Notes under the pieces: generated by a model
The model's database searches: none
Told to the model about the DNA's origin: nothing
The model's input: only the letters and a program-made list of their open reading frames with translations
In this document: positions 1 to 64,000 of the stretch, piece after piece
How positions within the stretch are numbered: the first letter of the stretch is position 1
Layout of the letters: the number at the start of each line of letters is the position of its first letter
Position numbers and translations under genes: made by a program
Source: Myxococcales bacterium
GTDB taxonomy: Bacteria > Myxococcota > Myxococcia > Myxococcales > Anaeromyxobacteraceae
Length of the DNA stretch: 64,000 bases
Assembly (NCBI GenBank): GCA_021806645.1
Contig: JAJZQX010000004.1
Location: 248,001 to 312,000 of the forward strand
Direction of reading: 5' to 3'

Positions 1-239
1 TGGCGCTGCTCGGCGATGGAGCCGACCACCACCTCCAGGGACGAGCCGCGGTAGACGTTCCCGAAGGTGCCCTTGGCGATCTCGTCCACCACGACCCCGA
101 GGCCCCGGCGAATGGAGCGGAAGTTCTTGAGCCGCTCCTCCCAGAGGAACCAGGTCCGATAGGTGCCGTCCGGATCGTCCCTCCAGCGGCGTATCAGGGT
201 CTCGAGGGGGACGGCCGGTTCGTTGGTGGGGGAGGTCAT
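1..239 (-). CDS. Unrecognised protein, N-terminal fragment
   Basis: Reading the minus strand from the ATG at 237-239 gives 79 codons without a stop, running off the left edge. The protein starts MTSPTNEPAVPLETLIRRW and later has FRSIRRGLGVVVDEIAKGTFGN. There is no signal peptide or membrane segment, so it is probably cytoplasmic. I do not recognise the family from this fragment. It is transcribed away from the rest of the window and is probably unrelated to the metal genes. Confidence 0.6.
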   Translation of the reverse strand, partial: MTSPTNEPAVPLETLIRRWRDDPDGTYRTWFLWEERLKNFRSIRRGLGVVVDEIAKGTFGNVYRGSSLEVVVGSIAEQR

Positions 240-545
240 CGTCGGGTGTCCCAATCCTGCCACGCCTCCGGGTCGGGATGGCTCGGCATCGATGCACGGA
301 GGCGCCGACGGCCCACCGACCTCTCGGCACCGTGACCTGGAACGTCACGACGTGATCTCCCCGGTCCGGCGCTCCGGTCCTCGAGCCCGCGAGGGCCCTG
401 AAATCGCTGGGGCCCCGAGGCCCCTGGGCTGGCACGTCCGATGCTCTCTGTACTGCCAAGCCGCTGCTCCACGCTGGCGTTACCGAGCAGGGCAGGAATC
501 GCATCCTGGTTCACGTTCGTTGACCTGCAGAAGGAGAGTCAGACC
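240..545. other. Intergenic region between divergent genes
   Basis: No convincing gene. It should hold the promoters of the leftward gene at 239 and the rightward gene at 546. A short dyad TCACG-A-CGTGA (345-355) is the only symmetric element I noticed. A good ribosome binding site, AAGGAGAG, lies at about 530-537 just before the gene at 546. Open frames here have no supporting features. Confidence 0.5.
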
Positions 546-905
546 ATGACCCGCAATCCAGGCCGTTTCTTCGCCGCGCTCGCGCTCGCGCTGTCCCTCG
601 TTGGCACCTCCGCGCGCGCCGAGGAGGCCAAGGTCCCCGTCACCGCCGCCGACCACATGGCCATGTCGAAGAGCTACTCCGAGAAGGCCGCCACCTACCG
701 TGCGGAGGCCGCCTACCACAAGGAGATGGCCAAGGCGTATGCGAAGGCGCACCCGGACCGCAAGAGCGGCGCACGGAACCCGTGGACCGTCGAGATGGAG
801 AAGCACTGCCGTGCCATCGTGAAGGACTCGGAGAAGCTCGCGGCAGACGCGGAGTGGGCCGCCAAGTTCCACGAGATGCACGCCCGGGAGCTGGAGGGCA
901 AGTAG
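546..905 (+). CDS. Small secreted helical protein, function unknown
   Basis: A 119-residue protein. The ATG at 546 is chosen because AAGGAGAG sits about 8 bases upstream and a Sec signal peptide follows (RFFAALALALSLVGTSARA, cleaved near residue 24). The mature part is alanine-, histidine- and lysine-rich, with a heptad-like pattern DHMAMSKSYSEKAATYRAE that should form a long periplasmic helix. A similar D-H-x(4)-A-x(6)-A-x(5)-A-x(2)-H pattern occurs at the N-terminus of the lipoproteins at 45329 and 56612, so a loose relationship is possible. I cannot name a function. It lies just before the CadC-like regulator but appears separately transcribed. Confidence 0.7.
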   Translation: MTRNPGRFFAALALALSLVGTSARAEEAKVPVTAADHMAMSKSYSEKAATYRAEAAYHKEMAKAYAKAHPDRKSGARNPWTVEMEKHCRAIVKDSEKLAADAEWAAKFHEMHARELEGK

Positions 906-906
906 A

Positions 907-920
907 CCGAGAGGCCTCGG
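907..920 (+). terminator. Short hairpin after the small secreted gene
   Basis: CCGAG (907-911) and CTCGG (916-920) pair around an AGGC loop two bases after the stop codon. There is no following T-run, so it is only a weak terminator candidate. Confidence 0.3.
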
Positions 921-953
921 AGGCTTGAGCATCTCCCGCAGAGCGACTATCAT

Positions 954-969
954 TCAAACATGCGTTTGA
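954..969. promoter_or_regulatory. CadC-type operator overlapping the regulator start codon
   Basis: A perfect dyad, TCAAAC (954-959) and GTTTGA (964-969), surrounds ATGC. It resembles the TCAAAT...ATTTGA core known for CadC/SmtB-family operators. The proposed start codon (960-962) lies inside it, so a bound repressor would block the promoter or the 5' end of a leaderless message directly. An in-frame ATG at 969 is an alternative start. Autoregulation is inferred from position. Confidence 0.6.
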
Positions 970-1355
970 TGAAGTCACGGAAGCGCCCGCCGGCCGCCCC
1001 CGCCTGCCTCGACCGCTGCAAGGTGCCCTGCTTCAAGGAGGAGGTCGTCGAGCGGGTCAGGCGCAGCCTGCCTCCCGACCTCGCGCTGGAGTCCGCCCGG
1101 GCCCTCTTCGCGGCCCTGGCGGACCGGACCCGCCTCCGCATCCTCCACGCGCTCCTGGGCGCCGACGAGCTGTGCGTCTGCGACGTGGCCCACGTGCTCG
1201 GGATGAGCGTCGCCGCCACGTCACACCACCTCCGCAAGCTCAGGCTGCTCGGCATCCTCGGCCTGAGGAACGACGGCAAGATGGCCTACTACTCGCTGCG
1301 GGATCGCTTCGCCGCCGAGCTCGCCACCCACGCGCTCCGCAAGCTCGCCGCGTAG
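960..1355 (+). CDS. CadC-like ArsR-family metal-sensing repressor
   Basis: A winged-helix ArsR/SmtB-family repressor of 131 residues. It carries the ELCVCD metal motif (Cys72, Cys74) in the alpha-3 region and the recognition helix segment SVAATSHHLRKLR. The N-terminal extension has Cys20-x3-Cys24 followed by FKEEVV, the same layout as Cys7/Cys11 of CadC. The four thiolates expected for a CadC soft-metal site (Cd, Pb, Bi, Zn) are therefore present, which argues against a pure arsenite sensor. The next gene begins 15 bases downstream, so it probably heads a four-gene operon. The start is either 960 or 969; both sit in or at the edge of the palindromic operator. Confidence 0.9.
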   Translation: MRLMKSRKRPPAAPACLDRCKVPCFKEEVVERVRRSLPPDLALESARALFAALADRTRLRILHALLGADELCVCDVAHVLGMSVAATSHHLRKLRLLGILGLRNDGKMAYYSLRDRFAAELATHALRKLAA

Positions 1356-1370
1356 AAGAGGCACACCGCC

Positions 1371-2531
1371 ATGCTCGCGACACCTCACCCGGATCGAGCC
1401 GCGGCGCTGGCCATCGTGGCCGAGCAGCTCGAGGAGGGCATCGCGGCGAAGAAGTGCCACGCCTGCGGCTGCTTCCAGGCCGCCGTGGCCGCGTTCGAGG
1501 GGACCGCGCCGGGCCGCCACGAGCTCAGGAGCGCCCTCGAGCGCGCCCGCGGCGTGCTGACCCCGACGAAGTACGACTGCCTCGGCTGCCAGGTCTGCTA
1601 CCCGGCCGTCGCGGAGAACGCCTTCGCCGACGCCTTCCCCGGCGAGGCCATCGCGCCCCTCTGCCCCACCGACGCCCCGGCGGAGCGGCCGGGCTGGCCG
1701 CCGCTCCCCGGTGACTACCGGGTGGTCCGCTACGGCGCCCCGGTGGCGGTCTGCACGCTCAACTCCGCGGAGCTGGCCGGGACGCTGGCCGCTCGCGCGC
1801 CGGCCGGGCTCGCGCTCGCCGGGACGCTGCACACCGAGAACCTCGGGATCGAGCGCATCGTGCGAAACGTGCTCGCCAACCCCCACGTCCGCTTCCTCGT
1901 GGTCTGTGGCGAGGACACCCGCCAGGCCATCGGCCATCTCCCGGGCCAGTCGCTCGTGGCGCTCTGCGAGGGCGGCCTCGACGAGGCGGGGAGGATCCGC
2001 GGCGCGGCGGGGAAGCGCCCGGTCCTGAGGAACGTCTCCAGGAGCCAGGTCGAGGCGTTCCGTGAGCAGGTCGAGCTCGTGCCGCTCGTCGGCGAGCAGG
2101 ACCCGGGTCGCATCCTGGAGGCCGTGGCCTCCTGTGCCGCGAGGGACCCAGGGCCCTTCGCCGGGGCCCCCAGCGACGACGCGATCCCGGTGGTGGCGGC
2201 CCACGAGCCGGCCCGGCTCGTGCTCGACCCGTCGGGCTTCCTCGTCGTCTATCCCGACCCCCGGCGAGGGCTCGTCCTCGAACACTACCGGAACGAGGGC
2301 GTGCTCGACTGCGTCATCGAGGGAGCGACCCCGGGCGCCGTCGGCGCCGCCGCCGTCGAGCGGGGGCTGCTGTCGCGGCTCGACCACGCCGTCTACCTCG
2401 GCCGGGAGCTGGCGCGCGCCGAGGAGAGCCTGCGGCTCGGCACGCCCTACGTCCAGGATCGCGCCCCAGGACCACCACCAGAGCCCGAACCGGCGCAGCC
2501 CCAGGACTGCGGTTGCACCGGGAAGACCTGA
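1371..2531 (+). CDS. MtrA-like corrinoid-protein homologue with DUF4346-like C-terminus
   Basis: A 386-residue soluble protein in three parts. Residues 25-100 hold Cys pairs (KKCHACGC, YDCLGCQVCYP) likely to bind metal or a cluster. Residues about 115-265 match the MtrA subunit of tetrahydromethanopterin S-methyltransferase: GDYRVVRYGAPVAVCTLNS, HTENLGIERIVRNVLANP and GQSLVALCEGG. Residues about 280-370 resemble DUF4346 (DPSGFLVVYPDPRRG). MtrA carries a cobamide; His154 just before TENLGIE is the obvious candidate ligand, which I infer and cannot prove. No other Mtr subunit is present, so methanogenesis is excluded. Placement between a soft-metal sensor and a thioredoxin/CcdA pair suggests metal-related redox or methyl-transfer chemistry. 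No membrane segment is visible. Confidence 0.75.
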   Translation: MLATPHPDRAAALAIVAEQLEEGIAAKKCHACGCFQAAVAAFEGTAPGRHELRSALERARGVLTPTKYDCLGCQVCYPAVAENAFADAFPGEAIAPLCPTDAPAERPGWPPLPGDYRVVRYGAPVAVCTLNSAELAGTLAARAPAGLALAGTLHTENLGIERIVRNVLANPHVRFLVVCGEDTRQAIGHLPGQSLVALCEGGLDEAGRIRGAAGKRPVLRNVSRSQVEAFREQVELVPLVGEQDPGRILEAVASCAARDPGPFAGAPSDDAIPVVAAHEPARLVLDPSGFLVVYPDPRRGLVLEHYRNEGVLDCVIEGATPGAVGAAAVERGLLSRLDHAVYLGRELARAEESLRLGTPYVQDRAPGPPPEPEPAQPQDCGCTGKT

Positions 2532-2577
2532 AGCACCGCCTGACGCCGGTCGGCGTCACACGAAGAGGGAGCACCAC

Positions 2578-3000
2578 ATGGTCGCAAAGCGCATCGCCCT
2601 CGCGGTCGTCGTGCTGGCCGTCGCTGGCATCATCGCGGTGAAGGTCGGCTCACGCACCGGGGCCCCTCCCGCGCCGCCGGCGTCCACGAGCGTCCCGGTC
2701 GAGGCATCGGCCCCCCGGCCCTCCGTCGTCCTGGTCGCTGACATGCGCGAGGCCGACACCGAGTGCGGCTGCGGCCAGATCATCCGGCGTGTCCGCGCGG
2801 CCAAGGCGCGCGGGGTCGTCGTGACGGAGGTGGCCCCTGACGACCCGGAGGCCGGCCGCCGCTACGGCGTGACCGTGGTCCCCTCCGTCGTCTTCCTCGA
2901 TTCGAAGGGGCTGGTGATCGCCCGCCGAGAGGGCGAGTCGAGCGAGACGATGGCTGCCGTGGAGACCGACCTGGCCAGGCTGGAGGAGTCCCGCCGGTGA
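2578..3000 (+). CDS. Membrane-anchored thioredoxin-fold protein with C-G-C site
   Basis: A 140-residue protein. Residues 5-22 form one hydrophobic signal-anchor, followed by a Pro/Ala linker and a thioredoxin-like domain facing the periplasm. The expected CxxC is replaced by Cys63-Gly-Cys65 in DTECGCGQ. The later YGVTVVPSVVFLDSKG carries the cis-proline (VVP) typical of thioredoxins. The start has AGAGGGAG about 7 bases upstream. Its stop overlaps the GTG of the CcdA-like gene (GTGA), so the two are translationally coupled. The likely role is a periplasmic thiol carrier recharged by that membrane protein. The partner substrate is unknown. Confidence 0.75.
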   Translation: MVAKRIALAVVVLAVAGIIAVKVGSRTGAPPAPPASTSVPVEASAPRPSVVLVADMREADTECGCGQIIRRVRAAKARGVVVTEVAPDDPEAGRRYGVTVVPSVVFLDSKGLVIARREGESSETMAAVETDLARLEESRR

Positions 3001-3671
3001 CCGCGCTGCTGGAGTCGCTCCGCGCCGCCGCCGCGGCCGGCGGACTGGTGGCGGTACCGCTCGCCTTCGCCGGCGGCGTGCTCTCCGGCCTGAACCCGTG
3101 CTGCATCCCGCTCTACCCCGCCGCCGCAGCCACCTGCTGCGCCGGCCCGCGAGACGCGCCCGGTGGCGCGCTGAGGAGCTCGGCCGCCTTCGTCGCGGGG
3201 GTGGCCGCCGCGACGGCGGCGCTGGGCATGCTGGCCGCGCTGGCGGGCCGGGCACTCACGGGGCTGGGCGGATGGGCCTCCTACCTCATCGCGCTCGTCC
3301 CCATCGCCATGGGGCTCCACCTCCTCGGCTGGCTGACGCTGCCGATGCCACGCGCCAGCGCCTCGGCGAAGGCCGGGGGCGCGCTGGGGGCGTTCGCCAG
3401 CGGCCTGCTCCTGTCGCTCGTCCTCGCGCCCTGCGGCACGCCCGTGCTCGCGGCGGTCCTCTCCTTCGCCGCCTACCAGCAGCGGGTCGCCTACGGCGGC
3501 GTGCTCCTGTTCGCCTACGGGCTCGGCGTCGGCCTGCCGATCCTGGTCCTGGGCACCGCCGCCGGCTCGCTGGCGCGCCGCCTCGATGCGCTGGGCTGGC
3601 GGACCTGGGTCGACCGGGCCGCCGGCGCGGCGCTCCTCGCCCTCGGGTTCTACCTGCTCTGGGTGGCGTGA
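2997..3671 (+). CDS. CcdA/DsbD-type membrane thiol reductant transporter
   Basis: A 224-residue integral membrane protein with about six hydrophobic helices and the paired CcdA motifs LSGLNPCCIPLYPAAAATCC (first half) and LAPCGTPVLAAVL (second half). Each holds a reactive cysteine before proline in a pseudo-symmetric hairpin. CcdA proteins carry electrons from cytoplasmic thioredoxin to periplasmic thioredoxin-like proteins. The GTG start overlaps the stop of the upstream thioredoxin-fold gene. Extra cysteines near the first motif (CC and TCC) are unusual and could bind metal. It closes the CadC-MtrA-like operon. Confidence 0.85.
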   Translation: MTALLESLRAAAAAGGLVAVPLAFAGGVLSGLNPCCIPLYPAAAATCCAGPRDAPGGALRSSAAFVAGVAAATAALGMLAALAGRALTGLGGWASYLIALVPIAMGLHLLGWLTLPMPRASASAKAGGALGAFASGLLLSLVLAPCGTPVLAAVLSFAAYQQRVAYGGVLLFAYGLGVGLPILVLGTAAGSLARRLDALGWRTWVDRAAGAALLALGFYLLWVA

Positions 3672-3705
3672 CCCCGGATACCCGTGGGGCACCAGCCATC
3701 AGGCC

Positions 3706-3725
3706 CCCGGCGCCTCCGGGAGTTT
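3706..3725 (+). terminator. GC hairpin after the CcdA-like gene
   Basis: CCCGG (3706-3710) pairs with CCGGG (3716-3720), and AGTTT follows. It is a plausible weak intrinsic terminator ending the 960-3671 operon. Confidence 0.35.
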
Positions 3726-3765
3726 CCAGGTCCCGTCTTGCGACCCGAGGACTAGAGTGAGCCCG

Positions 3766-4551
3766 ATGAAACGCATGTTGAAGGTCATGTTGTACCTGGC
3801 TGCCTTGCAGGCGCCTGCCAGCACCCGGGCAGCGGAGCCAGCGCAGCCACTGCGCGTTGCAGCCGCGGCCGACCTCAAGTTTGCGCTCGACGAGGTCGTG
3901 CTGAAGTACCGGTTGGTGCGCCCCGGCGTCGAGATCGCCCTCGTCTTCGGGTCCTCCGGCAGGTTCTACGCGCAGCTCACCAACGGAGCGCCGTTCGACC
4001 TCTACCTCTCGGCGGACGGGGCCTATCCACGGCGGCTCGTCCAGGAGGGGATCGCCGTGCCGGGCTCGGAGTTTTCCTATGCCATGGGGCGCATCGTGCT
4101 CTGGGTGCCGAAGGAGTCGCTCCTCGCCGTCGAGAGGGACGGGATGAAGGTGCTGCTGTCGGGAGCCGTCCAGCGCCTCGCCATCGCCAATCCCCAGCAC
4201 GCGCCATACGGTAAGGCCGCCGAGGAGGCGCTCAAGAAGTACGGCCTTTACGCTCAGATGAAGGACAAGCTCGTGCTCGGCGAGAACGCAGCCCAGGCAG
4301 CGCAGTTCGCCCAGACGCGAACCGTCGAGGCAGCAATCCTTCCGCTGTCGTTGGCCTCCGCGCCGGCCCTCGCGACGGATGGCCGGTACTGGCTCATCCC
4401 GCTGGAGGCCCATCCGAAACTGGAGCAGGTGGGGGTCCGCATCAAGGCGTCGACCAACCCCGAAGCGGCGAGGCACTTCGCCGAGTTCCTGGCCGGCCCC
4501 GACGGACGCACGATCCTGAAGAGGTACGGTTTCACTCTGCCAGGAGAGTGA
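3766..4551 (+). CDS. modA: Molybdate-type ABC substrate-binding protein
   Basis: A periplasmic binding protein of 261 residues with a signal peptide (cleavage near AAEPAQ). ModA-family hallmarks are LRVAAAADLKFALDEVV, FGSSGRFYAQLTNGAPFDLYLSAD, IANPQHAPYGKAAEEAL and a C-terminal AEFLAGPDGRTILKRYGF. These bind molybdate or tungstate oxyanions. No modB or modC lies nearby, so it must use a distant permease or act as a sensor partner. Proximity to a molybdopterin reductase suggests supply of Mo, but this is inference. The ATG at 3766 was chosen for the signal peptide. Confidence 0.88.
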   Translation: MKRMLKVMLYLAALQAPASTRAAEPAQPLRVAAAADLKFALDEVVLKYRLVRPGVEIALVFGSSGRFYAQLTNGAPFDLYLSADGAYPRRLVQEGIAVPGSEFSYAMGRIVLWVPKESLLAVERDGMKVLLSGAVQRLAIANPQHAPYGKAAEEALKKYGLYAQMKDKLVLGENAAQAAQFAQTRTVEAAILPLSLASAPALATDGRYWLIPLEAHPKLEQVGVRIKASTNPEAARHFAEFLAGPDGRTILKRYGFTLPGE

Positions 4552-4658
4552 GGCGGGCCGACCTCCCGGCGGCATACCGTCGCGCCACTCGCTCCGCCGC
4601 CAAGGACCCGGGTCCCGGCGTGACCGGGGCCCTGGGCGTCCTCCAACTCGCTCCTGCC

Positions 4659-7265
4659 CTATGGTCTCTTGCCGAGCCTCCGCGCGCGCGCGCCCCCCAC
4701 GGCGCCCCGGTCCAGCTGGAAGGCGCCCACCATGGCGGCCAGCTCCTCGGCCTGCCCGTTGAGCTCGCTGGCGGCCGAGGAGGACTCCTCCGCGGAGGCA
4801 GCGTTCTGCTGGGTGACCTTGTCCATCTCACCGACGGCCGTCGAGACCTCGTCGATGCCGCTGGACTGCGCCTTGGCCGCCTCGGTGATCTCCGAGACGA
4901 TGGCGCTGACCTTGCCGATGCCCGTGACGATCTCCCCGAGCTTTCCGGCCACCTGGCGCGAGGTCACCTCGCCCTCCCCGGCCTGCTTGACCGACTCCCG
5001 GATGAGCGCCTCGGTCTTGGTCGCGGCCTCCTTGGACCGGAGCGCCAGCGACCGGACCTCCTCGGCGACCACGGCGAAGCCACGCCCCGCCTCGCCGGCC
5101 CGGGCCGCCTCCACGGCGGCGTTGAGGGCCAGCAGGTTGGTCTGGAAGGCGATGTCGTTGATGTCCTTGATGATCTGTGACGTCCCCTCGGCTGAGGCGC
5201 GGATCTTCACCATGGCGCCCTGCATCTGCTCGACCACAGTCGCGCCCTCCGAGGCCGCCGTGCGGGCTGCGCGGGCGAGACTGTTGGCATGGGTCGCGTG
5301 GTCGGCGGCCTGCCTGGTCATGGCCTCCACCGAGCCGAGGCTGTCGGTGGTCGCCTGGAGCGAGGCCGCCTGCTCGGAGGCACCAGACGCCACGGCCTGC
5401 GAGGAGGAGGCGATCTGCGTGGCCGCGCTCGAGACCTGATCGACCGCGCCGGCCACCTGCGCCAGGGCGTCGTGCAGCGCGGTCGCGGTGGCGTTGAGCG
5501 CCTCCTTGATCTTGGCGTGATCGCCCTGGTAGGTGCCCGCCATCCGGGCTCGGAGATCCCGGTGGGCCAGCTTCTCGAGGACGCTCGTCGCCTCGGCGAT
5601 GGGCTGGAGGATGGCGTCGAGCGTGCGGTTGACGCCATCGACGATCTTCCGGAAGTCCCCGTCGTGCTTGGCGGCGTCGGCCCGAGACTGGAGGCGGCCG
5701 CCCACCGCCGCGTCCACCAGGCCACCGGCGTCGGCCACCAGGCGGTTGATGGCGTCGATGCACCGGTTGAGGCTCTGCTTGATGGCGTCGAAGTCGCCGG
5801 CGTAGCTCTCGGTGATCGGCTGGGGGACCTGCCCTTTCGAGAGCTGGTCCAGGTAGCGCGCCGTCACGTTGAGCGGCCCGATGACGGCGTCGAGGGTCTG
5901 GTTGACGCCCTCGACCACCTTGCGGAAGTCTCCGGCGTGGCGGCCCGCGTCGGCGCGGGTGGCCAGCCGGCCCTCGACGCCAGCCTTCGCCAGCGCGCCA
6001 GCGTCCTCGACCAGCAGGGTCACGGCGTCGATGCACCGGTTGAGGCTCTGCTTGATGGCGTCGAAGTCGCCGGCGTACTGCTCGGTGATCTTCTGCGGGA
6101 TCTGGCCCTTGGAGATCTGGTCCACGTAGCGGGCCGCCACGTTGAGCGGGTTGATGACGGCGTCGAGGGTGTCGTTGACCCCCTGGACCACCTTCCGGAA
6201 GTCGCCCTGGTGACGCCCGGCGTCGGCGCGGGTCGCCAGCTGGCCGGCCACGCCGGCAGTGGCCAGCATCGATGCGTCCTCGACCAGCGCGTTGACCGCC
6301 GCGATGGCCCGGTTGAGGCTCTCCTGGATGGCGGCGAACTCTCCCCGCGCCTCCTCGGTCAGGCGCGGCGGGATGTCCCCCTTGGAAATCTGCTCCACAC
6401 AGGCCGCGGTCGCCCGCAGCGGGCGCACGAGCGCCTCCATCGTCTCGTTGATTCCGTCCACCACCGGCCGGAACTCCTCGTCCAGGTGGTCGGTCTCTCC
6501 CCGGACATCGAGCTGTCCGGCGGCCACCGCCTCCCGGAGGCGCTCCGCCTCGGCCACCAGGGCGCCGACCGTCTTCCCGATCCGCCTCGCCAGGAACCAG
6601 GCCAGGCCGAGCAGGAAGGCCGCCGCGAGGGCAACGGCCAAGCCAATGGTCGCGGTGGACCGGGTCGCTGCCGCCATCCCGGCCTCGCCCGCCTGGCTGG
6701 ACTCGGCGACCGTCCTGGCCCGGGTGGCCTCCATGGCCTCGGCTGCCTTCTGCTGGTGCCGCTCGCCGGCCTGGTAGGCGGTCCAGGCCTGCTTGGCCGT
6801 CTCGGCCACCTCCGGGTCCTTCGGCTCGCGACTCTCGGCCAGGAGGTCGCGCTCCTGCAGGGTGGAGACGGTCCGGTCGACCCCGGCCCGCCATGCCGCG
6901 AACGGCTCCTTCCAGGTGGTCCAGAGGCGCAGGGTCTCCTCGCCATGAGGCAAGGACTCGAAGGTCTTCACGCCCTCGTCCACCCTGGAGAGCTGCTCGG
7001 CGATGGTCGCCAACGCCTTGGCGTGCTCCTCGGTCGAGTTGTCCGGGAGCAGCGCCGTCTTGATGGCCTCGGAGATCTGCCCCTGGGCCCGGTCCACCTG
7101 GGCCAGCGCGACCAGGCTGGGGACGGTCTTGTTGGTCTGGGTCGCCAGGTGCCCCGCGATGGCTCGCGCGCTGTACCAGGCGATGAAACCGACGGCGAGG
7201 AGGATCGCGGTCGCCGCGATCTGGGCGCCCAGGAGCTTCCTGGCGGTGGTGAGCTTGAGCTGCAT
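4659..7265 (-). CDS. Methyl-accepting chemotaxis protein with tandem HAMP-like repeats
   Basis: An 868-residue chemoreceptor. The N-terminus has a transmembrane helix (residues 12-33), a periplasmic four-helix-type sensor (about 35-210) and a second transmembrane helix (about 212-230). A cytoplasmic stack then repeats a module of about 91 residues at least three times (for example [14 protein letters not shown], RADAGRHxGDFRKVV, [10 protein letters not shown]). The signalling hairpin tip includes [19 protein letters not shown] and [15 protein letters not shown], the CheA/CheW contact region. It is 84 bases downstream of the PstS-like binding protein on the same strand, so that protein may be its periplasmic ligand carrier. 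No C-terminal CheR/CheB tethering pentapeptide is evident. Confidence 0.93.
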
Positions 7266-7349
7266 GATGCCCTCGAGACGAGGAGCTGCTGGATGGGGCG
7301 GGTCTGGACGGCCCCTGGGCCGGCCAGACCCTGTGCTTGCCGACCCGGC

Positions 7350-8186
7350 CTAGCGCTTTGCGACGCCGACGAAGTCTTTCTCGACGAACGCCTGCCCCTC
7401 GGGGGTGAGCATGAAGTCGATGAAGGCCTTCGCGGTACCGGACGGAGCGCCCATGGTCGCGAGGTTGAGGGGGCGGCTGATCGGGTAGGTGCCCGCCCGG
7501 ACCGCGTCGTGCGTCGGGGCCACGCCGTCGACCGCCACGGCCTTCACCTTCGCGCGTAGGTCCTTCGCGACGGCCGAGAGCAGCCCGAGACTCGGCGTGC
7601 CGATGGCGTTCGGGTTCTTGGCCACGTCGACGATCTGGTCCTTCGGGAGGTCGATCTCCTTGAACCCGGTGCCGTACGGCGCCTTGTCCATGACGAGCTC
7701 GTTGAACATCTCCACCGTGGCCCTCTTGGCGGTGAGGATCTCGGTGTTCACGGCGATGGGCGCGTCCTTGCCCCCGACCTCCTTCCAGTTCTTGATGGCC
7801 CCGGTGAAGATCCCCTTGAGCTGCGCCTTGGTCAGCTTCTCGACCGGGTTGTCGACGTTCACGAACACCGCGACGGCGTCGTAGCCGATCACCGTGGCGA
7901 CCACGCCCTTGGCCTTCTCGTCGGCCTTGAGGGGCCGGGAGGCGCCGGCCACGTTGGCCTTGTCCGCCAGCAGCGCCTCGATGCCCTTGCCGGAGCCGGG
8001 CACGTCGAGCGCGCCGAACTTGATTCCGGACTTCGCCTCGAAGGCCCGGCGAGCCCCGGCCATCTGGAGGATGGACTGGCCAATGGTGGACGAGCCGCAG
8101 TAGCGGACCTCGTCGGCAGCCTTGGCTGCCGCGGGTGCGAGGAGCAGCGCGGCCAGGACAGCCGCAGACAGGTTGCGTGTGGTCAT
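7350..8186 (-). CDS. PstS-like periplasmic oxyanion-binding protein
   Basis: A 278-residue protein with a clear Sec signal peptide ending near KAADEV. PstS-family features include YCGSSTIGQSILQMAG, IPGSGKG-like LDVPGSGKGIEALL, ASRPLKADEKAKG, LKGIFTGAIKNWKEVGG and YPISRPLNL. PstS proteins bind phosphate; arsenate is a close analogue. No pstCAB follows; a chemoreceptor does. It also follows the molybdo-reductase operon on the same strand, with about 190 bases between. I infer a sensory role rather than uptake, with substrate undetermined. Confidence 0.85.
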   Translation of the reverse strand: MTTRNLSAAVLAALLLAPAAAKAADEVRYCGSSTIGQSILQMAGARRAFEAKSGIKFGALDVPGSGKGIEALLADKANVAGASRPLKADEKAKGVVATVIGYDAVAVFVNVDNPVEKLTKAQLKGIFTGAIKNWKEVGGKDAPIAVNTEILTAKRATVEMFNELVMDKAPYGTGFKEIDLPKDQIVDVAKNPNAIGTPSLGLLSAVAKDLRAKVKAVAVDGVAPTHDAVRAGTYPISRPLNLATMGAPSGTAKAFIDFMLTPEGQAFVEKDFVGVAKR

Positions 8187-8188
8187 GT

Positions 8189-8226
8189 GTGATCCCCCGG
8201 GGGTGGACGTCTCGTCCGGGGATCAC
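8189..8226 (-). promoter_or_regulatory. Inverted repeat at the 5' end of the PstS-like gene
   Basis: GTGATCCCC (8189-8197) and GGGGATCAC (8218-8226) form a perfect 9-bp inverted repeat directly before the start codon at 8186. In RNA the ribosome binding G-tract would be paired, which could throttle translation. If transcription starts at the sigma-54-like site at 8227-8243, the 5' arm would be only partly transcribed and the dyad would act as DNA instead. Confidence 0.4.
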
Positions 8227-8243
8227 TGCAAAGAGGGGGCCGC
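8227..8243 (-). promoter_or_regulatory. Possible sigma-54 promoter for the PstS-like gene
   Basis: On the minus strand GCGGCCCCCTCTTTGCA has GG and GC separated by exactly 10 bases and a good TTGCA -12 element. The -24 element is weak. A linked sigma-54 regulator (15350-16732) makes it worth testing. Confidence 0.35.
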
Positions 8244-8345
8244 AGCTCGAGCAGGCCACTCCATGATCCAGGTCAGGCCCGGGCCAGGTTCGCGATGTGC
8301 TCCAGGCCTTGGGGGGCCTCGACGCGAGCCCCGCCTCCTTCCGCC

Positions 8346-8365
8346 GGGGCGCACGCGGGCGCCCC
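8346..8365 (-). terminator. Hairpin downstream of the reductase operon
   Basis: GGGGCGC (8346-8352) and GCGCCCC (8359-8365) form a 7-bp stem 15 bases after the reductase stop codon. There is no T-run. It may end or attenuate the 12668-8380 transcript. Confidence 0.35.
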
Positions 8366-8379
8366 AGCGGAGCCGGAGG

Positions 8380-11300
8380 CTAGACCCGCACCAGCCGCAC
8401 CCGCGTGTCGTAGAACGACACGCTGCCGCCGACCTTGTCGATAAAGCAGGTGTTCTTGAGGTGCGGGTCGATCCACATCGCGGCGTTGGCGTGGACGCCC
8501 GCGGCGCGCCGCGGGTCGCCCTTCACCAGCATGCCGTCGATCTGTGCGTCGGAGGCGCCGGTGGCCCAGTGGCCGTGGCCGAGCGTGAAGGTGACGATGC
8601 CCGGCCGGATGGTCTCGGTCACCTGCACGGTGCCCACCATGGGCTTCTTGGTCCCGTTCTTGAGGTCCCAGAGGCCGTCCGGGTTGGTCGCCGACACCAC
8701 CTTCACCTTGGAGCCGGTCTTCAGCCCGAGCCGCTTGGCGTCCACCGAGCTCACCAGGATGGGGTTCTCGGGGAGGCTGGAGGTCAGGTAGCTCTGCGTG
8801 ATGGTGCGCGACTTGGTCATGCGGACATCGCGCTGGGTGATGAGGTGCAGGTCGAACCCCTCGATCAGCCCGGTCGGCTCCCGGCCGAGCGTGTCCACCT
8901 GCGGCACGTAGCGGGCCAGGCCGAGGTAGTGCTTCCCGGTGAAGGCGTCCTTCACCTTGGCGGTCTTCTCCTGGTACAGGTTGATGAGCTTCCCGTACTT
9001 GTTGGCGACGTGGTCGCCCTTGTATGAGGCCTCCTGCGTGTCGAAGCGGCCGCCGCGGGTCAGCACGGTCACCACCTTGGGCCACGCCGCGCCGCAGACG
9101 GCCTCCCACCTCGCCTGGTCGAAGACGCTCTTCGGCAGGTGGCGCCGGCTCTCGGCGAAGACCCGCAGGTCCTCGGCCGACGCGTCCGCCACCGGCTCCT
9201 TCCCGTCGAAGGCCACGTTGGCGACCATCCGCAGGTAGAGGTCCTCGGGCCGGCGCAGGTCCTGGCCCGGCCCGAAGCCGTCCTTCCCGAAGCCGGGCAG
9301 GCCGAGCCGGTCGGCGAGCGCCAGCCAGACCGCCTCGTAGGAGATGGGCTGCTCCTCGCCGAAGACCTTCACCACCTCGTTGGGTGAGGCGATGACCGGC
9401 TGCCGGACCGGCTGCACCTTGACCGGCATGTTCGGGTGCGAGCCGTGCAGCTCCCACCGCTCGAGGTAGTGCAGGTCGGGGAAGACGTAGTCGGCGTACA
9501 TCGACGTCGGCCCGACCACGATGTCGCTCGCGAAGTAGAGCGGGAGCTTCTCGAGGTCGGTGAGCGCCTCGACGTTGGTCTGGCCGGCCGGCAGCGCGTA
9601 GGTGGGCGCCGCCATGTAGGAGAAGACCGCCTTGGCGCCGTACGGGTAGGCGTCGGCGATGGAGGGGAGGATCTCCTCGTAGACGTCCGACGAGAGCGGC
9701 CACCAGTTGCGCTTGGCCGGGTACTTGGCCCCCTCGAAGATGGTGGACTCCTCGTACTTGGCGTCGTGCCGGATGATGGAGAGGCCGAACGGCTTCCCCG
9801 TCTTGGGCGTCAGCTTCTTGAAGCTGAAGGGCTGCTTGTCGGTCTTGGTCCCGTCGGCGTTCCAGGTCGAGGCCGCGATCATCCCGCCTGCCCAGTCGAA
9901 GTTGCCGACCAGCAGGTTCAGGTTCATGAGCGAGGAGATGTTGTAGAAGCCGTTGGTGTGCTGCGCCGGGCCGCGGTGCATGTCGATGGCGGCCTTCTTG
10001 CCGTGCGAGGTGAACTCGCGCGCCACCGCCTCGATGACCTTGGGCTCGATGCCGCAGATGGCGGCGTACTCGGCCAGGGTCTTCTGCTGGGCCGCCTCAC
10101 GCATGATCTGGAGGCTGCTCTTCACCCGGACGGTGCCCGCCTGCTCGGCCGGCAGCTCGGCGTCGACGAACAGGTCGCCCTCCACCGCCTCCTTCTCGTC
10201 GTTCGGGTCGAAGGCGACCGGCTTGCCGTCCTTCAGGACGACCAGCCACTCGAAGTCGGACTCCTTGCCGTCCTTGTCCTTGCGGACCTCCTTGGCCTTG
10301 AGGCCGATCTCGGAGGCCCTGAGGAAGCCGCCCGGCTCGCCGTCCTTGCCGAGCTTGACGAGCCACGGGCCGTTCGACCAGGTCGCCTCCTTGTCGGCGG
10401 CGGCGGCGGCCTTGTTGGCGTTTGCCAGGAACTTCGAGTCGAAGCGCTGGTTCTCCAGGATCCAGCGGGTCATGCCCATGGCGAAGGCGGCGTCGGTGCC
10501 GGGCTTCACCGGGATCCAGGCGCTCGGGCCACCCTTGGACGCGAGCTTGGAGAAGCGCGGATCGAGCACGGCGATCTTGAGCGCGCCGTCCACCAGCCGC
10601 TGGGTGATCCGCGGCGTGCGGTTGGGCGGACCGTAGTTGGCGTCGAAGAGGTTGGCGCCCACGAAGACCACGTACTCGGAGTTCTCCAGGTCGGCCTGCC
10701 AGTAGAACTTCTGGCCGTCCTTGAAGCCGTCGCCGGCGTACTGCTCGCTCATCGCCTTACAGGCGAAGTAGAGCGACCCCTGGCAGACGGTGGTGTGGCC
10801 GTGCGCGTTGGCCGTGCCGAAGGCCTCGTAGAACCGCTTGGAGAAGTCGGAGCGCCCGCCCTTCTTTCGCCCCCACATGTAGACGAACTGGTTGTTTCTC
10901 GGGCCGAAGTCGGGGTGGTCGGGGTCGATGAGCTTGTCGAGGTTGGCGGCGTGCTTCGCCTTGAACTCCGCCACCGTGAGCTTCTTCTTGCGGAGCTTGG
11001 CGATGTCGGCCGCCATCTCCTCGAACACCTTGGGATCACGCAGCGCGTACATGGAGGCCAGGCCCGCCACCTCGCGCTGCTCCTCGCCCGGGACGTCGGC
11101 GAAGAGCTTGCCGCCCTTCACGATCTCGTCGATGGCCTGGTCGAAGGGGACCGACTTCCACTTCCCCTCCCCGCGCTTGCCGATGCGCTTGAGGACGCGG
11201 GTGATCCGGTAGGGGTCGTAGGCCCCCTGGTGGCCCGCCTGCCCCTTGGGGCAGATGGCGCCGTCCACCTTGGCCGTGGCGCCGAGCTCGGTCGCCATGG

Positions 11301-11589
11301 GCAGGTGGGGGTTCATCGTCCAGGGGCTGTACGGGTTGCCGTCGATCTTGGCGGCGACCCCGTCCAGGATCTTCACCTTGATGCCGCAGCCGGTGTTGCA
11401 GTTGAGGCAGACGGTGTTGAGCGTGTTCTCGACCTTCCCGAGCTCGTAGAGCTCCTGGGCCGTCAGCTCGCCCGCCTCGGCGCGGGCCACCAGGCCCCGC
11501 GCGAAGTCGAGCTGGGAGAGCGCCAGCGCGCCGCAGCCGGCGGCGCCGGTCTTGAGGAAGTCCCGCCTCGTGGTCCCGCGCTTAGCCAT
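8380..11589 (-). CDS. Molybdopterin oxidoreductase catalytic subunit, TtrA/SrdA/ArrA clade
   Basis: A 1,069-residue exported catalytic subunit of the DMSO-reductase superfamily. The N-terminus has a Tat signal (TTRRDFLKTG). An N-terminal 4Fe-4S site is formed by Cys61-x2-Cys64-x3-Cys68-x44-Cys113. Molybdopterin-binding motifs follow through the chain (PRITQRL, DMHRGPAQHTNG, FPDLHYLERWELHG), and the C-terminus has DPRRAAGVHANAAMW and GGSVSFYDTRVRLVRV, reminiscent of tetrathionate reductase. Canonical ArrA is nearer 850 residues with Cys spacing x27, so arsenate cannot be assumed; selenate, tetrathionate or another oxyanion are equally possible. It overlaps the ferredoxin subunit gene by 8 bases. 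No NrfD-type membrane anchor is encoded, and a triheme cytochrome heads the operon. Confidence 0.9.
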   Translation of the reverse strand: MAKRGTTRRDFLKTGAAGCGALALSQLDFARGLVARAEAGELTAQELYELGKVENTLNTVCLNCNTGCGIKVKILDGVAAKIDGNPYSPWTMNPHLPMATELGATAKVDGAICPKGQAGHQGAYDPYRITRVLKRIGKRGEGKWKSVPFDQAIDEIVKGGKLFADVPGEEQREVAGLASMYALRDPKVFEEMAADIAKLRKKKLTVAEFKAKHAANLDKLIDPDHPDFGPRNNQFVYMWGRKKGGRSDFSKRFYEAFGTANAHGHTTVCQGSLYFACKAMSEQYAGDGFKDGQKFYWQADLENSEYVVFVGANLFDANYGPPNRTPRITQRLVDGALKIAVLDPRFSKLASKGGPSAWIPVKPGTDAAFAMGMTRWILENQRFDSKFLANANKAAAAADKEATWSNGPWLVKLGKDGEPGGFLRASEIGLKAKEVRKDKDGKESDFEWLVVLKDGKPVAFDPNDEKEAVEGDLFVDAELPAEQAGTVRVKSSLQIMREAAQQKTLAEYAAICGIEPKVIEAVAREFTSHGKKAAIDMHRGPAQHTNGFYNISSLMNLNLLVGNFDWAGGMIAASTWNADGTKTDKQPFSFKKLTPKTGKPFGLSIIRHDAKYEESTIFEGAKYPAKRNWWPLSSDVYEEILPSIADAYPYGAKAVFSYMAAPTYALPAGQTNVEALTDLEKLPLYFASDIVVGPTSMYADYVFPDLHYLERWELHGSHPNMPVKVQPVRQPVIASPNEVVKVFGEEQPISYEAVWLALADRLGLPGFGKDGFGPGQDLRRPEDLYLRMVANVAFDGKEPVADASAEDLRVFAESRRHLPKSVFDQARWEAVCGAAWPKVVTVLTRGGRFDTQEASYKGDHVANKYGKLINLYQEKTAKVKDAFTGKHYLGLARYVPQVDTLGREPTGLIEGFDLHLITQRDVRMTKSRTITQSYLTSSLPENPILVSSVDAKRLGLKTGSKVKVVSATNPDGLWDLKNGTKKPMVGTVQVTETIRPGIVTFTLGHGHWATGASDAQIDGMLVKGDPRRAAGVHANAAMWIDPHLKNTCFIDKVGGSVSFYDTRVRLVRV

Positions 11590-12337
11590 AGATCACCTCC
11601 AGCTTCTCGTTCGCCACGTAGTAGACGCGCGGCCCCGTGCCCTTGGGCGCCTTGAGGATCTGGATCTTGTTGGCCTTCTTCACCTTGGCGATCAGGCTCT
11701 GCGGATCGCTCTCGTCGCCGAAGTAGCCCGCCCGCCCGACGCAGGTGGAGATGCACATCGGCAGCTGCCCCTCCTGCAGCCGGTGGACGCAGAAGTGGCA
11801 CTTGCGAGCGTTGCCGATGGGCTGGCTCCCGCCGAGGCGCTGGCGCTTGGTCCCGTACTCGAAGGCGGCGGCCGCCTCGTACGCCTGGGGCGCCGGCGTC
11901 CCGTCGGAGTGGTTGGTGCCGGGGTCGATGGTCCGCGCCTGGTAGGGGCAGGCCGGGACGCACTGCGCGCACCCGATGCACTTGGCGTAGTTGATGACCA
12001 CCAGGCCGTTGGCGGCCCCCTTGGTCTCCTTCCAGGTGGCGCCGTCCTTCCCCTTCACCGGGCAGGCGGCGACGCACGGCGGCTTGTCGCACTGCATGCA
12101 GGGCCTGGGCAGGAAGGTCCGCGTCACCGCCGGGAACTTGCCCTGCTCGTACTCGAAGACCGGCCGGTACCAGAGCTTCGGCGGCAGCTTGTTCTCGGAG
12201 GCGCAGCCCACCGTGCAGGCGTGGCAGCCGACGCACTTGCGGACGTCGATGAGCATGGCCCAGCGGCGCTGCTCGGCGGGCTTGGCCAGCGCCCGCCGCA
12301 GGTCTTCCTGCATGGTGATCAACTTGTCCTGGTTCAT
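11582..12337 (-). CDS. Four-cluster ferredoxin subunit of the molybdo-reductase
   Basis: A 251-residue electron-transfer subunit. The ATG at 12337 is preferred because GAGGAG lies just upstream and MNQDKLITMQEDL follows. Cysteine groups CVGCHACTVGC, CMQCDKPPCVAACP, CIGCAQCVPACP and CHFC...CISTC give the 16 ligands of four 4Fe-4S clusters, as in the B subunits of tetrathionate, arsenate and polysulfide reductases. It has no signal peptide and would be exported with the Tat-carrying catalytic subunit. Its stop overlaps the start of the catalytic gene, implying coupled translation. Confidence 0.92.
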   Translation of the reverse strand: MNQDKLITMQEDLRRALAKPAEQRRWAMLIDVRKCVGCHACTVGCASENKLPPKLWYRPVFEYEQGKFPAVTRTFLPRPCMQCDKPPCVAACPVKGKDGATWKETKGAANGLVVINYAKCIGCAQCVPACPYQARTIDPGTNHSDGTPAPQAYEAAAAFEYGTKRQRLGGSQPIGNARKCHFCVHRLQEGQLPMCISTCVGRAGYFGDESDPQSLIAKVKKANKIQILKAPKGTGPRVYYVANEKLEVIYG

Positions 12338-12371
12338 GACTCTCCTCTGGAGGGCGACGGCTGGCCCGGGA

Positions 12372-12668
12372 TCACGAGTGGCACTTCTCACAGGCCTTGA
12401 GCTCGAAGGCGCGCTTCCCCTGGTGGCAGGCGCCGCAGGACTTCCCCTTCTCCATCTGCTTCATCGTGAAGCGCTTGCTCTGCGCCACGTCGAGGTAGAG
12501 CTTGGGGTGGCACTCCTGGCAGCCGACCTTGGCCTTCACCACGTGGGCCTGGTGGCTGAAGACCGCCTTGCCGGGGTCCTGGACCGGGAAGGTGATGTCC
12601 CCACCTCCCACGACGGCCATGGCGGGCCCGGCGACGAGGAGCGAGGCGAGGAGGAGGTAGTTCCGCAT
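12372..12668 (-). CDS. c7-like triheme cytochrome
   Basis: A 98-residue periplasmic protein, with ATG at 12668 preceded by AGGGAGC. A signal peptide (LLLASLLVAGPAMA) is followed by three CxxCH heme sites (CQECH, CGACH, CEKCH) and the VFSHQAHV segment that supplies axial histidine in class III / c7 cytochromes. It is the first gene of the reductase operon and a natural periplasmic electron donor to the ferredoxin subunit. That would explain the missing quinol-oxidising membrane subunit. The last heme motif is next to the C-terminus. Confidence 0.88.
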   Translation of the reverse strand: MRNYLLLASLLVAGPAMAVVGGGDITFPVQDPGKAVFSHQAHVVKAKVGCQECHPKLYLDVAQSKRFTMKQMEKGKSCGACHQGKRAFELKACEKCHS

Positions 12669-12720
12669 GCTGGGGCTCCCTTTCCTTCGAAGGCGAGGCG
12701 ATGAGGAGCCTCCAGGCAAA

Positions 12721-12736
12721 GCAAGACTCGGCCCAG
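12721..12736 (-). promoter_or_regulatory. Sigma-54 promoter of the reductase operon
   Basis: On the minus strand the sequence CTGGGCCGAGTCTTGC matches the consensus TGGCACG-N4-TTGC at 13 of 15 positions, with GG and GC correctly spaced. The predicted start at about 12709 leaves a leader of about 40 bases before the cytochrome ATG at 12668. A sigma-54 activator gene lies at 15350-16732. Confidence 0.7.
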
Positions 12737-12878
12737 GCGTGGCAGCCTGCCTCTACGCCGGCGACATCCCTTGCAGCACGGGGGTTTACGGCGACGGCCC
12801 CCGCCGCCGGCCCGGCCAGGCCGACAGGGCACCCCGGGACTGCTCCCCCGGGGAAACACCGGGGAAGGCTTCGGGGCC

Positions 12879-12906
12879 GCCGATGTTTCGTTCAGGGAAC
12901 ATCGGC
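12879..12906. promoter_or_regulatory. Candidate upstream activator site
   Basis: GCCGATGTT (12879-12887) and AACATCGGC (12898-12906) are perfect 9-bp inverted repeats with a 10-base spacer. The symmetry extends imperfectly inward (TC / GG). It lies about 180 bp upstream of the sigma-54 start, where NtrC-type activators bind, and about 50 bp upstream of the divergent binding-protein gene, so it could serve both directions. Confidence 0.55.
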
Positions 12907-12957
12907 GCGCAGTGGCTCTCCCGTGGGCTCGACCGGGCCTCCCGAGATCGGGCTACC

Positions 12958-13890
12958 ATGCTCGGGATGGCCCTGAACACGCCGGCTCGCCTGGCAGGAC
13001 TCGTTCTCGCGATCCTCGCGGCCCTCGGGTGCGTCGACACGCCCTACCCCGAGGTGAAGGTCGACCTGCGCGGCCAGCCGCCCGCGCCGCCGGCGGTGGC
13101 GCCCTCCGGCCCCGTGCTCCGGGTCTCGGTGGCGGCCATGCAGTCGCCCGCCGACACCTACGCCTCCTATTCGCGCTTTCTCGGCCGCATGGGGGCCCTC
13201 CTCGGCGACCAGGTCCAGTTCGTCCAGCGCCGGACCTACGGCGAGGTGAACGACCTCCTCCTCAGCGGGCAGCTCGACGCGGCCCTGGTCTGCACCGGCG
13301 GCTTCCTCGAGCTGGAGAGCCGCCGACCGGGCGCCGTGGAGGTGCTGGCCGTACCCGTCATCGGCGGCAAGACCACCTACCACTCGGACCTGATCGTCCC
13401 GGCGGCGAGCCAGGCCAGGTCGCTCGCGGACCTGGCGGGACGCCGGTTCGCCTTCACCGACGACCTCTCCCTCTCCGGCTACCTCTACGTCGCCAGCCAG
13501 CTCCGCGAACGCGGCCTCGACCACGGGCGCTTCTTCGCCTCCGCCATCTTCACTCGCAGCCACGACCGCTCCATCGAGGCGGTCGCCAAGGGGCTGGTGG
13601 ACGGGGCTTCCGTGGACAGCCTGGTGCTCGAGTCGCTGCTGGCGCGCGACCCAGGGCTCGCCGCCAGGGTGCGGGTGATCCACCGCTCGCCGCCCTTCGG
13701 CGTCATGCCGGTGGTGGCCCCCGTGACCCTCCCGGTGGAGACGCGCCGGAAGCTGGGGGCCGTGCTGCTCGAGCTGCACCTGGACCCCGAGGCCGCGAAG
13801 GCGCTCCAGGCCGTGGGTATCGAGCGCTTCGTGGCGCCGCCGCCCGGGCACTACAGCGACGCGGCCCGGGTGACGGAGCTGGCACGATGA
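12958..13890 (+). CDS. PhnD-like periplasmic binding lipoprotein
   Basis: A protein of about 310 residues with a lipobox (LAALGC) placing it on the periplasmic face. PhnD / phosphate-phosphonate binding features are LRVSVAAMQSPADTYASYSRFL, QLDAALVCTGGFLEL, TTYHSDLIVPA, LAGRRFAFTDDLSLSGYLY and KGLVDGASVDSLVLE. Its stop overlaps the start of the histidine kinase (ATGA). Binding proteins of this type act with kinases in ArrT/TorT-like or TtrS-like sensing, so it likely presents an oxyanion to the kinase. The start at 12958 or 12967 is uncertain. Confidence 0.82.
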   Translation: MLGMALNTPARLAGLVLAILAALGCVDTPYPEVKVDLRGQPPAPPAVAPSGPVLRVSVAAMQSPADTYASYSRFLGRMGALLGDQVQFVQRRTYGEVNDLLLSGQLDAALVCTGGFLELESRRPGAVEVLAVPVIGGKTTYHSDLIVPAASQARSLADLAGRRFAFTDDLSLSGYLYVASQLRERGLDHGRFFASAIFTRSHDRSIEAVAKGLVDGASVDSLVLESLLARDPGLAARVRVIHRSPPFGVMPVVAPVTLPVETRRKLGAVLLELHLDPEAAKALQAVGIERFVAPPPGHYSDAARVTELAR

Positions 13891-15347
13891 GCCCGGTCCG
13901 CCTGCGCCGGCCAGCGCTCACGCTCTGGGCCCGCCTGGCCGCCTTCGCGGCGGTCGGCGTGGTCCTGACCCACGCGGCCCACCTCGTGATCGCAAACCGG
14001 ATCACGAGCCGCAGCCTGGCCAGGGAGCAGGCCGCGCTCGGGCGCAACATCGCCCGCCAGGTGGCCCAGCAGGCCGCCGAGGCGGTGCTGGTGGACGATC
14101 CCCTGACGCTCCACGCGCTGGCCACCGGCGCTGCCGCCGGTGAGGGGGTCGCCTACTGCTTCATCGTGCGCGATGGACGAGTCCTGGCCAGCTCCTTCCA
14201 GGGGCCGACGCCCCCGGCGCTGGTGGCCCTGGCGCCAGCGGGCGACCAGCCGGTGGTGGTGGCGGCCGACGGCAAGAGGTACCTCGACCTTCGAGAGCCC
14301 ATCCTCGGAGGGAGCGCCGGCGAGGTCCGGCTCGGCCTCGACATGGCCATCCTCGGGGCGACCCGGCGGGAACTCGCGCTCCTCCTGGGGCTCCTCGCGG
14401 TGGCCGTGATCCTGGCCGGCCTCGCTGCGGCGCTCGTGGTCGGACGGGGGATCGCCCGGCCCCTCGGCGAGCTGCTCACCGCGGCGGACCGGTTCGACCC
14501 CTCCCGCGACCCCAGCCCCGTCCGGCCCCGTGGCGGCCAAGAGATCGAGCGGCTCGCCCATCGCTTCAACCAGATGATGGCGCGCCTGCGGGCTGCGCGG
14601 CTCGACCAGGAGCAGGCCACTCGCAAGGCGGCGGCGACCGAGCACATGGTGGCCCTCGGCTCCCTCGTCGCCGGCGTGGCCCACGAGGTGAACAACCCGC
14701 TGGCCGGGGTGAAGACCTGCCTGCGCCGGCTCCGGACCGAGCGGCTCCCGCCCGAGACGGTCGACGAGTACCATGAGCTCATGGAGGAGGGCGTCGAGCG
14801 CGTCGAGCACGTCATGCGCCGCCTCCTCGACTTCGCCCGTCCCCAACCCCCGCGCCTCGGCGAGGTGGCGTTCCAGGACCTGGCCAAGGAAGGCGCCGCG
14901 CTCATGGCGCCGATGCTCCACAAGCGGCGCGTCACGCTGCGCCAGGAGCTCGGGGAGCTCGGTGGGGCACGGGTGCTGGCGGACCGGAAGGAGCTCGGGC
15001 AGGCGCTGCTCAATCTCCTGCTGAACGCCGCCTACGTCACGCCGGACGGGGGGGAGCTCCGGATCCGGCTCGTGGAGCGGCCGGGCCACCTGGGGATCGC
15101 CATCGAGGACGATGGCCCGGGCATCCCAACCGAGCTGCGCGCCCGCGTCACCGACCCGTTCTTCACCACCAAGCCCGAGGGTGAGGGGACCGGCCTGGGC
15201 CTGGCCGTCTGCCGCACCATCGCCGAGGCGCACGGCGGGGAGCTCGGGTTCGAGTTCCCTGCACGCGGCACCCGGGTGACGCTCTGGATCCCGGCGGCGC
15301 CGCCGGCGACCCCGGTGGCGGCACCGGCCGCCGCCACGGGCTCGTAG
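13887..15347 (+). CDS. Membrane sensor histidine kinase
   Basis: A 486-residue kinase. Transmembrane helix one (about residues 12-36), a periplasmic sensor of about 130 residues, transmembrane helix two (about 153-180) and a HAMP linker come first. The dimerisation domain has the phospho-acceptor His in GVAHEVNNPL. The ATPase domain has N-box NLLLNAAY, G1 DDGPGIP, F-box FFTTK and G2 GTGLGLAV. The sensor segment is compact, consistent with ligand perception through the co-encoded binding lipoprotein. Its stop is 2 bases from the stop of the convergent response regulator. Confidence 0.93.
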   Translation: MSPVRLRRPALTLWARLAAFAAVGVVLTHAAHLVIANRITSRSLAREQAALGRNIARQVAQQAAEAVLVDDPLTLHALATGAAAGEGVAYCFIVRDGRVLASSFQGPTPPALVALAPAGDQPVVVAADGKRYLDLREPILGGSAGEVRLGLDMAILGATRRELALLLGLLAVAVILAGLAAALVVGRGIARPLGELLTAADRFDPSRDPSPVRPRGGQEIERLAHRFNQMMARLRAARLDQEQATRKAAATEHMVALGSLVAGVAHEVNNPLAGVKTCLRRLRTERLPPETVDEYHELMEEGVERVEHVMRRLLDFARPQPPRLGEVAFQDLAKEGAALMAPMLHKRRVTLRQELGELGGARVLADRKELGQALLNLLLNAAYVTPDGGELRIRLVERPGHLGIAIEDDGPGIPTELRARVTDPFFTTKPEGEGTGLGLAVCRTIAEAHGGELGFEFPARGTRVTLWIPAAPPATPVAAPAAATGS

Positions 15348-15349
15348 CG

Positions 15350-16732
<1,383 letters not shown>

Positions 16733-16779
16733 CTGGCGATTCTAGCCCGGATGCGGAGGAAGGAGGCCCGCGGGTCACG

Positions 16780-17013
16780 TCATCCCCGCAGCAGCGCCTT
16801 CACGTCCTCCGATGACAGCACCTTGCCGGTGGAGCGCACCGCCCCGTCAACCACCAGCGCCGGCGTCGACATCACCTTGAACTTCATGATCTCGCGGAGG
16901 TCCTCCACCTTCTCGACCGCCACGCCGAGGCCGAGCTCCGCCACGGCCTTCTCCGCCGACACCGTGAGCTGCTTGCACTTGGCGCAGCCGGTCCCGAGCA
17001 CCTGGATCTTCAT
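16780..17013 (-). CDS. Small CxxC thioredoxin-like protein (MTH895/TM0996 type)
   Basis: A 77-residue cytoplasmic protein starting MKIQVLGTGCAKCKQL. The CxxC (Cys10, Cys13) sits right after the first strand, and STPALVVDG carries the cis-proline. This is the small redox-active disulfide protein family, often encoded beside DUF318 permeases as here. It follows the ArsP-like gene by 14 bases. It may hand a thiol-bound metalloid to the permease; that role is inferred. Confidence 0.82.
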   Translation of the reverse strand: MKIQVLGTGCAKCKQLTVSAEKAVAELGLGVAVEKVEDLREIMKFKVMSTPALVVDGAVRSTGKVLSSEDVKALLRG

Positions 17014-17027
17014 GGTCCTGCTCCCTG

Positions 17028-18137
17028 TCAGAGGATGGAGTTGAACAGCCAGCCGGTCAGCATGATCCCGGCGCCGACCACACCCGCGAAGGTTGCGATG
17101 AGGCGGGGCTTCAGCACCTTGCGCAGGATGATCATCTCCGGCAGCGAGAGGGCGATGACCGCCATCATGAAGGCGAGCACGGTCCCGAGCGCCGCGCCCT
17201 TGCCGAGGAGCGCCTCCACCACCGGGATGATGCCGGCCGCGTTGGAGTACATGGGGATGCCGATGAGCACCGCCAGCGGCACCGACCACCAGGCCGACCT
17301 GCCCATGAAGCTCGCCAGGAGCCCCTCGGGCACGTAGCCGTGGATGCCGGCGCCGACCGCGATGCCGGCCACCACCCACGGCCAGACCTTCCCGACGATC
17401 TCACGGACCGCCTCCAGCCCCTTCTCGACGCGGCCGGTGAAGCCGAGCCGCTCCTTCTCGAAGGTCGCCTCGGCCTGCATCGATTCGTAGACCCAGGGCT
17501 CCACGAAGCGCTCCAGCTTCATGCGACCGAGGACGAAGCCGGAGACGATGGAGATGGCGAGGCCGGTGATCAGGTAGAGCGCCGCCACCTTCCAGCCGAA
17601 CATCCCGAAGAGCATGACGAGCGCGATCTCGTTCACCATGGGGGCCGAGATGAGGAAGGAGAGCGTCACCCCGAGCGGGATCCCCACCTCGACGAAGCCG
17701 ATGAAGAGTGGCACCGCGGAGCAGGAGCAGAAGGGGGTGACGATGCCGAGCAGCGCGGCCAGCACGTTCCCCACCGACTCCCGCTTCCCCGCCAAGATGG
17801 CGCGGGTCCGCTCGGCCGTGAAGAACGACCGGACGATGCCCACCGCAAAGACGATGAGCGTGAGGAGCAGCAGCACCTTGGGCGTGTCGTAAAGGAAGAA
17901 GGCCACCGCCTCGCCGAGATGCGAGCCGCGCGCCAGGCCGAAGGCGGTGAAGCTCAGCCACGCCGCGAGCGGCTGGATGGTCCAGTAGGCGGCGGTCCAG
18001 ACGGCCAGGCCGAGGACCAGGGAGGCGGCGGTCGCCAGGGTCCGGGAGCGGGGAGGCTCGCCGGGCTTCAGCCCCTCCCACGGGTTGGTGCAGCACGCAG
18101 CGGGCTTCACGTCGGTCTCGGAGAGAGGGAGGCTCAT
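17028..18137 (-). CDS. arsP: ArsP-type (DUF318) metalloid permease
   Basis: A 369-residue membrane protein with eight or more predicted helices. The family motif TPFCSCSAVPLFIGF, with a Cys-Ser-Cys in a membrane helix, and GIPMYSNAAGIIPVVEALL are diagnostic for DUF318. Characterised ArsP members export trivalent organoarsenicals. The N-terminal ACC adds two cytoplasmic cysteines. The ATG at 18137 is chosen over an upstream in-frame ATG because it starts a compact N-terminus. It lies within a trx-ccdA-arsP-trx operon divergent from the ars operon. Organoarsenical specificity is inferred from the family. Confidence 0.85.
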   Translation of the reverse strand: MSLPLSETDVKPAACCTNPWEGLKPGEPPRSRTLATAASLVLGLAVWTAAYWTIQPLAAWLSFTAFGLARGSHLGEAVAFFLYDTPKVLLLLTLIVFAVGIVRSFFTAERTRAILAGKRESVGNVLAALLGIVTPFCSCSAVPLFIGFVEVGIPLGVTLSFLISAPMVNEIALVMLFGMFGWKVAALYLITGLAISIVSGFVLGRMKLERFVEPWVYESMQAEATFEKERLGFTGRVEKGLEAVREIVGKVWPWVVAGIAVGAGIHGYVPEGLLASFMGRSAWWSVPLAVLIGIPMYSNAAGIIPVVEALLGKGAALGTVLAFMMAVIALSLPEMIILRKVLKPRLIATFAGVVGAGIMLTGWLFNSIL

Positions 18138-18174
18138 CGGTCTGCTTTCGGGTCCGGTTCGGGCGAGTCGGGGA

Positions 18175-18876
18175 TCAGGTCGCCGTGTAGAGGAAGTAGA
18201 GGCCACCCGCGATGACGGCCAGGCCGGCGCCGCCCTTCACGAGCACGGCGGCACGGGCCCCCGCCTTCCATGAGAGCCAGCGCTGGACGTTCTGGGCCGA
18301 GGCGCCGGCGACCACGATGGCGGCCGAGTGCCCCAGGCCGTAGAGCAGCACGAGGAGCACGCCGTAGGCGGCCTGGCCGGCGCCGGCGCGGAAGGCGAGC
18401 CCGAGGAGCGGCGCCATGAAGGCGAAGGTGCAGGGACCGAGGGCGGCACCGAAGACCAGCCCCAGGACGAGGGCTCCCCCCGGCCCCTTCCTGGTCGCGC
18501 TGGCCGGCAGGGCAGACCAGGACGGCAGCGGCAGGAGGCCGAGGAGGTTGAGCCCCACCGCGAAGAAGACCGCGGCCAGCGCGTAGGTGCCCCAGGGCCC
18601 CACGTCGCCCGCCATCCGGCCGGCCGCCACCGTGGCGGCCCCGATGACCGCGATGCTGCCGAGGATCCCGAGGGCGAAGCTCCCGGAGAGGACCACGGCG
18701 CGCCGCCCCGTGGGCAGCTCTTCGCCGCCGCCCATGTACGCCACGACCAGCGGGATGCTGGAGAGGTGGCAGGGCGAGAGGACCACCGAGAGCAGCCCCC
18801 ACAGGAACGCGGCCGGGAGGGCCAGCGCGGCCGAAGCCTCGAAGGCCCGGCCAAAGGCGGTGAGGAGCTCGACCAC
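18175..18876 (-). CDS. CcdA-type membrane thiol transporter (ars-linked)
   Basis: A 233-residue protein with about six helices and the CcdA cysteine motifs VVLSPCHLSSIPLVVAYMGGG and GAALGPCTFAFMAPLLGL. The GTG start at 18876 lies 10 bases after the stop of the periplasmic thioredoxin, so they are co-expressed. It should pass reducing power from the cytoplasm to that thioredoxin. It is diverged from the CcdA-like protein at 2997 but has the same partner arrangement. Confidence 0.87.
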   Translation of the reverse strand: MVELLTAFGRAFEASAALALPAAFLWGLLSVVLSPCHLSSIPLVVAYMGGGEELPTGRRAVVLSGSFALGILGSIAVIGAATVAAGRMAGDVGPWGTYALAAVFFAVGLNLLGLLPLPSWSALPASATRKGPGGALVLGLVFGAALGPCTFAFMAPLLGLAFRAGAGQAAYGVLLVLLYGLGHSAAIVVAGASAQNVQRWLSWKAGARAAVLVKGGAGLAVIAGGLYFLYTAT

Positions 18877-18886
18877 CGGGGCCTCC

Positions 18887-19282
18887 CTAGAAGCTCACGC
18901 CGACGGCCTTCCACTGGGCCAGGATGTCGTCCTTGCCCATGAATCCCTGGTGGCGGGCCAACTCCTTGCCGTCGGCGCCGAAGAAGATCTGGGTGGGGAT
19001 CATCCGCACGCCGTAGGCGTCGGCGGCGTCGCGGTTCTTCCAGACGTCGATGAACTCCACCTGCATGCGGCCCGAGTACTCGACCTTCAGCCCCTCCAGG
19101 ATGGGGGCCATCGCCTTGCACGGGATGCAGCCAACCGAGCCGAGGTCGAGGAGGCGGGGTGTGCCGCTGGCGTCGACCGGCGCGTCCGCCCGGGCGACGC
19201 TGCTCGAGCGCTGGCAGGCCGGCAGGGCCACCAGCGTCATCAAGCCCAGGGCTAGCACCCCGGCAAAGAACGGCTTCTCCAT
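18887..19282 (-). CDS. Periplasmic thioredoxin lipoprotein
   Basis: A 131-residue protein with a lipobox (LVALPAC, Cys23). The thioredoxin domain has active site Cys52-Ile-Pro-Cys55 (GSVGCIPCKAM), followed by VEFIDVWKN and the cis-proline MIPTQIFFGADGKEL. It is first in the minus-strand operon and is probably reduced by the following CcdA. Candidate clients are ArsP, or oxidised metalloid-thiol species in the periplasm. Confidence 0.88.
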   Translation of the reverse strand: MEKPFFAGVLALGLMTLVALPACQRSSSVARADAPVDASGTPRLLDLGSVGCIPCKAMAPILEGLKVEYSGRMQVEFIDVWKNRDAADAYGVRMIPTQIFFGADGKELARHQGFMGKDDILAQWKAVGVSF

Positions 19283-19350
19283 GTGCGCCTCCTGGAAGCG
19301 GGGTCGTCCCGCCGCGCTCCTGGACTAGAGCGCGCCGACGGGCGAACGGT

Positions 19351-19370
19351 TCATCGCTTAGCATCGATGA
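19351..19370. promoter_or_regulatory. ATCG-type dyad upstream of the thioredoxin operon
   Basis: TCATCG (19351-19356) and CGATGA (19365-19370) form an inverted repeat with an 8-base spacer, about 70 bases upstream of the leftward thioredoxin start. It resembles the dyad before arsR at 19656-19671 and may be a second ArsR site controlling the divergent operon. Confidence 0.4.
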
Positions 19371-19441
19371 TCGTCCGCGCCCAGCCTGGCAGGGCGGCCG
19401 TGATGTCGCAGGCCCGGTTCCGTCGGGCTGGTCGCAGGCGC

Positions 19442-19558
19442 CTACTGGCGGTGGCCGCGGGTCACCAACCGGATGAACACGGCCAGGAGCGCGATGAGCG
19501 AGGTCCAGACGACGATTGCCAGACCCCACATCTCCCTCTGGGAAGCCAGGTCGGTCAT
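19442..19558 (-). CDS. Possible 38-residue single-helix membrane protein
   Basis: A short frame in the divergent intergenic region starts MTDLASQREMWGLAIVVW. It has one strong hydrophobic helix (LAIVVWTSLIALLAVFI) and ends RGHRQ. I see no clear ribosome binding site. It may be a genuine small membrane protein or chance. Confidence 0.3.
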   Translation of the reverse strand: MTDLASQREMWGLAIVVWTSLIALLAVFIRLVTRGHRQ

Positions 19559-19655
19559 GGCAGGTGCCTAGCGGGGGCGGTTCCGCGGCGCGTGGTCGCC
19601 CGGGTGACATGTTGGTGACGAGCGGCGTGAACGGGGTTGCGGCGGTCCGACTGCC

Positions 19656-19671
19656 ATCGTAAGACCACGAT
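19656..19671. promoter_or_regulatory. ArsR operator candidate before arsR
   Basis: ATCGT (19656-19660) and ACGAT (19667-19671) form an inverted repeat with a 6-base spacer, ending 2 bases before the arsR start codon. Size and spacing fit ArsR-type half-sites. Autorepression is inferred. Confidence 0.45.
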
Positions 19672-19673
19672 TC

Positions 19674-20024
19674 ATGGCGACCCCGCTCAAGAAGTCGGCC
19701 TGCGTACCCACGCCTCCGCTGGATGAGACACCGGACTTGCGCCCCATCGAGGGGCCAGAGGCCGATGAGGAGCTGGCCGCGCTCGCCAAGGCCGTGGGCC
19801 ACCCGGCCCGGGTCCAGATCCTCCGGCTCCTGGTCCGCCGCGAGTCCTGCATCTGCGGAGACATCGTGGACGAGTTGCCCCTGGCCCAGTCCACCGTCTC
19901 CCAGCACCTCAAGGTGCTGAAGGAGGCCGGGCTCATCCGCGGCGAGATCGACGGGCCGCGCGTCTGCTACTGCATCGAGCCCCGCACCCTGCGCCGCCTG
20001 AAGGCGCTCATCGGCAGCCTCTAG
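19674..20024 (+). CDS. arsR: ArsR-family arsenite-responsive repressor
   Basis: A 116-residue winged-helix regulator. The sensor motif [11 protein letters not shown] (Cys59, Cys61) precedes the recognition helix [18 protein letters not shown], and a second pair Cys98-Tyr-Cys100 sits in the wing. Cysteines near the DNA-binding helix are typical of As(III)-responsive ArsR. The gene heads the operon with acr3, arsC, arsD, arsA and arsC; acr3 starts 10 bases later. It differs from the CadC-like regulator at 960, which has an extra N-terminal cysteine pair. Confidence 0.92.
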
Positions 20025-20034
20025 GAGCCCCACC

Positions 20035-21156
20035 GTGACCCAGCCCGCCGGCGTCGCCGGACGCCTCTCCTTCCTCGACCGCTACCTGACCCTCTGGATC
20101 TTCGCCGCCATGGGGGCCGGCGTGGCGCTCGGCTTCGCCTGGCCCGGCGTGGTGCCGCTCCTCGACCGGATGTCGGTGGGGACCACCTCGCTCCCCATCG
20201 CCGTCGGGCTGGTGCTGATGATGTACCCGCCCCTCGCCAAGGTCCGCTACGAGGAGCTGCCGCGGGTCCTGAAGGACGTGCGCATCCTCTCGCTGTCGCT
20301 GGTCCAGAACTGGATCATCGGGCCGATCCTGATGTTCGTGCTGGCGGTGGTCTTCCTGCGGGACAAGCCCGAGTACATGGTCGGGCTCATCATGATCGGC
20401 CTGGCCCGCTGCATCGCCATGGTCATCGTCTGGAACGACCTCGCCGATGGCGACACCGAGTACTGCGCCGGCCTGGTGGCCTTCAACTCGATCTTCCAGG
20501 TGCTCTTCTTCTCGGTCTACGCCTGGGTCTTCATCACCGTGCTGCCGGGCTGGCTCGGACTCCAGGGGGCCGAGGTCCACATCACCATCGGGGAGATCGC
20601 CCAGAGCGTCTTCATCTACCTCGGCATTCCGTTCATCGCCGGCATCACCAGCCGCTTCGGCCTGGCCGCCTGGAAGGGCGAGGAGTGGTACCGCAAGGTC
20701 TTCATCCCCCGGATCTCTCCCATCACCCTCATCGCGCTGCTCTTCACCATCGTCGTCATGTTCTCGCTCAAGGGCGAGACCATCGTGCAGCTGCCCTTCG
20801 ACGTGGTGCGCATCGCCATCCCGCTGCTCGTCTACTTCGTGGTGATGTTCTTCGTGTCCTTCTTCATGAGCCGGCGGCTCGGCGCGAGCTACGGCCAGAC
20901 CGCCACGCTCTCGTTCACCGCGTCGTCCAACAACTTCGAGCTCGCCATCGCGGTGGCGGTGGCCACCTTCGGCATGCACCACGGCGCCGCCTTCGCCGCG
21001 GTCATCGGTCCGCTCGTCGAGGTGCCTGTCCTCATCGGCCTCGTCAACGTCGCGCTGCGCCTGCGCGACCGCTGGTTCCCCGGCGAGACCGCCCGGCTGG
21101 AAGCGCTCAAGAACTGCGCCGGGAGCTTCCCGGCCGCCAACGGGGTGAAGCCGTGA
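20035..21156 (+). CDS. acr3: ACR3 arsenite efflux permease
   Basis: A 373-residue transporter with ten predicted membrane helices. Family segments are [57 protein letters not shown] (with the conserved helix-4 Cys) and [18 protein letters not shown]. It extrudes arsenite from the cytoplasm and can be driven by ArsA. The GTG start at 20035 follows AGGAG by 5-6 bases. The stop overlaps the GTG of arsC. Confidence 0.95.
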
Positions 21157-21605
21157 ACGAGAAGTCCTGGCAGTCCGAGGCCGCCGAGCTGAAGCGGCTC
21201 GCCCCCAAGCACTTCCTCTTCCTCTGCGTCGCCAACTCGGCGCGCAGCCAGATGGCCGAGGGCATCGCGCGCTCCCTGGCGCCCGCCGGCGTGAAGATCT
21301 CCTCGGCCGGCTCTAAACCCTCCAAGGTCAACCCGCTCGCCATCCAGGCGCTGGCCGAGAAGGGCATCGACATCACCGGCCACTTCTCCAAGGCCGTGGA
21401 GACCATCCCGCCCGGCGACGTGGACGTGGTCATCACGCTCTGCGCCGAGGAGGAGTGCCCGCTCTTCCTGGGCAAGGCGAAGCGCATCCACTGGGGCCTG
21501 CCGGATCCGGGCGGCGCGGGCCTGACCGACGCGCAGAAGCTCCAGTCCTTCCGGGACGTCCGCGACGAGCTCGTGCGGCGCCTCTCGGCCGTCTTCGGCC
21601 GCTGA
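21153..21605 (+). CDS. arsC: Arsenate reductase, low-MW phosphatase type (first copy)
   Basis: A 150-residue cytoplasmic enzyme that reduces arsenate to arsenite. The catalytic loop is Cys25-VANSA-Arg31 (CX5R), and the redox pair is Cys97 and Cys102 in [12 protein letters not shown], as in thioredoxin-coupled ArsC. An N-terminal extension of about 18 residues precedes the fold. The GTG start overlaps the acr3 stop. A second, dissimilar arsC ends the operon. Confidence 0.93.
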
Positions 21606-21620
21606 ACCACGGAGAACGCC

Positions 21621-22274
21621 ATGCCCAAGATCCAGGTCTTCGACCCCGCCATGTGCTGCTCCACCGGCGTCTGCGGCCCGGAGGTTGACCCGGCCTTGGT
21701 TCGCTTCGCGGCCGACCTCGAGTGGCTGAAGGAGAACGGCGTGGCCGTGGAGCGCTTCAACCTCTCCCAGGAGCCGGCGGCCTTCGTCGGCAACCCGGAG
21801 GTGGTCGCGGCCATGCGCGGACGGGACGACGCCCTCCCGCTCCTGCTCCTCGACGGGAAGATCGTGGCGCAGGGCTCCTACCCGGAGCGGGCGGCCCTGG
21901 CTGGCCTCGTCGGCGTCTCGGCGCCGAAGAGCCTCTACACGGAGGCCGTCGCGGAGCTCGTGGCCATCGGAGCGGCCATCGCCTCCAACTGCGAGCCGTG
22001 CTTCAGGTTCCACTACGACAAGGCCCGCAAGCTCGGCGTCTCCAAGGAGGACATGGCCCTCGCCGTCACCACCGCCAAGATGGTGAAGGAGTCCCCGGCC
22101 CGCGCCGTCGTCGCCCTGGCGGAGAAGTACCTGGGCACGAAGATCGCCACCAAGGAGGGCCCGGACGCCTGCCAGCCTGCGGCGGACGCCACGGCGTCGG
22201 CCTGCTGCCCGCCGTCAGAGACCGCGCCGGTCAGCCTCGGCAAGCCCGGCGCCCCCGCCAAGAAGTGCTGCTGA
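21621..22274 (+). CDS. arsD: ArsD arsenite metallochaperone fused to an AhpD/CMD-like domain
   Basis: A 217-residue protein. Residues 1-100 are ArsD, with the As(III)-transfer cysteines Cys12, Cys13 and Cys18 (MCCSTGVC) at the positions found in E. coli ArsD. Residues about 115-180 match the carboxymuconolactone decarboxylase/AhpD fold, with a CxxC plus histidine centre (NCEPCFRFHYDKARKLGV). The tail ends in two vicinal cysteine pairs (ACCPP and KKCC), a likely additional metalloid site. ArsD normally ends near 110-120 residues. The gene sits 7 bases before arsA, its partner. The extra domain could provide a dithiol reductant for loading or unloading As; this is inference. Confidence 0.9.
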   Translation: MPKIQVFDPAMCCSTGVCGPEVDPALVRFAADLEWLKENGVAVERFNLSQEPAAFVGNPEVVAAMRGRDDALPLLLLDGKIVAQGSYPERAALAGLVGVSAPKSLYTEAVAELVAIGAAIASNCEPCFRFHYDKARKLGVSKEDMALAVTTAKMVKESPARAVVALAEKYLGTKIATKEGPDACQPAADATASACCPPSETAPVSLGKPGAPAKKCC

Positions 22275-22281
22275 GGGGCCG

Positions 22282-24021
22282 ATGGACCTCGCTAGCGGCG
22301 CGACCCGCCACCTCTTCTTCACCGGCAAGGGCGGCGTAGGGAAGACGTCGGTGGCCTGCGCCACCGCGGTGCGCCTGGCCGACCAGGGGCGCCGGGTCCT
22401 GCTCGTTTCGACCGATCCGGCCTCCAATCTGGACGAAGTGCTCGGCACGGCCCTTGGCTCCACGCCGACTCCCGTGGCCGGGGTGGCCGGCCTCTCGGGC
22501 CTCAACCTCGACCCCGAGGCGGCGGCGCGGGCCTACCGGGATCGGGTGGTTGGCCCCTACCGCGACCTGCTCCCGCCGGCGGCGGTCCGCAGCATGGAGG
22601 AGCAGCTCTCCGGCGCCTGCACGGTCGAGATCGCGGCCTTCGACGAGTTCGCCCGGCTCCTCGGCGACCCGGCGGCGACGGCCGCCTTCGACCACGTCCT
22701 CTTCGACACGGCGCCGACGGGCCACACGCTCCGGCTCCTCACCCTCCCCTCTGCCTGGACCGGCTTCGTGGACCAGAGCGCCTTCGGGACGAGCTGCCTC
22801 GGCCCCTTGGCCGGCCTGGAGAAGCAGCGCGCCCTCTACGAGGCCACGGTGAAGGCGCTCTCCGACCCAGGGAGCACCACCATGGTGCTGGTCTCCCGCC
22901 CCGAGACCGCCGCGCTCGCGGAGGCCGCGCGGACCAGCGGAGAGCTCGGCGCGCTGGGCATCACCAACCTCCGGCTCGTCGTGAATGGGCTCTTCGTGGC
23001 CCGCGGCGCCGACCCGGTGGCGCTGGCCATGGCGGCGCGTGGCCGAGCCGCGCTGGAGGCCCTGCCGGAGATCCTCAGGCCGCTGCCGCGCTCCACCGTG
23101 CCGCTCCGGCCCATGGCGCTGGTCGGGATCCCGGCCCTCCGACAGATCGACGCGCCCATCGACCCGGTCGAGCAGGGGACGAACCCCCTCCCCGAGCTCC
23201 CGCTCCTGGCCTCCCTGGTGGACGCCCTGGCAGCCAACCCGCGCGGGGTCATCCTCACCATGGGCAAGGGCGGGGTCGGCAAGACCACGGTGGCCGCCGC
23301 CATCGCCGTCGAGCTGGCGCGCCGGGGGCTCAAGGTCCACCTCAGCACGACCGATCCGGCCGCCCATGTGGCTGACGCCGTCGGTCTTCCTCCGCCGGGC
23401 CTCACCGTGAGCCGCATCGATCCGGCCGCCGAGACGGCCGCCTACACCGCCGAGGTGCTCGGCTCGGTCGGCCCCGACCTCGATGCCAAAGGGCGCGCCC
23501 TCCTCGAGGAGGACCTCCGCTCTCCTTGCACCGAGGAGGTGGCCGTCTTCCGGGCCTTCGCCCGCACCGTGGCCGAGGGGACCGACGCCCTGGTGGTCCT
23601 CGACACGGCCCCCACCGGCCACACCATCCTGCTGCTCGATGCCGCCGAGTCCTACCACCGCGAGGTGCTGCGCCAGGGGAGCCGGATGCCCGAGTCGGTG
23701 CGCCAGCTCCTGCCGCGCCTCCGCGATCCCGCCTTCACCCGCATCCTCCTGGTGACGCTGGCGGAGGCCACCCCGGTCCACGAGGCGCGGGCGCTTCAGG
23801 CTGACCTGGCCCGGGCTGGTATCGCGCCGTTCGGCTGGGTTGTGAACCAGAGCCTGTCCCCCGTCGCCACGCGGGATCCCGTGCTGTCCGCTCGCCGCGA
23901 AGGGGAGCGGCCGTACCTCGACGAGGTTAAGGGCACCACCTCGAGGTTCGCGGTCGTGCCTTGGTTGACCGAGGTGCCGCACGGCGCCGCTGGGCTGGAA
24001 GCCGTCACCCGGGCGGCCTGA
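22282..24021 (+). CDS. arsA: ArsA arsenite-stimulated ATPase
   Basis: A 579-residue two-domain ATPase driving arsenite efflux. Both halves keep a P-loop (GKGGVGKT at about 15-22 and 328-335) and the DTAPTGHT signal (about 144 and 443). The metalloid-binding cysteines correspond to E. coli positions: Cys113 (GACTVE), Cys172 (TSCLGPLAGLEK) and Cys416 (SPCTEE, equivalent to Cys422). It lies between arsD and the second arsC and should energise Acr3. It is complete, with both catalytic halves intact. Confidence 0.96.
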   Translation: MDLASGATRHLFFTGKGGVGKTSVACATAVRLADQGRRVLLVSTDPASNLDEVLGTALGSTPTPVAGVAGLSGLNLDPEAAARAYRDRVVGPYRDLLPPAAVRSMEEQLSGACTVEIAAFDEFARLLGDPAATAAFDHVLFDTAPTGHTLRLLTLPSAWTGFVDQSAFGTSCLGPLAGLEKQRALYEATVKALSDPGSTTMVLVSRPETAALAEAARTSGELGALGITNLRLVVNGLFVARGADPVALAMAARGRAALEALPEILRPLPRSTVPLRPMALVGIPALRQIDAPIDPVEQGTNPLPELPLLASLVDALAANPRGVILTMGKGGVGKTTVAAAIAVELARRGLKVHLSTTDPAAHVADAVGLPPPGLTVSRIDPAAETAAYTAEVLGSVGPDLDAKGRALLEEDLRSPCTEEVAVFRAFARTVAEGTDALVVLDTAPTGHTILLLDAAESYHREVLRQGSRMPESVRQLLPRLRDPAFTRILLVTLAEATPVHEARALQADLARAGIAPFGWVVNQSLSPVATRDPVLSARREGERPYLDEVKGTTSRFAVVPWLTEVPHGAAGLEAVTRAA

Positions 24022-24051
24022 GACACCCCACCTCTGGAGAGGAACCATGCG

Positions 24052-24546
24052 ATGAGCGAACCCCTCTACAACGTGCTGTTCCTCTGCACCGGCAACTCCG
24101 CCCGGAGCATCATGGCGGAGGCGGTGCTCAAGCGGCTCAGCCATGGCCGCTTCGCGGCCTTCTCGGCCGGCAGCCACGCGACCGGCGTGGTGCACCCCCT
24201 CGCGCTCCAGGCGCTGGAGCGGATGAAACTCCCGACCACCGGATTCCGCAGCAAGAACTGGGACGAGTTCGCTGGCGCCGGGGCACCGCCGCTCCACTTC
24301 GTCTTCACCGTCTGCGACAAGGCGGCTGGCGAGGTCTGCCCCGTCTGGCCCGGGCAGCCGATCACCGCGCACTGGGGAGTCGAGGACCCCGCCGCCGTGG
24401 TGGGCAGCGACGAAGTCCGTCAGGCCGCCTTCACGACCGCGCTCCGGACCCTGACCCGGCGCATCGAGCTGTTCCTCAACCTCCCGCTGGAGAAGCTCGA
24501 CAACCTCGCGCTCAAGGAGAGGTTGTCGGCCATCGGCAGGGAGTAG
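24052..24546 (+). CDS. arsC: Arsenate reductase, low-MW phosphatase type (second copy)
   Basis: A 164-residue protein with CX5R loop Cys12-TGNSA-Arg18 and redox cysteines Cys88 and Cys96 in FTVCDKAAGEVCPVWPG. It also has the PITAHWGVEDPA segment typical of ArsC rather than a tyrosine phosphatase. It differs substantially from the copy at 21153, so it is not a recent duplication. The two may use different reductants. The ATG at 24052 follows GAGAGGAA. It ends the ars operon. Confidence 0.92.
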   Translation: MSEPLYNVLFLCTGNSARSIMAEAVLKRLSHGRFAAFSAGSHATGVVHPLALQALERMKLPTTGFRSKNWDEFAGAGAPPLHFVFTVCDKAAGEVCPVWPGQPITAHWGVEDPAAVVGSDEVRQAAFTTALRTLTRRIELFLNLPLEKLDNLALKERLSAIGRE

Positions 24547-24648
24547 GCGGCGAGGAAATTTCGGCACGGCGCCGAGGCGCATTCAACCGGCCCGACTCAC
24601 GTCCGGATTCGCGCCCCCCGGTCCGCGCCGACTGCAAGCGGTTCCACG

Positions 24649-25158
24649 TCAAGGCCTCCTGACGCACACGATGTGCGCCTGCCCCGTAGGCACGGCTGAG
24701 ACGACGACCCCGCCCGCGCACCACCCGCACCGGTAGATCGCCGGCGTCGTGGGGCTCGAGTTGGGCCAGAAGGCCAGGCCGGGCTCCAGGCACTGGTGGA
24801 GGGCCGTCACCTCGGCCTCCGTGCACGAGCCGGCCAGCGGGAGATCGCCGTTGGTGTCGCAGCTCACCTCGACGAACCCTGTGGTCGTCCCGACTGCGCT
24901 GGAGCGGTAGTAGATGTCACCGCGGGAGGCGTAGAGACCACCGTTGGCCGGGCCGGGCGGCCCCTGGATCCCCTGCTGGCCCTGGAGACCCTGCTGCCCG
25001 GGATCGCCCGGGTCACCCTTGGGGCCCTGCGATCCCTGGAGTCCCTGCGTGCCAGGGTCGCCCTTGGGACCGGGAGGACCTTGCGGCCCGGCACTGCCCT
25101 GGCATGACGCGATGAGCGCCACGAGGAGTGCCCAAGTTGCGAGCTTGATGGTGGTCAT
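24649..25158 (-). CDS. Collagen-like lipoprotein
   Basis: A 169-residue surface lipoprotein (lipobox LIASC, residues 15-19). About 16 Gly-x-y triplets follow (GPQGPPGPKGDPGTQG and similar, residues about 21-72), which should form a short collagen-like trimeric stalk. The C-terminal globular part has several cysteines (SCTEAE, HQCLEPG, RCGWCAGG). It starts 12 bases after the broken secreted gene at 25170-27734, and the two may have formed one operon. The function is unknown. Confidence 0.8.
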   Translation of the reverse strand: MTTIKLATWALLVALIASCQGSAGPQGPPGPKGDPGTQGLQGSQGPKGDPGDPGQQGLQGQQGIQGPPGPANGGLYASRGDIYYRSSAVGTTTGFVEVSCDTNGDLPLAGSCTEAEVTALHQCLEPGLAFWPNSSPTTPAIYRCGWCAGGVVVSAVPTGQAHIVCVRRP

Positions 25159-25169
25159 CCGGTGCCTCC

Positions 25170-27734
25170 TCAGTGGTGAATGGTCCTGGCCAGGTTCAGG
25201 CTCCCTGGGACGATGTTCGGCTCTCCGATGGGTGTCGTGCCGGAGATTGGCTGCGTCGTCAGCTGGAACGTGCCCGTGAGGACGTCGTCTCCGGCGGCCA
25301 GGAACCGCTGGAATCTGGTCCCAGCCCAGGTCGTCGGCGCATCGGTCTGCATGCAGCGGCGCAGCTCCGCATCGTACTGGCATCAGATCGACGCACCCTC
25401 CGACGTCTTGGTCCAGGCGTCCTCGACCAGGTACTCGAAGCTCGACCCATTCCAAGGCAACAGGTAGGTGCGCGCCGGCATGCTCGCCGGTCGCCCGAAG
25501 TAGATGGCCACCAGGCCGGGCGCACCCGCTGCCGCCGGTGGCACCACCACCTGGGTCGGGCCGACCTGCTGCGCGGGGGAGCTGTCCCAACCCTGTGCCT
25601 GGTTGTAGGCGAAGCTCGTGAGGCCTCCCTGGCCGACGATGGGCACGTCCGTCACCGGCGTCTGGGCGTGCGGCGGCGATGTCCCGCATCCGGCGCCGGC
25701 CGAACCGCCAAGGAACAGCACTGGGGTCGCTCCGCCGCACGTCGGCGCGCTCGTGCAGACAGTCCGGCTCGGCGTGTAGCTCCGAGTGCCCAGCGAAGCT
25801 CCGGAGGTCCCGACCCAGGACTCCCGGGCCGTCCATCCGTCGGGAACGGTCGGCAGGGTCAGCGCCACGGGTACCGGCGCCGGGTTCGAGACGAGGAACC
25901 GCACGAGCCGGACCCGCTCCTCGGGAAGGAAGGACACGAGGTTGACGTTGAACAGGCTGGCGTACAGTCCGCTCGCGATCGTGTACGGGTACGTGCTCTT
26001 GGGGTCGTTCTTGAACTGGTAGCTCCCGTCCTCCACGGCCGCAACGGGGTCGCCGATGAGGTGGAAGTCGAACGACACGAGCACCGCGCTCGTGGAGTTG
26101 CCAGCCACGTCGGAGATGGTGACGGTCACGGAGACCTTTGCTGGACCTGCCAGCGCCGCAAGCCCGGGCACCAGGGCTGCACTCAGGGGCAGATCCCAGT
26201 ACTGGCGGCCAGGATCGATGCGCGGGCTCGCCCAGAGCGCTCCCGACGCAGGCGCACCGCTGCACGTCGGGCAGTCAAAGGCGATGGAGTAGGTGGCTTG
26301 CGCGATTGGCGCGTCCACGCCTTCGACGTAAGCGTTCCAGAACTGGAGCACCGGGATGTTGCCGACGTTTCCTCCGCCAAGGTCCTCGAGCTCCGCCTGT
26401 GTCGGCGGCGCGGTCCACCCGAGTCGGGCGGGTGTCTTGTATACGGCGCCCCCAGCCGCCGGGATCCTGATCGGCCCCGTGCCAGCGAGGCGGTAACGTG
26501 CCGGCGTCACGGCCAGGCCCGAGGGATCCGCCGCCAGGGTCATGCCGCGCTCGTCCCAGTACCCACTCCCATCGGCGGCGTAGCCGATGGCAGGGCCCAC
26601 AACGTCGGAGATCACGACGGCTGTGAGCTCGTACGGCGCTCCGACGTAGCGACCCGAATTCGGAACCGCCCTGGTCTGGTCCTCGGACCAGGCCGTGATG
26701 ACGTTGGGGCCCGGCGCCAGCGGCAGATCGAGCGACCAGGTCCCATCAACCTGCTGCGAGGCCTGGACCGGTAGCCCGCTGCCGACGGTGGCCAGCACCC
26801 GACCGACGCCGCTCTGTCCATCGGTCGCCGCCACCACCAGGTGGACGCTCGAGTGCGCGACGGCCTCGGGCGGCAGGGTCACCCAGGCCACGAGCGGCGG
26901 GGTGTGATCGACGACGGAGCTGAGGTCTCCGCTCGGTGGCTCCGCGAAGAGGTCGGAGGCGTCCTGAACCATGGAGGCGTAGACCTTCGCGGCGAGGAGG
27001 TCGGTCTCGGTGATCCCGCTCAGGTTCCTGGACCCCCGGATCCAGGTGTCGAGCGCCTTGGCGAGCGGGAGGCGAAGGCTCTGGGCGTCGAGGGGCACGG
27101 GCTGTGCGCCCTCCACGATGAGCTGGACTCCGCCCGCGCCGCGTCCGTCGAGGATGGCGTCGGCGTCAAGGTCGGCGCCGAACAGCTTGAGCAGCGAGCC
27201 CGCGGTCTGCCCTGGCGCCCCGGGTGAGTACCCGGCCTGGGCGCTGAGGTCGCGAGCCAGCTGGTGCAGCGCCACGTCGAAGATTCCGGCCAGCGCGGCC
27301 GGGTCGAGCGACCTGCTCGCCGTCGAGAGCGAGCTGGGTTCCACGGCGCGGAACGCGGTGCTCGCCCACACCGTGGATGGCGCGATGTGCGAAGCCAGCA
27401 ACGGATCGCGTTGGCCCAGCGCCTCCCGGATGGTCGTCGCCCTCGGGTGGCCCGGATGGAGCCCTCGGGCGGTCGCCAGCGCCGCGTGGTCCGCCAGGGT
27501 CGTCAGCATGGTCACGGGTACCGGCCCGGTCGCGCCCCCCGGCGACGTTGAGAGGTAGGAGGTGAGGACCGCGTCCACAGGCCATGGCGAGGACGTGGGC
27601 ACCGCACCGGGCGCCACGGTCAGGGTTGGATCCAGGTACGACGCGCCAGCGCCCGAGACCACGATCTGGATCGGCCCGGAGTAGGGCAGCAGCTTGACGG
27701 TCGCCAGCCCTTTGCTGTCCGTCGGACCTCCGAC
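25170..27734 (-). pseudogene. Large secreted or surface protein, truncated by IS21 and with an in-frame TGA
   Basis: The frame enters from the left end of the IS21 element (codons for LHVGGPTDSKGLATVKLLPY near 27730-27680) with no start codon or signal peptide, so the 5' part is lost. It then runs about 780 residues rich in Thr, Ser, Val and Gly, with Ig-like motifs (DHTPPLVAWVTLP, TVTISDVAGNSTSAV). A TGA at 25383-25385 interrupts it, and the same frame continues for 71 more codons (CQYDAELRRCMQTD to LARTIHH). I read it as a decaying extracellular protein. The segment from 27662 could be a short expressed form. The family is not recognised. Confidence 0.75.
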
Positions 27735-27786
27735 GTGGAGACGATCGTCAGGAACCGCGGCGATCCGATCGCGGCCAGCGCGATCG
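27735..27786 (+). repeat. IS21 terminal inverted repeat, left
   Basis: It begins GTGGAGACGATCG and includes GAACCGCGG and CCGATCG blocks shared with the right end (about 30945-30995, reversed). Confidence 0.75.
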
Positions 27787-27803
27787 CGGGGTGACGAGAG
27801 GAC

Positions 27804-27821
27804 GCCGGCCGGAAGGCCGGC
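27804..27821 (-). terminator. Hairpin after istB
   Basis: GCCGGCC (27804-27810) and GGCCGGC (27815-27821) form a perfect stem around GGAA, 16 bases after the istB stop. It is followed on the minus strand by GTCCTCTC. A likely terminator. Confidence 0.5.
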
Positions 27822-27836
27822 GCCGTCGTTTGAGGG

Positions 27837-28622
27837 CTACTCGGTGTCCTGATCGGAGCGCTTGGATTTGCCGGTGATGCGGACGAGCAGGCTCTTGTGG
27901 ACGAGGCGGTCTGCGATGGCGACCGCGGCGGCGGAGTTGTGGAAGAGCTTGCCCCAGTCCTTGAACGGTAGGTTCGTGGTGACGATGGTGGAGCCGCGCT
28001 GATAGCGGCGGTTGAAGACCTGGTAGAGCAGGTCGGCGCCGCGGGCGTCGAAGCTGAGGTAGCCGAGCTCGTCGATGAGGAGGAGGTCGGGCGAGGTCCA
28101 GGCGAGCAGGCGGCGGTGGAGGGTGTTGCGGGCCTGCCTAGCGACGAGGTCGTTGACCAGGTCGGCGGCGAGGACGAAGCGGACGCGGTAGCCGCGGAGG
28201 CAGGCGAGCTGGCCGATGGCGTTGGCGAGGTGGGTCTTGCCGACGCCGGAGGGGCCGACGAAGACGCAGTTGGTCCGCTCGCGGACGAAGTCGAGGCTGG
28301 CGGCGCGCATGACGACATCGCGGTCGATCTGCTTGGGGTACTTGAAGTCGTAGGCGTCGAGGGTGGTGAGCGGGAAGATGCCGGACCGCTTCAGGGCGGT
28401 GCGAGCGCGCAGCTCGACCTGGACGCGGAGCTCCTCGCGCATGAGGTGGTCGAGGAGCGTGGTGGGCGGCTCGCTCCTGGCGATGACCTTCTGGGACGTC
28501 GGGCCGAGGAGATCGGCGGCGTGGTCGAGGCCGAGGGCGCGCAGGGTCTCCTCGAGGGAGAGCGCGCCGAGGTCACTCGAGATCTGGCTCGGCGGGCGCG
28601 GCGGGAGCATCGAAGAGGGCAT
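27837..28622 (-). CDS. istB: IS21 helper ATPase IstB
   Basis: A 261-residue DnaA/DnaC-like AAA+ ATPase. Walker A is GPSGVGKTHLANAIG and Walker B is LLLIDELGYLSFD; sensor-like TTNLPFKDWGKLF follows. IstB regulates target choice by the IstA transposase. It overlaps istA by 50 bases, as is common in IS21 elements. The length is normal, so it is probably functional. Confidence 0.95.
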   Translation of the reverse strand: MPSSMLPPRPPSQISSDLGALSLEETLRALGLDHAADLLGPTSQKVIARSEPPTTLLDHLMREELRVQVELRARTALKRSGIFPLTTLDAYDFKYPKQIDRDVVMRAASLDFVRERTNCVFVGPSGVGKTHLANAIGQLACLRGYRVRFVLAADLVNDLVARQARNTLHRRLLAWTSPDLLLIDELGYLSFDARGADLLYQVFNRRYQRGSTIVTTNLPFKDWGKLFHNSAAAVAIADRLVHKSLLVRITGKSKRSDQDTE

Positions 28623-30075
28623 CGTAGGTCTCCAGTTCGTGAGGTTGGACGTCGAAGGCGTCGGCGGTGGCGTTGCCGGTGACGATGGGCTCCGGGGGCT
28701 CAGCGAGGCCGCGGGCGAAGCGCGCCTGGTCGATACAGGTGCGGACGTAGCGGGCGCCGAAGGTGCGAGCGGCGAGCGCCCGGGCGATGCCCTCGGCGAG
28801 ATCGGCGGGGCCGTACAGGGCGAGCAGCCGCGTGAGCTTCTTCACCTCGTTCTCGAGGTCGATGCGGCGGCGGGCCACCTCCTGGAGGTAGACGCGGGCC
28901 TCGCCGGAGAGGGCGGCGATGCGGTCCTTGCGGCGGGGGCCGACGGCGCCCTTGCGCCGCTCGAGGAGCTTGGCGACGTGGGCCGGGTCCTCGACGTGGC
29001 GGTGGCGGTCCCAGCTGCGGGCGTGCGCGGCGACCTCGCCGCCGTCGAGCAGGACCCGCACCATGTCGTCGGTGGCGCGGACCACGACGGACTTGCCGAC
29101 CACCTCGGGCGGGACGGAATAGGTGTTGGCGTCGAGCCGGACGCGGGCCTCCTTAGAGACGATGGCCGGGATGAGCAGGTCGGCGTCGAAGGGCCGCTCG
29201 GGCAGCGCCCGGAGGCGGGCCCGCTCGACGAGGAGTCGATCGGCCGGGCGCTCGCGGGTGGTGGCGTGGAGGCGCTGGTTTGCGGTGTCGTCGCGCCACC
29301 TGGCCGCCTGCTCGCGCAGGTCGACGAGCGACGAGAAGGTGCGGCCGTAGAAGAAGGACTGGCGGAGGTACCGGATGTTCGACTCGACGCGCCCCTTGGC
29401 CTCCGGGTAGCGCACTGGCGCGGCGGTAGGCTCGAAGAGGTAGTGGCCGGCGAACGCCAGGAAGCGCGGGTTGAACTGTACGGTCGAGCCGACGTGGTGA
29501 AGGACGACGGACTTCAGGTTGTCGTAGAGGCAGCGCTTGGGGACGCCACCAAAGAACTCGAGGGCGCGGCGGTGCATGGCGAGGAAGGTCTCCATGCGCT
29601 GGTCGAGGCTGAAGTCGACGAACATCGCCCGCGACCAGGAGAGGACCATCACGAAGGCCGAGAGGGGCCGCTGGGCGCCGCCGACGCGGAGGTGGCCGAA
29701 GGAGCCCCAGTCGACCTGGGCCTGCTCGCCCGGCTCGACCTCGACGCGCAGGTAGACCTTGCGCGGCCTGGGCTGCCGGACCTTGGCGACGTACCGGCGC
29801 AGGACCGCGATGCTCTTGTCGTAGCCGCGCTCGCGCAACTCGGCGAGGAGTCGGGTGCCGGTGAGCTCGGGGTAGTCGGTGATCCGCTCGATGATGTAGG
29901 GCTTGAAGGGGTCGAGCGCGCTCGGTGGTGGGCCGGCGGGGGCCGGGGGTGCGTCTCCAAGTGTGCGCCGGACCGTGGAGTGGTGGACTCCGAAGCGCCG
30001 GGCGACCGTCTCGATGCACCAGCGATCGACGAGGACGAGTCGGCGCATCTGGGCGCGCATCTCGGGGGTGATCAC
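28573..30075 (-). CDS. istA: IS21 transposase IstA
   Basis: A 500-residue DDE transposase. It has an N-terminal helix-turn-helix (RRFGVHHSTVRRTLGD), an rve-type catalytic core (AQVDWGSFGHLRV with the first Asp, LYDNLKSVVL with the second, AKGRVESNIRYLR with the Glu) and a C-terminal beta-barrel-type segment (DANTYSVPPEVVG). The GTG at 30075 is chosen because it overlaps the preceding stop (GTGA) and gives the usual family length. It appears intact. Confidence 0.94.
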   Translation of the reverse strand: MITPEMRAQMRRLVLVDRWCIETVARRFGVHHSTVRRTLGDAPPAPAGPPPSALDPFKPYIIERITDYPELTGTRLLAELRERGYDKSIAVLRRYVAKVRQPRPRKVYLRVEVEPGEQAQVDWGSFGHLRVGGAQRPLSAFVMVLSWSRAMFVDFSLDQRMETFLAMHRRALEFFGGVPKRCLYDNLKSVVLHHVGSTVQFNPRFLAFAGHYLFEPTAAPVRYPEAKGRVESNIRYLRQSFFYGRTFSSLVDLREQAARWRDDTANQRLHATTRERPADRLLVERARLRALPERPFDADLLIPAIVSKEARVRLDANTYSVPPEVVGKSVVVRATDDMVRVLLDGGEVAAHARSWDRHRHVEDPAHVAKLLERRKGAVGPRRKDRIAALSGEARVYLQEVARRRIDLENEVKKLTRLLALYGPADLAEGIARALAARTFGARYVRTCIDQARFARGLAEPPEPIVTGNATADAFDVQPHELETYDALFDAPAAPAEPDLE

Positions 30076-30449
30076 TTGAGCCCCGTGGCGGCCAGGGTGA
30101 TGAGTCGGCGGGCCCGGCGGAAGTCCTCGACGCCGTCGAGGGTCCGATCGGCGAGCGGGGCCGACGCGGGCGAGACCCACTCGACGTCGATGAGGGGGCT
30201 CCCCAGGTCACCCAGGATGAGCGACCACCGCTCGGGATGGCGCTGGACGTCCTCGGCGTCCGCATCGAGCACAGCGCAGAGCGGGAGGCCGTACCAGGCC
30301 ACCAGCGCCTCCAGGAGCAGCCCCAGCGCCCGCGGCTCGTTGGGCAGGGCCGGGAGCCGGGCCTTCAAGGCCGCGCCGCAGCGGAACTCCGACAGCATGA
30401 GCCGCGTCGAGTCGCGGCGCGGCTCGATGGAGAGCCAGAGGGACGACAT
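30072..30449 (-). CDS. IS21 accessory protein, unknown function
   Basis: A 125-residue protein starting MSSLWLSIEPRRDSTRLML, with a leucine-rich stretch ALGLLLEALVAWYGLPLCAVLD. Its stop overlaps the istA start by GTGA, so it is translationally coupled to the transposase. No family recognised. Coupling and composition support a real gene carried by the element. Confidence 0.65.
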   Translation of the reverse strand: MSSLWLSIEPRRDSTRLMLSEFRCGAALKARLPALPNEPRALGLLLEALVAWYGLPLCAVLDADAEDVQRHPERWSLILGDLGSPLIDVEWVSPASAPLADRTLDGVEDFRRARRLITLAATGLK

Positions 30450-30831
30450 GAAGGACCACCTCCACGCGCCGTGACATCGGCGCGGAGGCGACCTGTACCG
30501 GGCAAGACCCTCGCCCGGAACCCTGATGCGTCACGCGGAAACGGCACCGAGCCCGATAGGCCCGAGCCCTGTCGGCGTGGTCGGCCTTGCCCTCGGCGCT
30601 CGCCTGGTGGCGCCGGCCGGCCTCCCGGACCTGCTCGCGGCGGGCGCCCTCCTTGCACGTCACCGAGCAGTACCGGTGGCCCCGATCACACGACCTGCAG
30701 ATCTGGAATTCAGCGCCGCAGCGCCGGCAGCACCGGTCCCGAAGCTCCTCCACCCGACCTCGCGGGCGGAAGAAGTCTCGACAGGCGACCTGAGCCGGAT
30801 CATCATCTCGACCGAGACGAAGCGGCTCCAC
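30208..30831 (-). CDS. Cys-rich zinc-ribbon-like protein of the IS21 element
   Basis: A GTG-initiated frame of 207 residues. Its first 100 residues carry paired cysteines (DRCCRRCGAEFQICRSCDRGHRYCSVTC) and a basic helix (EGARREQVREAGRRHQAS), like a zinc-ribbon DNA-binding protein. The last 80 residues overlap the 30072-30449 gene in another frame and look less protein-like, so the functional protein may effectively end near 30440. This Cys-rich unit followed by RVTHQGS recurs upstream of some IS21-type elements. Confidence 0.5.
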   Translation of the reverse strand: MEPLRLGRDDDPAQVACRDFFRPRGRVEELRDRCCRRCGAEFQICRSCDRGHRYCSVTCKEGARREQVREAGRRHQASAEGKADHADRARAYRARCRFRVTHQGSGRGSCPVQVASAPMSRRVEVVLHVVPLALHRAAPRLDAAHAVGVPLRRGLEGPAPGPAQRAAGAGAAPGGAGGLVRPPALRCARCGRRGRPAPSRAVVAHPG

Positions 30832-30995
30832 CCGCGGGGCGATCCGGCTGCCACCGGGTCGCCCGTCTCATTCCACCAGCCCACCGAGCGTCAGGCCGCC
30901 CAGCAGGGGTCGCCAGTTTCCAGCCACGGCCGGAACCCGCGCCCCCCCGCGCTCGCCACGATCGGCCTCCCGCGGTTCGCGGCGATCGTCTCCAC

Positions 30996-31497
30996 CGCAA
31001 GTGCCTCCATCCCCTATGAGACCGAGGTCGATGCGGCCCTGGCCGAGACCGCCGCTATCTACCCGGCTCCGAAGGCGCTCGTCGTCGCCGTGATCTCCGT
31101 TGAGAGCGGCTTTCGCCCAAGAGCAGCTTCTCCCGCTGGCGCGAAGGGGCTCATGCAGCTCATGCCGAGCGCGGCGCGGCGGACTGGCATCGACGGGCAG
31201 CACATCTTCGATCCGGCGCAGAACATCCTCGGCGGCGTGCGTTTACTCGCCGTCCTCCTCCGCCACTACGATGGTGACGTCGTCTCAGCGCTCGTGGCGT
31301 ACAACGCCCGGCCGCGGCGAGTCTTCTCGCCTGTCCCCCGCAACGGCGAGACTCCTCAGTTCGTCTGGAAGGTCTTGTCCCGGACGAGGTCGTTCGAGTT
31401 GATGCTGTCGACGCCACGATCGGACGAGAAGTCAACGCCCGAGAGCAAGGCCAGGCTGGGGCCGCACCGTCAGGTGTCCCTTCTATCTGAGCGGTGA
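30996..31497 (+). pseudogene. Lytic transglycosylase, N-terminus lost at the IS21 junction
   Basis: The reading frame comes straight out of the IS right end and continues as an SLT-type lysozyme-like domain. It has a catalytic Glu in VVAVISVESGF, SPAGAKGLMQLMPSAARRTG, FDPAQNILGGVRLL and VSALVAYNA, ending with GETPQFVWKVL. No start or signal peptide of its own remains, so the enzyme is beheaded although its domain is intact. The tail after about residue 130 is not conserved-looking. Confidence 0.8.
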
Positions 31498-31622
31498 ATG
31501 CGCTCGCCTCAGGAGATGCGCCAGGTCCTCGGCGATGCTCCGCGGGTCCTGGTGAAGCTCTCCTCTCGTTCGCACCGTACGGCCGGTAGGTGATGGATTC
31601 AGTGTGGCGCCAGAGGGTCCGG

Positions 31623-33860
31623 TCACCTCTGCGACGCCCTCGACAGGGCCGACCGGCGCTGGGGCTCGGCTCGCAGCATCCGGAGCCCATTGAACACGAC
31701 CAGGAGCGAGGCGCCCATGTCGGCCGCGATGGCGCCCCAGAGCGTCGCGACGCCGGCGAAGGCGAGCGCGGCGAAGAGCGCCTTCACGCCGAGCGAGAAC
31801 GCGACGTTCTGGCGCACGACGGAGAGCATCCGCCGCGAGTGCGCGACCAGCCACGGGAGCTTCGTGAGGTCGTCGGCCATGAGGGCGATGTCTGCGGTCT
31901 CGATGGCCGTGTCCGAGCCGGCGGCGCCCATCGCGATGCCGATGGTGGCCCGGGCCATTGCGGGAGCGTCGTTCACGCCATCGCCCACCATGGCGACGGT
32001 GCCGTGGCGCGCGACGAGGGCGTCCACGGCGGCGACCTTGTCCTCCGGGAGGAGTTCCGCCATCACCTCGTCGATGCCGAGTCCGGCGGCGATCCTGCGC
32101 GCGGTCTCCTCGTTGTCGCCGGTGAGCATCACCAGGGTCCCCACGCCAGCGCGCCTCAGCTGATGGAGCGCCTCCTTCGCCTCTGGCCGGATCGCGTCGG
32201 CGAGGGCGATGAGACCGCAAACGTGGTCCTCGCTCCCGATCGCCACCACCGTTCGGCCGCCGTCCGCGAGCTCTTCGGCCAGCGCGTGGACCTCCGGAGA
32301 TTCGGCGCCGCTCTCGTCGAGGACCCGGTGCGATCCGAGCCAGTACGGCCGGCCTCCGACGCTTCCGGTGACACCTCTCCCAGGGAGGGCCCGCACCCCG
32401 TCGGCGGGTGAGACTGCCACCCCCCGGGTCCTCGAATGGTCGAGGATCGCCTGCGCGATGGGATGCGTGCTGCGCGCCTCGAGCGCCGCCGCCCGGGCCA
32501 GCAGCTCGTCGTCGGAGTGGCCGTTCATCGCAACGACCTTCTCCACGCGCGGCCGCCCCAGGGTGAGGGTCCCCGTCTTGTCGAAGGCGATCGCGCCCAG
32601 CCGTGCGGGCACCTCCAGGTGCTCCCCTCCCTTCACCAGGACGCCGCCGCGTGCCGCCGCCGCGAGGGCGGAGACGACCGTGACCGGCGTGGAGATGACC
32701 AGCGCGCACGGGCAGGCGATGACCAGGAGCACGAGAGCGCGGTAGATCCAGCTGGACCAGTCCGCGCCGAGGAGCAGCGGTGGCCCCAGGAGCACCGCGG
32801 CGGCGGCGGCCATCACGGCCGGCGTGTAGTACGCGGCGAATCGATCCACCCACCGCTCGACCGAGGCCCGTCGACTCTGCGCCTCGTCGACCATTCGCAC
32901 GACGTGGGCGAGCGTGGTCTCCTGGGCAGGCTTCAGGTTCTCGGCCTCCAGCGCGCCATCGCCGTTGACGGTCCCTGCGAACACCAGCGCGCCGCGGACC
33001 TTCGTGGCGGGCGCGCTCTCCCCGGTGATGGCCGCCTCGTTCACCGCGGTCTCTCCCGCGAGGACCCGGCCGTCCAATGGAATCCGCTCGCCAGGATGGA
33101 CGACGAACACCGCGCCCACCGGCACGCGCTCGGGTGGGACCTCGGACTCGCTCCCGTCCGCAGCCTTCACCCGGGCCGTGACGGGGGAGAGGTCGAGCAG
33201 TGAGGCGATCGCGCGGCGCGCCCGGGCGGCGCTCCAGCTCTCCAGCGCCAGCGACGTGGCGAACAGGAACGAGACGGTCGCCGCTTCCAGCCAGTCCCCC
33301 AGACCGACGGCCCCCACCACCGCGATCGTCATGAGGAGGTTCATGTCCGGGCGCAAGCGCCGGACCGCGAGCACTGCCTTGGGGAGCACGACCCACAGGC
33401 CGAGCAGCACGGCCATGGCCTCCGAGGCGTGCGCCAGGGTCCGCTGACCTGCCCACGCCTCCAGGCCGAACCCCAGCGCGGTCAGCGCGCCGCTCGAGCT
33501 CGCGAACGCGGTGAGGCGAACGCGGCGCGTGTCCTCTGGGGCAGCGGCGGGCGTTCCGCCGATCCACACCTCGGCGCGCATGCCGGCCCTGTCCACCGCA
33601 TCGATGACCACCTCGGCGGGGACCTCCGCGCTGGCCACAACCATCCGCCCGTTGAGCACGTCGAAGGCGAGGTTCTCGGCCCCCCCCACGACAGGGCCCA
33701 CGGACGCCCTGAGGGCGGCGACCTCCTCGGCGCAGTCCAGTCCGAACACGCGAAACGTGGTGCGGCGGCCCACCACGGGCGGTCGGTCGGCCGCCACCTC
33801 GGCCGTGCATCCACCCTCCCGGCCGCAACCACAGCTCCGTTCCTCGCGCTCGACTCGCAT
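31623..33860 (-). CDS. zntA: Zn/Cd/Pb-exporting P-type ATPase
   Basis: A 745-residue P1B-type ATPase. It has a Cys-rich N-terminus (SCGCGREGGC), then a degenerate HMA-like domain with FGLDCAEE (one cysteine instead of CxxC). Later come the actuator TGES, the membrane ion site Cys383-Pro-Cys385 (VIACPCALVIST), phosphorylated Asp427 (DKTGTLT), the HP motif (STHPIAQA) and GDGVNDAPAM. The CPC motif and the divergent CadR/PbrR-like regulator point to Cd, Zn or Pb export. Its promoter is the MerR-type site at 33906-33929. Confidence 0.94.
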   Translation of the reverse strand: MRVEREERSCGCGREGGCTAEVAADRPPVVGRRTTFRVFGLDCAEEVAALRASVGPVVGGAENLAFDVLNGRMVVASAEVPAEVVIDAVDRAGMRAEVWIGGTPAAAPEDTRRVRLTAFASSSGALTALGFGLEAWAGQRTLAHASEAMAVLLGLWVVLPKAVLAVRRLRPDMNLLMTIAVVGAVGLGDWLEAATVSFLFATSLALESWSAARARRAIASLLDLSPVTARVKAADGSESEVPPERVPVGAVFVVHPGERIPLDGRVLAGETAVNEAAITGESAPATKVRGALVFAGTVNGDGALEAENLKPAQETTLAHVVRMVDEAQSRRASVERWVDRFAAYYTPAVMAAAAAVLLGPPLLLGADWSSWIYRALVLLVIACPCALVISTPVTVVSALAAAARGGVLVKGGEHLEVPARLGAIAFDKTGTLTLGRPRVEKVVAMNGHSDDELLARAAALEARSTHPIAQAILDHSRTRGVAVSPADGVRALPGRGVTGSVGGRPYWLGSHRVLDESGAESPEVHALAEELADGGRTVVAIGSEDHVCGLIALADAIRPEAKEALHQLRRAGVGTLVMLTGDNEETARRIAAGLGIDEVMAELLPEDKVAAVDALVARHGTVAMVGDGVNDAPAMARATIGIAMGAAGSDTAIETADIALMADDLTKLPWLVAHSRRMLSVVRQNVAFSLGVKALFAALAFAGVATLWGAIAADMGASLLVVFNGLRMLRAEPQRRSALSRASQR

Positions 33861-33905
33861 TCGGTTGTCTCTCCCCGGAAGCCCTCGGCTCTCGAGATAC
33901 CATCC

Positions 33906-33929
33906 ACCCTGTAGCGGCTACAGGGTCAA
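33906..33929 (-). promoter_or_regulatory. MerR-family operator and promoter between zntA and merR
   Basis: Arms ACCCTGTAGC and GCTACAGGGT surround a central G (33906-33926). On the minus strand TTGACC (33929-33924) is the -35 and GATGGT the -10, separated by 19 bp. This is the overlong spacer MerR regulators untwist. Location and symmetry match known pbr/cad/znt operators. Confidence 0.85.
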
Positions 33930-34022
33930 CACCCCTGGTCGCGCATAGCCACGCGATGAACTGAGACGGCGCCGGCGCTAGGATGGGAGGGAAGCGCGAG
34001 CCGCGCATGGAGGCGGGGCACG

Positions 34023-34496
34023 ATGCAGATCGGAGAACTGGCCAGGAGCACCGGCACGCAGGTCGAGACCATCCGCTTCTACGAACGCGAAGGGCTCCTT
34101 CCCGCGCCCTCCCGTTCGGCGGGCAACTACCGGGTGTACGGCGATGCTCACGTGGAGCGGCTGTCGTTCATCCGGCACTGCCGCAGCCTGGACATCGCCC
34201 TCGATGAGATCCGCGTCCTGCTGCGGTTCAAGGACGTGCCGTCCGAGAACTGCGAGGAGGTGAACGCCGTCCTCGACGCCCACATCGGGCACGTGGCGGC
34301 TCGGATCGGCGACCTGCGAAAGCTCGAGCGGCAGCTCCGGTCGCTTCGCAGGATGTGCCGGCAGGCGCAGGACGCCGCTCACTGCGGCATCCTCGCAGGG
34401 TTGAGCAAGCCTGCCCGGAGGACTGGGGCGACGCGGAGCGCCGTAGGCCATGTACGCGGCGCTCACGACGTCCGCGGGCGGGCGCGTCGAGGGTGA
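34023..34496 (+). CDS. CadR/PbrR-type MerR regulator
   Basis: A 157-residue MerR-family activator. Its N-terminal helix-turn-helix is IGELARSTGTQVETIRFYEREGLL, followed by the dimerisation helix. Metal ligands align with CadR/PbrR: Cys77 (ENCEEVN), Cys112 (RMCRQ) and Cys121 (AHCGIL). It is divergent from zntA across the dyad and should activate zntA with Cd, Pb or Zn. The C-terminal 25 residues after AGLSKPA are arginine-rich and unlike the family, perhaps because decay downstream has altered the stop. Confidence 0.92.
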   Translation: MQIGELARSTGTQVETIRFYEREGLLPAPSRSAGNYRVYGDAHVERLSFIRHCRSLDIALDEIRVLLRFKDVPSENCEEVNAVLDAHIGHVAARIGDLRKLERQLRSLRRMCRQAQDAAHCGILAGLSKPARRTGATRSAVGHVRGAHDVRGRARRG

Positions 34497-35185
34497 GTCG
34501 GAACAGCGGCGGCACCAACCAGCGAGGAGACGCGCGCCACCCAGGTCTCCGGCGTGTTCCAGGAGATCGTGCCGCCAAACCCTCGACGGCAAGAACCTGT
34601 TGTGCGTCTCCCCATCGGTGAGCCCTATGGGGATCCCCAACGTCGGGAAGAGCGTCGTTCGGCGTGTTGACCGGCAAGTACCGTCACGGTCTCCACCTAC
34701 CCGGGGACGACCGTCGAGGTGGCCCGCAGGACCGCGAGCATGGAGGGTGGGCCCGGCAGGTGATGGACACGCCCGGGACCAACAACCTCACCGCCTTCGG
34801 CGCCGCCGCGTGGGCCTCGCTCCCCCTGGGCGACCAGCACAGATCAATGCGGCCATCGAGTCTGCGTCTCGCTTGAGCAAGACCAGCCGACCATTGACCT
34901 ACCAGAATCAGCGCATGGCGCCTAACGGGTCCATGCGCACCCAGGATTAGACACTCGTCGATCCGGCCGTGGTCGCAACATCCATTGTTTCGCACCGCTC
35001 GAGCCCGCCGATGGGCCCTCGCGCTGGGTGGCATTCCGGAGCATCACGTTCTTCGATTGGTCGGGGGCTCCCTGGTCGAGCCCGGCGGTATCTTGACGTG
35101 CATCAATGACGCGGAGTCGGCTGCTTGATACTTCGTCTCACGTGGCCCCAGCAAGGCACCCCAACTCGACCCCAAGGAGCCAACC
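34497..35185. other. Decayed region between merR and the outer-membrane gene
   Basis: No intact gene. It holds the feoB remnant (34627-34795) and otherwise low-quality sequence, with lower GC near 34880-35130. The right edge carries AAGGAGC (35173-35179), the ribosome binding site of the gene at 35186. Confidence 0.5.
34627..34795 (+). pseudogene. feoB-like GTPase fragment with frameshifts
   Basis: Three successive frames reassemble the start of a FeoB G-domain. IPNVGKSVV (near 34631-34657) is followed in a second frame by FGVLTGKY, then VTVSTYPGTTVEVARRTASM (from 34683), then in another frame VMDTPGTNNLT (from 34760). These are the G1, G2 and G3 regions of ferrous iron transporter FeoB. At least two frameshifts and the absence of the rest of the gene mark a dead relic. 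Confidence 0.75.
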
Positions 35186-36037
35186 TTGCACCGCCCGCCT
35201 CTCGCCCTCGCCCTCTTCCCCGCCCTGCTCTTGGCCGCCTCTCCGTCGCCCGCCTTCGCCGCCAACGGGCCTATCCAAGACAACAGTTTCCTCGTCGAGG
35301 AGGCCTACAACCAGGAACCCGGCGTCATCCAGCACATCAGCGCGTTCAACCGAGCGCCGCGGACCGGAGAGTGGGCTTACTCGTTCACCGAGGAATGGCC
35401 GGTCCTCGGGCAGACGCACCAGGCCAGCATCACGATCAACGCCGCCGGGCTGCGCTCGCCGAGCCGCTCGGGCCTTGGCGACGTTGCACTCAACTACCGA
35501 TGGCAGGCCGTCGGGGACGGCAATGCCACACTGGCCATCTCCCCCCGGGTGACCCTGCTCCTGCCCGGCTCGACTTCGACCCCGGGGCTCGGCAGCGGCG
35601 GATCCGGGCTTCAGCTGAACGTCCCCATGAGCGCCACCCTCTCCGAGCGGATCGTCTCCCACACCAACGTCGGCGGCACCTATGTTCCATCGGCGCCTGC
35701 CGCCGGTGGTGGGCATGGTCGGACGGCGACCATCTCCTTGGGCCAGAGCGTCATATGGCTCGCGCACCAGAACCTCAACTTCCTCGCTGAGGTGGTCTAC
35801 GCCTCCACGGAGCCCCCTGGTTCAGCCGGTACGGGCCGGGTGACGAGCCTGACGGTCAACCCGGGCCTGCGCGCGGCGGTGAACTTCCCGAACGGGCTCC
35901 AGATGGTACCTGGCGTGAGCCTGCCAATCGGCTTGGGTCCGAGCCGCGGTGAGCGGGCGGTCTTCTTCTACTTGAGCTTCGAGCATGCATTCAGACTTGC
36001 CGGCCCAGCGGACGAATCGCTCGCAGCCAACCGATGA
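35186..36037 (+). CDS. Outer-membrane beta-barrel protein of the phenol MetA-pathway type
   Basis: A 283-residue secreted protein. The TTG start follows AAGGAGC at proper spacing and begins a signal peptide (LALALFPALLLAASPSPAFA). The body is made of short amphipathic strands (ALNYRWQAVG, ATLAISPRVTLLLPGST, LFLAEVVYAS) ending in an aromatic strand (FFYLSFEHAFRL), consistent with a PF13557-like outer-membrane barrel. Such proteins often accompany heavy-metal RND clusters. A role in metal passage is inferred from position just upstream of czcI. Confidence 0.65.
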   Translation: MHRPPLALALFPALLLAASPSPAFAANGPIQDNSFLVEEAYNQEPGVIQHISAFNRAPRTGEWAYSFTEEWPVLGQTHQASITINAAGLRSPSRSGLGDVALNYRWQAVGDGNATLAISPRVTLLLPGSTSTPGLGSGGSGLQLNVPMSATLSERIVSHTNVGGTYVPSAPAAGGGHGRTATISLGQSVIWLAHQNLNFLAEVVYASTEPPGSAGTGRVTSLTVNPGLRAAVNFPNGLQMVPGVSLPIGLGPSRGERAVFFYLSFEHAFRLAGPADESLAANR

Positions 36038-36155
36038 TGCCGGCGTGCAACCACGCGAGCGATGAGGGTCCACGGCAGGGGGCGCCGGATCGGGGCGCCG
36101 CGACCTGATGGACCGCAGGTTCATGCCGGCCACCTCGATGCTGCCGTAGGCCGGC

Positions 36156-36184
36156 TTGCGCTCACAGCGCCCCGACGTTATGGT
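36156..36184 (+). promoter_or_regulatory. Sigma-70-like promoter of czc block 1
   Basis: TTGCGC (36156-36161), 17 bp, TATGGT (36179-36184). The proposed czcI start at 36195 is only 10 bases beyond the -10, implying a leaderless transcript. The same geometry precedes the second czcI copy. Confidence 0.5.
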
Positions 36185-36194
36185 CCCAGCGCGA

Positions 36195-36521
36195 ATGCGG
36201 CTCCTCTTGATCACGTGGCTGGCGGTGGGGTTGGCGCCCGGTCTCGGCGAAGTCGCCGAGACGATGGTGCACCTGACCACCTCCCAGCACCTTGCCCACT
36301 CGGACGCCGACCATGGCGATCTGGGCGATCAAGGGGACGAGCACGGGTGCGGTACCACCCAGCATCACTGCCGCTGCTGCGCCTCGCAAGTGGTGGCCGC
36401 GGCGGCGCCGGCCGAGGTGCTCGGCGTGACCTCCCGGTGCGGCGACCAGCCCACCTCCGCCGGCACCCTGGCGTCGCTCCACGAGCCGACGCCGCCGTAC
36501 CGCCCTCCCATCCTCGCGTAG
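36195..36521 (+). CDS. CzcI-like small metal-binding secreted protein
   Basis: A 108-residue protein with signal helix MRLLLITWLAVGLAPGLGE. A metal-binding centre follows: HSDADHGDLGDQGDEHGC, then HHCRCCASQ. The C-terminus ends in the Pro-rich TPPYRPPILA. CzcI-like proteins precede czcC in Cupriavidus and modulate the efflux system. The second copy, split by IS66, aligns over its whole length. The ATG at 36195 is preferred by comparison with the GTG start of that copy; an in-frame ATG at 36180 also exists. Confidence 0.7.
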   Translation: MRLLLITWLAVGLAPGLGEVAETMVHLTTSQHLAHSDADHGDLGDQGDEHGCGTTQHHCRCCASQVVAAAAPAEVLGVTSRCGDQPTSAGTLASLHEPTPPYRPPILA

Positions 36522-36564
36522 CGAACGTCGTCGAGGCCGCGCCGTCCTGGCGCGGTCTCCGTTT

Positions 36565-37947
36565 GCGTCGCGGCGTGCCGCGCTTCGCCTGGCTCGATGC
36601 CCGGCGCGGCGCCGCGCGCCGTTCTCCGCCGCCATTGAGGAGTGCCGATGTCACCTTCCCGCTTCTTCCTCCTGGCGCTGCTCGTGCTCCCAGCCGGGGC
36701 CCGTGCCGCGCCCACCCTCACGCTCGATCGCGCCCTGTCGCTCGCGCTCGACCAGAACCCCGGCCTCCTGGCCCTGCAGTCCGAGGTGGCCGCCTCGCGC
36801 GCCCGCCTCGAGGGCGCCTCCCTGCTGCTGCAGTCCAACCCGGAGCTGGAGGGCGCCGCCGGGCCCCGCTCCACGGCCGGCACCCGCGGCACCGACTTCT
36901 CCGTCACCCTCTCCCAGCGCCTCGAGCTCTTCGGCCAGCGCGCCGCGAGGTCGGACGCCTCCCGCGCCCTCCTCGGCTCGGCCGAGGCCCGCCTCGCCGG
37001 CCGCCGCGTCGAGGTCGCCGCCGAGGTCCGCGAGGGCTTCGGCCGCTGGCTCGGCGCCCGCCAGCGCGACCGCATCGCCGCCGAGGCCCTCGACCTCGCC
37101 CGGCAGGCCCTGGCCGCCGCCGAGACCCGCCAGGCCGCCGGCGCCGCCTCCCGCATCGAGGTCAACGCCGCCCGCGCCGTCCTCGGCCGCGCCGCCAGGG
37201 AGCGCTCCGCCGCCGCCCTCCGCCTCGCCTCCGCCAAGGCCGGCCTCCTCCTCCTCCTCGGCCTCGACCCCGCCGAGCCGGCCGAGCCGGAGGGCGACCT
37301 CGCCCTCGAAGCGCCCGGTCCCGTGGTCGCCACCGACACCCTGGTCCAGCAGGCCCTCGCCCTGCGTCCGGACCTCCAGGCCGCCCGCCTGGAGGTCGAC
37401 GCCGCCGCCGCCGAGCACCGCCTCGCCGGGCGCGAGGCCCTGCCGAACCCACGCCTCGGCGTCTCCTACGCCGAGGAGGGCGACCCGACCAACCCCGCCA
37501 GGATCACCCAGGCCATCCTCGCCTTCGACCTGCCCCTCTTCAACCGCAACCAGGCGGCCCGCGGCGTCGCCGCCGCCCGCCAGCAGCAGGCGGCCCGCGC
37601 CCTCGAGGCCCTCACCCGCTCGGTCCGCGCCGAGGTCGCCCTCGCCGCCAGCCGCCTCGCCTCCGCCCAGGCCGCCGCCCAGGCCTACGCCGGCGGCCTC
37701 CTCGCCGGCCTCGAGGAGAACATGCAGCTCGTCACCGAGGCCTACCGCGCCGGCAAGGTGGACTTCTTCCAGCTCCTCGTCATCCGCCGCGAGACCCTCG
37801 AAGCCAGGAACGGTTACGTCGACGCGCTCGAGGAGCTCCTGGCCGCCAAGGCCGGCCTCTCGCGCGCCATCGGGAGCATCCCATGAACAACGCACTCTGG
37901 CTCGCCGCCCTCTCCTCCTCCCTCCTCCTCGCCTGCGACCCAAAGCC
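36565..37947 (+). repeat. 1,383-bp direct repeat containing czcC (copy 1)
   Basis: The sequence is identical to 50063-51445 at a constant offset of 13,498 bp. It starts upstream of czcC and ends 65 bases into czcB. Flanking sequence diverges sharply on both sides. Confidence 0.9.
36648..37886 (+). CDS. czcC: Outer-membrane efflux channel of RND block 1
   Basis: A 412-residue TolC/CzcC-type protein with a signal peptide (FFLLALLVLPAGARA). The two OEP repeats are long coiled helices rich in Ala, Arg and Glu (LTLDRALSLALDQNPGLLALQSEVAASRARLEG; ALRPDLQAARLEVDAAAAEHRLAG). It forms the outer-membrane exit duct of the tripartite Czc pump. The ATG at 36648 follows GAGGAG; an upstream GTG is possible. 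It overlaps czcB (ATGA). The protein is identical to the copy at 50146. Confidence 0.93.
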   Translation: MSPSRFFLLALLVLPAGARAAPTLTLDRALSLALDQNPGLLALQSEVAASRARLEGASLLLQSNPELEGAAGPRSTAGTRGTDFSVTLSQRLELFGQRAARSDASRALLGSAEARLAGRRVEVAAEVREGFGRWLGARQRDRIAAEALDLARQALAAAETRQAAGAASRIEVNAARAVLGRAARERSAAALRLASAKAGLLLLLGLDPAEPAEPEGDLALEAPGPVVATDTLVQQALALRPDLQAARLEVDAAAAEHRLAGREALPNPRLGVSYAEEGDPTNPARITQAILAFDLPLFNRNQAARGVAAARQQQAARALEALTRSVRAEVALAASRLASAQAAAQAYAGGLLAGLEENMQLVTEAYRAGKVDFFQLLVIRRETLEARNGYVDALEELLAAKAGLSRAIGSIP

Positions 37948-39094
37948 CGCACCCAAGGCCGTCGCACCGGCGGCCCCGGACGCAACCGCCCCCGCGCCGG
38001 CCGCCGAGGGCGCGGCCGCCGCAGAGGGTACGAGGACGATTCAGCTCACCCCGGAACAGGTGCGCACGGCCGGGATCGCCACCGCGTTGGTGGAGACACG
38101 CACCGAGAGCGCCCCCATCCAGGCCACCGCGACCATCGAGCCAGCCGCCGATCGCCAGGCTCGCGTCGGGGCACGGGTCTCGGGCCGCATCTCATCGTTG
38201 CGGGCAAAGGTCGGCGATCAGGTGAGGGCCGGCCAGGCCCTGGCTTTCATCGACTCGCCGGAGCTCGGACGGGCGCGCGCCGACTTCCTGGCCGCCCTCG
38301 CCATGGCGAACTTGACCAGGGAGACGGCCGATCGGGAGAAGTCGCTCTTCGAGCGGAACATCAGCGCCGAGCGGGAGTGGCGGGAGGCGGAGGCGCAGGC
38401 GATCAAGGCGCGGGCCGACAAGGAGGCGGCGGAGAACCGGCTGCACGCCCTCGGCGTGACCGACGCCGAGCTCCCCGAAATGAAGGTCGACCAGCACCTG
38501 GGCTCGTCGATGGCCATCTCCTCGCCCATCGCTGGGGTGGTGGTCGAGGCCAGCGGGACCCTCGGCCAGATCGTCGAGCCGAAGGACACCATCTTCACCG
38601 TGATGGACCTCCGGAGCGTCTGGCTCCAGGTCGAGATCTACGAGCAGGACCTGGCCCAGGTCCGCGTCGGCCGGCGCGCCGTCGTGCACCTCAAGGCGGC
38701 GCCCGGCGAGGAGTTCTCCGGGGCCGTGGAGAGCGTCGGCGCCCTCGTCGACACGAAGTCGCGCACCGCCAGGGTGCGCATCGTGCTCGACAACGCGCGC
38801 GGCGTGCTCAAGCCGGGCATGTTCGCGACCGTCTCCATCCAGGGCACGTCCGGGGACCGCCGCCGCGGCCTGTTCGTCCCGTCCGCCGCGGTGCAGCGGC
38901 TGGGCGGCGGCCACGCGGTGTTCGTGGCGCGCGCCGAGAACGCCTTCGAGCCGCGCCCGGTCGAAGTGGCCCCGAGCGGGGGCGAGTGGATCGAGGTCGT
39001 CCGCGGCCTGGTGGCCGGGGAGCGGATCGTGACCAACGGCTCCTTCTCCCTCAAGTCCGAGCTCAAGAAGGACGAGCTGGGCGGGGAGGAGTAG
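37883..39094 (+). CDS. czcB: Periplasmic adaptor of RND block 1
   Basis: A 403-residue membrane-fusion lipoprotein (lipobox LLLAC). After an Ala/Pro linker it has the HlyD-type barrel-sandwich hybrid (GARVSGRISSLRAKVGDQVRAGQALAFIDSPELG), an alpha-hairpin (DFLAALAMANLTRETADREKSLFERN) and beta-barrel domains (GMFATVSIQG). It bridges the inner-membrane RND protein and CzcC. The first 25 residues are shared with the copy at 51381, after which they diverge. It lacks the His-rich N-terminal segment of that copy. Confidence 0.93.
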   Translation: MNNALWLAALSSSLLLACDPKPAPKAVAPAAPDATAPAPAAEGAAAAEGTRTIQLTPEQVRTAGIATALVETRTESAPIQATATIEPAADRQARVGARVSGRISSLRAKVGDQVRAGQALAFIDSPELGRARADFLAALAMANLTRETADREKSLFERNISAEREWREAEAQAIKARADKEAAENRLHALGVTDAELPEMKVDQHLGSSMAISSPIAGVVVEASGTLGQIVEPKDTIFTVMDLRSVWLQVEIYEQDLAQVRVGRRAVVHLKAAPGEEFSGAVESVGALVDTKSRTARVRIVLDNARGVLKPGMFATVSIQGTSGDRRRGLFVPSAAVQRLGGGHAVFVARAENAFEPRPVEVAPSGGEWIEVVRGLVAGERIVTNGSFSLKSELKKDELGGEE

Positions 39095-39098
39095 CCCC

Positions 39099-42000
39099 AT
39101 GATCGAACGGATCCTGGAGTGGTCGCTCAAGAACCGCTTCCTCGTCTTCCTCATGACCGGGCTCCTGGTGGTGGGCGGGCTCGCCGCGATGCGATCCCTG
39201 CCGATCGACGCCTCGCCCGACGTCACCAACGTCCAGGTGCAGGTCCTGACCTCGTCGCCGGCGCTCGGCCCCGAGGAGGTCGAGCGTTTCGTCACCACGC
39301 CCGTGGAGCTCGCCATGAGCGGCCTGCCGGGGCTCGAGGACGTGCGGTCGGTCTCCAAGTTCGGGCTCTCGTCGGTGACCCTGGTGTTCAAGGAGGGGAC
39401 GGACATCTACTTTGCCCGCCAACTCGTGAACGAGCGCCTTCAGGCGGCGCGAGAGTCCATTCCACCCGGATACGGTGAGCCAGAACTCGGGCCCATCACC
39501 ACCGGGCTCGGCGAGATCTTCCAGTTCGAGGTGCGCGGCGAGGGCAAGAGCCCGATGGAGCTCCGCACGATCCTGGAGTGGGAGATCGCGCCACGCCTTC
39601 GGCGCATCCCGGGCGTCATCGAGGTCAACTCCTTCGGCGGCGAGCTGAGGACGTACCAGGTCCAGGTCCGGCCCGATGACCTTGCCCGGCATGGCCTCGC
39701 GATCACCGACGTCTTCCAGGCGCTCGAACGCAACAACGCGAACGCGGGGGGCGCCTACCTCGAGAAGAACGGCGAGCAGTACGTGGTCAGGGGCGAGGGG
39801 CTCATCCAGTCCCTCGACGACATCCGGGACATCGTACTGTCGGCCGACCGGTCGGGAACACCCATCTACGTCCGGCAGGTCGCCGACGTCGCCTTCGCGC
39901 CGGTCGTCCGGCAGGGCGCCGTGACCCGAGACGGGCGAGGGGAGGCCGTGGCGGGCATCGTCATGATGCTCATGGGCGCGAACGCCCGCCAGGTGGTCGG
40001 CGACGTCAAGGAGGCCATGAAGTCGATGAAGCCGGCGCTCGCGAAGCTGGGCGTCGAGGCAGACCCCTTCTACGACCGGACCGAACTCGTCCAGAAGACC
40101 ATCAGCACCGTCGCGCGGAACCTGGTCGAGGGCGGGATTCTCGTCATCGTCATCCTCTTCCTCATGCTCCGCAACCTGCGGGCCGGCCTCATCGTCTCGT
40201 CGGTCATCCCCCTCTCGATGCTGGCGGCCTTCATCGGCATGCGATGGTTCGGGGTATCGGGCAACCTGATGTCACTCGGCGCCATCGACTTCGGACTCAT
40301 CGTCGACGGCAGCGTCATCGTCGTCGAAAACGCTGTGCGCATGGTCGCCGAGCGCTCCCACCAACTCGGTCGGCCGGTGACGACCGACGAGCGGAACGGG
40401 CTCGTGCTCCGAGCCAGTCGCGAGGTGCTCCGCTCGGCGACTTTCGGCGTTGCGATCATCGCGATCGTCTACCTCCCCATCCTCTCCCTCGTCGGCGTGG
40501 AGGGAAAGATGTTCCGACCGATGGCGCTGACCGTGCTCTTCGCGCTGGCGGGGGCGCTGGTCCTGGCCCTCACCTTCATCCCGGCGCTCGCCTCGGCGCT
40601 GCTCCCCGCGCGCATCTCGGAGAAGGAGAGCTTCATCGTCGCGGCGGCGCGGCGCGTCTACGAGCCGCTGCTGGGCCACGCCATCCATCGCCACAGGGTC
40701 ACCGTGGGCGTCGCGGTCGTGGCCCTCGCGGGCAGCCTGGCCATCGCCCCCTTCCTCGGCGCCGAGTTCGTTCCGCGGCTCGACGAGGGATCCATCGCCA
40801 TCCAGGCCTGGCGCCTGCCGAGCGTGTCGCTCGAGGAGTCGATCCGCCAGAGCACCGAGCTCGAGAGGGTCCTCAAGCGGTTCCCCGAGGTCACCACGGT
40901 GGTCTCCAAGACAGGGCGCGCCGAGATCGCAACCGACCCGATGGGGGTCGAGATCTCGGACGTCTTCGTGATGCTCAAGCCCAAGGACGACTGGTCGACT
41001 GCGCCGACCAGGGAGAAGCTCATCCAGGCCATCGACCAGGCGCTCAGGCAGAGCCTTCCCGGCACCATCTTCAGCTACTCCCAGCCCATCGAGCTCCGGG
41101 TGCAGGAGCTGATCGCCGGCGTGCGTTCCGACGTCGCGCTCAAGATCTACGGCGACGATCTCGACGGGCTGAAGCGCGTGGCGGACGGCGCCGTGTCGGT
41201 CCTCTCCAAGGTGCAGGGCGCCGCGGACGTGAAGGCCGAGCAGACCGCCGGCCTGCCGGTCCTCCGCATCGCCATCGACCGGCGCGCTATCGCCCGGCTC
41301 GGCATCAACGCCGCCGACGTCCTCGACGTGGTCAACGCGGTGGGTGGGCGAAGCGCCGGCGTCATCGTGGAGGGCCAACGGCGCTTCCCGCTCCAGGTCC
41401 GGTACGCTCCAGCCACCCGGGCCAGCCTCGAGGACCTCCAGCGGCTCAAGGTGCGGTCGCCGGCCGGGCAGCTCATCCCACTCTCGCAGCTCGCCGAGCT
41501 GCGGATCGAGGACGGTCCGGCCCAGGTCAGCCACGAGTCGGGCAGGCGCCGCATCTCGGTGGAGGCCAACGTCCGGGGCCGGGACCTGGCTGGCTTCGTG
41601 GCGGCCGCCGAGGAGGCGCTCCAGGGCTCCAACGTGATCCCCGCCGGGTACTTCACCGAGTGGGGAGGCCAGTTCCAGAACCTCCAGGAGGCGAGCCAGA
41701 GGCTCATGGTGGTGGTGCCGGTCTCGCTGGCGCTGATCTTCGTGATGCTCTTCCTGGCGCTCGGCTCCGCCAGGCTGGCCGCCCTCATCTACCTGAACGT
41801 CCCGTTCGCCGTCACCGGCGGCGTGGTCGCCCTCGCCCTGCGCGGGATGCCCCTCTCCATCTCGGCCGGCGTCGGCTTCATCGCGCTGTTCGGGGTCGCC
41901 GTCCTCAACGGGCTGGTGTTCGTGAGCTACGTGAAGCAGCGGCGGGACGAGGGGGCCACCGCGCTCGAGGCGGCGTTCGAGGCCGGCCGCGTGCGGCTCC

Positions 42001-42266
42001 GGCCCGTCCTCATGACGGCGCTGGTGGCGTCGCTCGGGTTCGTCCCCATGGCCTTCGCGTCGGGGGCCGGCGCCGAGGTCCAGAAGCCGCTCGCGACGGT
42101 GGTGCTCGGCGGGCTGGTGACGTCGACCCTGCTCACGCTGCTCGTGGTGCCGGCCGTCTATGGCTGGCTGTTCAAGAACGGCTCCGCGTCGCCCATGGCT
42201 GGGGTCGACGCGCAGCCGCATCCGCAGGCGCAACCCCAGGCCGCAACGAAGGAGGTGTCGTCGTGA
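39099..42266 (+). CDS. czcA: Heavy-metal RND pump of block 1
   Basis: A 1,055-residue proton-driven exporter with twelve transmembrane helices and two periplasmic loops. Helix 4 carries the HME signature DFGLIVDGSVIVVEN, which supports divalent cations (Zn, Co, Cd) rather than Cu/Ag. Other family segments are LPIDASPDVTNVQVQVLTSSP and GVAVLNGLVFVSYVK. The final 40 residues are a Pro/Gln/Ala tail. Its stop overlaps the GTG of the PII-like gene. Confidence 0.95.
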   Translation: MIERILEWSLKNRFLVFLMTGLLVVGGLAAMRSLPIDASPDVTNVQVQVLTSSPALGPEEVERFVTTPVELAMSGLPGLEDVRSVSKFGLSSVTLVFKEGTDIYFARQLVNERLQAARESIPPGYGEPELGPITTGLGEIFQFEVRGEGKSPMELRTILEWEIAPRLRRIPGVIEVNSFGGELRTYQVQVRPDDLARHGLAITDVFQALERNNANAGGAYLEKNGEQYVVRGEGLIQSLDDIRDIVLSADRSGTPIYVRQVADVAFAPVVRQGAVTRDGRGEAVAGIVMMLMGANARQVVGDVKEAMKSMKPALAKLGVEADPFYDRTELVQKTISTVARNLVEGGILVIVILFLMLRNLRAGLIVSSVIPLSMLAAFIGMRWFGVSGNLMSLGAIDFGLIVDGSVIVVENAVRMVAERSHQLGRPVTTDERNGLVLRASREVLRSATFGVAIIAIVYLPILSLVGVEGKMFRPMALTVLFALAGALVLALTFIPALASALLPARISEKESFIVAAARRVYEPLLGHAIHRHRVTVGVAVVALAGSLAIAPFLGAEFVPRLDEGSIAIQAWRLPSVSLEESIRQSTELERVLKRFPEVTTVVSKTGRAEIATDPMGVEISDVFVMLKPKDDWSTAPTREKLIQAIDQALRQSLPGTIFSYSQPIELRVQELIAGVRSDVALKIYGDDLDGLKRVADGAVSVLSKVQGAADVKAEQTAGLPVLRIAIDRRAIARLGINAADVLDVVNAVGGRSAGVIVEGQRRFPLQVRYAPATRASLEDLQRLKVRSPAGQLIPLSQLAELRIEDGPAQVSHESGRRRISVEANVRGRDLAGFVAAAEEALQGSNVIPAGYFTEWGGQFQNLQEASQRLMVVVPVSLALIFVMLFLALGSARLAALIYLNVPFAVTGGVVALALRGMPLSISAGVGFIALFGVAVLNGLVFVSYVKQRRDEGATALEAAFEAGRVRLRPVLMTALVASLGFVPMAFASGAGAEVQKPLATVVLGGLVTSTLLTLLVVPAVYGWLFKNGSASPMAGVDAQPHPQAQPQAATKEVSS

Positions 42267-42607
42267 AGGAGATCAAGGCGTACGTCCGTTCCGCGATGGC
42301 GAACCACGTGGTCGATGCGCTGGCGTCGGAGCCCGGGCTCCACTTCTCCGTGCTGGAGGTGAAGGGGATCTCCCCCGGCTTACCGGCCGGGACCTACGAC
42401 TACTCGGTCGTGCTCGGCGAGTCCTTCGAGCGCATGCTGAAGTTCGAGGTGGTGTGCCGCGACGAGAACACCGCCCGGATCGCCGAGCTCATCCGCCGGG
42501 CGGCGAACTCCGGCCGGGCCGGCGATGGGATTGTCTTCATCGCCGAGGTCGAGGAGGCCATCCGGATCAGCACCGGGCGCCGCGGTGACGATGCGCTGCC
42601 CGAGTGA
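42263..42607 (+). CDS. PII-like protein linked to RND block 1
   Basis: A 114-residue GlnB/PII-fold protein: MKEIKAYVRSAMANHVVDAL is the first strand-helix, and GDGIVFIAEVEEAIRISTGRRG the C-terminal strand-helix of PII proteins. The T-loop (GISPGLPAGTYDYSVVLGESF) lacks the canonical uridylylation Tyr context. PII-like proteins encoded with metal RND pumps (PII-NG group) are known from bioinformatics. It is translationally coupled to czcA, so it likely senses metal or nucleotide state and modulates the pump; this is inferred. Confidence 0.83.
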   Translation: MKEIKAYVRSAMANHVVDALASEPGLHFSVLEVKGISPGLPAGTYDYSVVLGESFERMLKFEVVCRDENTARIAELIRRAANSGRAGDGIVFIAEVEEAIRISTGRRGDDALPE

Positions 42608-42804
42608 TCGATGCTCAACAGGGACGGTATCGAGCTCGGGCCGGGCGAACGCTCTTCTCCGAGAGGACCTTCGGCTCGTCCTGGTGCTGGCCGCCGCCGT
42701 GCATACGTCCGCGCATCCGAAAGAGCATCCGCTGCCTTCCTTGGGTGCCGGGCCCAATCGCCCATGGGATGTGGGGGAGGAGTGCTGATTGGAATGGGAC
42801 CAGC

Positions 42805-45252
42805 ATGACGAAGCACAAGCTCGACCTCGAACTTGCTCTGCCCGATGACGGTGGTGCCTGTGACGCTTGCGTAGCACGACTCGTCGGCACCGTCGGGGCC
42901 ACGCCGGGCATCGGGCGCGTGCACCTGGATCGTGATGATCCGGGGCGTCCGAAGCTGTGCCTCCACTACGACCCGACGTCGGTTCGGCTCGAGGAGATCG
43001 AGGGGCTCGTGGAGCGCGCGGGCGCCGGGCTGAGGGCGCGCTACGCGCACTTCTCCGCGCCAGCGGTGGGCCTGCGCCACGAACGCCAGGCAAGGCTGAT
43101 CGAAGGCGTGTTCGCCAGGCAGCCTGGCGTCCTGTACGCGTCGGTCGCCTTCGGCTCCAGACGACTCTACGTCGAGTTCGACCCCTCCATGACCAGTCCG
43201 GAGGCGCTGCATGCGATCGCGGCCAGGGCCGGGATCGCCTCCCACGCCGAAGAGGCCTCACCGGCTGTGGCGGCCAGGGCCGAGAGGGCGAAGGAGCACG
43301 AGCAGGGAGGGCCCTTCGGTGAACGCTCGGAGCTGCTCTTCAGCCTCACCTGTGGCGCGCTCGCGGGAATCGGGTGGGCCCTGGAGAAGGCGGGGGCCGC
43401 CGGCTCTGCGACGATTCCACTCTTCGTCGTCGCCTACGGACTGGGCTCCTGGTTCACGCTCAGGGAAGTCGCCGTCGCGCTGCGGGCGCGCAGGTTCCAG
43501 ATCGACTTCTTGATGCTGCTCGCGGCTGCGGGAGCAGCGGTCCTCGGGGAGTGGTCCGAAGGCGCGCTGCTGCTATTCCTCTTCACCCTGGGGCATGGCC
43601 TCGAAGGCTACGCCATGCGCCGCGCTCGAAACGCCATCGAGGCGCTCGCGAAGCTCGTTCCCGAGACGGCGCTGCGAGTCGATGACGCCGAGCGCGAGAC
43701 GGAGGTCGCCATCGGTGATCTCGCGCGGGGCGACCGCATCCTCGTGAAGCCGCATACTCGCATCCCAGCCGACGGCTTCGTCCGCGCCGGGATGAGCAGC
43801 GTGGATCAGGCGCCTATCACGGGCGAGAGCGTCCCCGTCGACAAGCTGCCAGTGCCGGACGCCGAAGACGCGCTCGGGGCCCCGGAGAGCCTCGCCGCTG
43901 AGCATCGGGTCTTCGCAGGCACCATCAACGGGGCTGGGGCATTGAGCATCGTGGTGACCAAGACCTCGAGCGAGAGCACCCTCGCTCGTGTCGTGAAGTT
44001 GGTCGCCGAAGCGGAGACTCAGAAGTCGCCCACTCAGCAGCTCACCGATCGCTTCGAGCTCACCTTCGTCCCGATTGTCCTGGCCCTGGTCGCGGGGCTG
44101 CTCTTCGCCTGGATCGTCGTCGACGAGCCGTTCGCTCGAAGCCTCTATCGTGCGATGGCCGTGCTCGTGGCCGCCAGCCCGTGCGCCCTCGCCATCGCGA
44201 CGCCAAGCGCGGTTCTCTCCGGGGTGGCGCGAGCAGCGCGGGGTGGCGTGCTCGTGAAGGGGGGCGCCCATCTCGAGTCGCTCGGGTTCGTCCGAGCCAT
44301 CGCGTTCGACAAGACCGGCACGCTTACCGAGGGCAGGCCGAAGCTCACCGACATCATGGTGTTCGACGACGTCTCCGTCGACGAACTGCTGTCCGTCTCG
44401 ACAGCGGTGGAGAGGAAGTCGGACCATCCGCTCGCCGGCGCAATCGTCGAAGGTGCGCGACAGCGGCGGCCGGACCTTTTCGTGCCGGATGCCAGCAGCG
44501 TCGAGGCGATCATCGGTCATGGCGTGCGGGCCACGGTCGACGGGCGAGCCGTCACCATCGGCAAGCCTGGGCTGTTCTTGCGGGACGGCGCGCTGCCTCC
44601 TGAAGTCGCCAGCGCAGTCAGCGAGCTTCAGGAGAGCGGTCGCACGGTGATGGTCGTGCGCTCGGCTGATCGGTTTCTCGGCGTGCTCGGCGTGATGGAC
44701 GCACCCCGGGAGAGCGCTTCAGAGGTCGTTGCCGAGCTTCACCGGCTCGGCATCGAGCAGACGATCATGCTCACCGGCGACAACCAGCTCGCGGCCGACG
44801 CCGTGGCCAGGTGCGTGGGGATCCGCGTCGCACGGGGGGACCTGCTCCCAGAGGAGAAGGTCGCCGCGATCGTCGAACTGGCGCGCTCCTCGGGCCGTGT
44901 GGCCATGGTGGGCGACGGAGTGAACGATGCTCCCGCGATGGCCAGCGCCACGGTGGGCATCGCGATGGGGGCGGGTGGCTCCGATGTCGCGCTCGAGACC
45001 GCCGACGTCGCCCTCATGGGCGACGACCTGCGAGCTCTTCCGTTCGCGGTGGGACTCAGTCGAGCGGCACGGCGAATCATCCGGCAGAACCTATGGGCCA
45101 GCCTCGGCATGGTCGCGTTCCTAGTGCCGGCGACGGCTCTGGGCTTCGCCGGCATCGGCGCTGCCGTTGCCCTCCATGAAGGCTCGACATTGCTCGTGGT
45201 CGCGAACGCGCTGAGGCTGCTCGCCTACGATCGGCGACGGAGTCCGGCATGA
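42805..45252 (+). CDS. SPC-type (P1B-4) metal-transporting P-type ATPase
   Basis: An 815-residue ATPase. The N-terminus has two HMA-like folds, the first with Cys19-Asp-Ala-Cys22, the second without cysteines. The membrane ion motif is Ser458-Pro-Cys460 (VAASPCALAIATP), followed by phosphorylated Asp502 (DKTGTLTEG), the HP loop (SDHPLAGA) and GDGVNDAPAM. The last membrane segment contains HEGSTLLVVANALRLL, typical of P1B-4. SPC-class ATPases export Co, Fe(II) or Zn. They usually lack N-terminal metal domains, so the HMA pair is unusual. It lies 197 bases after the PII-like gene. Confidence 0.9.
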   Translation: MTKHKLDLELALPDDGGACDACVARLVGTVGATPGIGRVHLDRDDPGRPKLCLHYDPTSVRLEEIEGLVERAGAGLRARYAHFSAPAVGLRHERQARLIEGVFARQPGVLYASVAFGSRRLYVEFDPSMTSPEALHAIAARAGIASHAEEASPAVAARAERAKEHEQGGPFGERSELLFSLTCGALAGIGWALEKAGAAGSATIPLFVVAYGLGSWFTLREVAVALRARRFQIDFLMLLAAAGAAVLGEWSEGALLLFLFTLGHGLEGYAMRRARNAIEALAKLVPETALRVDDAERETEVAIGDLARGDRILVKPHTRIPADGFVRAGMSSVDQAPITGESVPVDKLPVPDAEDALGAPESLAAEHRVFAGTINGAGALSIVVTKTSSESTLARVVKLVAEAETQKSPTQQLTDRFELTFVPIVLALVAGLLFAWIVVDEPFARSLYRAMAVLVAASPCALAIATPSAVLSGVARAARGGVLVKGGAHLESLGFVRAIAFDKTGTLTEGRPKLTDIMVFDDVSVDELLSVSTAVERKSDHPLAGAIVEGARQRRPDLFVPDASSVEAIIGHGVRATVDGRAVTIGKPGLFLRDGALPPEVASAVSELQESGRTVMVVRSADRFLGVLGVMDAPRESASEVVAELHRLGIEQTIMLTGDNQLAADAVARCVGIRVARGDLLPEEKVAAIVELARSSGRVAMVGDGVNDAPAMASATVGIAMGAGGSDVALETADVALMGDDLRALPFAVGLSRAARRIIRQNLWASLGMVAFLVPATALGFAGIGAAVALHEGSTLLVVANALRLLAYDRRRSPA

Positions 45253-45328
45253 GCAACCGGCTGGCGCTTGCAATGCGGGGAGGCGCCAACGGCCACCACA
45301 CCATGGTCCCCGCCGAAGGGATTCGGCA

Positions 45329-45901
45329 ATGACCCAGACCCCTCTGCTGGTTGCTGTCGCCGGTCTCCTGACGGCCGCCTGCGCCACCTCCACCGGGCCA
45401 GGGGCACGGAGGAGCGCCGCCGACCATGAAGAGCAGGCGCGCCACGCGACGACCGCACGCGACCACGCCGCGCACCTGAGGGCGGCCTCGGACATTCGAC
45501 GCAAGGAGGCGGCCACCTGCACGCCATCGTCGGAGCCTCACGGCGGGCACATGCCCCTCCTGGTTCAGGGAACCGTCGCGAGCGTCGAGCCGAGGCACCA
45601 GGGCGTGAACCACTGGCGGCGTGTCCTCCGGGGGGCGTCGCTCCTGGTCACCTGTGGAGATCTGGTGCATCTCGAGGCGGCGAAGAAGGCGATCGCGTGC
45701 CACTTGTCCAGGGCCGCTACGCATGGGTGGGATGACCCAGGGCAAGAGCTTTGCCCGCTCTGTGTCCCAAGCGCTGCCGCCACCGTCTCGGCCGACACGC
45801 TCGGTACCTGGATCACGATCGAGACCGAGGGTGAGACGGGCGCTCGGGAGGTACTGCGTCGGAGCCGCGCCTTGATCGGTCAAGCCTCCCCGGGCGAATG
45901 A
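45329..45901 (+). CDS. His/Cys lipoprotein family member 1, unknown function
   Basis: A 190-residue lipoprotein (lipobox LLTAAC). A helical segment ADHEEQARHATTARDHAAHLRA is followed by CTPSSEPHGGHM, a central domain, then ACHLSRAATHGWDDPGQELCPLCVP and a C-terminal amphipathic helix. It aligns with the protein at 56612 throughout, sharing the EPHxGHM, CHLxRAAxHGW and CPLCVP motifs. Conserved His and Cys suggest periplasmic metal binding. Both copies follow czc blocks. I do not recognise the family. Confidence 0.72.
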   Translation: MTQTPLLVAVAGLLTAACATSTGPGARRSAADHEEQARHATTARDHAAHLRAASDIRRKEAATCTPSSEPHGGHMPLLVQGTVASVEPRHQGVNHWRRVLRGASLLVTCGDLVHLEAAKKAIACHLSRAATHGWDDPGQELCPLCVPSAAATVSADTLGTWITIETEGETGAREVLRRSRALIGQASPGE

Positions 45902-46034
45902 GGACGGCTTGCCATGGCGGCGCAGCGCGAGGCGACTGGCTTGGAGTCGCATGGACGTTCCTGGGTGAGGCGTGTTCCCGGCTGGTCGCGGAGTTGCGCA
46001 TCGCGCACTTGAAGATACGGACCGAGGTAGCTCC

Positions 46035-46967
46035 TTGTCCCGCCGCCTTCCACGAGTGACCATCCCCGCCGGGCCCGGTGCTCGCTCGAAGTCGGCCGGG
46101 GGACTCCGGCATCGTCATGCCCTCCTCGTGGCTGGGATCGCCGCCACCTGCGTCGTCGCCCTCGGCTGGCTCGCTCGGCAGTACGGATGGCCGCAAGCCC
46201 CGGTCGGCGCTCTCCTCGCCGTCTCCCTCGGCGCCATCGCGGCCGCACTGTTCGCCGTCCTGGCGCGCCGGGGCGGGGCTTCGCTCCGTCGCTCCATCGC
46301 GTGCGGGTCGGCGCTCTTCGTCGCAACGGCCGGCCCCATGGTGGGCTCGATTCTCCCCGGGCCCGTGCTCGCGCATGCCGAGTTCTCGCGGGAGGGCGAG
46401 GTGCTCGAACTGGGGAGCGCGCTCCGTGGCGACCTGAGCGTCGCGGTCTCAGCGGATCTGCCGCACGAGGGCTCGGTCGACTTCTCCATCGGCATCGGGC
46501 CGAGCGTCCTCGAGGGCACGCTCCTGCGCGGCACGCAGCGGTGGCGCGTCGGCGAGGAACGGGGGCACTACCACGAGGATCGGGCGACCGTCCTGCTCGA
46601 GGTGAGCGAGCCCGCGGAGGCTCGAACGCTGGCCCTCCGCCGACACGGCGGGCTCAAAGTGCCGCTGCGGGTCACAGTCTACGACCGAGTCATCCCTCCC
46701 TGGCTCGCCGATGTCGCCGCCATCGCGATCCTCATCTGTCTCGCCTGGATCGCCGCTCCCTTGGACGGACGCCGCGAACTCCTCAGCATCGCCTTCGTGG
46801 CGGTCTCGGCCGGCCTCTATGCTGGCTTCACCGGGTCACCGCAGGGCGCCATCGGTGCGGTGATCCGGGGCGTGATGTTCGGCACCCTGGTGGGAGTCCC
46901 AGGGTCCGCCCTGGTTGGGCGTGGCGTGCGCTGGCTTCGCTCCCGGCTGAGCACGGCGAGGCGCTGA
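46035..46967 (+). CDS. Unknown membrane protein
   Basis: A protein of about 310 residues from a TTG start (46035); the true start is uncertain. Two hydrophobic segments near residues 30-75 and one near 85-105 precede a soluble domain (about 110-210). Another set of helices follows (AAIAILICLAWIAAP, FVAVSAGLYAGFTG, GAIGAVIRGVMFGTLVG). No motifs recognised. It lies between the two czc blocks on the same strand. Confidence 0.5.
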   Translation: MSRRLPRVTIPAGPGARSKSAGGLRHRHALLVAGIAATCVVALGWLARQYGWPQAPVGALLAVSLGAIAAALFAVLARRGGASLRRSIACGSALFVATAGPMVGSILPGPVLAHAEFSREGEVLELGSALRGDLSVAVSADLPHEGSVDFSIGIGPSVLEGTLLRGTQRWRVGEERGHYHEDRATVLLEVSEPAEARTLALRRHGGLKVPLRVTVYDRVIPPWLADVAAIAILICLAWIAAPLDGRRELLSIAFVAVSAGLYAGFTGSPQGAIGAVIRGVMFGTLVGVPGSALVGRGVRWLRSRLSTARR

Positions 46968-47061
46968 GAGGCCCAGCCTCTCGCTGCCCGGCTTCGTCCT
47001 TCCCTTGACCTCCCGGGTCGGGCCGTCTCTCGGCGCGACGCACGTCGGCCTTGGCTCGACC

Positions 47062-47090
47062 TTGCGTCCTCTTTCGCTTGAAGCTATCTT
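47062..47090 (+). promoter_or_regulatory. Sigma-70-like promoter of czc block 2
   Basis: TTGCGT (47062-47067), 17 bp, TATCTT (47085-47090). The GTG of the split czcI lies 9 bases further, matching the arrangement in block 1 at 36156-36195. Confidence 0.5.
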
Positions 47091-47099
47091 CGCCGGCCT

Positions 47100-47230
47100 G
47101 TGCGTGTTCTCCTGATCGTATGGCTGGCCATCGGGATGGCTCCCGGCCTCGGCGAGATCGCCGAGACTGCGGCGCTGCTCGCCACGTCCGGCCAACTCGC
47201 CCATTCGGACGCCGACCATGGCGATCTGGG
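47100..47230 (+). pseudogene. czcI copy 2, 5' part, cut by IS66
   Basis: From GTG at 47100 the frame reads VRVLLIVWLAIGMAPGLGE and HSDADHGDLG, matching the intact CzcI-like protein at 36195 up to the IS66 boundary. The rest continues at 49817. ATCTGGG is present on both sides of the element, marking the insertion point. Confidence 0.85.
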
Positions 47231-47318
47231 GTATCCGCTGCACGGACCCCGGCTGGCGGCCGGCGGGTGAGCGCCCCAGACTGGTGGCGTGACTGCGACG
47301 AGCGAGCGAGGGGCGAAA

Positions 47319-49043
47319 TCAGGCCGGCAGGTCCGCCGGCACCTGCTCGGCCGCGGGCGGCGTGAGGGGCGGCGGGACGTCGAGGTCGCCGAGCTCGGCG
47401 GCGAGCTGCCTGGGGTCGAGGCGGGCGCGGGTCCGGGCCCAGTACTTGGGGGCGAGCTCGAGGTAGCGGTCCTCGGGCCAGTGGGCCAGGACGCGGAAGA
47501 GGTCGCGCAGGTAGGCCTCGGGGTCGAGCTTGTGGAGGCGGGCCGAGGCGACCAGCGAGAAGAGGTGGCCGGCGGCCTCGCCGTGCTGGTCGCTGCCGAC
47601 GAAGAGCCAGCCCTTGCGCCCGACGGCGATCCTCCTCAGCTCGCGCTCCGACCTGTTGTTCTCGAGGACGAGGCGGCCGTCGTCGAGCACGCGCATGAGC
47701 GCGTCCTTCTGGCGCAGGGCGTAGCCGAGGGCGGAGCGCAGCAGGCCGCGCTGGTCGCGGACCGCCTGGTACTCGACCTCGGCCCACCGGAAGAAGTCCT
47801 CGAGGTGCGGGCGCAGGTGCTGGCGCCGCATCCGGAGGATGACCTCGGGCGGATCGCCCCGCCAGGCGTCCTCCAGGGCGAAGATGTAACCGATGCGGCC
47901 GAGCCCCTCGCGGGCCGCCTCACTCTTGGTACAGGTCGCTTCCCAGAACTTCCTCCTCGAATGGCTCCAACATCCGACCTCGGTCCGGACGTCGGCCTCT
48001 CCGTCATCCGGCGGATGCTCGGGGGGCCGGAAGAGGACGTCGTAGACGCTCTTGGCGTCGGCCTGGATGTAGCCGGAGTAGCCCGCGAACATCTCCAGGA
48101 GGGTGGTGCTGTTCTCCTTGGGGGCGTACTCGAAGAAGACGTGGTCGCGGTCGGCGATCTGGACGAAGTAGTGGCTGCGGTGGCAGGGCTGCCGCTTGCC
48201 CTCGGGGTGTGGCTCGGGCTGGACCGCGATGCCGGTGGCGTCGGTGGCGATGCAGAAGGCGGTGGCCCAGGCCTCCTCGCGGGCGGCATTGACCACCGTG
48301 GCGCCCACCGTCGCCCCCGCGTCCTCGACCCATCGGCTCATGGTGCCGCGGTCGAGCGGGAAGCCCTCCCGGGCCATCCGGTCCTCGATGCGGTTGAGCG
48401 GGAGGCCGTCGCAGAACTTCTCGGCCACCACGTGGGCCAGCAGCGACGGCGCCGCCAGCGAGCGCTGGAGGAGCTCGGGCGGCATGGGCGTGGTCTCGAT
48501 CATCGAGTCCCCGGCGGCGTCCACGGTGCGGTACTTGGCGCGCGCCTGGACGAGCATCCTGGCGCCGCCGCGCTGCCAGGCCACCTTGCGGCTCTCCTCG
48601 AAGCCGAACCGCTCGGCCTTGCCCTCGGCCACCAGCCTCTCGAAGACGACGTCGAACAGCTCGACGCGCTCCACCGGGAGCTTCAGGTCTCGCAGGTCGC
48701 GGCGGCCCTTGGGTTTCTTGCGGGCGGCCGCCTCGGCGGCGGGCCTGGCCGGAGGACCGCCGCCGAGCTGGTCGAGCGCGGCCAGCGTGGCGGCGAACTC
48801 CAGCTCGAGCTGGGCGGTGTCCACCCGCTCGGCCTTGGCCACGAAGATGCGCCGCCGCAGGAGCTCCAGCTCCAGGCGCAGCCGCTCGTGAGACGCCTTG
48901 AGCAGGTCGCGCTCCGCGGTGAGCTTGGTGACCAGCTCGCGCGCCGCGGAGAGGGCCGCCTGCTCCGCCGCCAGGGCGGCCGTCGTGGCAGCCAGGGCGG
49001 CCTCGAGCTCGGTGACTTTGTCGGTCTCGGCGGCCACATTCAT
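47319..49043 (-). CDS. tnpC: IS66 transposase TnpC
   Basis: A 574-residue DDE transposase. It has a leucine-zipper-like N-terminal coiled coil (VTELEAALAATTAALAAEQAA), a zinc-finger-type region, and a catalytic domain with IATDATGIAVQ, YIQADAKSVYDVLF and CWSHSRRKFWEA. C-terminal RLHKLDPEAYLRDLF follows the catalytic Glu region (LENNRSERELR). The ATG at 49043 is the natural start. It appears intact. Confidence 0.94.
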   Translation of the reverse strand: MNVAAETDKVTELEAALAATTAALAAEQAALSAARELVTKLTAERDLLKASHERLRLELELLRRRIFVAKAERVDTAQLELEFAATLAALDQLGGGPPARPAAEAAARKKPKGRRDLRDLKLPVERVELFDVVFERLVAEGKAERFGFEESRKVAWQRGGARMLVQARAKYRTVDAAGDSMIETTPMPPELLQRSLAAPSLLAHVVAEKFCDGLPLNRIEDRMAREGFPLDRGTMSRWVEDAGATVGATVVNAAREEAWATAFCIATDATGIAVQPEPHPEGKRQPCHRSHYFVQIADRDHVFFEYAPKENSTTLLEMFAGYSGYIQADAKSVYDVLFRPPEHPPDDGEADVRTEVGCWSHSRRKFWEATCTKSEAAREGLGRIGYIFALEDAWRGDPPEVILRMRRQHLRPHLEDFFRWAEVEYQAVRDQRGLLRSALGYALRQKDALMRVLDDGRLVLENNRSERELRRIAVGRKGWLFVGSDQHGEAAGHLFSLVASARLHKLDPEAYLRDLFRVLAHWPEDRYLELAPKYWARTRARLDPRQLAAELGDLDVPPPLTPPAAEQVPADLPA

Positions 49044-49077
49044 CGCGAGATCACTTGTAGCCGCTGCGATCGATCTG

Positions 49078-49425
49078 TCAATGGGGCCGCGGCGCCAGCG
49101 TTCTCTTTTTCTTCTCCTGCACCTCGATCCCGTCGAGCAAGTCATCGAGGACGTGCTCGTCGATGGCCACGCTGGTGGCGCCGGCCGGCGCCTCCGGCAG
49201 CCGGAAGGTCCCGCGGTCCAGCCTCTTGTAGAAGAGGCACATCCCTGACCCGTCGAAGAAGAGGACCTTCAACGCATCGCGCCGCTTCCCGAAGAAGACG
49301 AAGAGCGCGCTGCAGCGGGCGTCCCGCCCGACCCGCTCGGCTACCACCCCGGCCAGCCGGTCGAAGCTCCACCGCAGGTCGATGGGGTCCAGCCCGACGA
49401 AGACCTCCACACCGTGCGGGATCAC
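49078..49425 (-). CDS. tnpB: IS66 accessory protein TnpB
   Basis: A 115-residue protein with the IS66 Orf2 pattern VFVGLDPIDLRWSFDRLAGVV, ALFVFFGKRRDALKVLFFDGSGMCLFYKRLDRG. It is required for transposition in this family. The GTG start overlaps the tnpA stop (GTGA). Confidence 0.94.
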   Translation of the reverse strand: MIPHGVEVFVGLDPIDLRWSFDRLAGVVAERVGRDARCSALFVFFGKRRDALKVLFFDGSGMCLFYKRLDRGTFRLPEAPAGATSVAIDEHVLDDLLDGIEVQEKKKRTLAPRPH

Positions 49426-49757
49426 GCCGCCCTCCCGCCGGCGGCGGCCAGCGCCACCTCGAGGACCGCGGCCAGCAGCGCCCGGTCGAAGCCTGGCCGG
49501 ACCACCACCCGCGCCAGGCCGAGCTCGACCACCAGGCTGGCGTCAGCACTCGGCGCGGTCGGCTCGTTGACGCGCCGCCGGCGTTCGACCCGGACCACCC
49601 GCAGGCGCCGAGGCGGGCGCGGCTCCTTGCTCAGCCGGTGCGCCCAGTGCCGCAGCCCGCTCGCCGTGAACGGCTTCCCCTCCGAGAACGCCGTCGAGGT
49701 CTGCCCGCTCGCCCGCCACTCCGCCACCCGCCTCGCCCACTCGTCACGCCTGGTCAT
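49422..49757 (-). CDS. tnpA: IS66 accessory protein TnpA
   Basis: A 111-residue protein. It has a basic N-terminal helix-turn-helix (MTRRDEWARRVAEWRASGQ...FTASGLRHWAHRL), then an Arg-rich linker and a C-terminal hydrophobic strand. It is the first gene of the IS66 operon, coupled to tnpB by a 4-base overlap. Confidence 0.88.
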   Translation of the reverse strand: MTRRDEWARRVAEWRASGQTSTAFSEGKPFTASGLRHWAHRLSKEPRPPRRLRVVRVERRRRVNEPTAPSADASLVVELGLARVVVRPGFDRALLAAVLEVALAAAGGRAA

Positions 49758-49816
49758 GCTCCGCAATCTGCGGCACGCCCGCGGCCCTCACCAGCCGGGG
49801 TCGGTGCAGCGGATAC

Positions 49817-50019
49817 ATCTGGGCGACCAGGGGGACGAGCACGGGTGCGGCACCACCCAGCACACCTGCGACTGCTGCGCCTCGCAGGTGGTCGCCGCCG
49901 CGGCGCCGGCCGTGGTTCTCCGCGTGACGTCCCTGTGCGGTGATCAGCCGACCTCCACCGGCATCCTGGCGTCGCTCCACGAGCCGACGCCGCCGTACCG
50001 CCCTCCCATCCTCGCGTAG
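49817..50019 (+). pseudogene. czcI copy 2, 3' part after IS66
   Basis: The frame resumes LGDQGDEHGCGTTQHTCDCCASQ and ends with TPPYRPPILA, as in the intact copy at 36195-36521. There is no start of its own, so without precise excision the protein is lost. It lies about 125 bases upstream of czcC copy 2. Confidence 0.85.
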
Positions 50020-50062
50020 CGAGCGTCGTCGAGGCCGCGCCGTTCCGGCGGGGCCTCCGTCC

Positions 50063-51445
50063 GCGTCGCGGCGTGCCGCGCTTCGCCTGGCTCGATGCCC
50101 GGCGCGGCGCCGCGCGCCGTTCTCCGCCGCCATTGAGGAGTGCCGATGTCACCTTCCCGCTTCTTCCTCCTGGCGCTGCTCGTGCTCCCAGCCGGGGCCC
50201 GTGCCGCGCCCACCCTCACGCTCGATCGCGCCCTGTCGCTCGCGCTCGACCAGAACCCCGGCCTCCTGGCCCTGCAGTCCGAGGTGGCCGCCTCGCGCGC
50301 CCGCCTCGAGGGCGCCTCCCTGCTGCTGCAGTCCAACCCGGAGCTGGAGGGCGCCGCCGGGCCCCGCTCCACGGCCGGCACCCGCGGCACCGACTTCTCC
50401 GTCACCCTCTCCCAGCGCCTCGAGCTCTTCGGCCAGCGCGCCGCGAGGTCGGACGCCTCCCGCGCCCTCCTCGGCTCGGCCGAGGCCCGCCTCGCCGGCC
50501 GCCGCGTCGAGGTCGCCGCCGAGGTCCGCGAGGGCTTCGGCCGCTGGCTCGGCGCCCGCCAGCGCGACCGCATCGCCGCCGAGGCCCTCGACCTCGCCCG
50601 GCAGGCCCTGGCCGCCGCCGAGACCCGCCAGGCCGCCGGCGCCGCCTCCCGCATCGAGGTCAACGCCGCCCGCGCCGTCCTCGGCCGCGCCGCCAGGGAG
50701 CGCTCCGCCGCCGCCCTCCGCCTCGCCTCCGCCAAGGCCGGCCTCCTCCTCCTCCTCGGCCTCGACCCCGCCGAGCCGGCCGAGCCGGAGGGCGACCTCG
50801 CCCTCGAAGCGCCCGGTCCCGTGGTCGCCACCGACACCCTGGTCCAGCAGGCCCTCGCCCTGCGTCCGGACCTCCAGGCCGCCCGCCTGGAGGTCGACGC
50901 CGCCGCCGCCGAGCACCGCCTCGCCGGGCGCGAGGCCCTGCCGAACCCACGCCTCGGCGTCTCCTACGCCGAGGAGGGCGACCCGACCAACCCCGCCAGG
51001 ATCACCCAGGCCATCCTCGCCTTCGACCTGCCCCTCTTCAACCGCAACCAGGCGGCCCGCGGCGTCGCCGCCGCCCGCCAGCAGCAGGCGGCCCGCGCCC
51101 TCGAGGCCCTCACCCGCTCGGTCCGCGCCGAGGTCGCCCTCGCCGCCAGCCGCCTCGCCTCCGCCCAGGCCGCCGCCCAGGCCTACGCCGGCGGCCTCCT
51201 CGCCGGCCTCGAGGAGAACATGCAGCTCGTCACCGAGGCCTACCGCGCCGGCAAGGTGGACTTCTTCCAGCTCCTCGTCATCCGCCGCGAGACCCTCGAA
51301 GCCAGGAACGGTTACGTCGACGCGCTCGAGGAGCTCCTGGCCGCCAAGGCCGGCCTCTCGCGCGCCATCGGGAGCATCCCATGAACAACGCACTCTGGCT
51401 CGCCGCCCTCTCCTCCTCCCTCCTCCTCGCCTGCGACCCAAAGCC
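50063..51445 (+). repeat. 1,383-bp direct repeat containing czcC (copy 2)
   Basis: Identical to 36565-37947 at offset 13,498. Sequence just outside (the czcI region and the rest of czcB) is clearly diverged. Confidence 0.9.
50146..51384 (+). CDS. czcC: Outer-membrane efflux channel of RND block 2
   Basis: A 412-residue CzcC-type outer-membrane protein, identical in sequence to the one at 36648 including its signal peptide. Identical channels can serve both adaptor/pump pairs. Its normal promoter may lie at 47062, in which case IS66 separates it from that promoter; expression would need a promoter in or after the element. Confidence 0.93.
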   Translation: MSPSRFFLLALLVLPAGARAAPTLTLDRALSLALDQNPGLLALQSEVAASRARLEGASLLLQSNPELEGAAGPRSTAGTRGTDFSVTLSQRLELFGQRAARSDASRALLGSAEARLAGRRVEVAAEVREGFGRWLGARQRDRIAAEALDLARQALAAAETRQAAGAASRIEVNAARAVLGRAARERSAAALRLASAKAGLLLLLGLDPAEPAEPEGDLALEAPGPVVATDTLVQQALALRPDLQAARLEVDAAAAEHRLAGREALPNPRLGVSYAEEGDPTNPARITQAILAFDLPLFNRNQAARGVAAARQQQAARALEALTRSVRAEVALAASRLASAQAAAQAYAGGLLAGLEENMQLVTEAYRAGKVDFFQLLVIRRETLEARNGYVDALEELLAAKAGLSRAIGSIP

Positions 51446-52682
51446 AGCTCCAAAGGCCGACACGCCGGCCGCCGGGGACCACGATGGCCACGACCACGGG
51501 AAGGAGCCCCAGGGCTCCAAGGAAGCTGGCCACGACGACCACGGTGGAACACCCTTCCATGACGAGCACGGCGAGGAGGGAGAAGGGGCGCACGCACGGC
51601 GCGTCGTCCTCAGCCCCGAGGCCGTGCGCGCCGCCGGCATCCAGGTGGTCGCCGCGACCACCGGAAGCCTGGGAAGCGGCTTGACGGCCCCCGCCCGCGT
51701 CACGTTCACGCAGACCGGGGTCGCGAGGGTCGCGCCGCGCGCCTCCGGACGGCTGGACACCATCGAGGTCCGCCTCGGCCAGCGCGTTCGCAAGGGTACC
51801 GTGCTCGGCTACGTGGAGAGCCCCGAACTCGGCCGCGCCCGCGCCGACTACCTCGCCGCAGCGACGCGTGAGCGCGTGGCCGAGGCCAACCTCAAGCGAG
51901 AGAAGGACCTGCTCGCGAAGGGGATCACCTCGGAGCGCGAGATGCGAGAGGCCGAGAGCGCCTGGGCCTCCGCGCGCGGCGAGGTGACCGCGACGGAGGC
52001 CCACCTCCATGCGCTCGGCATCACCGACGCCGAGATCGAGGCGCTCGGCCTGGACCAGCACCCGAGCGCCCGCTTCGCGGCGCGGAGCCCCATCGACGGC
52101 ACCGTGGTCGAGATCCACGGCACGCTCGGGCAGACCGTCGAGAGCACGACGCACCTGTTCACGGTCGGCGACCTGACGACTCTGTGGGTCCTGCTCGACG
52201 TGTTCGAGTCACAGCTGCCGCTGGTCCAGGTCGGCCAGGAGGTCACCATCGGCACCGCCGCGGTGAAGGACCGCGTGTTCGGCGGGCGCATCGACTACGT
52301 GGGAGAGGTGGTCGACGAGCGGACCCGCGCCGTCGGCGTCCGCGTGGTGGTCCGGAACGGCGATGGGCTGCTCAAGCCCGGGATGTTCGCCACGGCCACC
52401 CTCGCGGCCGGCGCAGGTCCCAGCGACACGTCGCCGCGGGCCGTGATCGTCCCCCGGGAAGCCGTGCAGCGGATTGGTGAGGAGCACGTGGTCTTCACGC
52501 CGATCGGGGACGGTACGTTCCGGGCCATCGAGGTCCAGGTGGGCGCTGACGCAGGGCGCGCCATCCAGGTGGTCGAGGGGCTCGAGGCAGGGCAGAAGGT
52601 CGTGACGACGGGGGCGTTCGTCCTCAAGTCGGAGCTCTCCAAGGAAGCGATGAGCGGCGGCCACGCGGGCCACGGGCACTGA
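51381..52682 (+). CDS. czcB: Periplasmic adaptor of RND block 2, His-rich
   Basis: A 433-residue lipoprotein adaptor (lipobox LLLAC). Residues about 32-72 form a His/Asp/Glu-rich segment (GDHDGHDHGKEP, HDDHGGTPFHDEHGEE) able to bind metal, absent from the block 1 adaptor. The HlyD barrel-sandwich (ASGRLDTIEVRLGQRVRKG), hairpin and barrel follow. The C-terminus ends HAGHGH. The N-terminal 25 residues come from the shared repeat; the rest is a distinct paralogue. It overlaps czcC by ATGA. Confidence 0.93.
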   Translation: MNNALWLAALSSSLLLACDPKPAPKADTPAAGDHDGHDHGKEPQGSKEAGHDDHGGTPFHDEHGEEGEGAHARRVVLSPEAVRAAGIQVVAATTGSLGSGLTAPARVTFTQTGVARVAPRASGRLDTIEVRLGQRVRKGTVLGYVESPELGRARADYLAAATRERVAEANLKREKDLLAKGITSEREMREAESAWASARGEVTATEAHLHALGITDAEIEALGLDQHPSARFAARSPIDGTVVEIHGTLGQTVESTTHLFTVGDLTTLWVLLDVFESQLPLVQVGQEVTIGTAAVKDRVFGGRIDYVGEVVDERTRAVGVRVVVRNGDGLLKPGMFATATLAAGAGPSDTSPRAVIVPREAVQRIGEEHVVFTPIGDGTFRAIEVQVGADAGRAIQVVEGLEAGQKVVTTGAFVLKSELSKEAMSGGHAGHGH

Positions 52683-52689
52683 GGCGACC

Positions 52690-55850
<3,161 letters not shown>

Positions 55851-55854
<4 letters not shown>

Positions 55855-56192
55855 AGGAGATCAAGGCAGTCCTGCAGCCCTTCAAGGTCGCCGCGGTGAC
55901 CGACGCGTTGCAGGCCATCCCGGGCGTCGGCGGCATCACGGCGCTGGATGCGCGAGGGTTTGGGCACCAGCGCGGGATGTACGGCTTGGAGACGCCGGCC
56001 AAGGGCGCGGTCAACTACACCGAGAAGGTCCTGCTGATCCTCGTCGTACATGACGAGGTCGTCGACAGCGTCCTGTCCGTCATCCGCGACCAGGCGCACA
56101 CCGGCAACTTCGGGGATGGGAAGGTGTTCGTCGCGACCGTGGACGATGCCCTCAGAATCAGGACTGGAGAACGCGGTGAGGGTGCGATCTAA
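55851..56192 (+). CDS. PII-like protein linked to RND block 2
   Basis: A 113-residue PII-fold protein: MKEIKAVLQPFKVAAVTDALQ, then VGGITALDARGFGHQRGMYG and GDGKVFVATVDDALRIRTGERG. These are close to true GlnB landmarks (EAIIKPFKLDEV; RVGNGKIF..), closer than the block 1 protein. The T-loop lacks a YRG(A) tyrosine in the usual place. It is coupled to czcA2. No glnA or amtB is nearby, so nitrogen control is unlikely here. Confidence 0.87.
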
Positions 56193-56291
56193 GTTCTCCA
56201 GGGTGGTCATGTGCGTGGCGATCCGACCATGTCCGAGTGTGCAGGTCGGGTTGTGACGACTCACGGCCGCGCTCCCGGATGGACTGCTTTC

Positions 56292-56615
56292 GTGGCTACC
56301 CCTCCGCCGCTGTCCATCCGGCGCTTGATCGTCGGTGCCATGTTCGGCCTGCTCGGATGCACCGAGCCGGCGCCGCCCCCGTACACCCGGCTGGGCGGTG
56401 TGGCGCCCGCCATCGATGGCCTCCCCGTCGGGCCGACACTGCTGGTGCTCTGGTCCACCTGGTGTCCACCGCGCAGGGAGGAACTCGCGTCTCTTCGCGC
56501 GCCGGTTCGGGCGCTGCCCCAGGGCATCGCCACACCACTTCGCGAACCGCTGTATGCTGGTACGCGAAGAGACGGGAACGGCGCCATCGCCCTAGTCGGA
56601 AAGGAACGGCCATGA
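56292..56615 (+). pseudogene. Decayed TlpA-like copy
   Basis: The frame from GTG at 56292 mirrors the intact protein at 60063 (lipobox GLLGC, then TEPAPPPYTRLGG, LVLWSTWCPPRREELASLRA). The active-site CPPC has become CPPR, and similarity stops after about 85 residues, where the rest of the fold is missing. It runs up to the start of the lipoprotein gene at 56612. I regard it as a truncated duplicate. Confidence 0.75.
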
Positions 56616-57181
56616 TCAGGGACCCCTGGCTGATCGCCTTCATCGGGCTCCTGGCAGCCTCCTGCACCACCATTCCGCTGCAGGGAGGTCTTTTGAGTGC
56701 CGAGGATCACCAGGAGCAGGCGCGGCTCGCAAAGACCGCGCGCCACCATGCCGCCCATGTTCGGTTGGCATCAGACCTTCGTCGATTCGAGGCGACGGCG
56801 TGCGCTCCATCGACCGAGCCGCACGAGGGGCACATGACCTTCCTGCCACCTGGGGGCGTCGTGAGTGTCGTGCCCAAATACCAGAGCGTGACCCACTGGC
56901 ATCGTTCCCTCCGAGGTGCATCGGTCCTGGTCAGGACGGGAGACCTGATGGATCTCGGGGCGGCGAAGGAGTCGCTCGAATGTCACCTTGCGCGGGCCGC
57001 GGCGCACGGCTGGACGAGCCCAGGTCAGCAGGCCTGTCCGCTGTGTGTCCCAGGCGCCTCGGCAACGACGTCGGTCGAGGTGCGCGGCACCATGATCTCC
57101 ATTTCGGCGAAGGACGAAGGGGGCGCGAAGGAGATCCTGCGGCGGAGTCGAGCCTTGGTGGGTACGCCCACCACCGACTGA
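56612..57181 (+). CDS. His/Cys lipoprotein family member 2, unknown function
   Basis: A 189-residue lipoprotein (lipobox LLAASC) with ATG at 56612. It has a helix EDHQEQARLAKTARHHAAHVR, then CAPSTEPHEGHM, CHLARAAAHGWTSPGQQACPLCVPG and a C-terminal EILRRSRALVG. It aligns end to end with the protein at 45329. The position after czcA-PII in both blocks suggests the family belongs to the metal efflux module, perhaps as a periplasmic metal buffer; function unproven. Confidence 0.72.
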   Translation: MIRDPWLIAFIGLLAASCTTIPLQGGLLSAEDHQEQARLAKTARHHAAHVRLASDLRRFEATACAPSTEPHEGHMTFLPPGGVVSVVPKYQSVTHWHRSLRGASVLVRTGDLMDLGAAKESLECHLARAAAHGWTSPGQQACPLCVPGASATTSVEVRGTMISISAKDEGGAKEILRRSRALVGTPTTD

Positions 57182-57610
57182 GAAAGGCCTCGAGTCGGGG
57201 CACCGTCGGCCGTCTTGATTGAAGCCGCATTGACAAGGCTGGCGTAGGGAGGCGACCGCTCGGGGCTCGGAAGCGTCCGCCTCCCGTGGCCATCGGTTTC
57301 GACCGCCGGATGTACGACCGCGGCCTTGGTGCCGGCGCGAAGGTTCGGCGGGCCTGCCGTCGCGCACCATGCCACGCGCGCCAGCCGGGATTCTGGGCAT
57401 TCCTGGTGGTTCCGTGCTCGCCTGGCTGTCGCACGCAGGCCACTACCGCGGCGCGACCGCGCGCCCCGCACGTCTCAGGCGCGCGCGATGAACGCCGATC
57501 TGGAGGACATGTGCTGACTCCCAGGGGACGGACCAGCGGGGCGGCGAGGCGCCACCCCGCGCCGCCCGAGCGCCGGAGGCGCTCACGCGCACGCCCAGGC
57601 GCCGGTCCCA
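57182..57610. other. Intergenic region without recognisable genes
   Basis: It lies between the convergent lipoprotein and CcsBA genes. I see no conserved frame, clear terminator or repeat. Confidence 0.5.
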
Positions 57611-59899
57611 TCAGGCTGCGGCGGGGACCGGGGCGGAGTGCGCGCTCCGGTACTTGAGCCAGCAGCCGCCGACGAAGGCCACCTCGACCAGGGCGGCGGC
57701 GATCATCCACGTCACGATGGGCGAGTCACCGAAGCCGTAGGAGTGGAGCCCCGTCCCGAGGACGTAGTTCACGCCCAGGTAGGTCATCAGGATCGTCTGG
57801 AAGGCGACGATGCTGGTGGCGGCGACGCCGAAGCGCCCGATGAGCCCCTCGACCTTGCCGTGCAGGATCGCCATGTAGGCGAGGAAGGCGACGAGCGACC
57901 AGACCTCCTTCGGGTCCCACCCCCAGTAGCGCCCCCACGACTCGGCGGCCCAGATCGACCCGGTGAGGATGCCGGCCAGGAGCAGGATGTTGCCGACGTG
58001 GACGTACCAGTAGAGCAGGTCGTACATCTTGCCGATCATCTCGGTGCGCCGCGGGGCGAAGGCGGTGTAGGCGAGCTGCAGGTGCGCGATGAAGAGCGCC
58101 AGCGCGAGCACCGAGTAGCCGACCATGGTGAGTGGGACGTGGATGGCGAGCCAGGGCGTCCCGGCCAGCACCGGCGGGACCGGGTGGATGAAGCCGTCCA
58201 TCGGCAGCAGGTCGATCAGCAGCATCGCCAGCGCGGACATCGCGCTCGCGTTCACGACCAGCAGCCGGCTCCGGATGACGGCGAACGCGACGACCGCGAA
58301 CAGGCCGACGCCCCAGGCCAGGAACAGCATCGACTCGTACATGTTGGCGGCCGGGATGCGGTCGCCGATGGCCCACCGCGTGGCGATCCCCCAGGTCATG
58401 AGGCCGAACCCCGCTGCCAGCGCCGCGAACGCCGAGACGTCGAGGGCCCGGCTCCGGCGCCTCCACGCGGCCAGCGAGAGAACGAGCGAAAGCGCCAGGA
58501 CGAGCCACGCCAGGCGCGCCGGGCGCGCCCGGTTGTAGGTGATCTCCCGCTCGATGTCGCCCGGGGAGGGCCACCCCGCGAGGCGCGGGCCGGTCGCGAG
58601 GGTGAGCAGAGCGGCCGAGCCCGGCGGCGTGGGAGCGTGCCACGCGCCGGCGGCGTGGCCCTCGTCGCACGGGACCGGCAGCACCGCCTCCCCGTTGACG
58701 ACGCGCTGCATCCACAGGGCGCGACCCTCGAGCGCCTCCGCGTCCGCCAGGAGCCCGGTGCGCCGCTGCTCCTGCTGCGCCATCTCGTGCGCCTGGGAGA
58801 TCAGGCGCAGCGCCGCCTGGTTCCCGACGAGTTGCTCGAGCGACATGAAGTCCTGGCCGGCCATCCCGATGGCGGCGGCGAACTCCTGGCCCGGCAGGCG
58901 GATGACCTGCACCCTCGCCGCGGCCTCCGGCGAGGTGAGCCACTGGGCCATCGTCGCGACCTGGTCCTCGCCGTGCAGGGCGCTGCTTCCCGTGACGTTC
59001 TTCACCGCCTCGCGCGCAAGGGTGTCGAGCGGCATCACCCGGCCGTCGTGCTGGACGGGAAGTCGCCGGAGCGACTCCACCGTGTCGGCCGCCGAGGCGC
59101 TCCCGCCGAACGCCGCGACGAGGACGAGGACGGCGACGGCGCGCCCGAGCCCCGCCCCCGCCGCGCGGGCGAGCTCCTTCGCCTGGCGCGCACGCCGGTG
59201 CGCGACCATGCGGGTCCCCAGCACCAGGCACATGCCGACGACGAGCAGGCCGTAGCCGACGAACGCGATGCCCTGCCCGGGGTCCCTGGACACCGAGAAG
59301 ATGGAGGCCTCCCGCCCCTGCTCCTGCTGGTAGCTCGACTGGAAGAGCGTATAGCCTTGGTGGTGGAGCGGGTTGTTCATCCAGATCTCGGCCGCGAACG
59401 CCTGCTGCGTCGCCGGATCGGTGATCCGCACCTTGCTCCGGAACATGGCGGGACGCATCGTCCCCGGGTGCCGGTCGATCTGGAAGTCGTCGAGCGTGAC
59501 CTGGAACGGCAGCTCGTGCTTGGAGTGCTCGCCGGTCGCGATGTCCACGTCCTCGAAGACGCTGCCGCTGCCGCCCTCCCAGAGCCCGAGCCGGCCTTCG
59601 GTCTTGAAGAAGTACGAGACCGTCGCGCCGGCCAGGATCGCGATCAACCCGACGTGCGTGACGAGGAACCCGATCCGGATCCGTCCCCACGGAAACAGGC
59701 TCGCGATCGACGCGAGGACGTTCACGGCCAGGACGACCTGCAGGCCGATGAACCACCAGGAGTAGTAGACCGCCTGGCGCGCGGTCTCCGCGCTGGTCCG
59801 GGACTCGAGGATGGTCCCGGCGGCGAGCACGACGAGGAGGAGGACCAGCAGGCCCACTGCCAGCTTGAGCGACGCGAATGTGCGTAACACGACGTTCAC
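57611..59899 (-). CDS. Fused cytochrome c synthetase CcsBA
   Basis: A 762-residue system II heme lyase. The N-terminal ResB/CcsB half has helices and a large periplasmic loop. The C-terminal CcsA half carries the WWD heme-handling motif (WGRYWGWDPKEVWSL) and periplasmic histidines near HGKVEGL and LHSYGFG. It ligates heme to apocytochromes in the periplasm, as needed by the triheme cytochrome at 12372. GTG at 59899 is chosen over an ATG at 59968 because GGGAG precedes it by 6 bases and a membrane-compatible N-terminus follows. Confidence 0.93.
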   Translation of the reverse strand: MNVVLRTFASLKLAVGLLVLLLVVLAAGTILESRTSAETARQAVYYSWWFIGLQVVLAVNVLASIASLFPWGRIRIGFLVTHVGLIAILAGATVSYFFKTEGRLGLWEGGSGSVFEDVDIATGEHSKHELPFQVTLDDFQIDRHPGTMRPAMFRSKVRITDPATQQAFAAEIWMNNPLHHQGYTLFQSSYQQEQGREASIFSVSRDPGQGIAFVGYGLLVVGMCLVLGTRMVAHRRARQAKELARAAGAGLGRAVAVLVLVAAFGGSASAADTVESLRRLPVQHDGRVMPLDTLAREAVKNVTGSSALHGEDQVATMAQWLTSPEAAARVQVIRLPGQEFAAAIGMAGQDFMSLEQLVGNQAALRLISQAHEMAQQEQRRTGLLADAEALEGRALWMQRVVNGEAVLPVPCDEGHAAGAWHAPTPPGSAALLTLATGPRLAGWPSPGDIEREITYNRARPARLAWLVLALSLVLSLAAWRRRSRALDVSAFAALAAGFGLMTWGIATRWAIGDRIPAANMYESMLFLAWGVGLFAVVAFAVIRSRLLVVNASAMSALAMLLIDLLPMDGFIHPVPPVLAGTPWLAIHVPLTMVGYSVLALALFIAHLQLAYTAFAPRRTEMIGKMYDLLYWYVHVGNILLLAGILTGSIWAAESWGRYWGWDPKEVWSLVAFLAYMAILHGKVEGLIGRFGVAATSIVAFQTILMTYLGVNYVLGTGLHSYGFGDSPIVTWMIAAALVEVAFVGGCWLKYRSAHSAPVPAAA

Positions 59900-60062
59900 G
59901 GGGGCTCCCAGGTGTCGCCAGGTGGAGCTGCCAAGGATACAGGCCGGGCCAATACGTGGATATTTCAAAATGACTACTCACTACTTTCTCAAAACCTATG
60001 AGACGGAACCTGCCGGTGCTCCCGGGCGCAGGGGGAGTCGGCGTTGCGTGTAGACTCGGGCC
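59900..60062. promoter_or_regulatory. Divergent promoter region with AT-rich island
   Basis: About 50 bases (59955-60003) are strikingly AT-rich for this genome (GGATATTTCAAAATG, CTTTCTCAAAACCTATGAG). They probably hold back-to-back promoters for ccsBA and the TlpA-like gene. CTCA and TGAG flank a core at about 59978-60003. No specific regulator can be named. Confidence 0.45.
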
Positions 60063-60602
60063 GTGCCGCCGCGCCCTCCACGCCTGCGCTCCAGCGCGCT
60101 CACGATCGCGCTGCTGGCCTTCACCGGCTGCTCCGAGCCGGCGCCTCCGCCGTACACGCGCCTGGAGGGTCCGGCGCCGGCCGTCGAGCGCCTCCCGGCT
60201 GGTGCGGTGCTGGTCGCCTTCTGGGCCAGTTGGTGCCCACCGTGCCGCGCGGAGCTGCCGGCGCTTCGCGCGCTCGCGAGGCAGCCACCCCAAAGCGTCA
60301 CCGTCCTGACCCTCGGCGAGGACGAGCCGGAGCAGGCCGTCCGCGCGTTCTTCCAGGGGCCCCCTCCCCCCGAGCTCGGCTACCGCCGCGACCTCGACCG
60401 ACGGTACGCCACGGCCTTCGGCGTCGACGTGCTGCCGGCCGCCATCCTCGTGAGGGACGGGCGCCTCGTGGCGCGCTTCGACGGCCCCCAGGACTGGGCT
60501 TCGCCCGGGATGAGGCGCCTGCTCGCCAGGCTGGCAGGTGGAGGCGATCCACCCACCCGGCCAAGCCGGCCTGCCGTTGACGCCGTCCGCGGAGCACAGT
60601 AA
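60063..60602 (+). CDS. TlpA-like thiol-disulfide lipoprotein
   Basis: A 179-residue protein from GTG at 60063 with a lipobox (AFTGC, Cys23) and a thioredoxin fold. Its active site is Cys58-Pro-Pro-Cys61 (FWASWCPPCRAELPALRAL), and the cis-proline is in VDVLPAAILVRDGRLV. It is divergent from ccsBA and probably keeps apocytochrome heme-site cysteines reduced. A decayed copy lies at 56292. Confidence 0.88.
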   Translation: MPPRPPRLRSSALTIALLAFTGCSEPAPPPYTRLEGPAPAVERLPAGAVLVAFWASWCPPCRAELPALRALARQPPQSVTVLTLGEDEPEQAVRAFFQGPPPPELGYRRDLDRRYATAFGVDVLPAAILVRDGRLVARFDGPQDWASPGMRRLLARLAGGGDPPTRPSRPAVDAVRGAQ

Positions 60603-60614
60603 ACCCTCCCCCGG

Positions 60615-60908
60615 ATGCCGACCCTCGTCCGCACACTCCTCGTCGCCGCGGCGCTCTTCTCGAGCGGCGTGCTTCAGGTCGCCGCCGCCGCCGGCGAGGA
60701 TGCCTGCTGTGCCGAAGAGCGGGAAGCGCCCTGTGCGGACTGCCCGCTCGGGACCGCCTGCACGAGCTGCCCGTTCCGGGCCGCCGTCCGGGTTGACGCT
60801 CCCGAGCTCGCACCGGCTGCCTCGCCGTCCGCGACCGTCGTCACCGCTTCCGCGGAGCCGCCCCCGCGGACGTCGGTGACCGACATCTTCCGTCCGCCGA
60901 GAGCCTGA
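60615..60908 (+). CDS. Small Cys-rich secreted protein
   Basis: A 97-residue protein with signal peptide LLVAAALFSSGVLQVAAA and a compact cysteine cluster (ACCAEEREAPCADCPLGTACTSCPF; eight Cys in about 26 residues). A Pro/Ser tail follows. It begins 12 bases after the TlpA-like gene and precedes a metal-binding RND set, so periplasmic metal or thiol chemistry is likely. Family not recognised. Confidence 0.65.
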   Translation: MPTLVRTLLVAAALFSSGVLQVAAAAGEDACCAEEREAPCADCPLGTACTSCPFRAAVRVDAPELAPAASPSATVVTASAEPPPRTSVTDIFRPPRA

Positions 60909-60928
60909 GCGCCGCCTTCGCGCTCGAG

Positions 60929-61008
60929 GTGCGTCCGCGCCGTGCGGACGCACCGCCCGGCTTCATTCTTCCCTGTCACTCATACCTTCGCGCCGGCATG
61001 TCCGGCGC
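60929..61008 (+). promoter_or_regulatory. Two strong hairpins before the third RND operon
   Basis: Hairpin 1: GTGCGTCCGC (60929-60938) with GCGGACGCAC (60944-60953), perfect 10 bp, loop GCCGT. Hairpin 2: GCGCCGG (60990-60996) with CCGGCGC (61002-61008), loop CATGT. It ends just before GGAG, the ribosome binding site of the gene at 61020. The first could terminate the upstream transcript; the second could limit ribosome access or bind a regulator. Confidence 0.55.
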
Positions 61009-61019
61009 GCGGAGTCTCC

Positions 61020-61307
61020 ATGACGAACTACGTCCGCCTCACCGTCGCCGCCGCCGTCGCGCTCGCCTCCCTCCCCACCCTCGCCGCCGAGGGCCACCCG
61101 GCCGGAACGGCGGCCCCGACCACGCCTCCGCAGGCCACCAAGCAGGAGAAGTGCGAGCACGGCCTGCAGAAGAGCATCTGCGCCCGCTGCAACCCCAAGC
61201 TCGCGGCTGTCTACAAGGCCAAGGGCGACTGGTGCAGCGACCACCAGCGCCCGGAGTCGCAGTGCGTGCTCTGCCACCCGGAGCTCGCGAAGAAGGGGAT
61301 CAAGTGA
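61020..61307 (+). CDS. Periplasmic protein with two C-H-C-C metal-binding repeats
   Basis: A 95-residue secreted protein (signal peptide to TLAAEG). It holds two copies of a short unit: CEHGLQKSICARCNPKL and CSDHQRPESQCVLCHPEL, separated by YKAKGDW. The pattern C-x(1-2)-H-x6-C-x2-C-x-P-x-L could bind a soft metal tetrahedrally. The same unit occurs four times in the next protein. It overlaps the next gene by GTGA. Probably a metal chaperone for the RND system. Confidence 0.75.
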   Translation: MTNYVRLTVAAAVALASLPTLAAEGHPAGTAAPTTPPQATKQEKCEHGLQKSICARCNPKLAAVYKAKGDWCSDHQRPESQCVLCHPELAKKGIK

Positions 61308-62851
61308 CGGTTCCGCGACTCCTCGCGGCGGTCGCGCTGGCAGGGGCCTTCTCGGCCTGCTCGAAGGCGCCCCTCCCCGCCGAGCCGACCAAGGCCCCGG
61401 CCAAGGCGGCCGCCCCTGCGGCGGCGGTCCCCGTGGCCGTGAAGCTCTGCGAGCACGGCGTCCCGGCCGAGCTCTGCACGCAGTGCAACCCGGAGCTCGC
61501 CGCCGTCTTCAGGGAGCAGGGCGACTGGTGCGCCAAGCACGGCGTCCCGGAGTCGCAGTGCCTGAAGTGCAACCCCAAGCTCACCTTCACGGCCCAGGCC
61601 GCCCCCAAGGACTGGTGCAAGGAGCACTCGGTCGCCGAGTCGATGTGCACCAAGTGCAAGCCGCGGCTGGTCGCCAGGTTCGTCGAGGCGGGCGACTACT
61701 GCCGCGACCACGGGTACCCGGCCTCCGTCTGCCCCCTCTGCCACCCCGAGCTCGTCGAGGCCGCCGGAGAGAAGCCCCCGAGCTTCCCCGAGCCCGGCAC
61801 CAAGGTCCGGCTCGCGTCCCTCCAGACCGTGTCGCACGCCGGCATCCAGACGCAGGCCGTCGAGGGCGGGAGGATCGCGAAGACCCTGGAGGTGGTGGGG
61901 CAGCTCGCCTTCGACCAGAACCGGCTGGCGCAGCTCTCCTCGCGGGGCGACGCCCTGGTCTTGGAGGTCAAGGTCGACGTCGGCGACGACGTGAAGGAAG
62001 GCCAGGTGCTGGCCGTCCTGGCCTCGGCGGCGGTCGGCGCCGACCAGGCGCGGCTCGCCGGGTCGCAGGCGCGCCTCGAGGTGGCGCGCGCGGCCGTGGC
62101 ACGGGAGCGGCAGCTCGGCGAGGCGGGCCTCAGCCCCCGTAAGAGCCTCGAGGAGGCGCAGCGCGAGCTTGCGGCGGCGCAGGCCGAGAGCGATGCCGCC
62201 CGCTCCGCGCTGGGCGTGGCCGGCGCCGCCCCCGAGGCGGGCGGCGGGCGCTCGCTGCTGCGCGCGCCCTTCGCCGGGACGGTGGTGGCGCGAGACGCCG
62301 TGGCGGGCCGGTCCGTCGCGGCCGGGCAGATCCTGCTGCAGGTGGCGGACCTCGCGACGATGTGGGCCCTGCTCGAGGTGCCCGAGGCCGAGGCCGGGCT
62401 GGTCCGTCCGGGCCAGGCCGTGCGGATCACGTTCGAGGGGATGCGCGGCCCCTTCCGCGAGGCCAAGGTCACGCGGGTCTCCGCCTCGGTCGATCCGGCG
62501 TCCCGCACCGTCCGCGTCCGGGTGGAGCTGCCCAACCGCGACCGGACGCTGAAGGCGGGCGCGTTCCTGCGCGCCCAGGTCCAGGTGTCGGCCGACCACG
62601 ACGCGCTGCTCGTGCCCCGGGAGGCCGTCCAGCACGCCGAGGGCCGGACCCTCGTCTTCGTGAAGCGCGCCGACACCCTGTTCGAGCCCGTCGCGGTGGC
62701 GACGGGCGAGCGCGCGGGCGCCCTCGTCGAGGTGGTGACCGGCCTCGAGCCGGGCCTCGAGGTGGCCACCACCGGCGCCTTCCTCCTCAAGACCGAGATC
62801 ATGAAGGCCTCGATCGGCGCCGGCTGCTGCGACCTCGAGGAGAAGAAGTGA
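61304..62851 (+). CDS. RND adaptor with four N-terminal Cys/His metal repeats
   Basis: A 515-residue lipoprotein (lipobox FSAC, Cys19). Residues 49-150 hold four repeats: Cys49-Glu-His51...Cys58-x2-Cys61, Cys76-x2-His79...Cys86-x2-Cys89, Cys105-x2-His108...Cys115-x2-Cys118 and Cys133-x2-His136...Cys143-x2-Cys146. A CusB/CzcB-type adaptor follows, with the barrel-sandwich (SRGDALVLEVKVDVGDDVKEG), a hairpin (about 235-300) and beta-barrel (GAFLRAQVQVS). The tail has CCDLEEKK. The fused repeats probably capture metal for the pump. Confidence 0.88.
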   Translation: MTVPRLLAAVALAGAFSACSKAPLPAEPTKAPAKAAAPAAAVPVAVKLCEHGVPAELCTQCNPELAAVFREQGDWCAKHGVPESQCLKCNPKLTFTAQAAPKDWCKEHSVAESMCTKCKPRLVARFVEAGDYCRDHGYPASVCPLCHPELVEAAGEKPPSFPEPGTKVRLASLQTVSHAGIQTQAVEGGRIAKTLEVVGQLAFDQNRLAQLSSRGDALVLEVKVDVGDDVKEGQVLAVLASAAVGADQARLAGSQARLEVARAAVARERQLGEAGLSPRKSLEEAQRELAAAQAESDAARSALGVAGAAPEAGGGRSLLRAPFAGTVVARDAVAGRSVAAGQILLQVADLATMWALLEVPEAEAGLVRPGQAVRITFEGMRGPFREAKVTRVSASVDPASRTVRVRVELPNRDRTLKAGAFLRAQVQVSADHDALLVPREAVQHAEGRTLVFVKRADTLFEPVAVATGERAGALVEVVTGLEPGLEVATTGAFLLKTEIMKASIGAGCCDLEEKK

Positions 62852-62852
62852 C

Positions 62853-64000
62853 ATGCTGACCCAGACCATCGAGTGGTCGCTCCGGAACCGCTGGATCGTG
62901 CTCGGCGGCGCCGCCGCCGTCGTCCTGGCCGGCCTGCTCGCCTTTCGCGACCTGCCCATCGACGCCTTCCCGGACACGACCCCGACGCAGGTGCAGGTCA
63001 ACTCCGTCGCGCCCGCGTTGACCCCCGAGGAGGTGGAGCGGCAGCTCACCATCCCCATCGAGCAGGCGCTATCTGGTCTCCCCCGGGTCGAGGAGCTGCG
63101 CTCCATCTCGAAGTTCGGCCTGGCCCAGATCACCCTCCGCTTCGCCGACGGGACCGACCTGTGGTTCGCGCGCCAGCAGGTGGCCGAGCGGGTCGGGCGC
63201 GTCGAGCTGCCGCCGGGCCTGGAGCGCCCTTCGCTCGGGCCCGTCGCGACCGGGCTCGGCGAGGTCTTCCACTACCTCGTGAAGAGCAAGACCCGCAGCC
63301 TGGAGGAGGTCCGGACGCTGCACGACTGGGTCATCGCGCCCCAGCTCCGCAGCGTCCCGGGAGTCGCCGAGGTGAACACCTGGGGCGGGAAGGAGAAGCA
63401 GTGGCACGTGGTGGTCGACCCGCGCCGCCTGCAGCAGTACGACCTCTCGCTCGGCGACCTCTATCGCGCCCTGGAGGCCAACAACGCCAACGTGGGCGGC
63501 GGGGTGATGGAGCGCGCCGGAACCGCCAACCTGGTGCTCGGCGTGGGGGCCCTCGACGGCGGGCGGTCCATCGAGGAGGTGGTGGTGGCGGCGCGGCACG
63601 GCGTGCCCGTCCGAGTGCGCGACCTCGGGCGGGTGGAGGTGGGCCACGAAATCCGGCGCGGCGCCACCACGGCCGACGGCGAAGGCGAGGCGCTCCTGGG
63701 GCTCGGCTTCATGCTGGTCGGCGAGAACAGCCACGTGGTGACCGCCGCCCTGGCCCAGCGGCTCGAGCAGGTGAAAGCCCGCCTCCCGGGCGACGTGCAG
63801 GTCGAGGCGGTCTACGAGCGGACCGAGCTGGTCGACCTCGTCCTCCGGACCGTCAAGACCAACCTGCTGGAGGGCGCCCTGATGGTGGTCGCCATCCTGT
63901 TCCTGTTCCTCGGCAACGTCCGCGCCGGCCTCATCGTCGCGGCGGCCATCCCGCTCTCGATGCTCTTCGCCTTCGACGCCATGATCCGCTTCGGGATCGC
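62853..64000 (+). CDS. Third heavy-metal RND pump, 5' part
   Basis: It starts ATG at 62853, one base after the adaptor stop, and is open to the right edge (382 codons). The N-terminal segment MLTQTIEWSLRNRWIVLGG, LPIDAFPDTTPTQVQVNSVAP and GPVATGLGEVFHYLV identify a CzcA/CusA-family exporter. The first periplasmic loop and helices 2-3 (NLLEGALMVVAILFLFLGNVRAG) are complete. The helix-4 signature that would tell mono- from divalent metals lies beyond the window. PDTTPTQVQVN is more CusA-like than the two Czc pumps. Confidence 0.92.
   Translation, partial: MLTQTIEWSLRNRWIVLGGAAAVVLAGLLAFRDLPIDAFPDTTPTQVQVNSVAPALTPEEVERQLTIPIEQALSGLPRVEELRSISKFGLAQITLRFADGTDLWFARQQVAERVGRVELPPGLERPSLGPVATGLGEVFHYLVKSKTRSLEEVRTLHDWVIAPQLRSVPGVAEVNTWGGKEKQWHVVVDPRRLQQYDLSLGDLYRALEANNANVGGGVMERAGTANLVLGVGALDGGRSIEEVVVAARHGVPVRVRDLGRVEVGHEIRRGATTADGEGEALLGLGFMLVGENSHVVTAALAQRLEQVKARLPGDVQVEAVYERTELVDLVLRTVKTNLLEGALMVVAILFLFLGNVRAGLIVAAAIPLSMLFAFDAMIRFGI

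Follow-up and report, generated by a model that had tools for sequence, protein, structure and literature searches.

The closest described counterpart of the locus analysed here is the PstS-CtpL system of Pseudomonas aeruginosa, in which a PstS-family protein signals via CtpL, a chemoreceptor to which the ligand does not bind directly; PstS docks on CtpL with 1:1 stoichiometry and a KD of 3.7 μM (PMC4926252). However, that PstS is a transporter subunit encoded with pstCAB, and ctpL lies at a separate locus. In Agrobacterium tumefaciens GW4, a chemoreceptor gene (mcp) lies beside an oxyanion molybdo-enzyme accompanied by a trio of binding protein, kinase and regulator, i.e., the aio genes (PMC5335332). 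Binding proteins encoded next to sensor kinases also signal by docking, although these belong to other protein families and their receptors are kinases rather than a chemoreceptor (PMC11113362, PMC9602780). Finally, Salmonella moves to respiratory electron acceptors such as tetrathionate by energy taxis (PMC3630101).

Here we analysed a 64,000-nt stretch of the genome of a Myxococcales bacterium from the Anaeromyxobacter family (the window), in which, unlike the P. aeruginosa case, a separate PstS-like protein is encoded without transporter genes, is paired with a chemoreceptor gene and has lost the phosphate-binding arginine (Table 1). As the original prediction had it, the PstS-type gene is followed by a chemoreceptor gene with no ABC transporter, and the pair lies directly downstream of a molybdo-reductase operon on the same strand. 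Both open reading frames are present on the minus strand, there are no ABC permease or ATPase genes in the pair or its immediate neighbours, and the reductase gene lies 193 bp upstream of the binding-protein gene. Energy taxis in Salmonella reportedly uses general receptors that are not encoded with the reductase, and no dedicated binding protein. The further statement that no system of this layout had been described needs qualifying; the exact layout does differ from those known, but PstS-CtpL (PMC4926252) and the aio-linked mcp (PMC5335332) come close.

We consider it probable, although well short of certain, that the pair is a self-contained sensory cassette, i.e., a sensor-dedicated binding protein that would feed its own receptor, and that it came to lie beside the reductase via an arsenic/respiration island. 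The precedents for signalling from binding protein to receptor (PMC4926252, PMC9602780) count in favour of this reading.

Table 1. Features of the pair and of the adjoining reductase locus, with positions in the window
Feature	Position	Strand	Details
Chemoreceptor	4659..7265	-	868 aa; 4HB_MCP_1, HAMP, four HAMP_2, MCPsignal
Hairpin between binding-protein and chemoreceptor genes	7280..7349	-	13-bp interrupted stem; -36.3 kcal/mol, z -2.9 (RNA fold)
PstS-like periplasmic binding protein, sensor-associated clade	7350..8186	-	278 aa; ORF and PF12849 match
Inverted repeat over likely ribosome site of binding-protein gene	8187..8226	-	GTGATCCCC...GGGGGATCAC
Weak sigma-54-like promoter site	8227..8242	-	CGGCCCCCTCTTTGCA, 56 nt before binding-protein start
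Strong hairpin at reductase gene end	8310..8390	-	-56.8 kcal/mol, z -2.9; no U tract
TtrA-like molybdopterin reductase, TAT signal	8380..11589	-	profile search
4Fe-4S subunit, TtrB-like	11582..12337	-	profile search
Triheme c7 cytochrome	12372..12668	-	TIGR04257, E 3.8e-26
Sigma-54-like promoter, reductase operon	12720..12735	-	similar position in five orthologous loci
Two GTT-N10-AAC operator-like sites	12842..12900	.	43 bp apart, first with one mismatch; pattern search
PhnD-like binding protein	12952..13890	+	PF12974, E 1.7e-55
Histidine kinase	13887..15347	+	profile search
Sigma-54 response regulator	15350..16732	-	profile search

The PstS-like protein and its receptor

The binding protein has an N-terminal signal-like stretch and matched PF12849 (PBP_like_2) with an E value of 3.5e-39 in a profile search. 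However, it missed the curated PstS cut-offs of TIGR02136 (153.6 bits versus 206.6) and TIGR00975 (32.2 versus 205). An AlphaFold model gave a confident fold (pLDDT 92.9), for which the best matches in the PDB were phosphate-binding proteins (4q8r, 4gd5 and 4n13); that the closest solved structures bind phosphate counts against the reading favoured here. The first-domain motifs GSST, GSGKG and ASR are retained, and the single cysteine of the protein, Cys30, lies within the first ligand loop.

Profile searches identified both a four-helix-bundle periplasmic domain and an MCP signalling domain in the receptor, which also has two hydrophobic, transmembrane-like segments at about residues 10-38 and 203-229. 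Its gene lies 84 bp downstream of the binding-protein gene on the same strand, and the hairpin in this gap may hold the binding protein in excess over the receptor. Convergent with the chemoreceptor gene is a gene for a ModA-type molybdate-binding protein (3775-4551), with no modBC adjoining.

Upstream of the pair, the inverted repeat gave an RNA fold of -21.9 kcal/mol (8183-8230; z -2.75), and is a possible element of translational control or a possible operator. When the window was searched for this repeat at one fixed spacing, the sole match was an unrelated site with three mismatches, the source site itself being missed. An E. coli-type Pho box was not seen 5' of the pair, nor clearly 5' of the genome's own pstS, so the E. 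coli consensus is uninformative here.

Gene neighbourhoods and ligand loop of the clade

A maximum-likelihood tree of 45 sequences placed the binding protein within a clade of 21 (support 97/92) that spans Myxococcota, Desulfobacterota-type genomes and Nitrospirota. Its closest relatives are from Thermodesulfovibrionales of the Nitrospirota (60% identity), Desulfuromonadales (58-61%) and Pelobacter (52%), and those from Myxococcota are more distant, at 49% identity at best. Gene maps were drawn from gene calls made by our own script, with neighbourhoods spanning about 2-9 kb per side and some contigs ending early. In these maps a chemoreceptor gene adjoined the binding-protein gene in 16 of the 21 members (the window, L034, L035, L036, L037, L039, L040, L041, L042, L043, L044, L046, L105, L106/L277, L270 and L271), lying upstream of it in L271. 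The L105 contig ends within the receptor gene, which was identified from the N-terminal periplasmic domain of its product, 44% identical to that of L106; the receptor of L270 was read directly from the frame. Among the remaining members, a hybrid histidine kinase takes the place of the chemoreceptor in one (L272). Three (L038, L107 and L269) have no adjoining sensor gene and one neighbourhood (L045) is ended by a contig edge; these four count against a dedicated cassette. None of the 21 has pstCAB beside the binding-protein gene, whereas pst transport genes come next in the canonical relatives in the tree.

Because the pairing recurs in so many members and in several phyla, the adjacency goes beyond chance. 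The periplasmic domains of the receptors are also homologous across phyla, in one group comprising the window, L034 and L035 and another comprising L105, L106, L036, L037, L039 and L040, which is the pattern expected of a pair held together by function. As the window's binding protein groups with those of L105 and L106 while its receptor groups with those of L034 and L035, partners may have been exchanged between lineages. These comparisons support the view that binding protein and chemoreceptor are a pair kept together in evolution, rather than the remains of a broken transporter. A decayed or moonlighting transport protein, with a chemoreceptor gene as its chance neighbour, would account for the lost binding residues described below and for the few clade members in which no sensor gene adjoins. 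However, both frames of the pair are intact and the pairing is conserved across phyla, so that we regard this explanation as very improbable.

In PhoX of X. citri, phosphate is contacted by Ser34, Ser62, Asp80, Arg159, Gly164, Thr165 and Asn201 (PMC5439949). Our alignment, on which the equivalence of the arginine and loop positions rests, showed the loop arginine and a Ser-Gly-Thr motif in all 13 canonical relatives. The phosphate-gripping arginine was absent from every one of the 21 clade members, all of which had a two-residue insertion in the loop; the window's loop reads TEILTAKRAT, with AKRAT where the canonical sequence has SSGT. Since the arginine and the Ser-Gly-Thr elements have been replaced, the ligand is probably something other than plain phosphate. 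Ser-Gly was retained in the loop of only 8 of the 21, which counts against a change of ligand in the cassette, and because of which some anion site may survive in the clade. The absence of a permease partner, together with replacement of the phosphate-gripping residues, argues for departure from a transport role. The protein thus looks like a Venus flytrap of the PstS type but lacks hallmarks of a PstS that serves phosphate transport, in that the fold matches while the arginine and Ser-Gly-Thr loop, the family cut-offs and pstCAB do not.

The same residues bear on phosphate taxis, in which a protein still able to bind phosphate would present its ligand to the receptor, on the model of PstS and CtpL in P. 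aeruginosa. That system is an established case (PMC4926252), and the fold, its closest solved relatives and the intact first-domain motifs all fit. Nevertheless, given the loss of the second-domain arginine throughout the clade, the loop insertion and the lack of a pstCAB partner, we judge phosphate taxis to be rather improbable. Counting for a self-contained cassette instead is that the genome has a separate and complete phosphate system, pstS-pstC-pstA-pstB-phoU, on a different contig.

The reductase operon and arsenic genes beside the pair

The best-matching family of the reductase is TtrA, but at a score of 465 against a cut-off of 1750. Enzymes that reduce tetrathionate, selenate or arsenate belong to the same lineage (TtrA/SrdA/alternative arsenate reductase; PMC10100899, PMC7331816). 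ArsE-like and ArsP-like genes lie at 16.8-18.1 kb, and an ars operon (arsR, acr3, arsC-like, arsD, arsA and a second arsC-like gene) at 19.7-24.5 kb. The presence of arsenic genes around the reductase makes a compound of arsenic or antimony plausible as its acceptor. The arsenic island (16780-24546) encodes an ArsE-like thioredoxin, an ArsP-like permease and a DsbD-like protein, followed by the ars operon. Elsewhere in the window, an MtrA-like (tetrahydromethanopterin S-methyltransferase subunit A) and DUF4346 protein is encoded beside an ArsR regulator (1371-2531), in a myxobacterium, and insertion elements of the IS21 and IS66 families lie at 27837-30075 and 47319-49043, in the metal-resistance part.

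This context is the ground for oxyanion taxis, in which the anion reduced by the adjacent enzyme, whether arsenate, antimonate, selenate or tetrathionate, would be bound by the PstS-like protein, and cells would be steered to it by the receptor. In its favour are the closeness of the reductase on the same strand and a lineage known to act on such anions (PMC10100899). The ars genes of the window also fit. So do the reductase-locus stretches from elsewhere, 12 of 45 of which have ars-type genes, and a close relative of the pair (L106, 5989-10692) that runs straight into arsR-arsC-acr3. However, ars genes were found near 2 of the 20 other clade loci and 4 of 83 canonical loci, with no clear excess, and a general link of the binding-protein clade to arsenic was rejected.

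Precedent for oxyanion taxis comes from GW4, whose mcp, beside the aio genes, mediates arsenite taxis (PMC5335332). The window's reductase locus resembles that system, with its own trio of PhnD-like protein, kinase and regulator, encoded beyond the reductase as seen from the pair; neither this trio nor the ars operon figured in the original prediction. In all five orthologous loci a sigma-54-like promoter lies 62-79 nt before the first gene of the reductase operon. Paired GTT-N10-AAC sites, 43-44 bp apart, are present in four of the five (the window, L185, L186 and L189), although in the window and L189 one of the two sites is degenerate; GTT-N10-AAC is the published AioR consensus, and the aio operator resembles the sites before the window's operon (PMC5335332). 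In L186 such pairs also precede two other genes, one of them porin-like. A stricter form of the operator, GTTWC-N6-GWAAC, had only two other palindromic matches in an exact search of the whole genome.

The 500 bp preceding the pair contained no GTT-N10-AAC site, and an operator shared by reductase and pair was rejected for this reason. By contrast, in GW4 arsenite is bound by the receptor itself, and the receptor gene has an AioR site (PMC5335332). The reductase and the pair are also separated by the strong hairpin, a possible terminator after the reductase stop codon. The weak sigma-54-like site before the pair would fit control shared with the reductase, and to that extent favours oxyanion taxis and counts against the cassette. 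Its p value was about 0.04 against random stretches of the window, using site weights of our own, and the window as a whole contained 16 such sites where 16.65 were expected, i.e., no excess over chance.

Surveys from both sides led us to reject a conserved link between pair and reductase. In a neighbourhood survey of the clade, this reductase was beside none of the other loci. Conversely, orthologues of the reductase occur within the family in G048 (87% identity), G037 (79%), G034 (77%) and G047 (55%), and G048, G037 and G047 keep the Fe-S subunit and the trio of PhnD-like protein, kinase and regulator without the pair. In the phylum of genome G196 (395 genomes searched), none of 40 reductase-locus stretches, some of them cut by contig ends, contained a chemoreceptor gene. 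No other copy of the pair beside such a reductase turned up in these surveys; one of 45 other reductase-locus stretches had a chemoreceptor gene, and its companion was a PhnD-like rather than a PstS-like binding protein. The pair's position beside an oxyanion-respiration operon therefore looks like a one-off, and its link to the reductase is weak.

That single exception, in G034 (L188, G034:C101), favours oxyanion taxis as an idea. Here the reductase gene (3323-6526) has directly downstream, on the opposite strand, genes for a chemoreceptor and a PhnD-like binding protein (6651-9123). The chemoreceptor (527 aa) has a 4HB/TarH-like domain, and the PhnD-like protein is 41% identical to that of the window. 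As a candidate for oxyanion taxis, this arrangement is stronger than the window's pair. The reductase lineage is thus found twice beside a chemoreceptor and a binding protein, with binding proteins of different families; two such cases make no rule, yet they keep the idea of oxyanion taxis alive.

Possible signalling route and its meaning

The genome (a 4.14 Mb assembly, 98.99% complete) has ten MCP-domain genes, 14 CheW domains over the cut-off, several CheW clusters and several PilT-family (pilus) ATPases, and no match to the flagellin domain PF00669. In the absence of flagellin, any taxis would need type IV pili, and with PilT-family ATPases present the signal would act on pilus motility or on a pathway outside motility. 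The original prediction that the pair may steer cells to the reductase's acceptor is not supported, given the lack of flagellin, the occurrence of the pair elsewhere without the reductase and the absent operator, and we now think oxyanion taxis unlikely. Likewise unlikely, in our view, is a more specific form in which the PstS-like protein would have been re-tooled to the reductase's oxyanion (arsenate, antimonate or a related anion) and would drive pilus-based steering to the acceptor, with the PhnD-like version in G034 as a parallel.

For a self-contained sensory cassette, the following route can be proposed. The secreted PstS-like protein would bind a small ligand in the periplasm and, once closed and loaded, would dock on the receptor's four-helix periplasmic domain, much as PstS does on CtpL. 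A poly-HAMP relay would then carry the signal to the domain that controls the kinase, and from there it would reach one of the CheA/CheW arrays that the genome encodes. The likely output would be either movement by type IV pili or a chemosensory pathway unrelated to motility. The cassette would have landed in the arsenic/respiration island without being a conserved part of the reductase operon.

The clade thus consists of relatives of phosphate-binding proteins that have apparently been re-tooled for signalling and that accompany chemoreceptors in several phyla. They are readily labelled as phosphate transporters; if their ligands differ, many "PstS" labels would be wrong, and a group of chemoreceptors would gain a handle on what is sensed. 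Whether bacteria have dedicated taxis systems toward toxic respiratory oxyanions could also be tested cleanly at this locus.

Follow-up and report, generated by a model that had tools for sequence, protein, structure and literature searches.

How divalent-metal RND pumps collect their substrates in the periplasm seems much less settled than it is for the copper pumps served by CusF and CusB. A locus close to the 3' end of the 64-kb stretch of myxobacterial DNA analysed here (the window) raises this question in a specific form. A short Cys/His repeat occurs both in a small secreted protein and at the N-terminus of the RND periplasmic adaptor encoded next to it, and a sequence-only reading of the locus had taken the two proteins for a chaperone-to-adaptor metal relay. 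Are the repeats real, do they belong to a metal pump, and does the relay account for their distribution?

Three copies of a two-unit domain in two overlapping genes

The small protein consists of 95 residues (61020..61307, plus strand, ATG start at 61020 and stop at 61307) and is a candidate carrier or buffer. The adaptor, a lipoprotein-like protein of 515 residues (61304..62851, plus strand, GTG start at 61304 and stop at 62851), follows immediately. The gene calls come from a crude ORF caller, and both ORFs were confirmed. All six units of the form C-x(1-2)-H-x6-C-x2-C-x-P-x-L that the sequence-only reading had counted are present. Two of them lie in the small protein, S1 (CEHGLQKSICARCNPKL, 61152..61202) and S2 (CSDHQRPESQCVLCHPEL, 61233..61286), and four in the adaptor, A1 (61448..61498), A2 (61529..61582), A3 (61616..61669) and A4 (61700..61753), all on the plus strand. 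With three Cys and one His each, they provide the 24 candidate ligands claimed. The first unit of each protein has C-x1-H and the other four have C-x2-H, and the C-x2-C-x-P-x-L end is found in six of six. In the adaptor the four units are followed by the HlyD/CusB core and a C-terminal KTEIMKASIGAGCC.

Six-frame translation of the window gives 6 unit matches, compared with 0 in 30 dinucleotide-preserving shuffles. When residues are shuffled, a unit arises in 0 of 20000 trials for the small protein and in 4 of 20000 for adaptor residues 41-170. Conservation is, however, a stronger argument than these chance statistics that the units are real. The pairs S1-S2, A1-A2 and A3-A4 have one common spacing, and the linker between the two adaptor pairs is variable in length. 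The six repeats are therefore better described as three copies of a two-unit domain of about 46 residues. Seven orthologous small pairs share 63-83% identity with the small pair of the window, which is only 54% and 50% identical to the two adjoining adaptor pairs, and so the duplication that gave rise to the small and adaptor domains looks older than these species.

AlphaFold predicts the small protein with pLDDT values of 84-95 from residue 41 to its end. The adaptor model has a mean pLDDT of 88.7; most ten-residue blocks of its unit region score 84-95, but residues 91-110 fall to 70-78. A region predicted to be this compact, and with such confidence over most of its length, would also suit zinc knuckles with a purely structural task, giving the adaptor hexamer its shape or spacing. 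Because the domain also occurs alone and on thioredoxin, and because the number of units is not fixed, we regard that explanation as very improbable. The best reading of the conserved Cys and His residues is that they are metal ligands.

The domain is real and conserved, and none of Pfam, NCBIfam and the papers searched gives it a name. The six units lie outside every Pfam and NCBIfam model, and the small protein has no Pfam match above the cut-off, CusF-type models included. Matches to TSC21 (E 0.14) and Asr (E 0.014) fall far below the Pfam and NCBIfam cut-offs and were set aside as chance. The small protein gave 0 matches in the PDB either by Foldseek/VIA with its model or by profile, and no relative in the viral contigs searched with it. 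As far as open-licence PMC papers show, in a search that included motif peptide strings, the units are undescribed. Naming the domain would label proteins that now carry no domain label at all.

Conservation and spread of the domain

A scan of 84,980 species genomes yielded 209 stretches encoding relatives, of which the best 80, amounting to 79 loci, were read. The small unit protein, a unit adaptor and an RND permease occur together in 61 of these 79 loci (best of 209), a count that leans towards loci having the small protein since the loci were ranked by likeness to it. A further 7 of the 79 have a unit adaptor and permease without the small protein, 3 have the small protein and permease with an adaptor lacking any recognised unit, and 8 lack other parts, some being ended by contig ends. 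The repeats are thus concentrated in metal-efflux loci and are not a motif found mainly in unrelated proteins, which supports the original assignment. A clear adaptor orthologue was found in 8 of the 40 relatives searched, at 55-76% identity over the matched stretch. The layout of two plus four units is kept in seven of these eight loci. In the remaining one, L023, the adaptor carries two units, and the 4.4 kb fetched there contain no small unit gene. The start codon of the adaptor overlaps the stop of the small gene (GTGA) in the window, and the overlap recurs in 6 of the 7 relatives that have both genes, the exception being L019, where the adaptor begins with ATG just past that stop.

Alignments of motif-picked pairs (sets A3 and A4) cannot by themselves prove ligand conservation. 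A profile search of all ORFs of the fetched loci was run without a motif filter, although its profile was built from motif-picked pairs, and returned 368 distinct domain hits. Across them, Cys or His fills 97-100% of each of the eight ligand columns, whereas most other columns are variable. The ligand most often replaced is the last Cys of each unit, and the substitute is mostly His. The adaptor set (A5) comprised 49 of 59 adaptors and the window's own, and the neighbour-gene sets (A6, A7 and A8) comprised 81 of 116, 60 of 90 and 52 of 78 called genes. For the most part, unit proteins, core adaptors and uncertain ORFs were dropped from A6-A8; one ORF was added to them, and the boundaries of a few genes were adjusted.

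Members of the two-unit family are found in Myxococcota, in Planctomycetota and in the phylum to which an Ignavibacterium-labelled genome belongs. By profile, the domain occurs in at least 57 of 195 genomes in the phylum of the window, at least 64 of 392 in the phylum of a Planctomycetaceae-labelled genome, at least 33 of 132 in the Ignavibacterium phylum and at least 2 of 198 in the phylum of a Desulfuromonadales-labelled genome. These counts are lower bounds, because large genomes had only part of their candidates scored (no more than 18 per genome in the Planctomycetaceae-type phylum). Two loci from assemblies titled Comamonas (L047) and Bacteroidales (L094) look myxobacterial or planctomycete-like, and the assemblies are possibly mislabelled or mixed.

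In the Ignavibacterium phylum, each of the 15 loci read has a unit adaptor, and none shows a small unit gene within the approximately 3 kb fetched, so the small protein is not needed everywhere. Unit adaptors without a small protein, together with the thioredoxin fusions described below, speak against an obligatory relay. The number of recognised units per adaptor ORF reaches nine, two or four being commonest. Such a wide range, the 3+3 layout of small proteins from Phycisphaerae-type records and the missing small protein in the Ignavibacterium loci would all fit a metallothionein-like periplasmic sink that keeps free metal low around the pump, with the small protein and the adaptor array acting separately. 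However, tight pairing with a pump adaptor and the gene overlap suggest a joint step, and we consider such a sink rather unlikely. A chaperone-to-adaptor relay that is not obligatory stays plausible.

Several variants of the layout were also seen. Three adaptors of the planctomycete phylum (L209, L210 and L213) have nine recognised units, and the core part of these ORFs is also longer. Six-unit (3+3) small proteins are encoded beside the pump at L076, L090, L091, L092 and L104, in Phycisphaerae-type or Planctomycetota records. A C-terminal GAGC tail (about 62800-62848 in the window) ends 92 of 130 unit-bearing adaptor ORFs, compared with 8 of 19 unit-less adaptors, and its Cys is a possible further ligand.

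The class of the pump and comparison with HMBD

The adaptor has a barrel-sandwich/HlyD core (Pfam HlyD_D23, 9.7e-39) and matches the RND_mfp model over the cut-off (TIGR01730, NCBIfam), which identify it as an RND periplasmic adaptor. It had been called CusB-like; its core model matches both ZneB and CusB, but ZneB is the best solved relative and CzcB/ZneB-like is the better name. The CzcA/ZneA-type permease begins at 62853 on the plus strand and continues past the window end at 64000; its full length, 1043 residues, is seen in neighbouring DNA (L009). It matches ZneA at 7.1e-209 compared with 4e-182 for CusA, and TIGR00914 matches its window part with a score below the cut-off, as applied to a partial protein. 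The positions that we take to be the CusA Met triad are N, L and E in this permease (alignment read by hand). An outer-membrane-factor-like ORF 3' of the permease, outside the window, resembles such ORFs near other unit loci, and OEP-family genes lie near the unit loci of relatives.

According to PMC3637150, DFG-x3-DGA-x3-VEN marks HME1 and HME2 pumps for Zn, Co, Cd and Ni. TM4 of the window permease, DFGLVVDSSVIMVEN, retains DFG, D and VEN and has DSS where the published motif has DGA. Among the 63 permeases directly 3' of a unit adaptor in which the motif was found, 62 have DFG and one (L101) has AIG; 6 further loci gave none. By contrast, the permeases beside adaptors of the same bacterial family that carry HMBD (PF19335) have SIG, not DFG, in 15 of 15 found, a contrast drawn from that one family, in which no TM4 motif was obtained for 8 of 23 loci owing to a contig end, a short region or an HMBD outside the pattern (L004). 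DFG-type permeases beside units and non-DFG permeases beside HMBD lead to the prediction that the units serve Zn/Cd/Co-class ions and not Cu or Ag. For 5 of 5 P-type ATPases encoded in the vicinity of four planctomycete-type loci or on plasmid CP036351, ZntA/CadA models give a better fit than copper models. A CopA-type ATPase near the myxobacterial locus L097, the AIG permease of L101 and the DSS in the window's motif count against the divalent reading. Three other ORFs examined as ATPases, at L058, L064 (planctomycete) and L036, are not ATPases. Taken together, pump class and neighbouring genes point to a locus that handles a divalent metal of the Zn/Cd/Co class.

The sequence-only reading had held that the units differ from the YHS-like heavy-metal-binding domain, HMBD. 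This stands for the loop, which has 6 residues in the units and about 9 in HMBD, and for both Met ligands, which the units lack. It does not stand for the ligand order, because C-x2-H ... C-x2-C-x-[M/P]-x-L is common to both. Both are also short and occur in tandem copies at adaptor N-termini; three HMBD copies are found in an adaptor of the window's own genome (L008), and HMBD is present in 23 of 24 genomes of its family. The units have neither CPMHP nor CGM, and their adaptors stand beside a permease class other than that of HMBD adaptors. Neither the small protein nor the adaptor has an HMBD match at E<=1 in Pfam, whereas the same kind of scan detects HMBD in adaptor L062. The absence of a Pfam match and of HMBD from all 69 unit adaptors (0/69) rule out the window's adaptor as an HMBD carrier. 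Met at the two HMBD positions, before the His and two residues after the last Cys, was found in 0 of 306, 354, 311 and 336 cases in the units, which rules out a Met-type Cu/Ag site. Global profile alignment of units and HMBD brings all four ligands into line. By hhalign the probability is 58% locally over 12 columns and 1% globally, and the motifs are too short to judge descent.

The HMBD stretch of L008 matches PDB 8OVL, the N-terminal domain of LpCopA. According to PMC11970713, Ag is held there by M44, C59 and M61, and C42, H45, C56 and C59 align with the ligands of zinc domains. The units retain the zinc-type set of four and have no counterpart of M44 and M61. PMC11970713 also argues that this HMBD-type domain is regulatory and does not deliver metal. 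By extension, metal bound to the adaptor units could shift the conformation of the adaptor and turn the pump on. A sensor or gate of this kind is unlikely, as it leaves the separate small protein and the nine-unit arrays unexplained.

Thioredoxin fusions and a possible path of metal to the pump

A TlpA/thioredoxin-like lipoprotein with WCPPC (60063..60602, plus strand; Pfam Thioredoxin, 9.4e-10) is encoded two genes upstream of the small protein. TlpA homologues (E<1e-6) lie within the fetched flanks of 21 of the 79 loci (best of 209), upstream of the small gene as in the window at 10 loci and downstream at 10; at L105 the match is antisense to the adaptor. The window's genome (4.14 Mb) has nine places matching the TlpA-like protein, so one of them would seldom fall within 12 kb by chance. 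A partial second copy at 56301-56531 (51% identity over 76 residues) reads CPPR at the CxxC site and looks degenerate.

Between the TlpA-like gene and the small gene, a small secreted Cys-rich protein ending in DIFRPPRA is encoded (60615..60908, plus strand), with no Pfam or NCBIfam match. Its homologues lie upstream of unit genes at 11 of the 79 loci (best of 209; phmmer E<1e-3), and at more if the C-terminal xFxPPR is followed. The family end, [D/G/E]-[V/I/L]-[F/Y/L]-x-P-P-[R/K], is found upstream of unit genes in several phyla.

The domain is also fused to thioredoxin. At 14 of 17 places fetched, which were mostly chosen because the genome had a single or extra match, an intact lipoprotein-like protein of about 200 residues carries a two-unit domain and, after it, a thioredoxin domain, in which WCxxC is found in 14 of 14 (L144-L153, L155, L156, L158 and L159, excepting L154, from the window's own phylum). 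The other three places comprise one ended by a contig end, one degenerate copy and one ordinary pump type. A Pfam scan of 52 ORFs detected Thioredoxin in 5, of which the L144 fusion was the first. An adaptor and permease were seen in the fetched 7-12 kb only at L151 and at none of the other 13. The xFxPPR Cys-rich gene also precedes the fusions at L144, L145, L147, L152 and L155.

The invariable WCxxC of the fusions and the TlpA-like genes near the pump loci raise the alternative of a thiol-redox module, in which the cysteines form or exchange disulfides with TlpA-like proteins and metal is secondary. Three Cys with an invariant His in each unit, and replacement of the last Cys mostly by His, suit a metal site better than a disulfide, and the genomic linkage is to metal pumps; we consider this alternative quite improbable. 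In an oxidising compartment, a thioredoxin that keeps the cysteines reduced would make sense, and the fusions make this putative link concrete.

The preferred model, a metal-collecting system, can be put as follows. The units would be compact C3H1 metal knuckles paired into the two-unit domain, and those of the adaptor would make up an array that gathers metal ahead of a Czc/Zne-type RND pump. The small protein, secreted or lipid-anchored, would act as a carrier or buffer, binding divalent metal (Zn, Cd, Co class) in the periplasm with the same domain as the adaptor. It could hand the metal on to the adaptor array through exchange of ligands between like sites, a step suggested by the domain common to both proteins, by the gene overlap and by the precedent of CusF and CusB. 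Reduction of the cysteines may fall to the TlpA-like thioredoxin, which part of the family encodes nearby. What the data establish are the sequence, the conservation of the ligands, the linkage of the genes, the class of the permease and the spread of the family; metal binding itself, the preference for divalent ions, transfer from one protein to the other and reduction by the thioredoxin are deduced from these. We judge the chances of this model as a whole to be evenly balanced. A more far-reaching version, tentative and rather doubtful, makes the domain a multi-phylum trafficking module that couples thiol redox to export: a separate or fused thioredoxin would reduce the C3H knuckles, a soft divalent metal would be captured, and like-for-like exchange would carry it from carrier to adaptor array to Czc-type pump. 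A portable domain with clear candidate ligands is found on the putative carrier, the adaptor and a thioredoxin, which makes metal choice, with Met-containing HMBD beside non-DFG pumps and the Met-free unit beside DFG pumps, testable by swapping short pieces.

A metal-binding adaptor extension together with a carrier is a known kind of system, and the thioredoxin fusion is the unexpected twist. ZneB/CzcB and ZneA/CzcA are nearest to the window's adaptor core and permease, but the sequence match to ZneB spans residues 217-495 of the query, outside the unit array. In E. coli CusF and CusB, as PMC6235853 describes them, a small periplasmic metal protein and a metal site at the adaptor N-terminus likewise precede an RND pump, and metal transfer from CusF to CusB is a worked precedent. 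Those sites, however, are Met2His and Met3 sites for Cu(I) and Ag(I), whereas the putative donor and acceptor of the window share one and the same domain.
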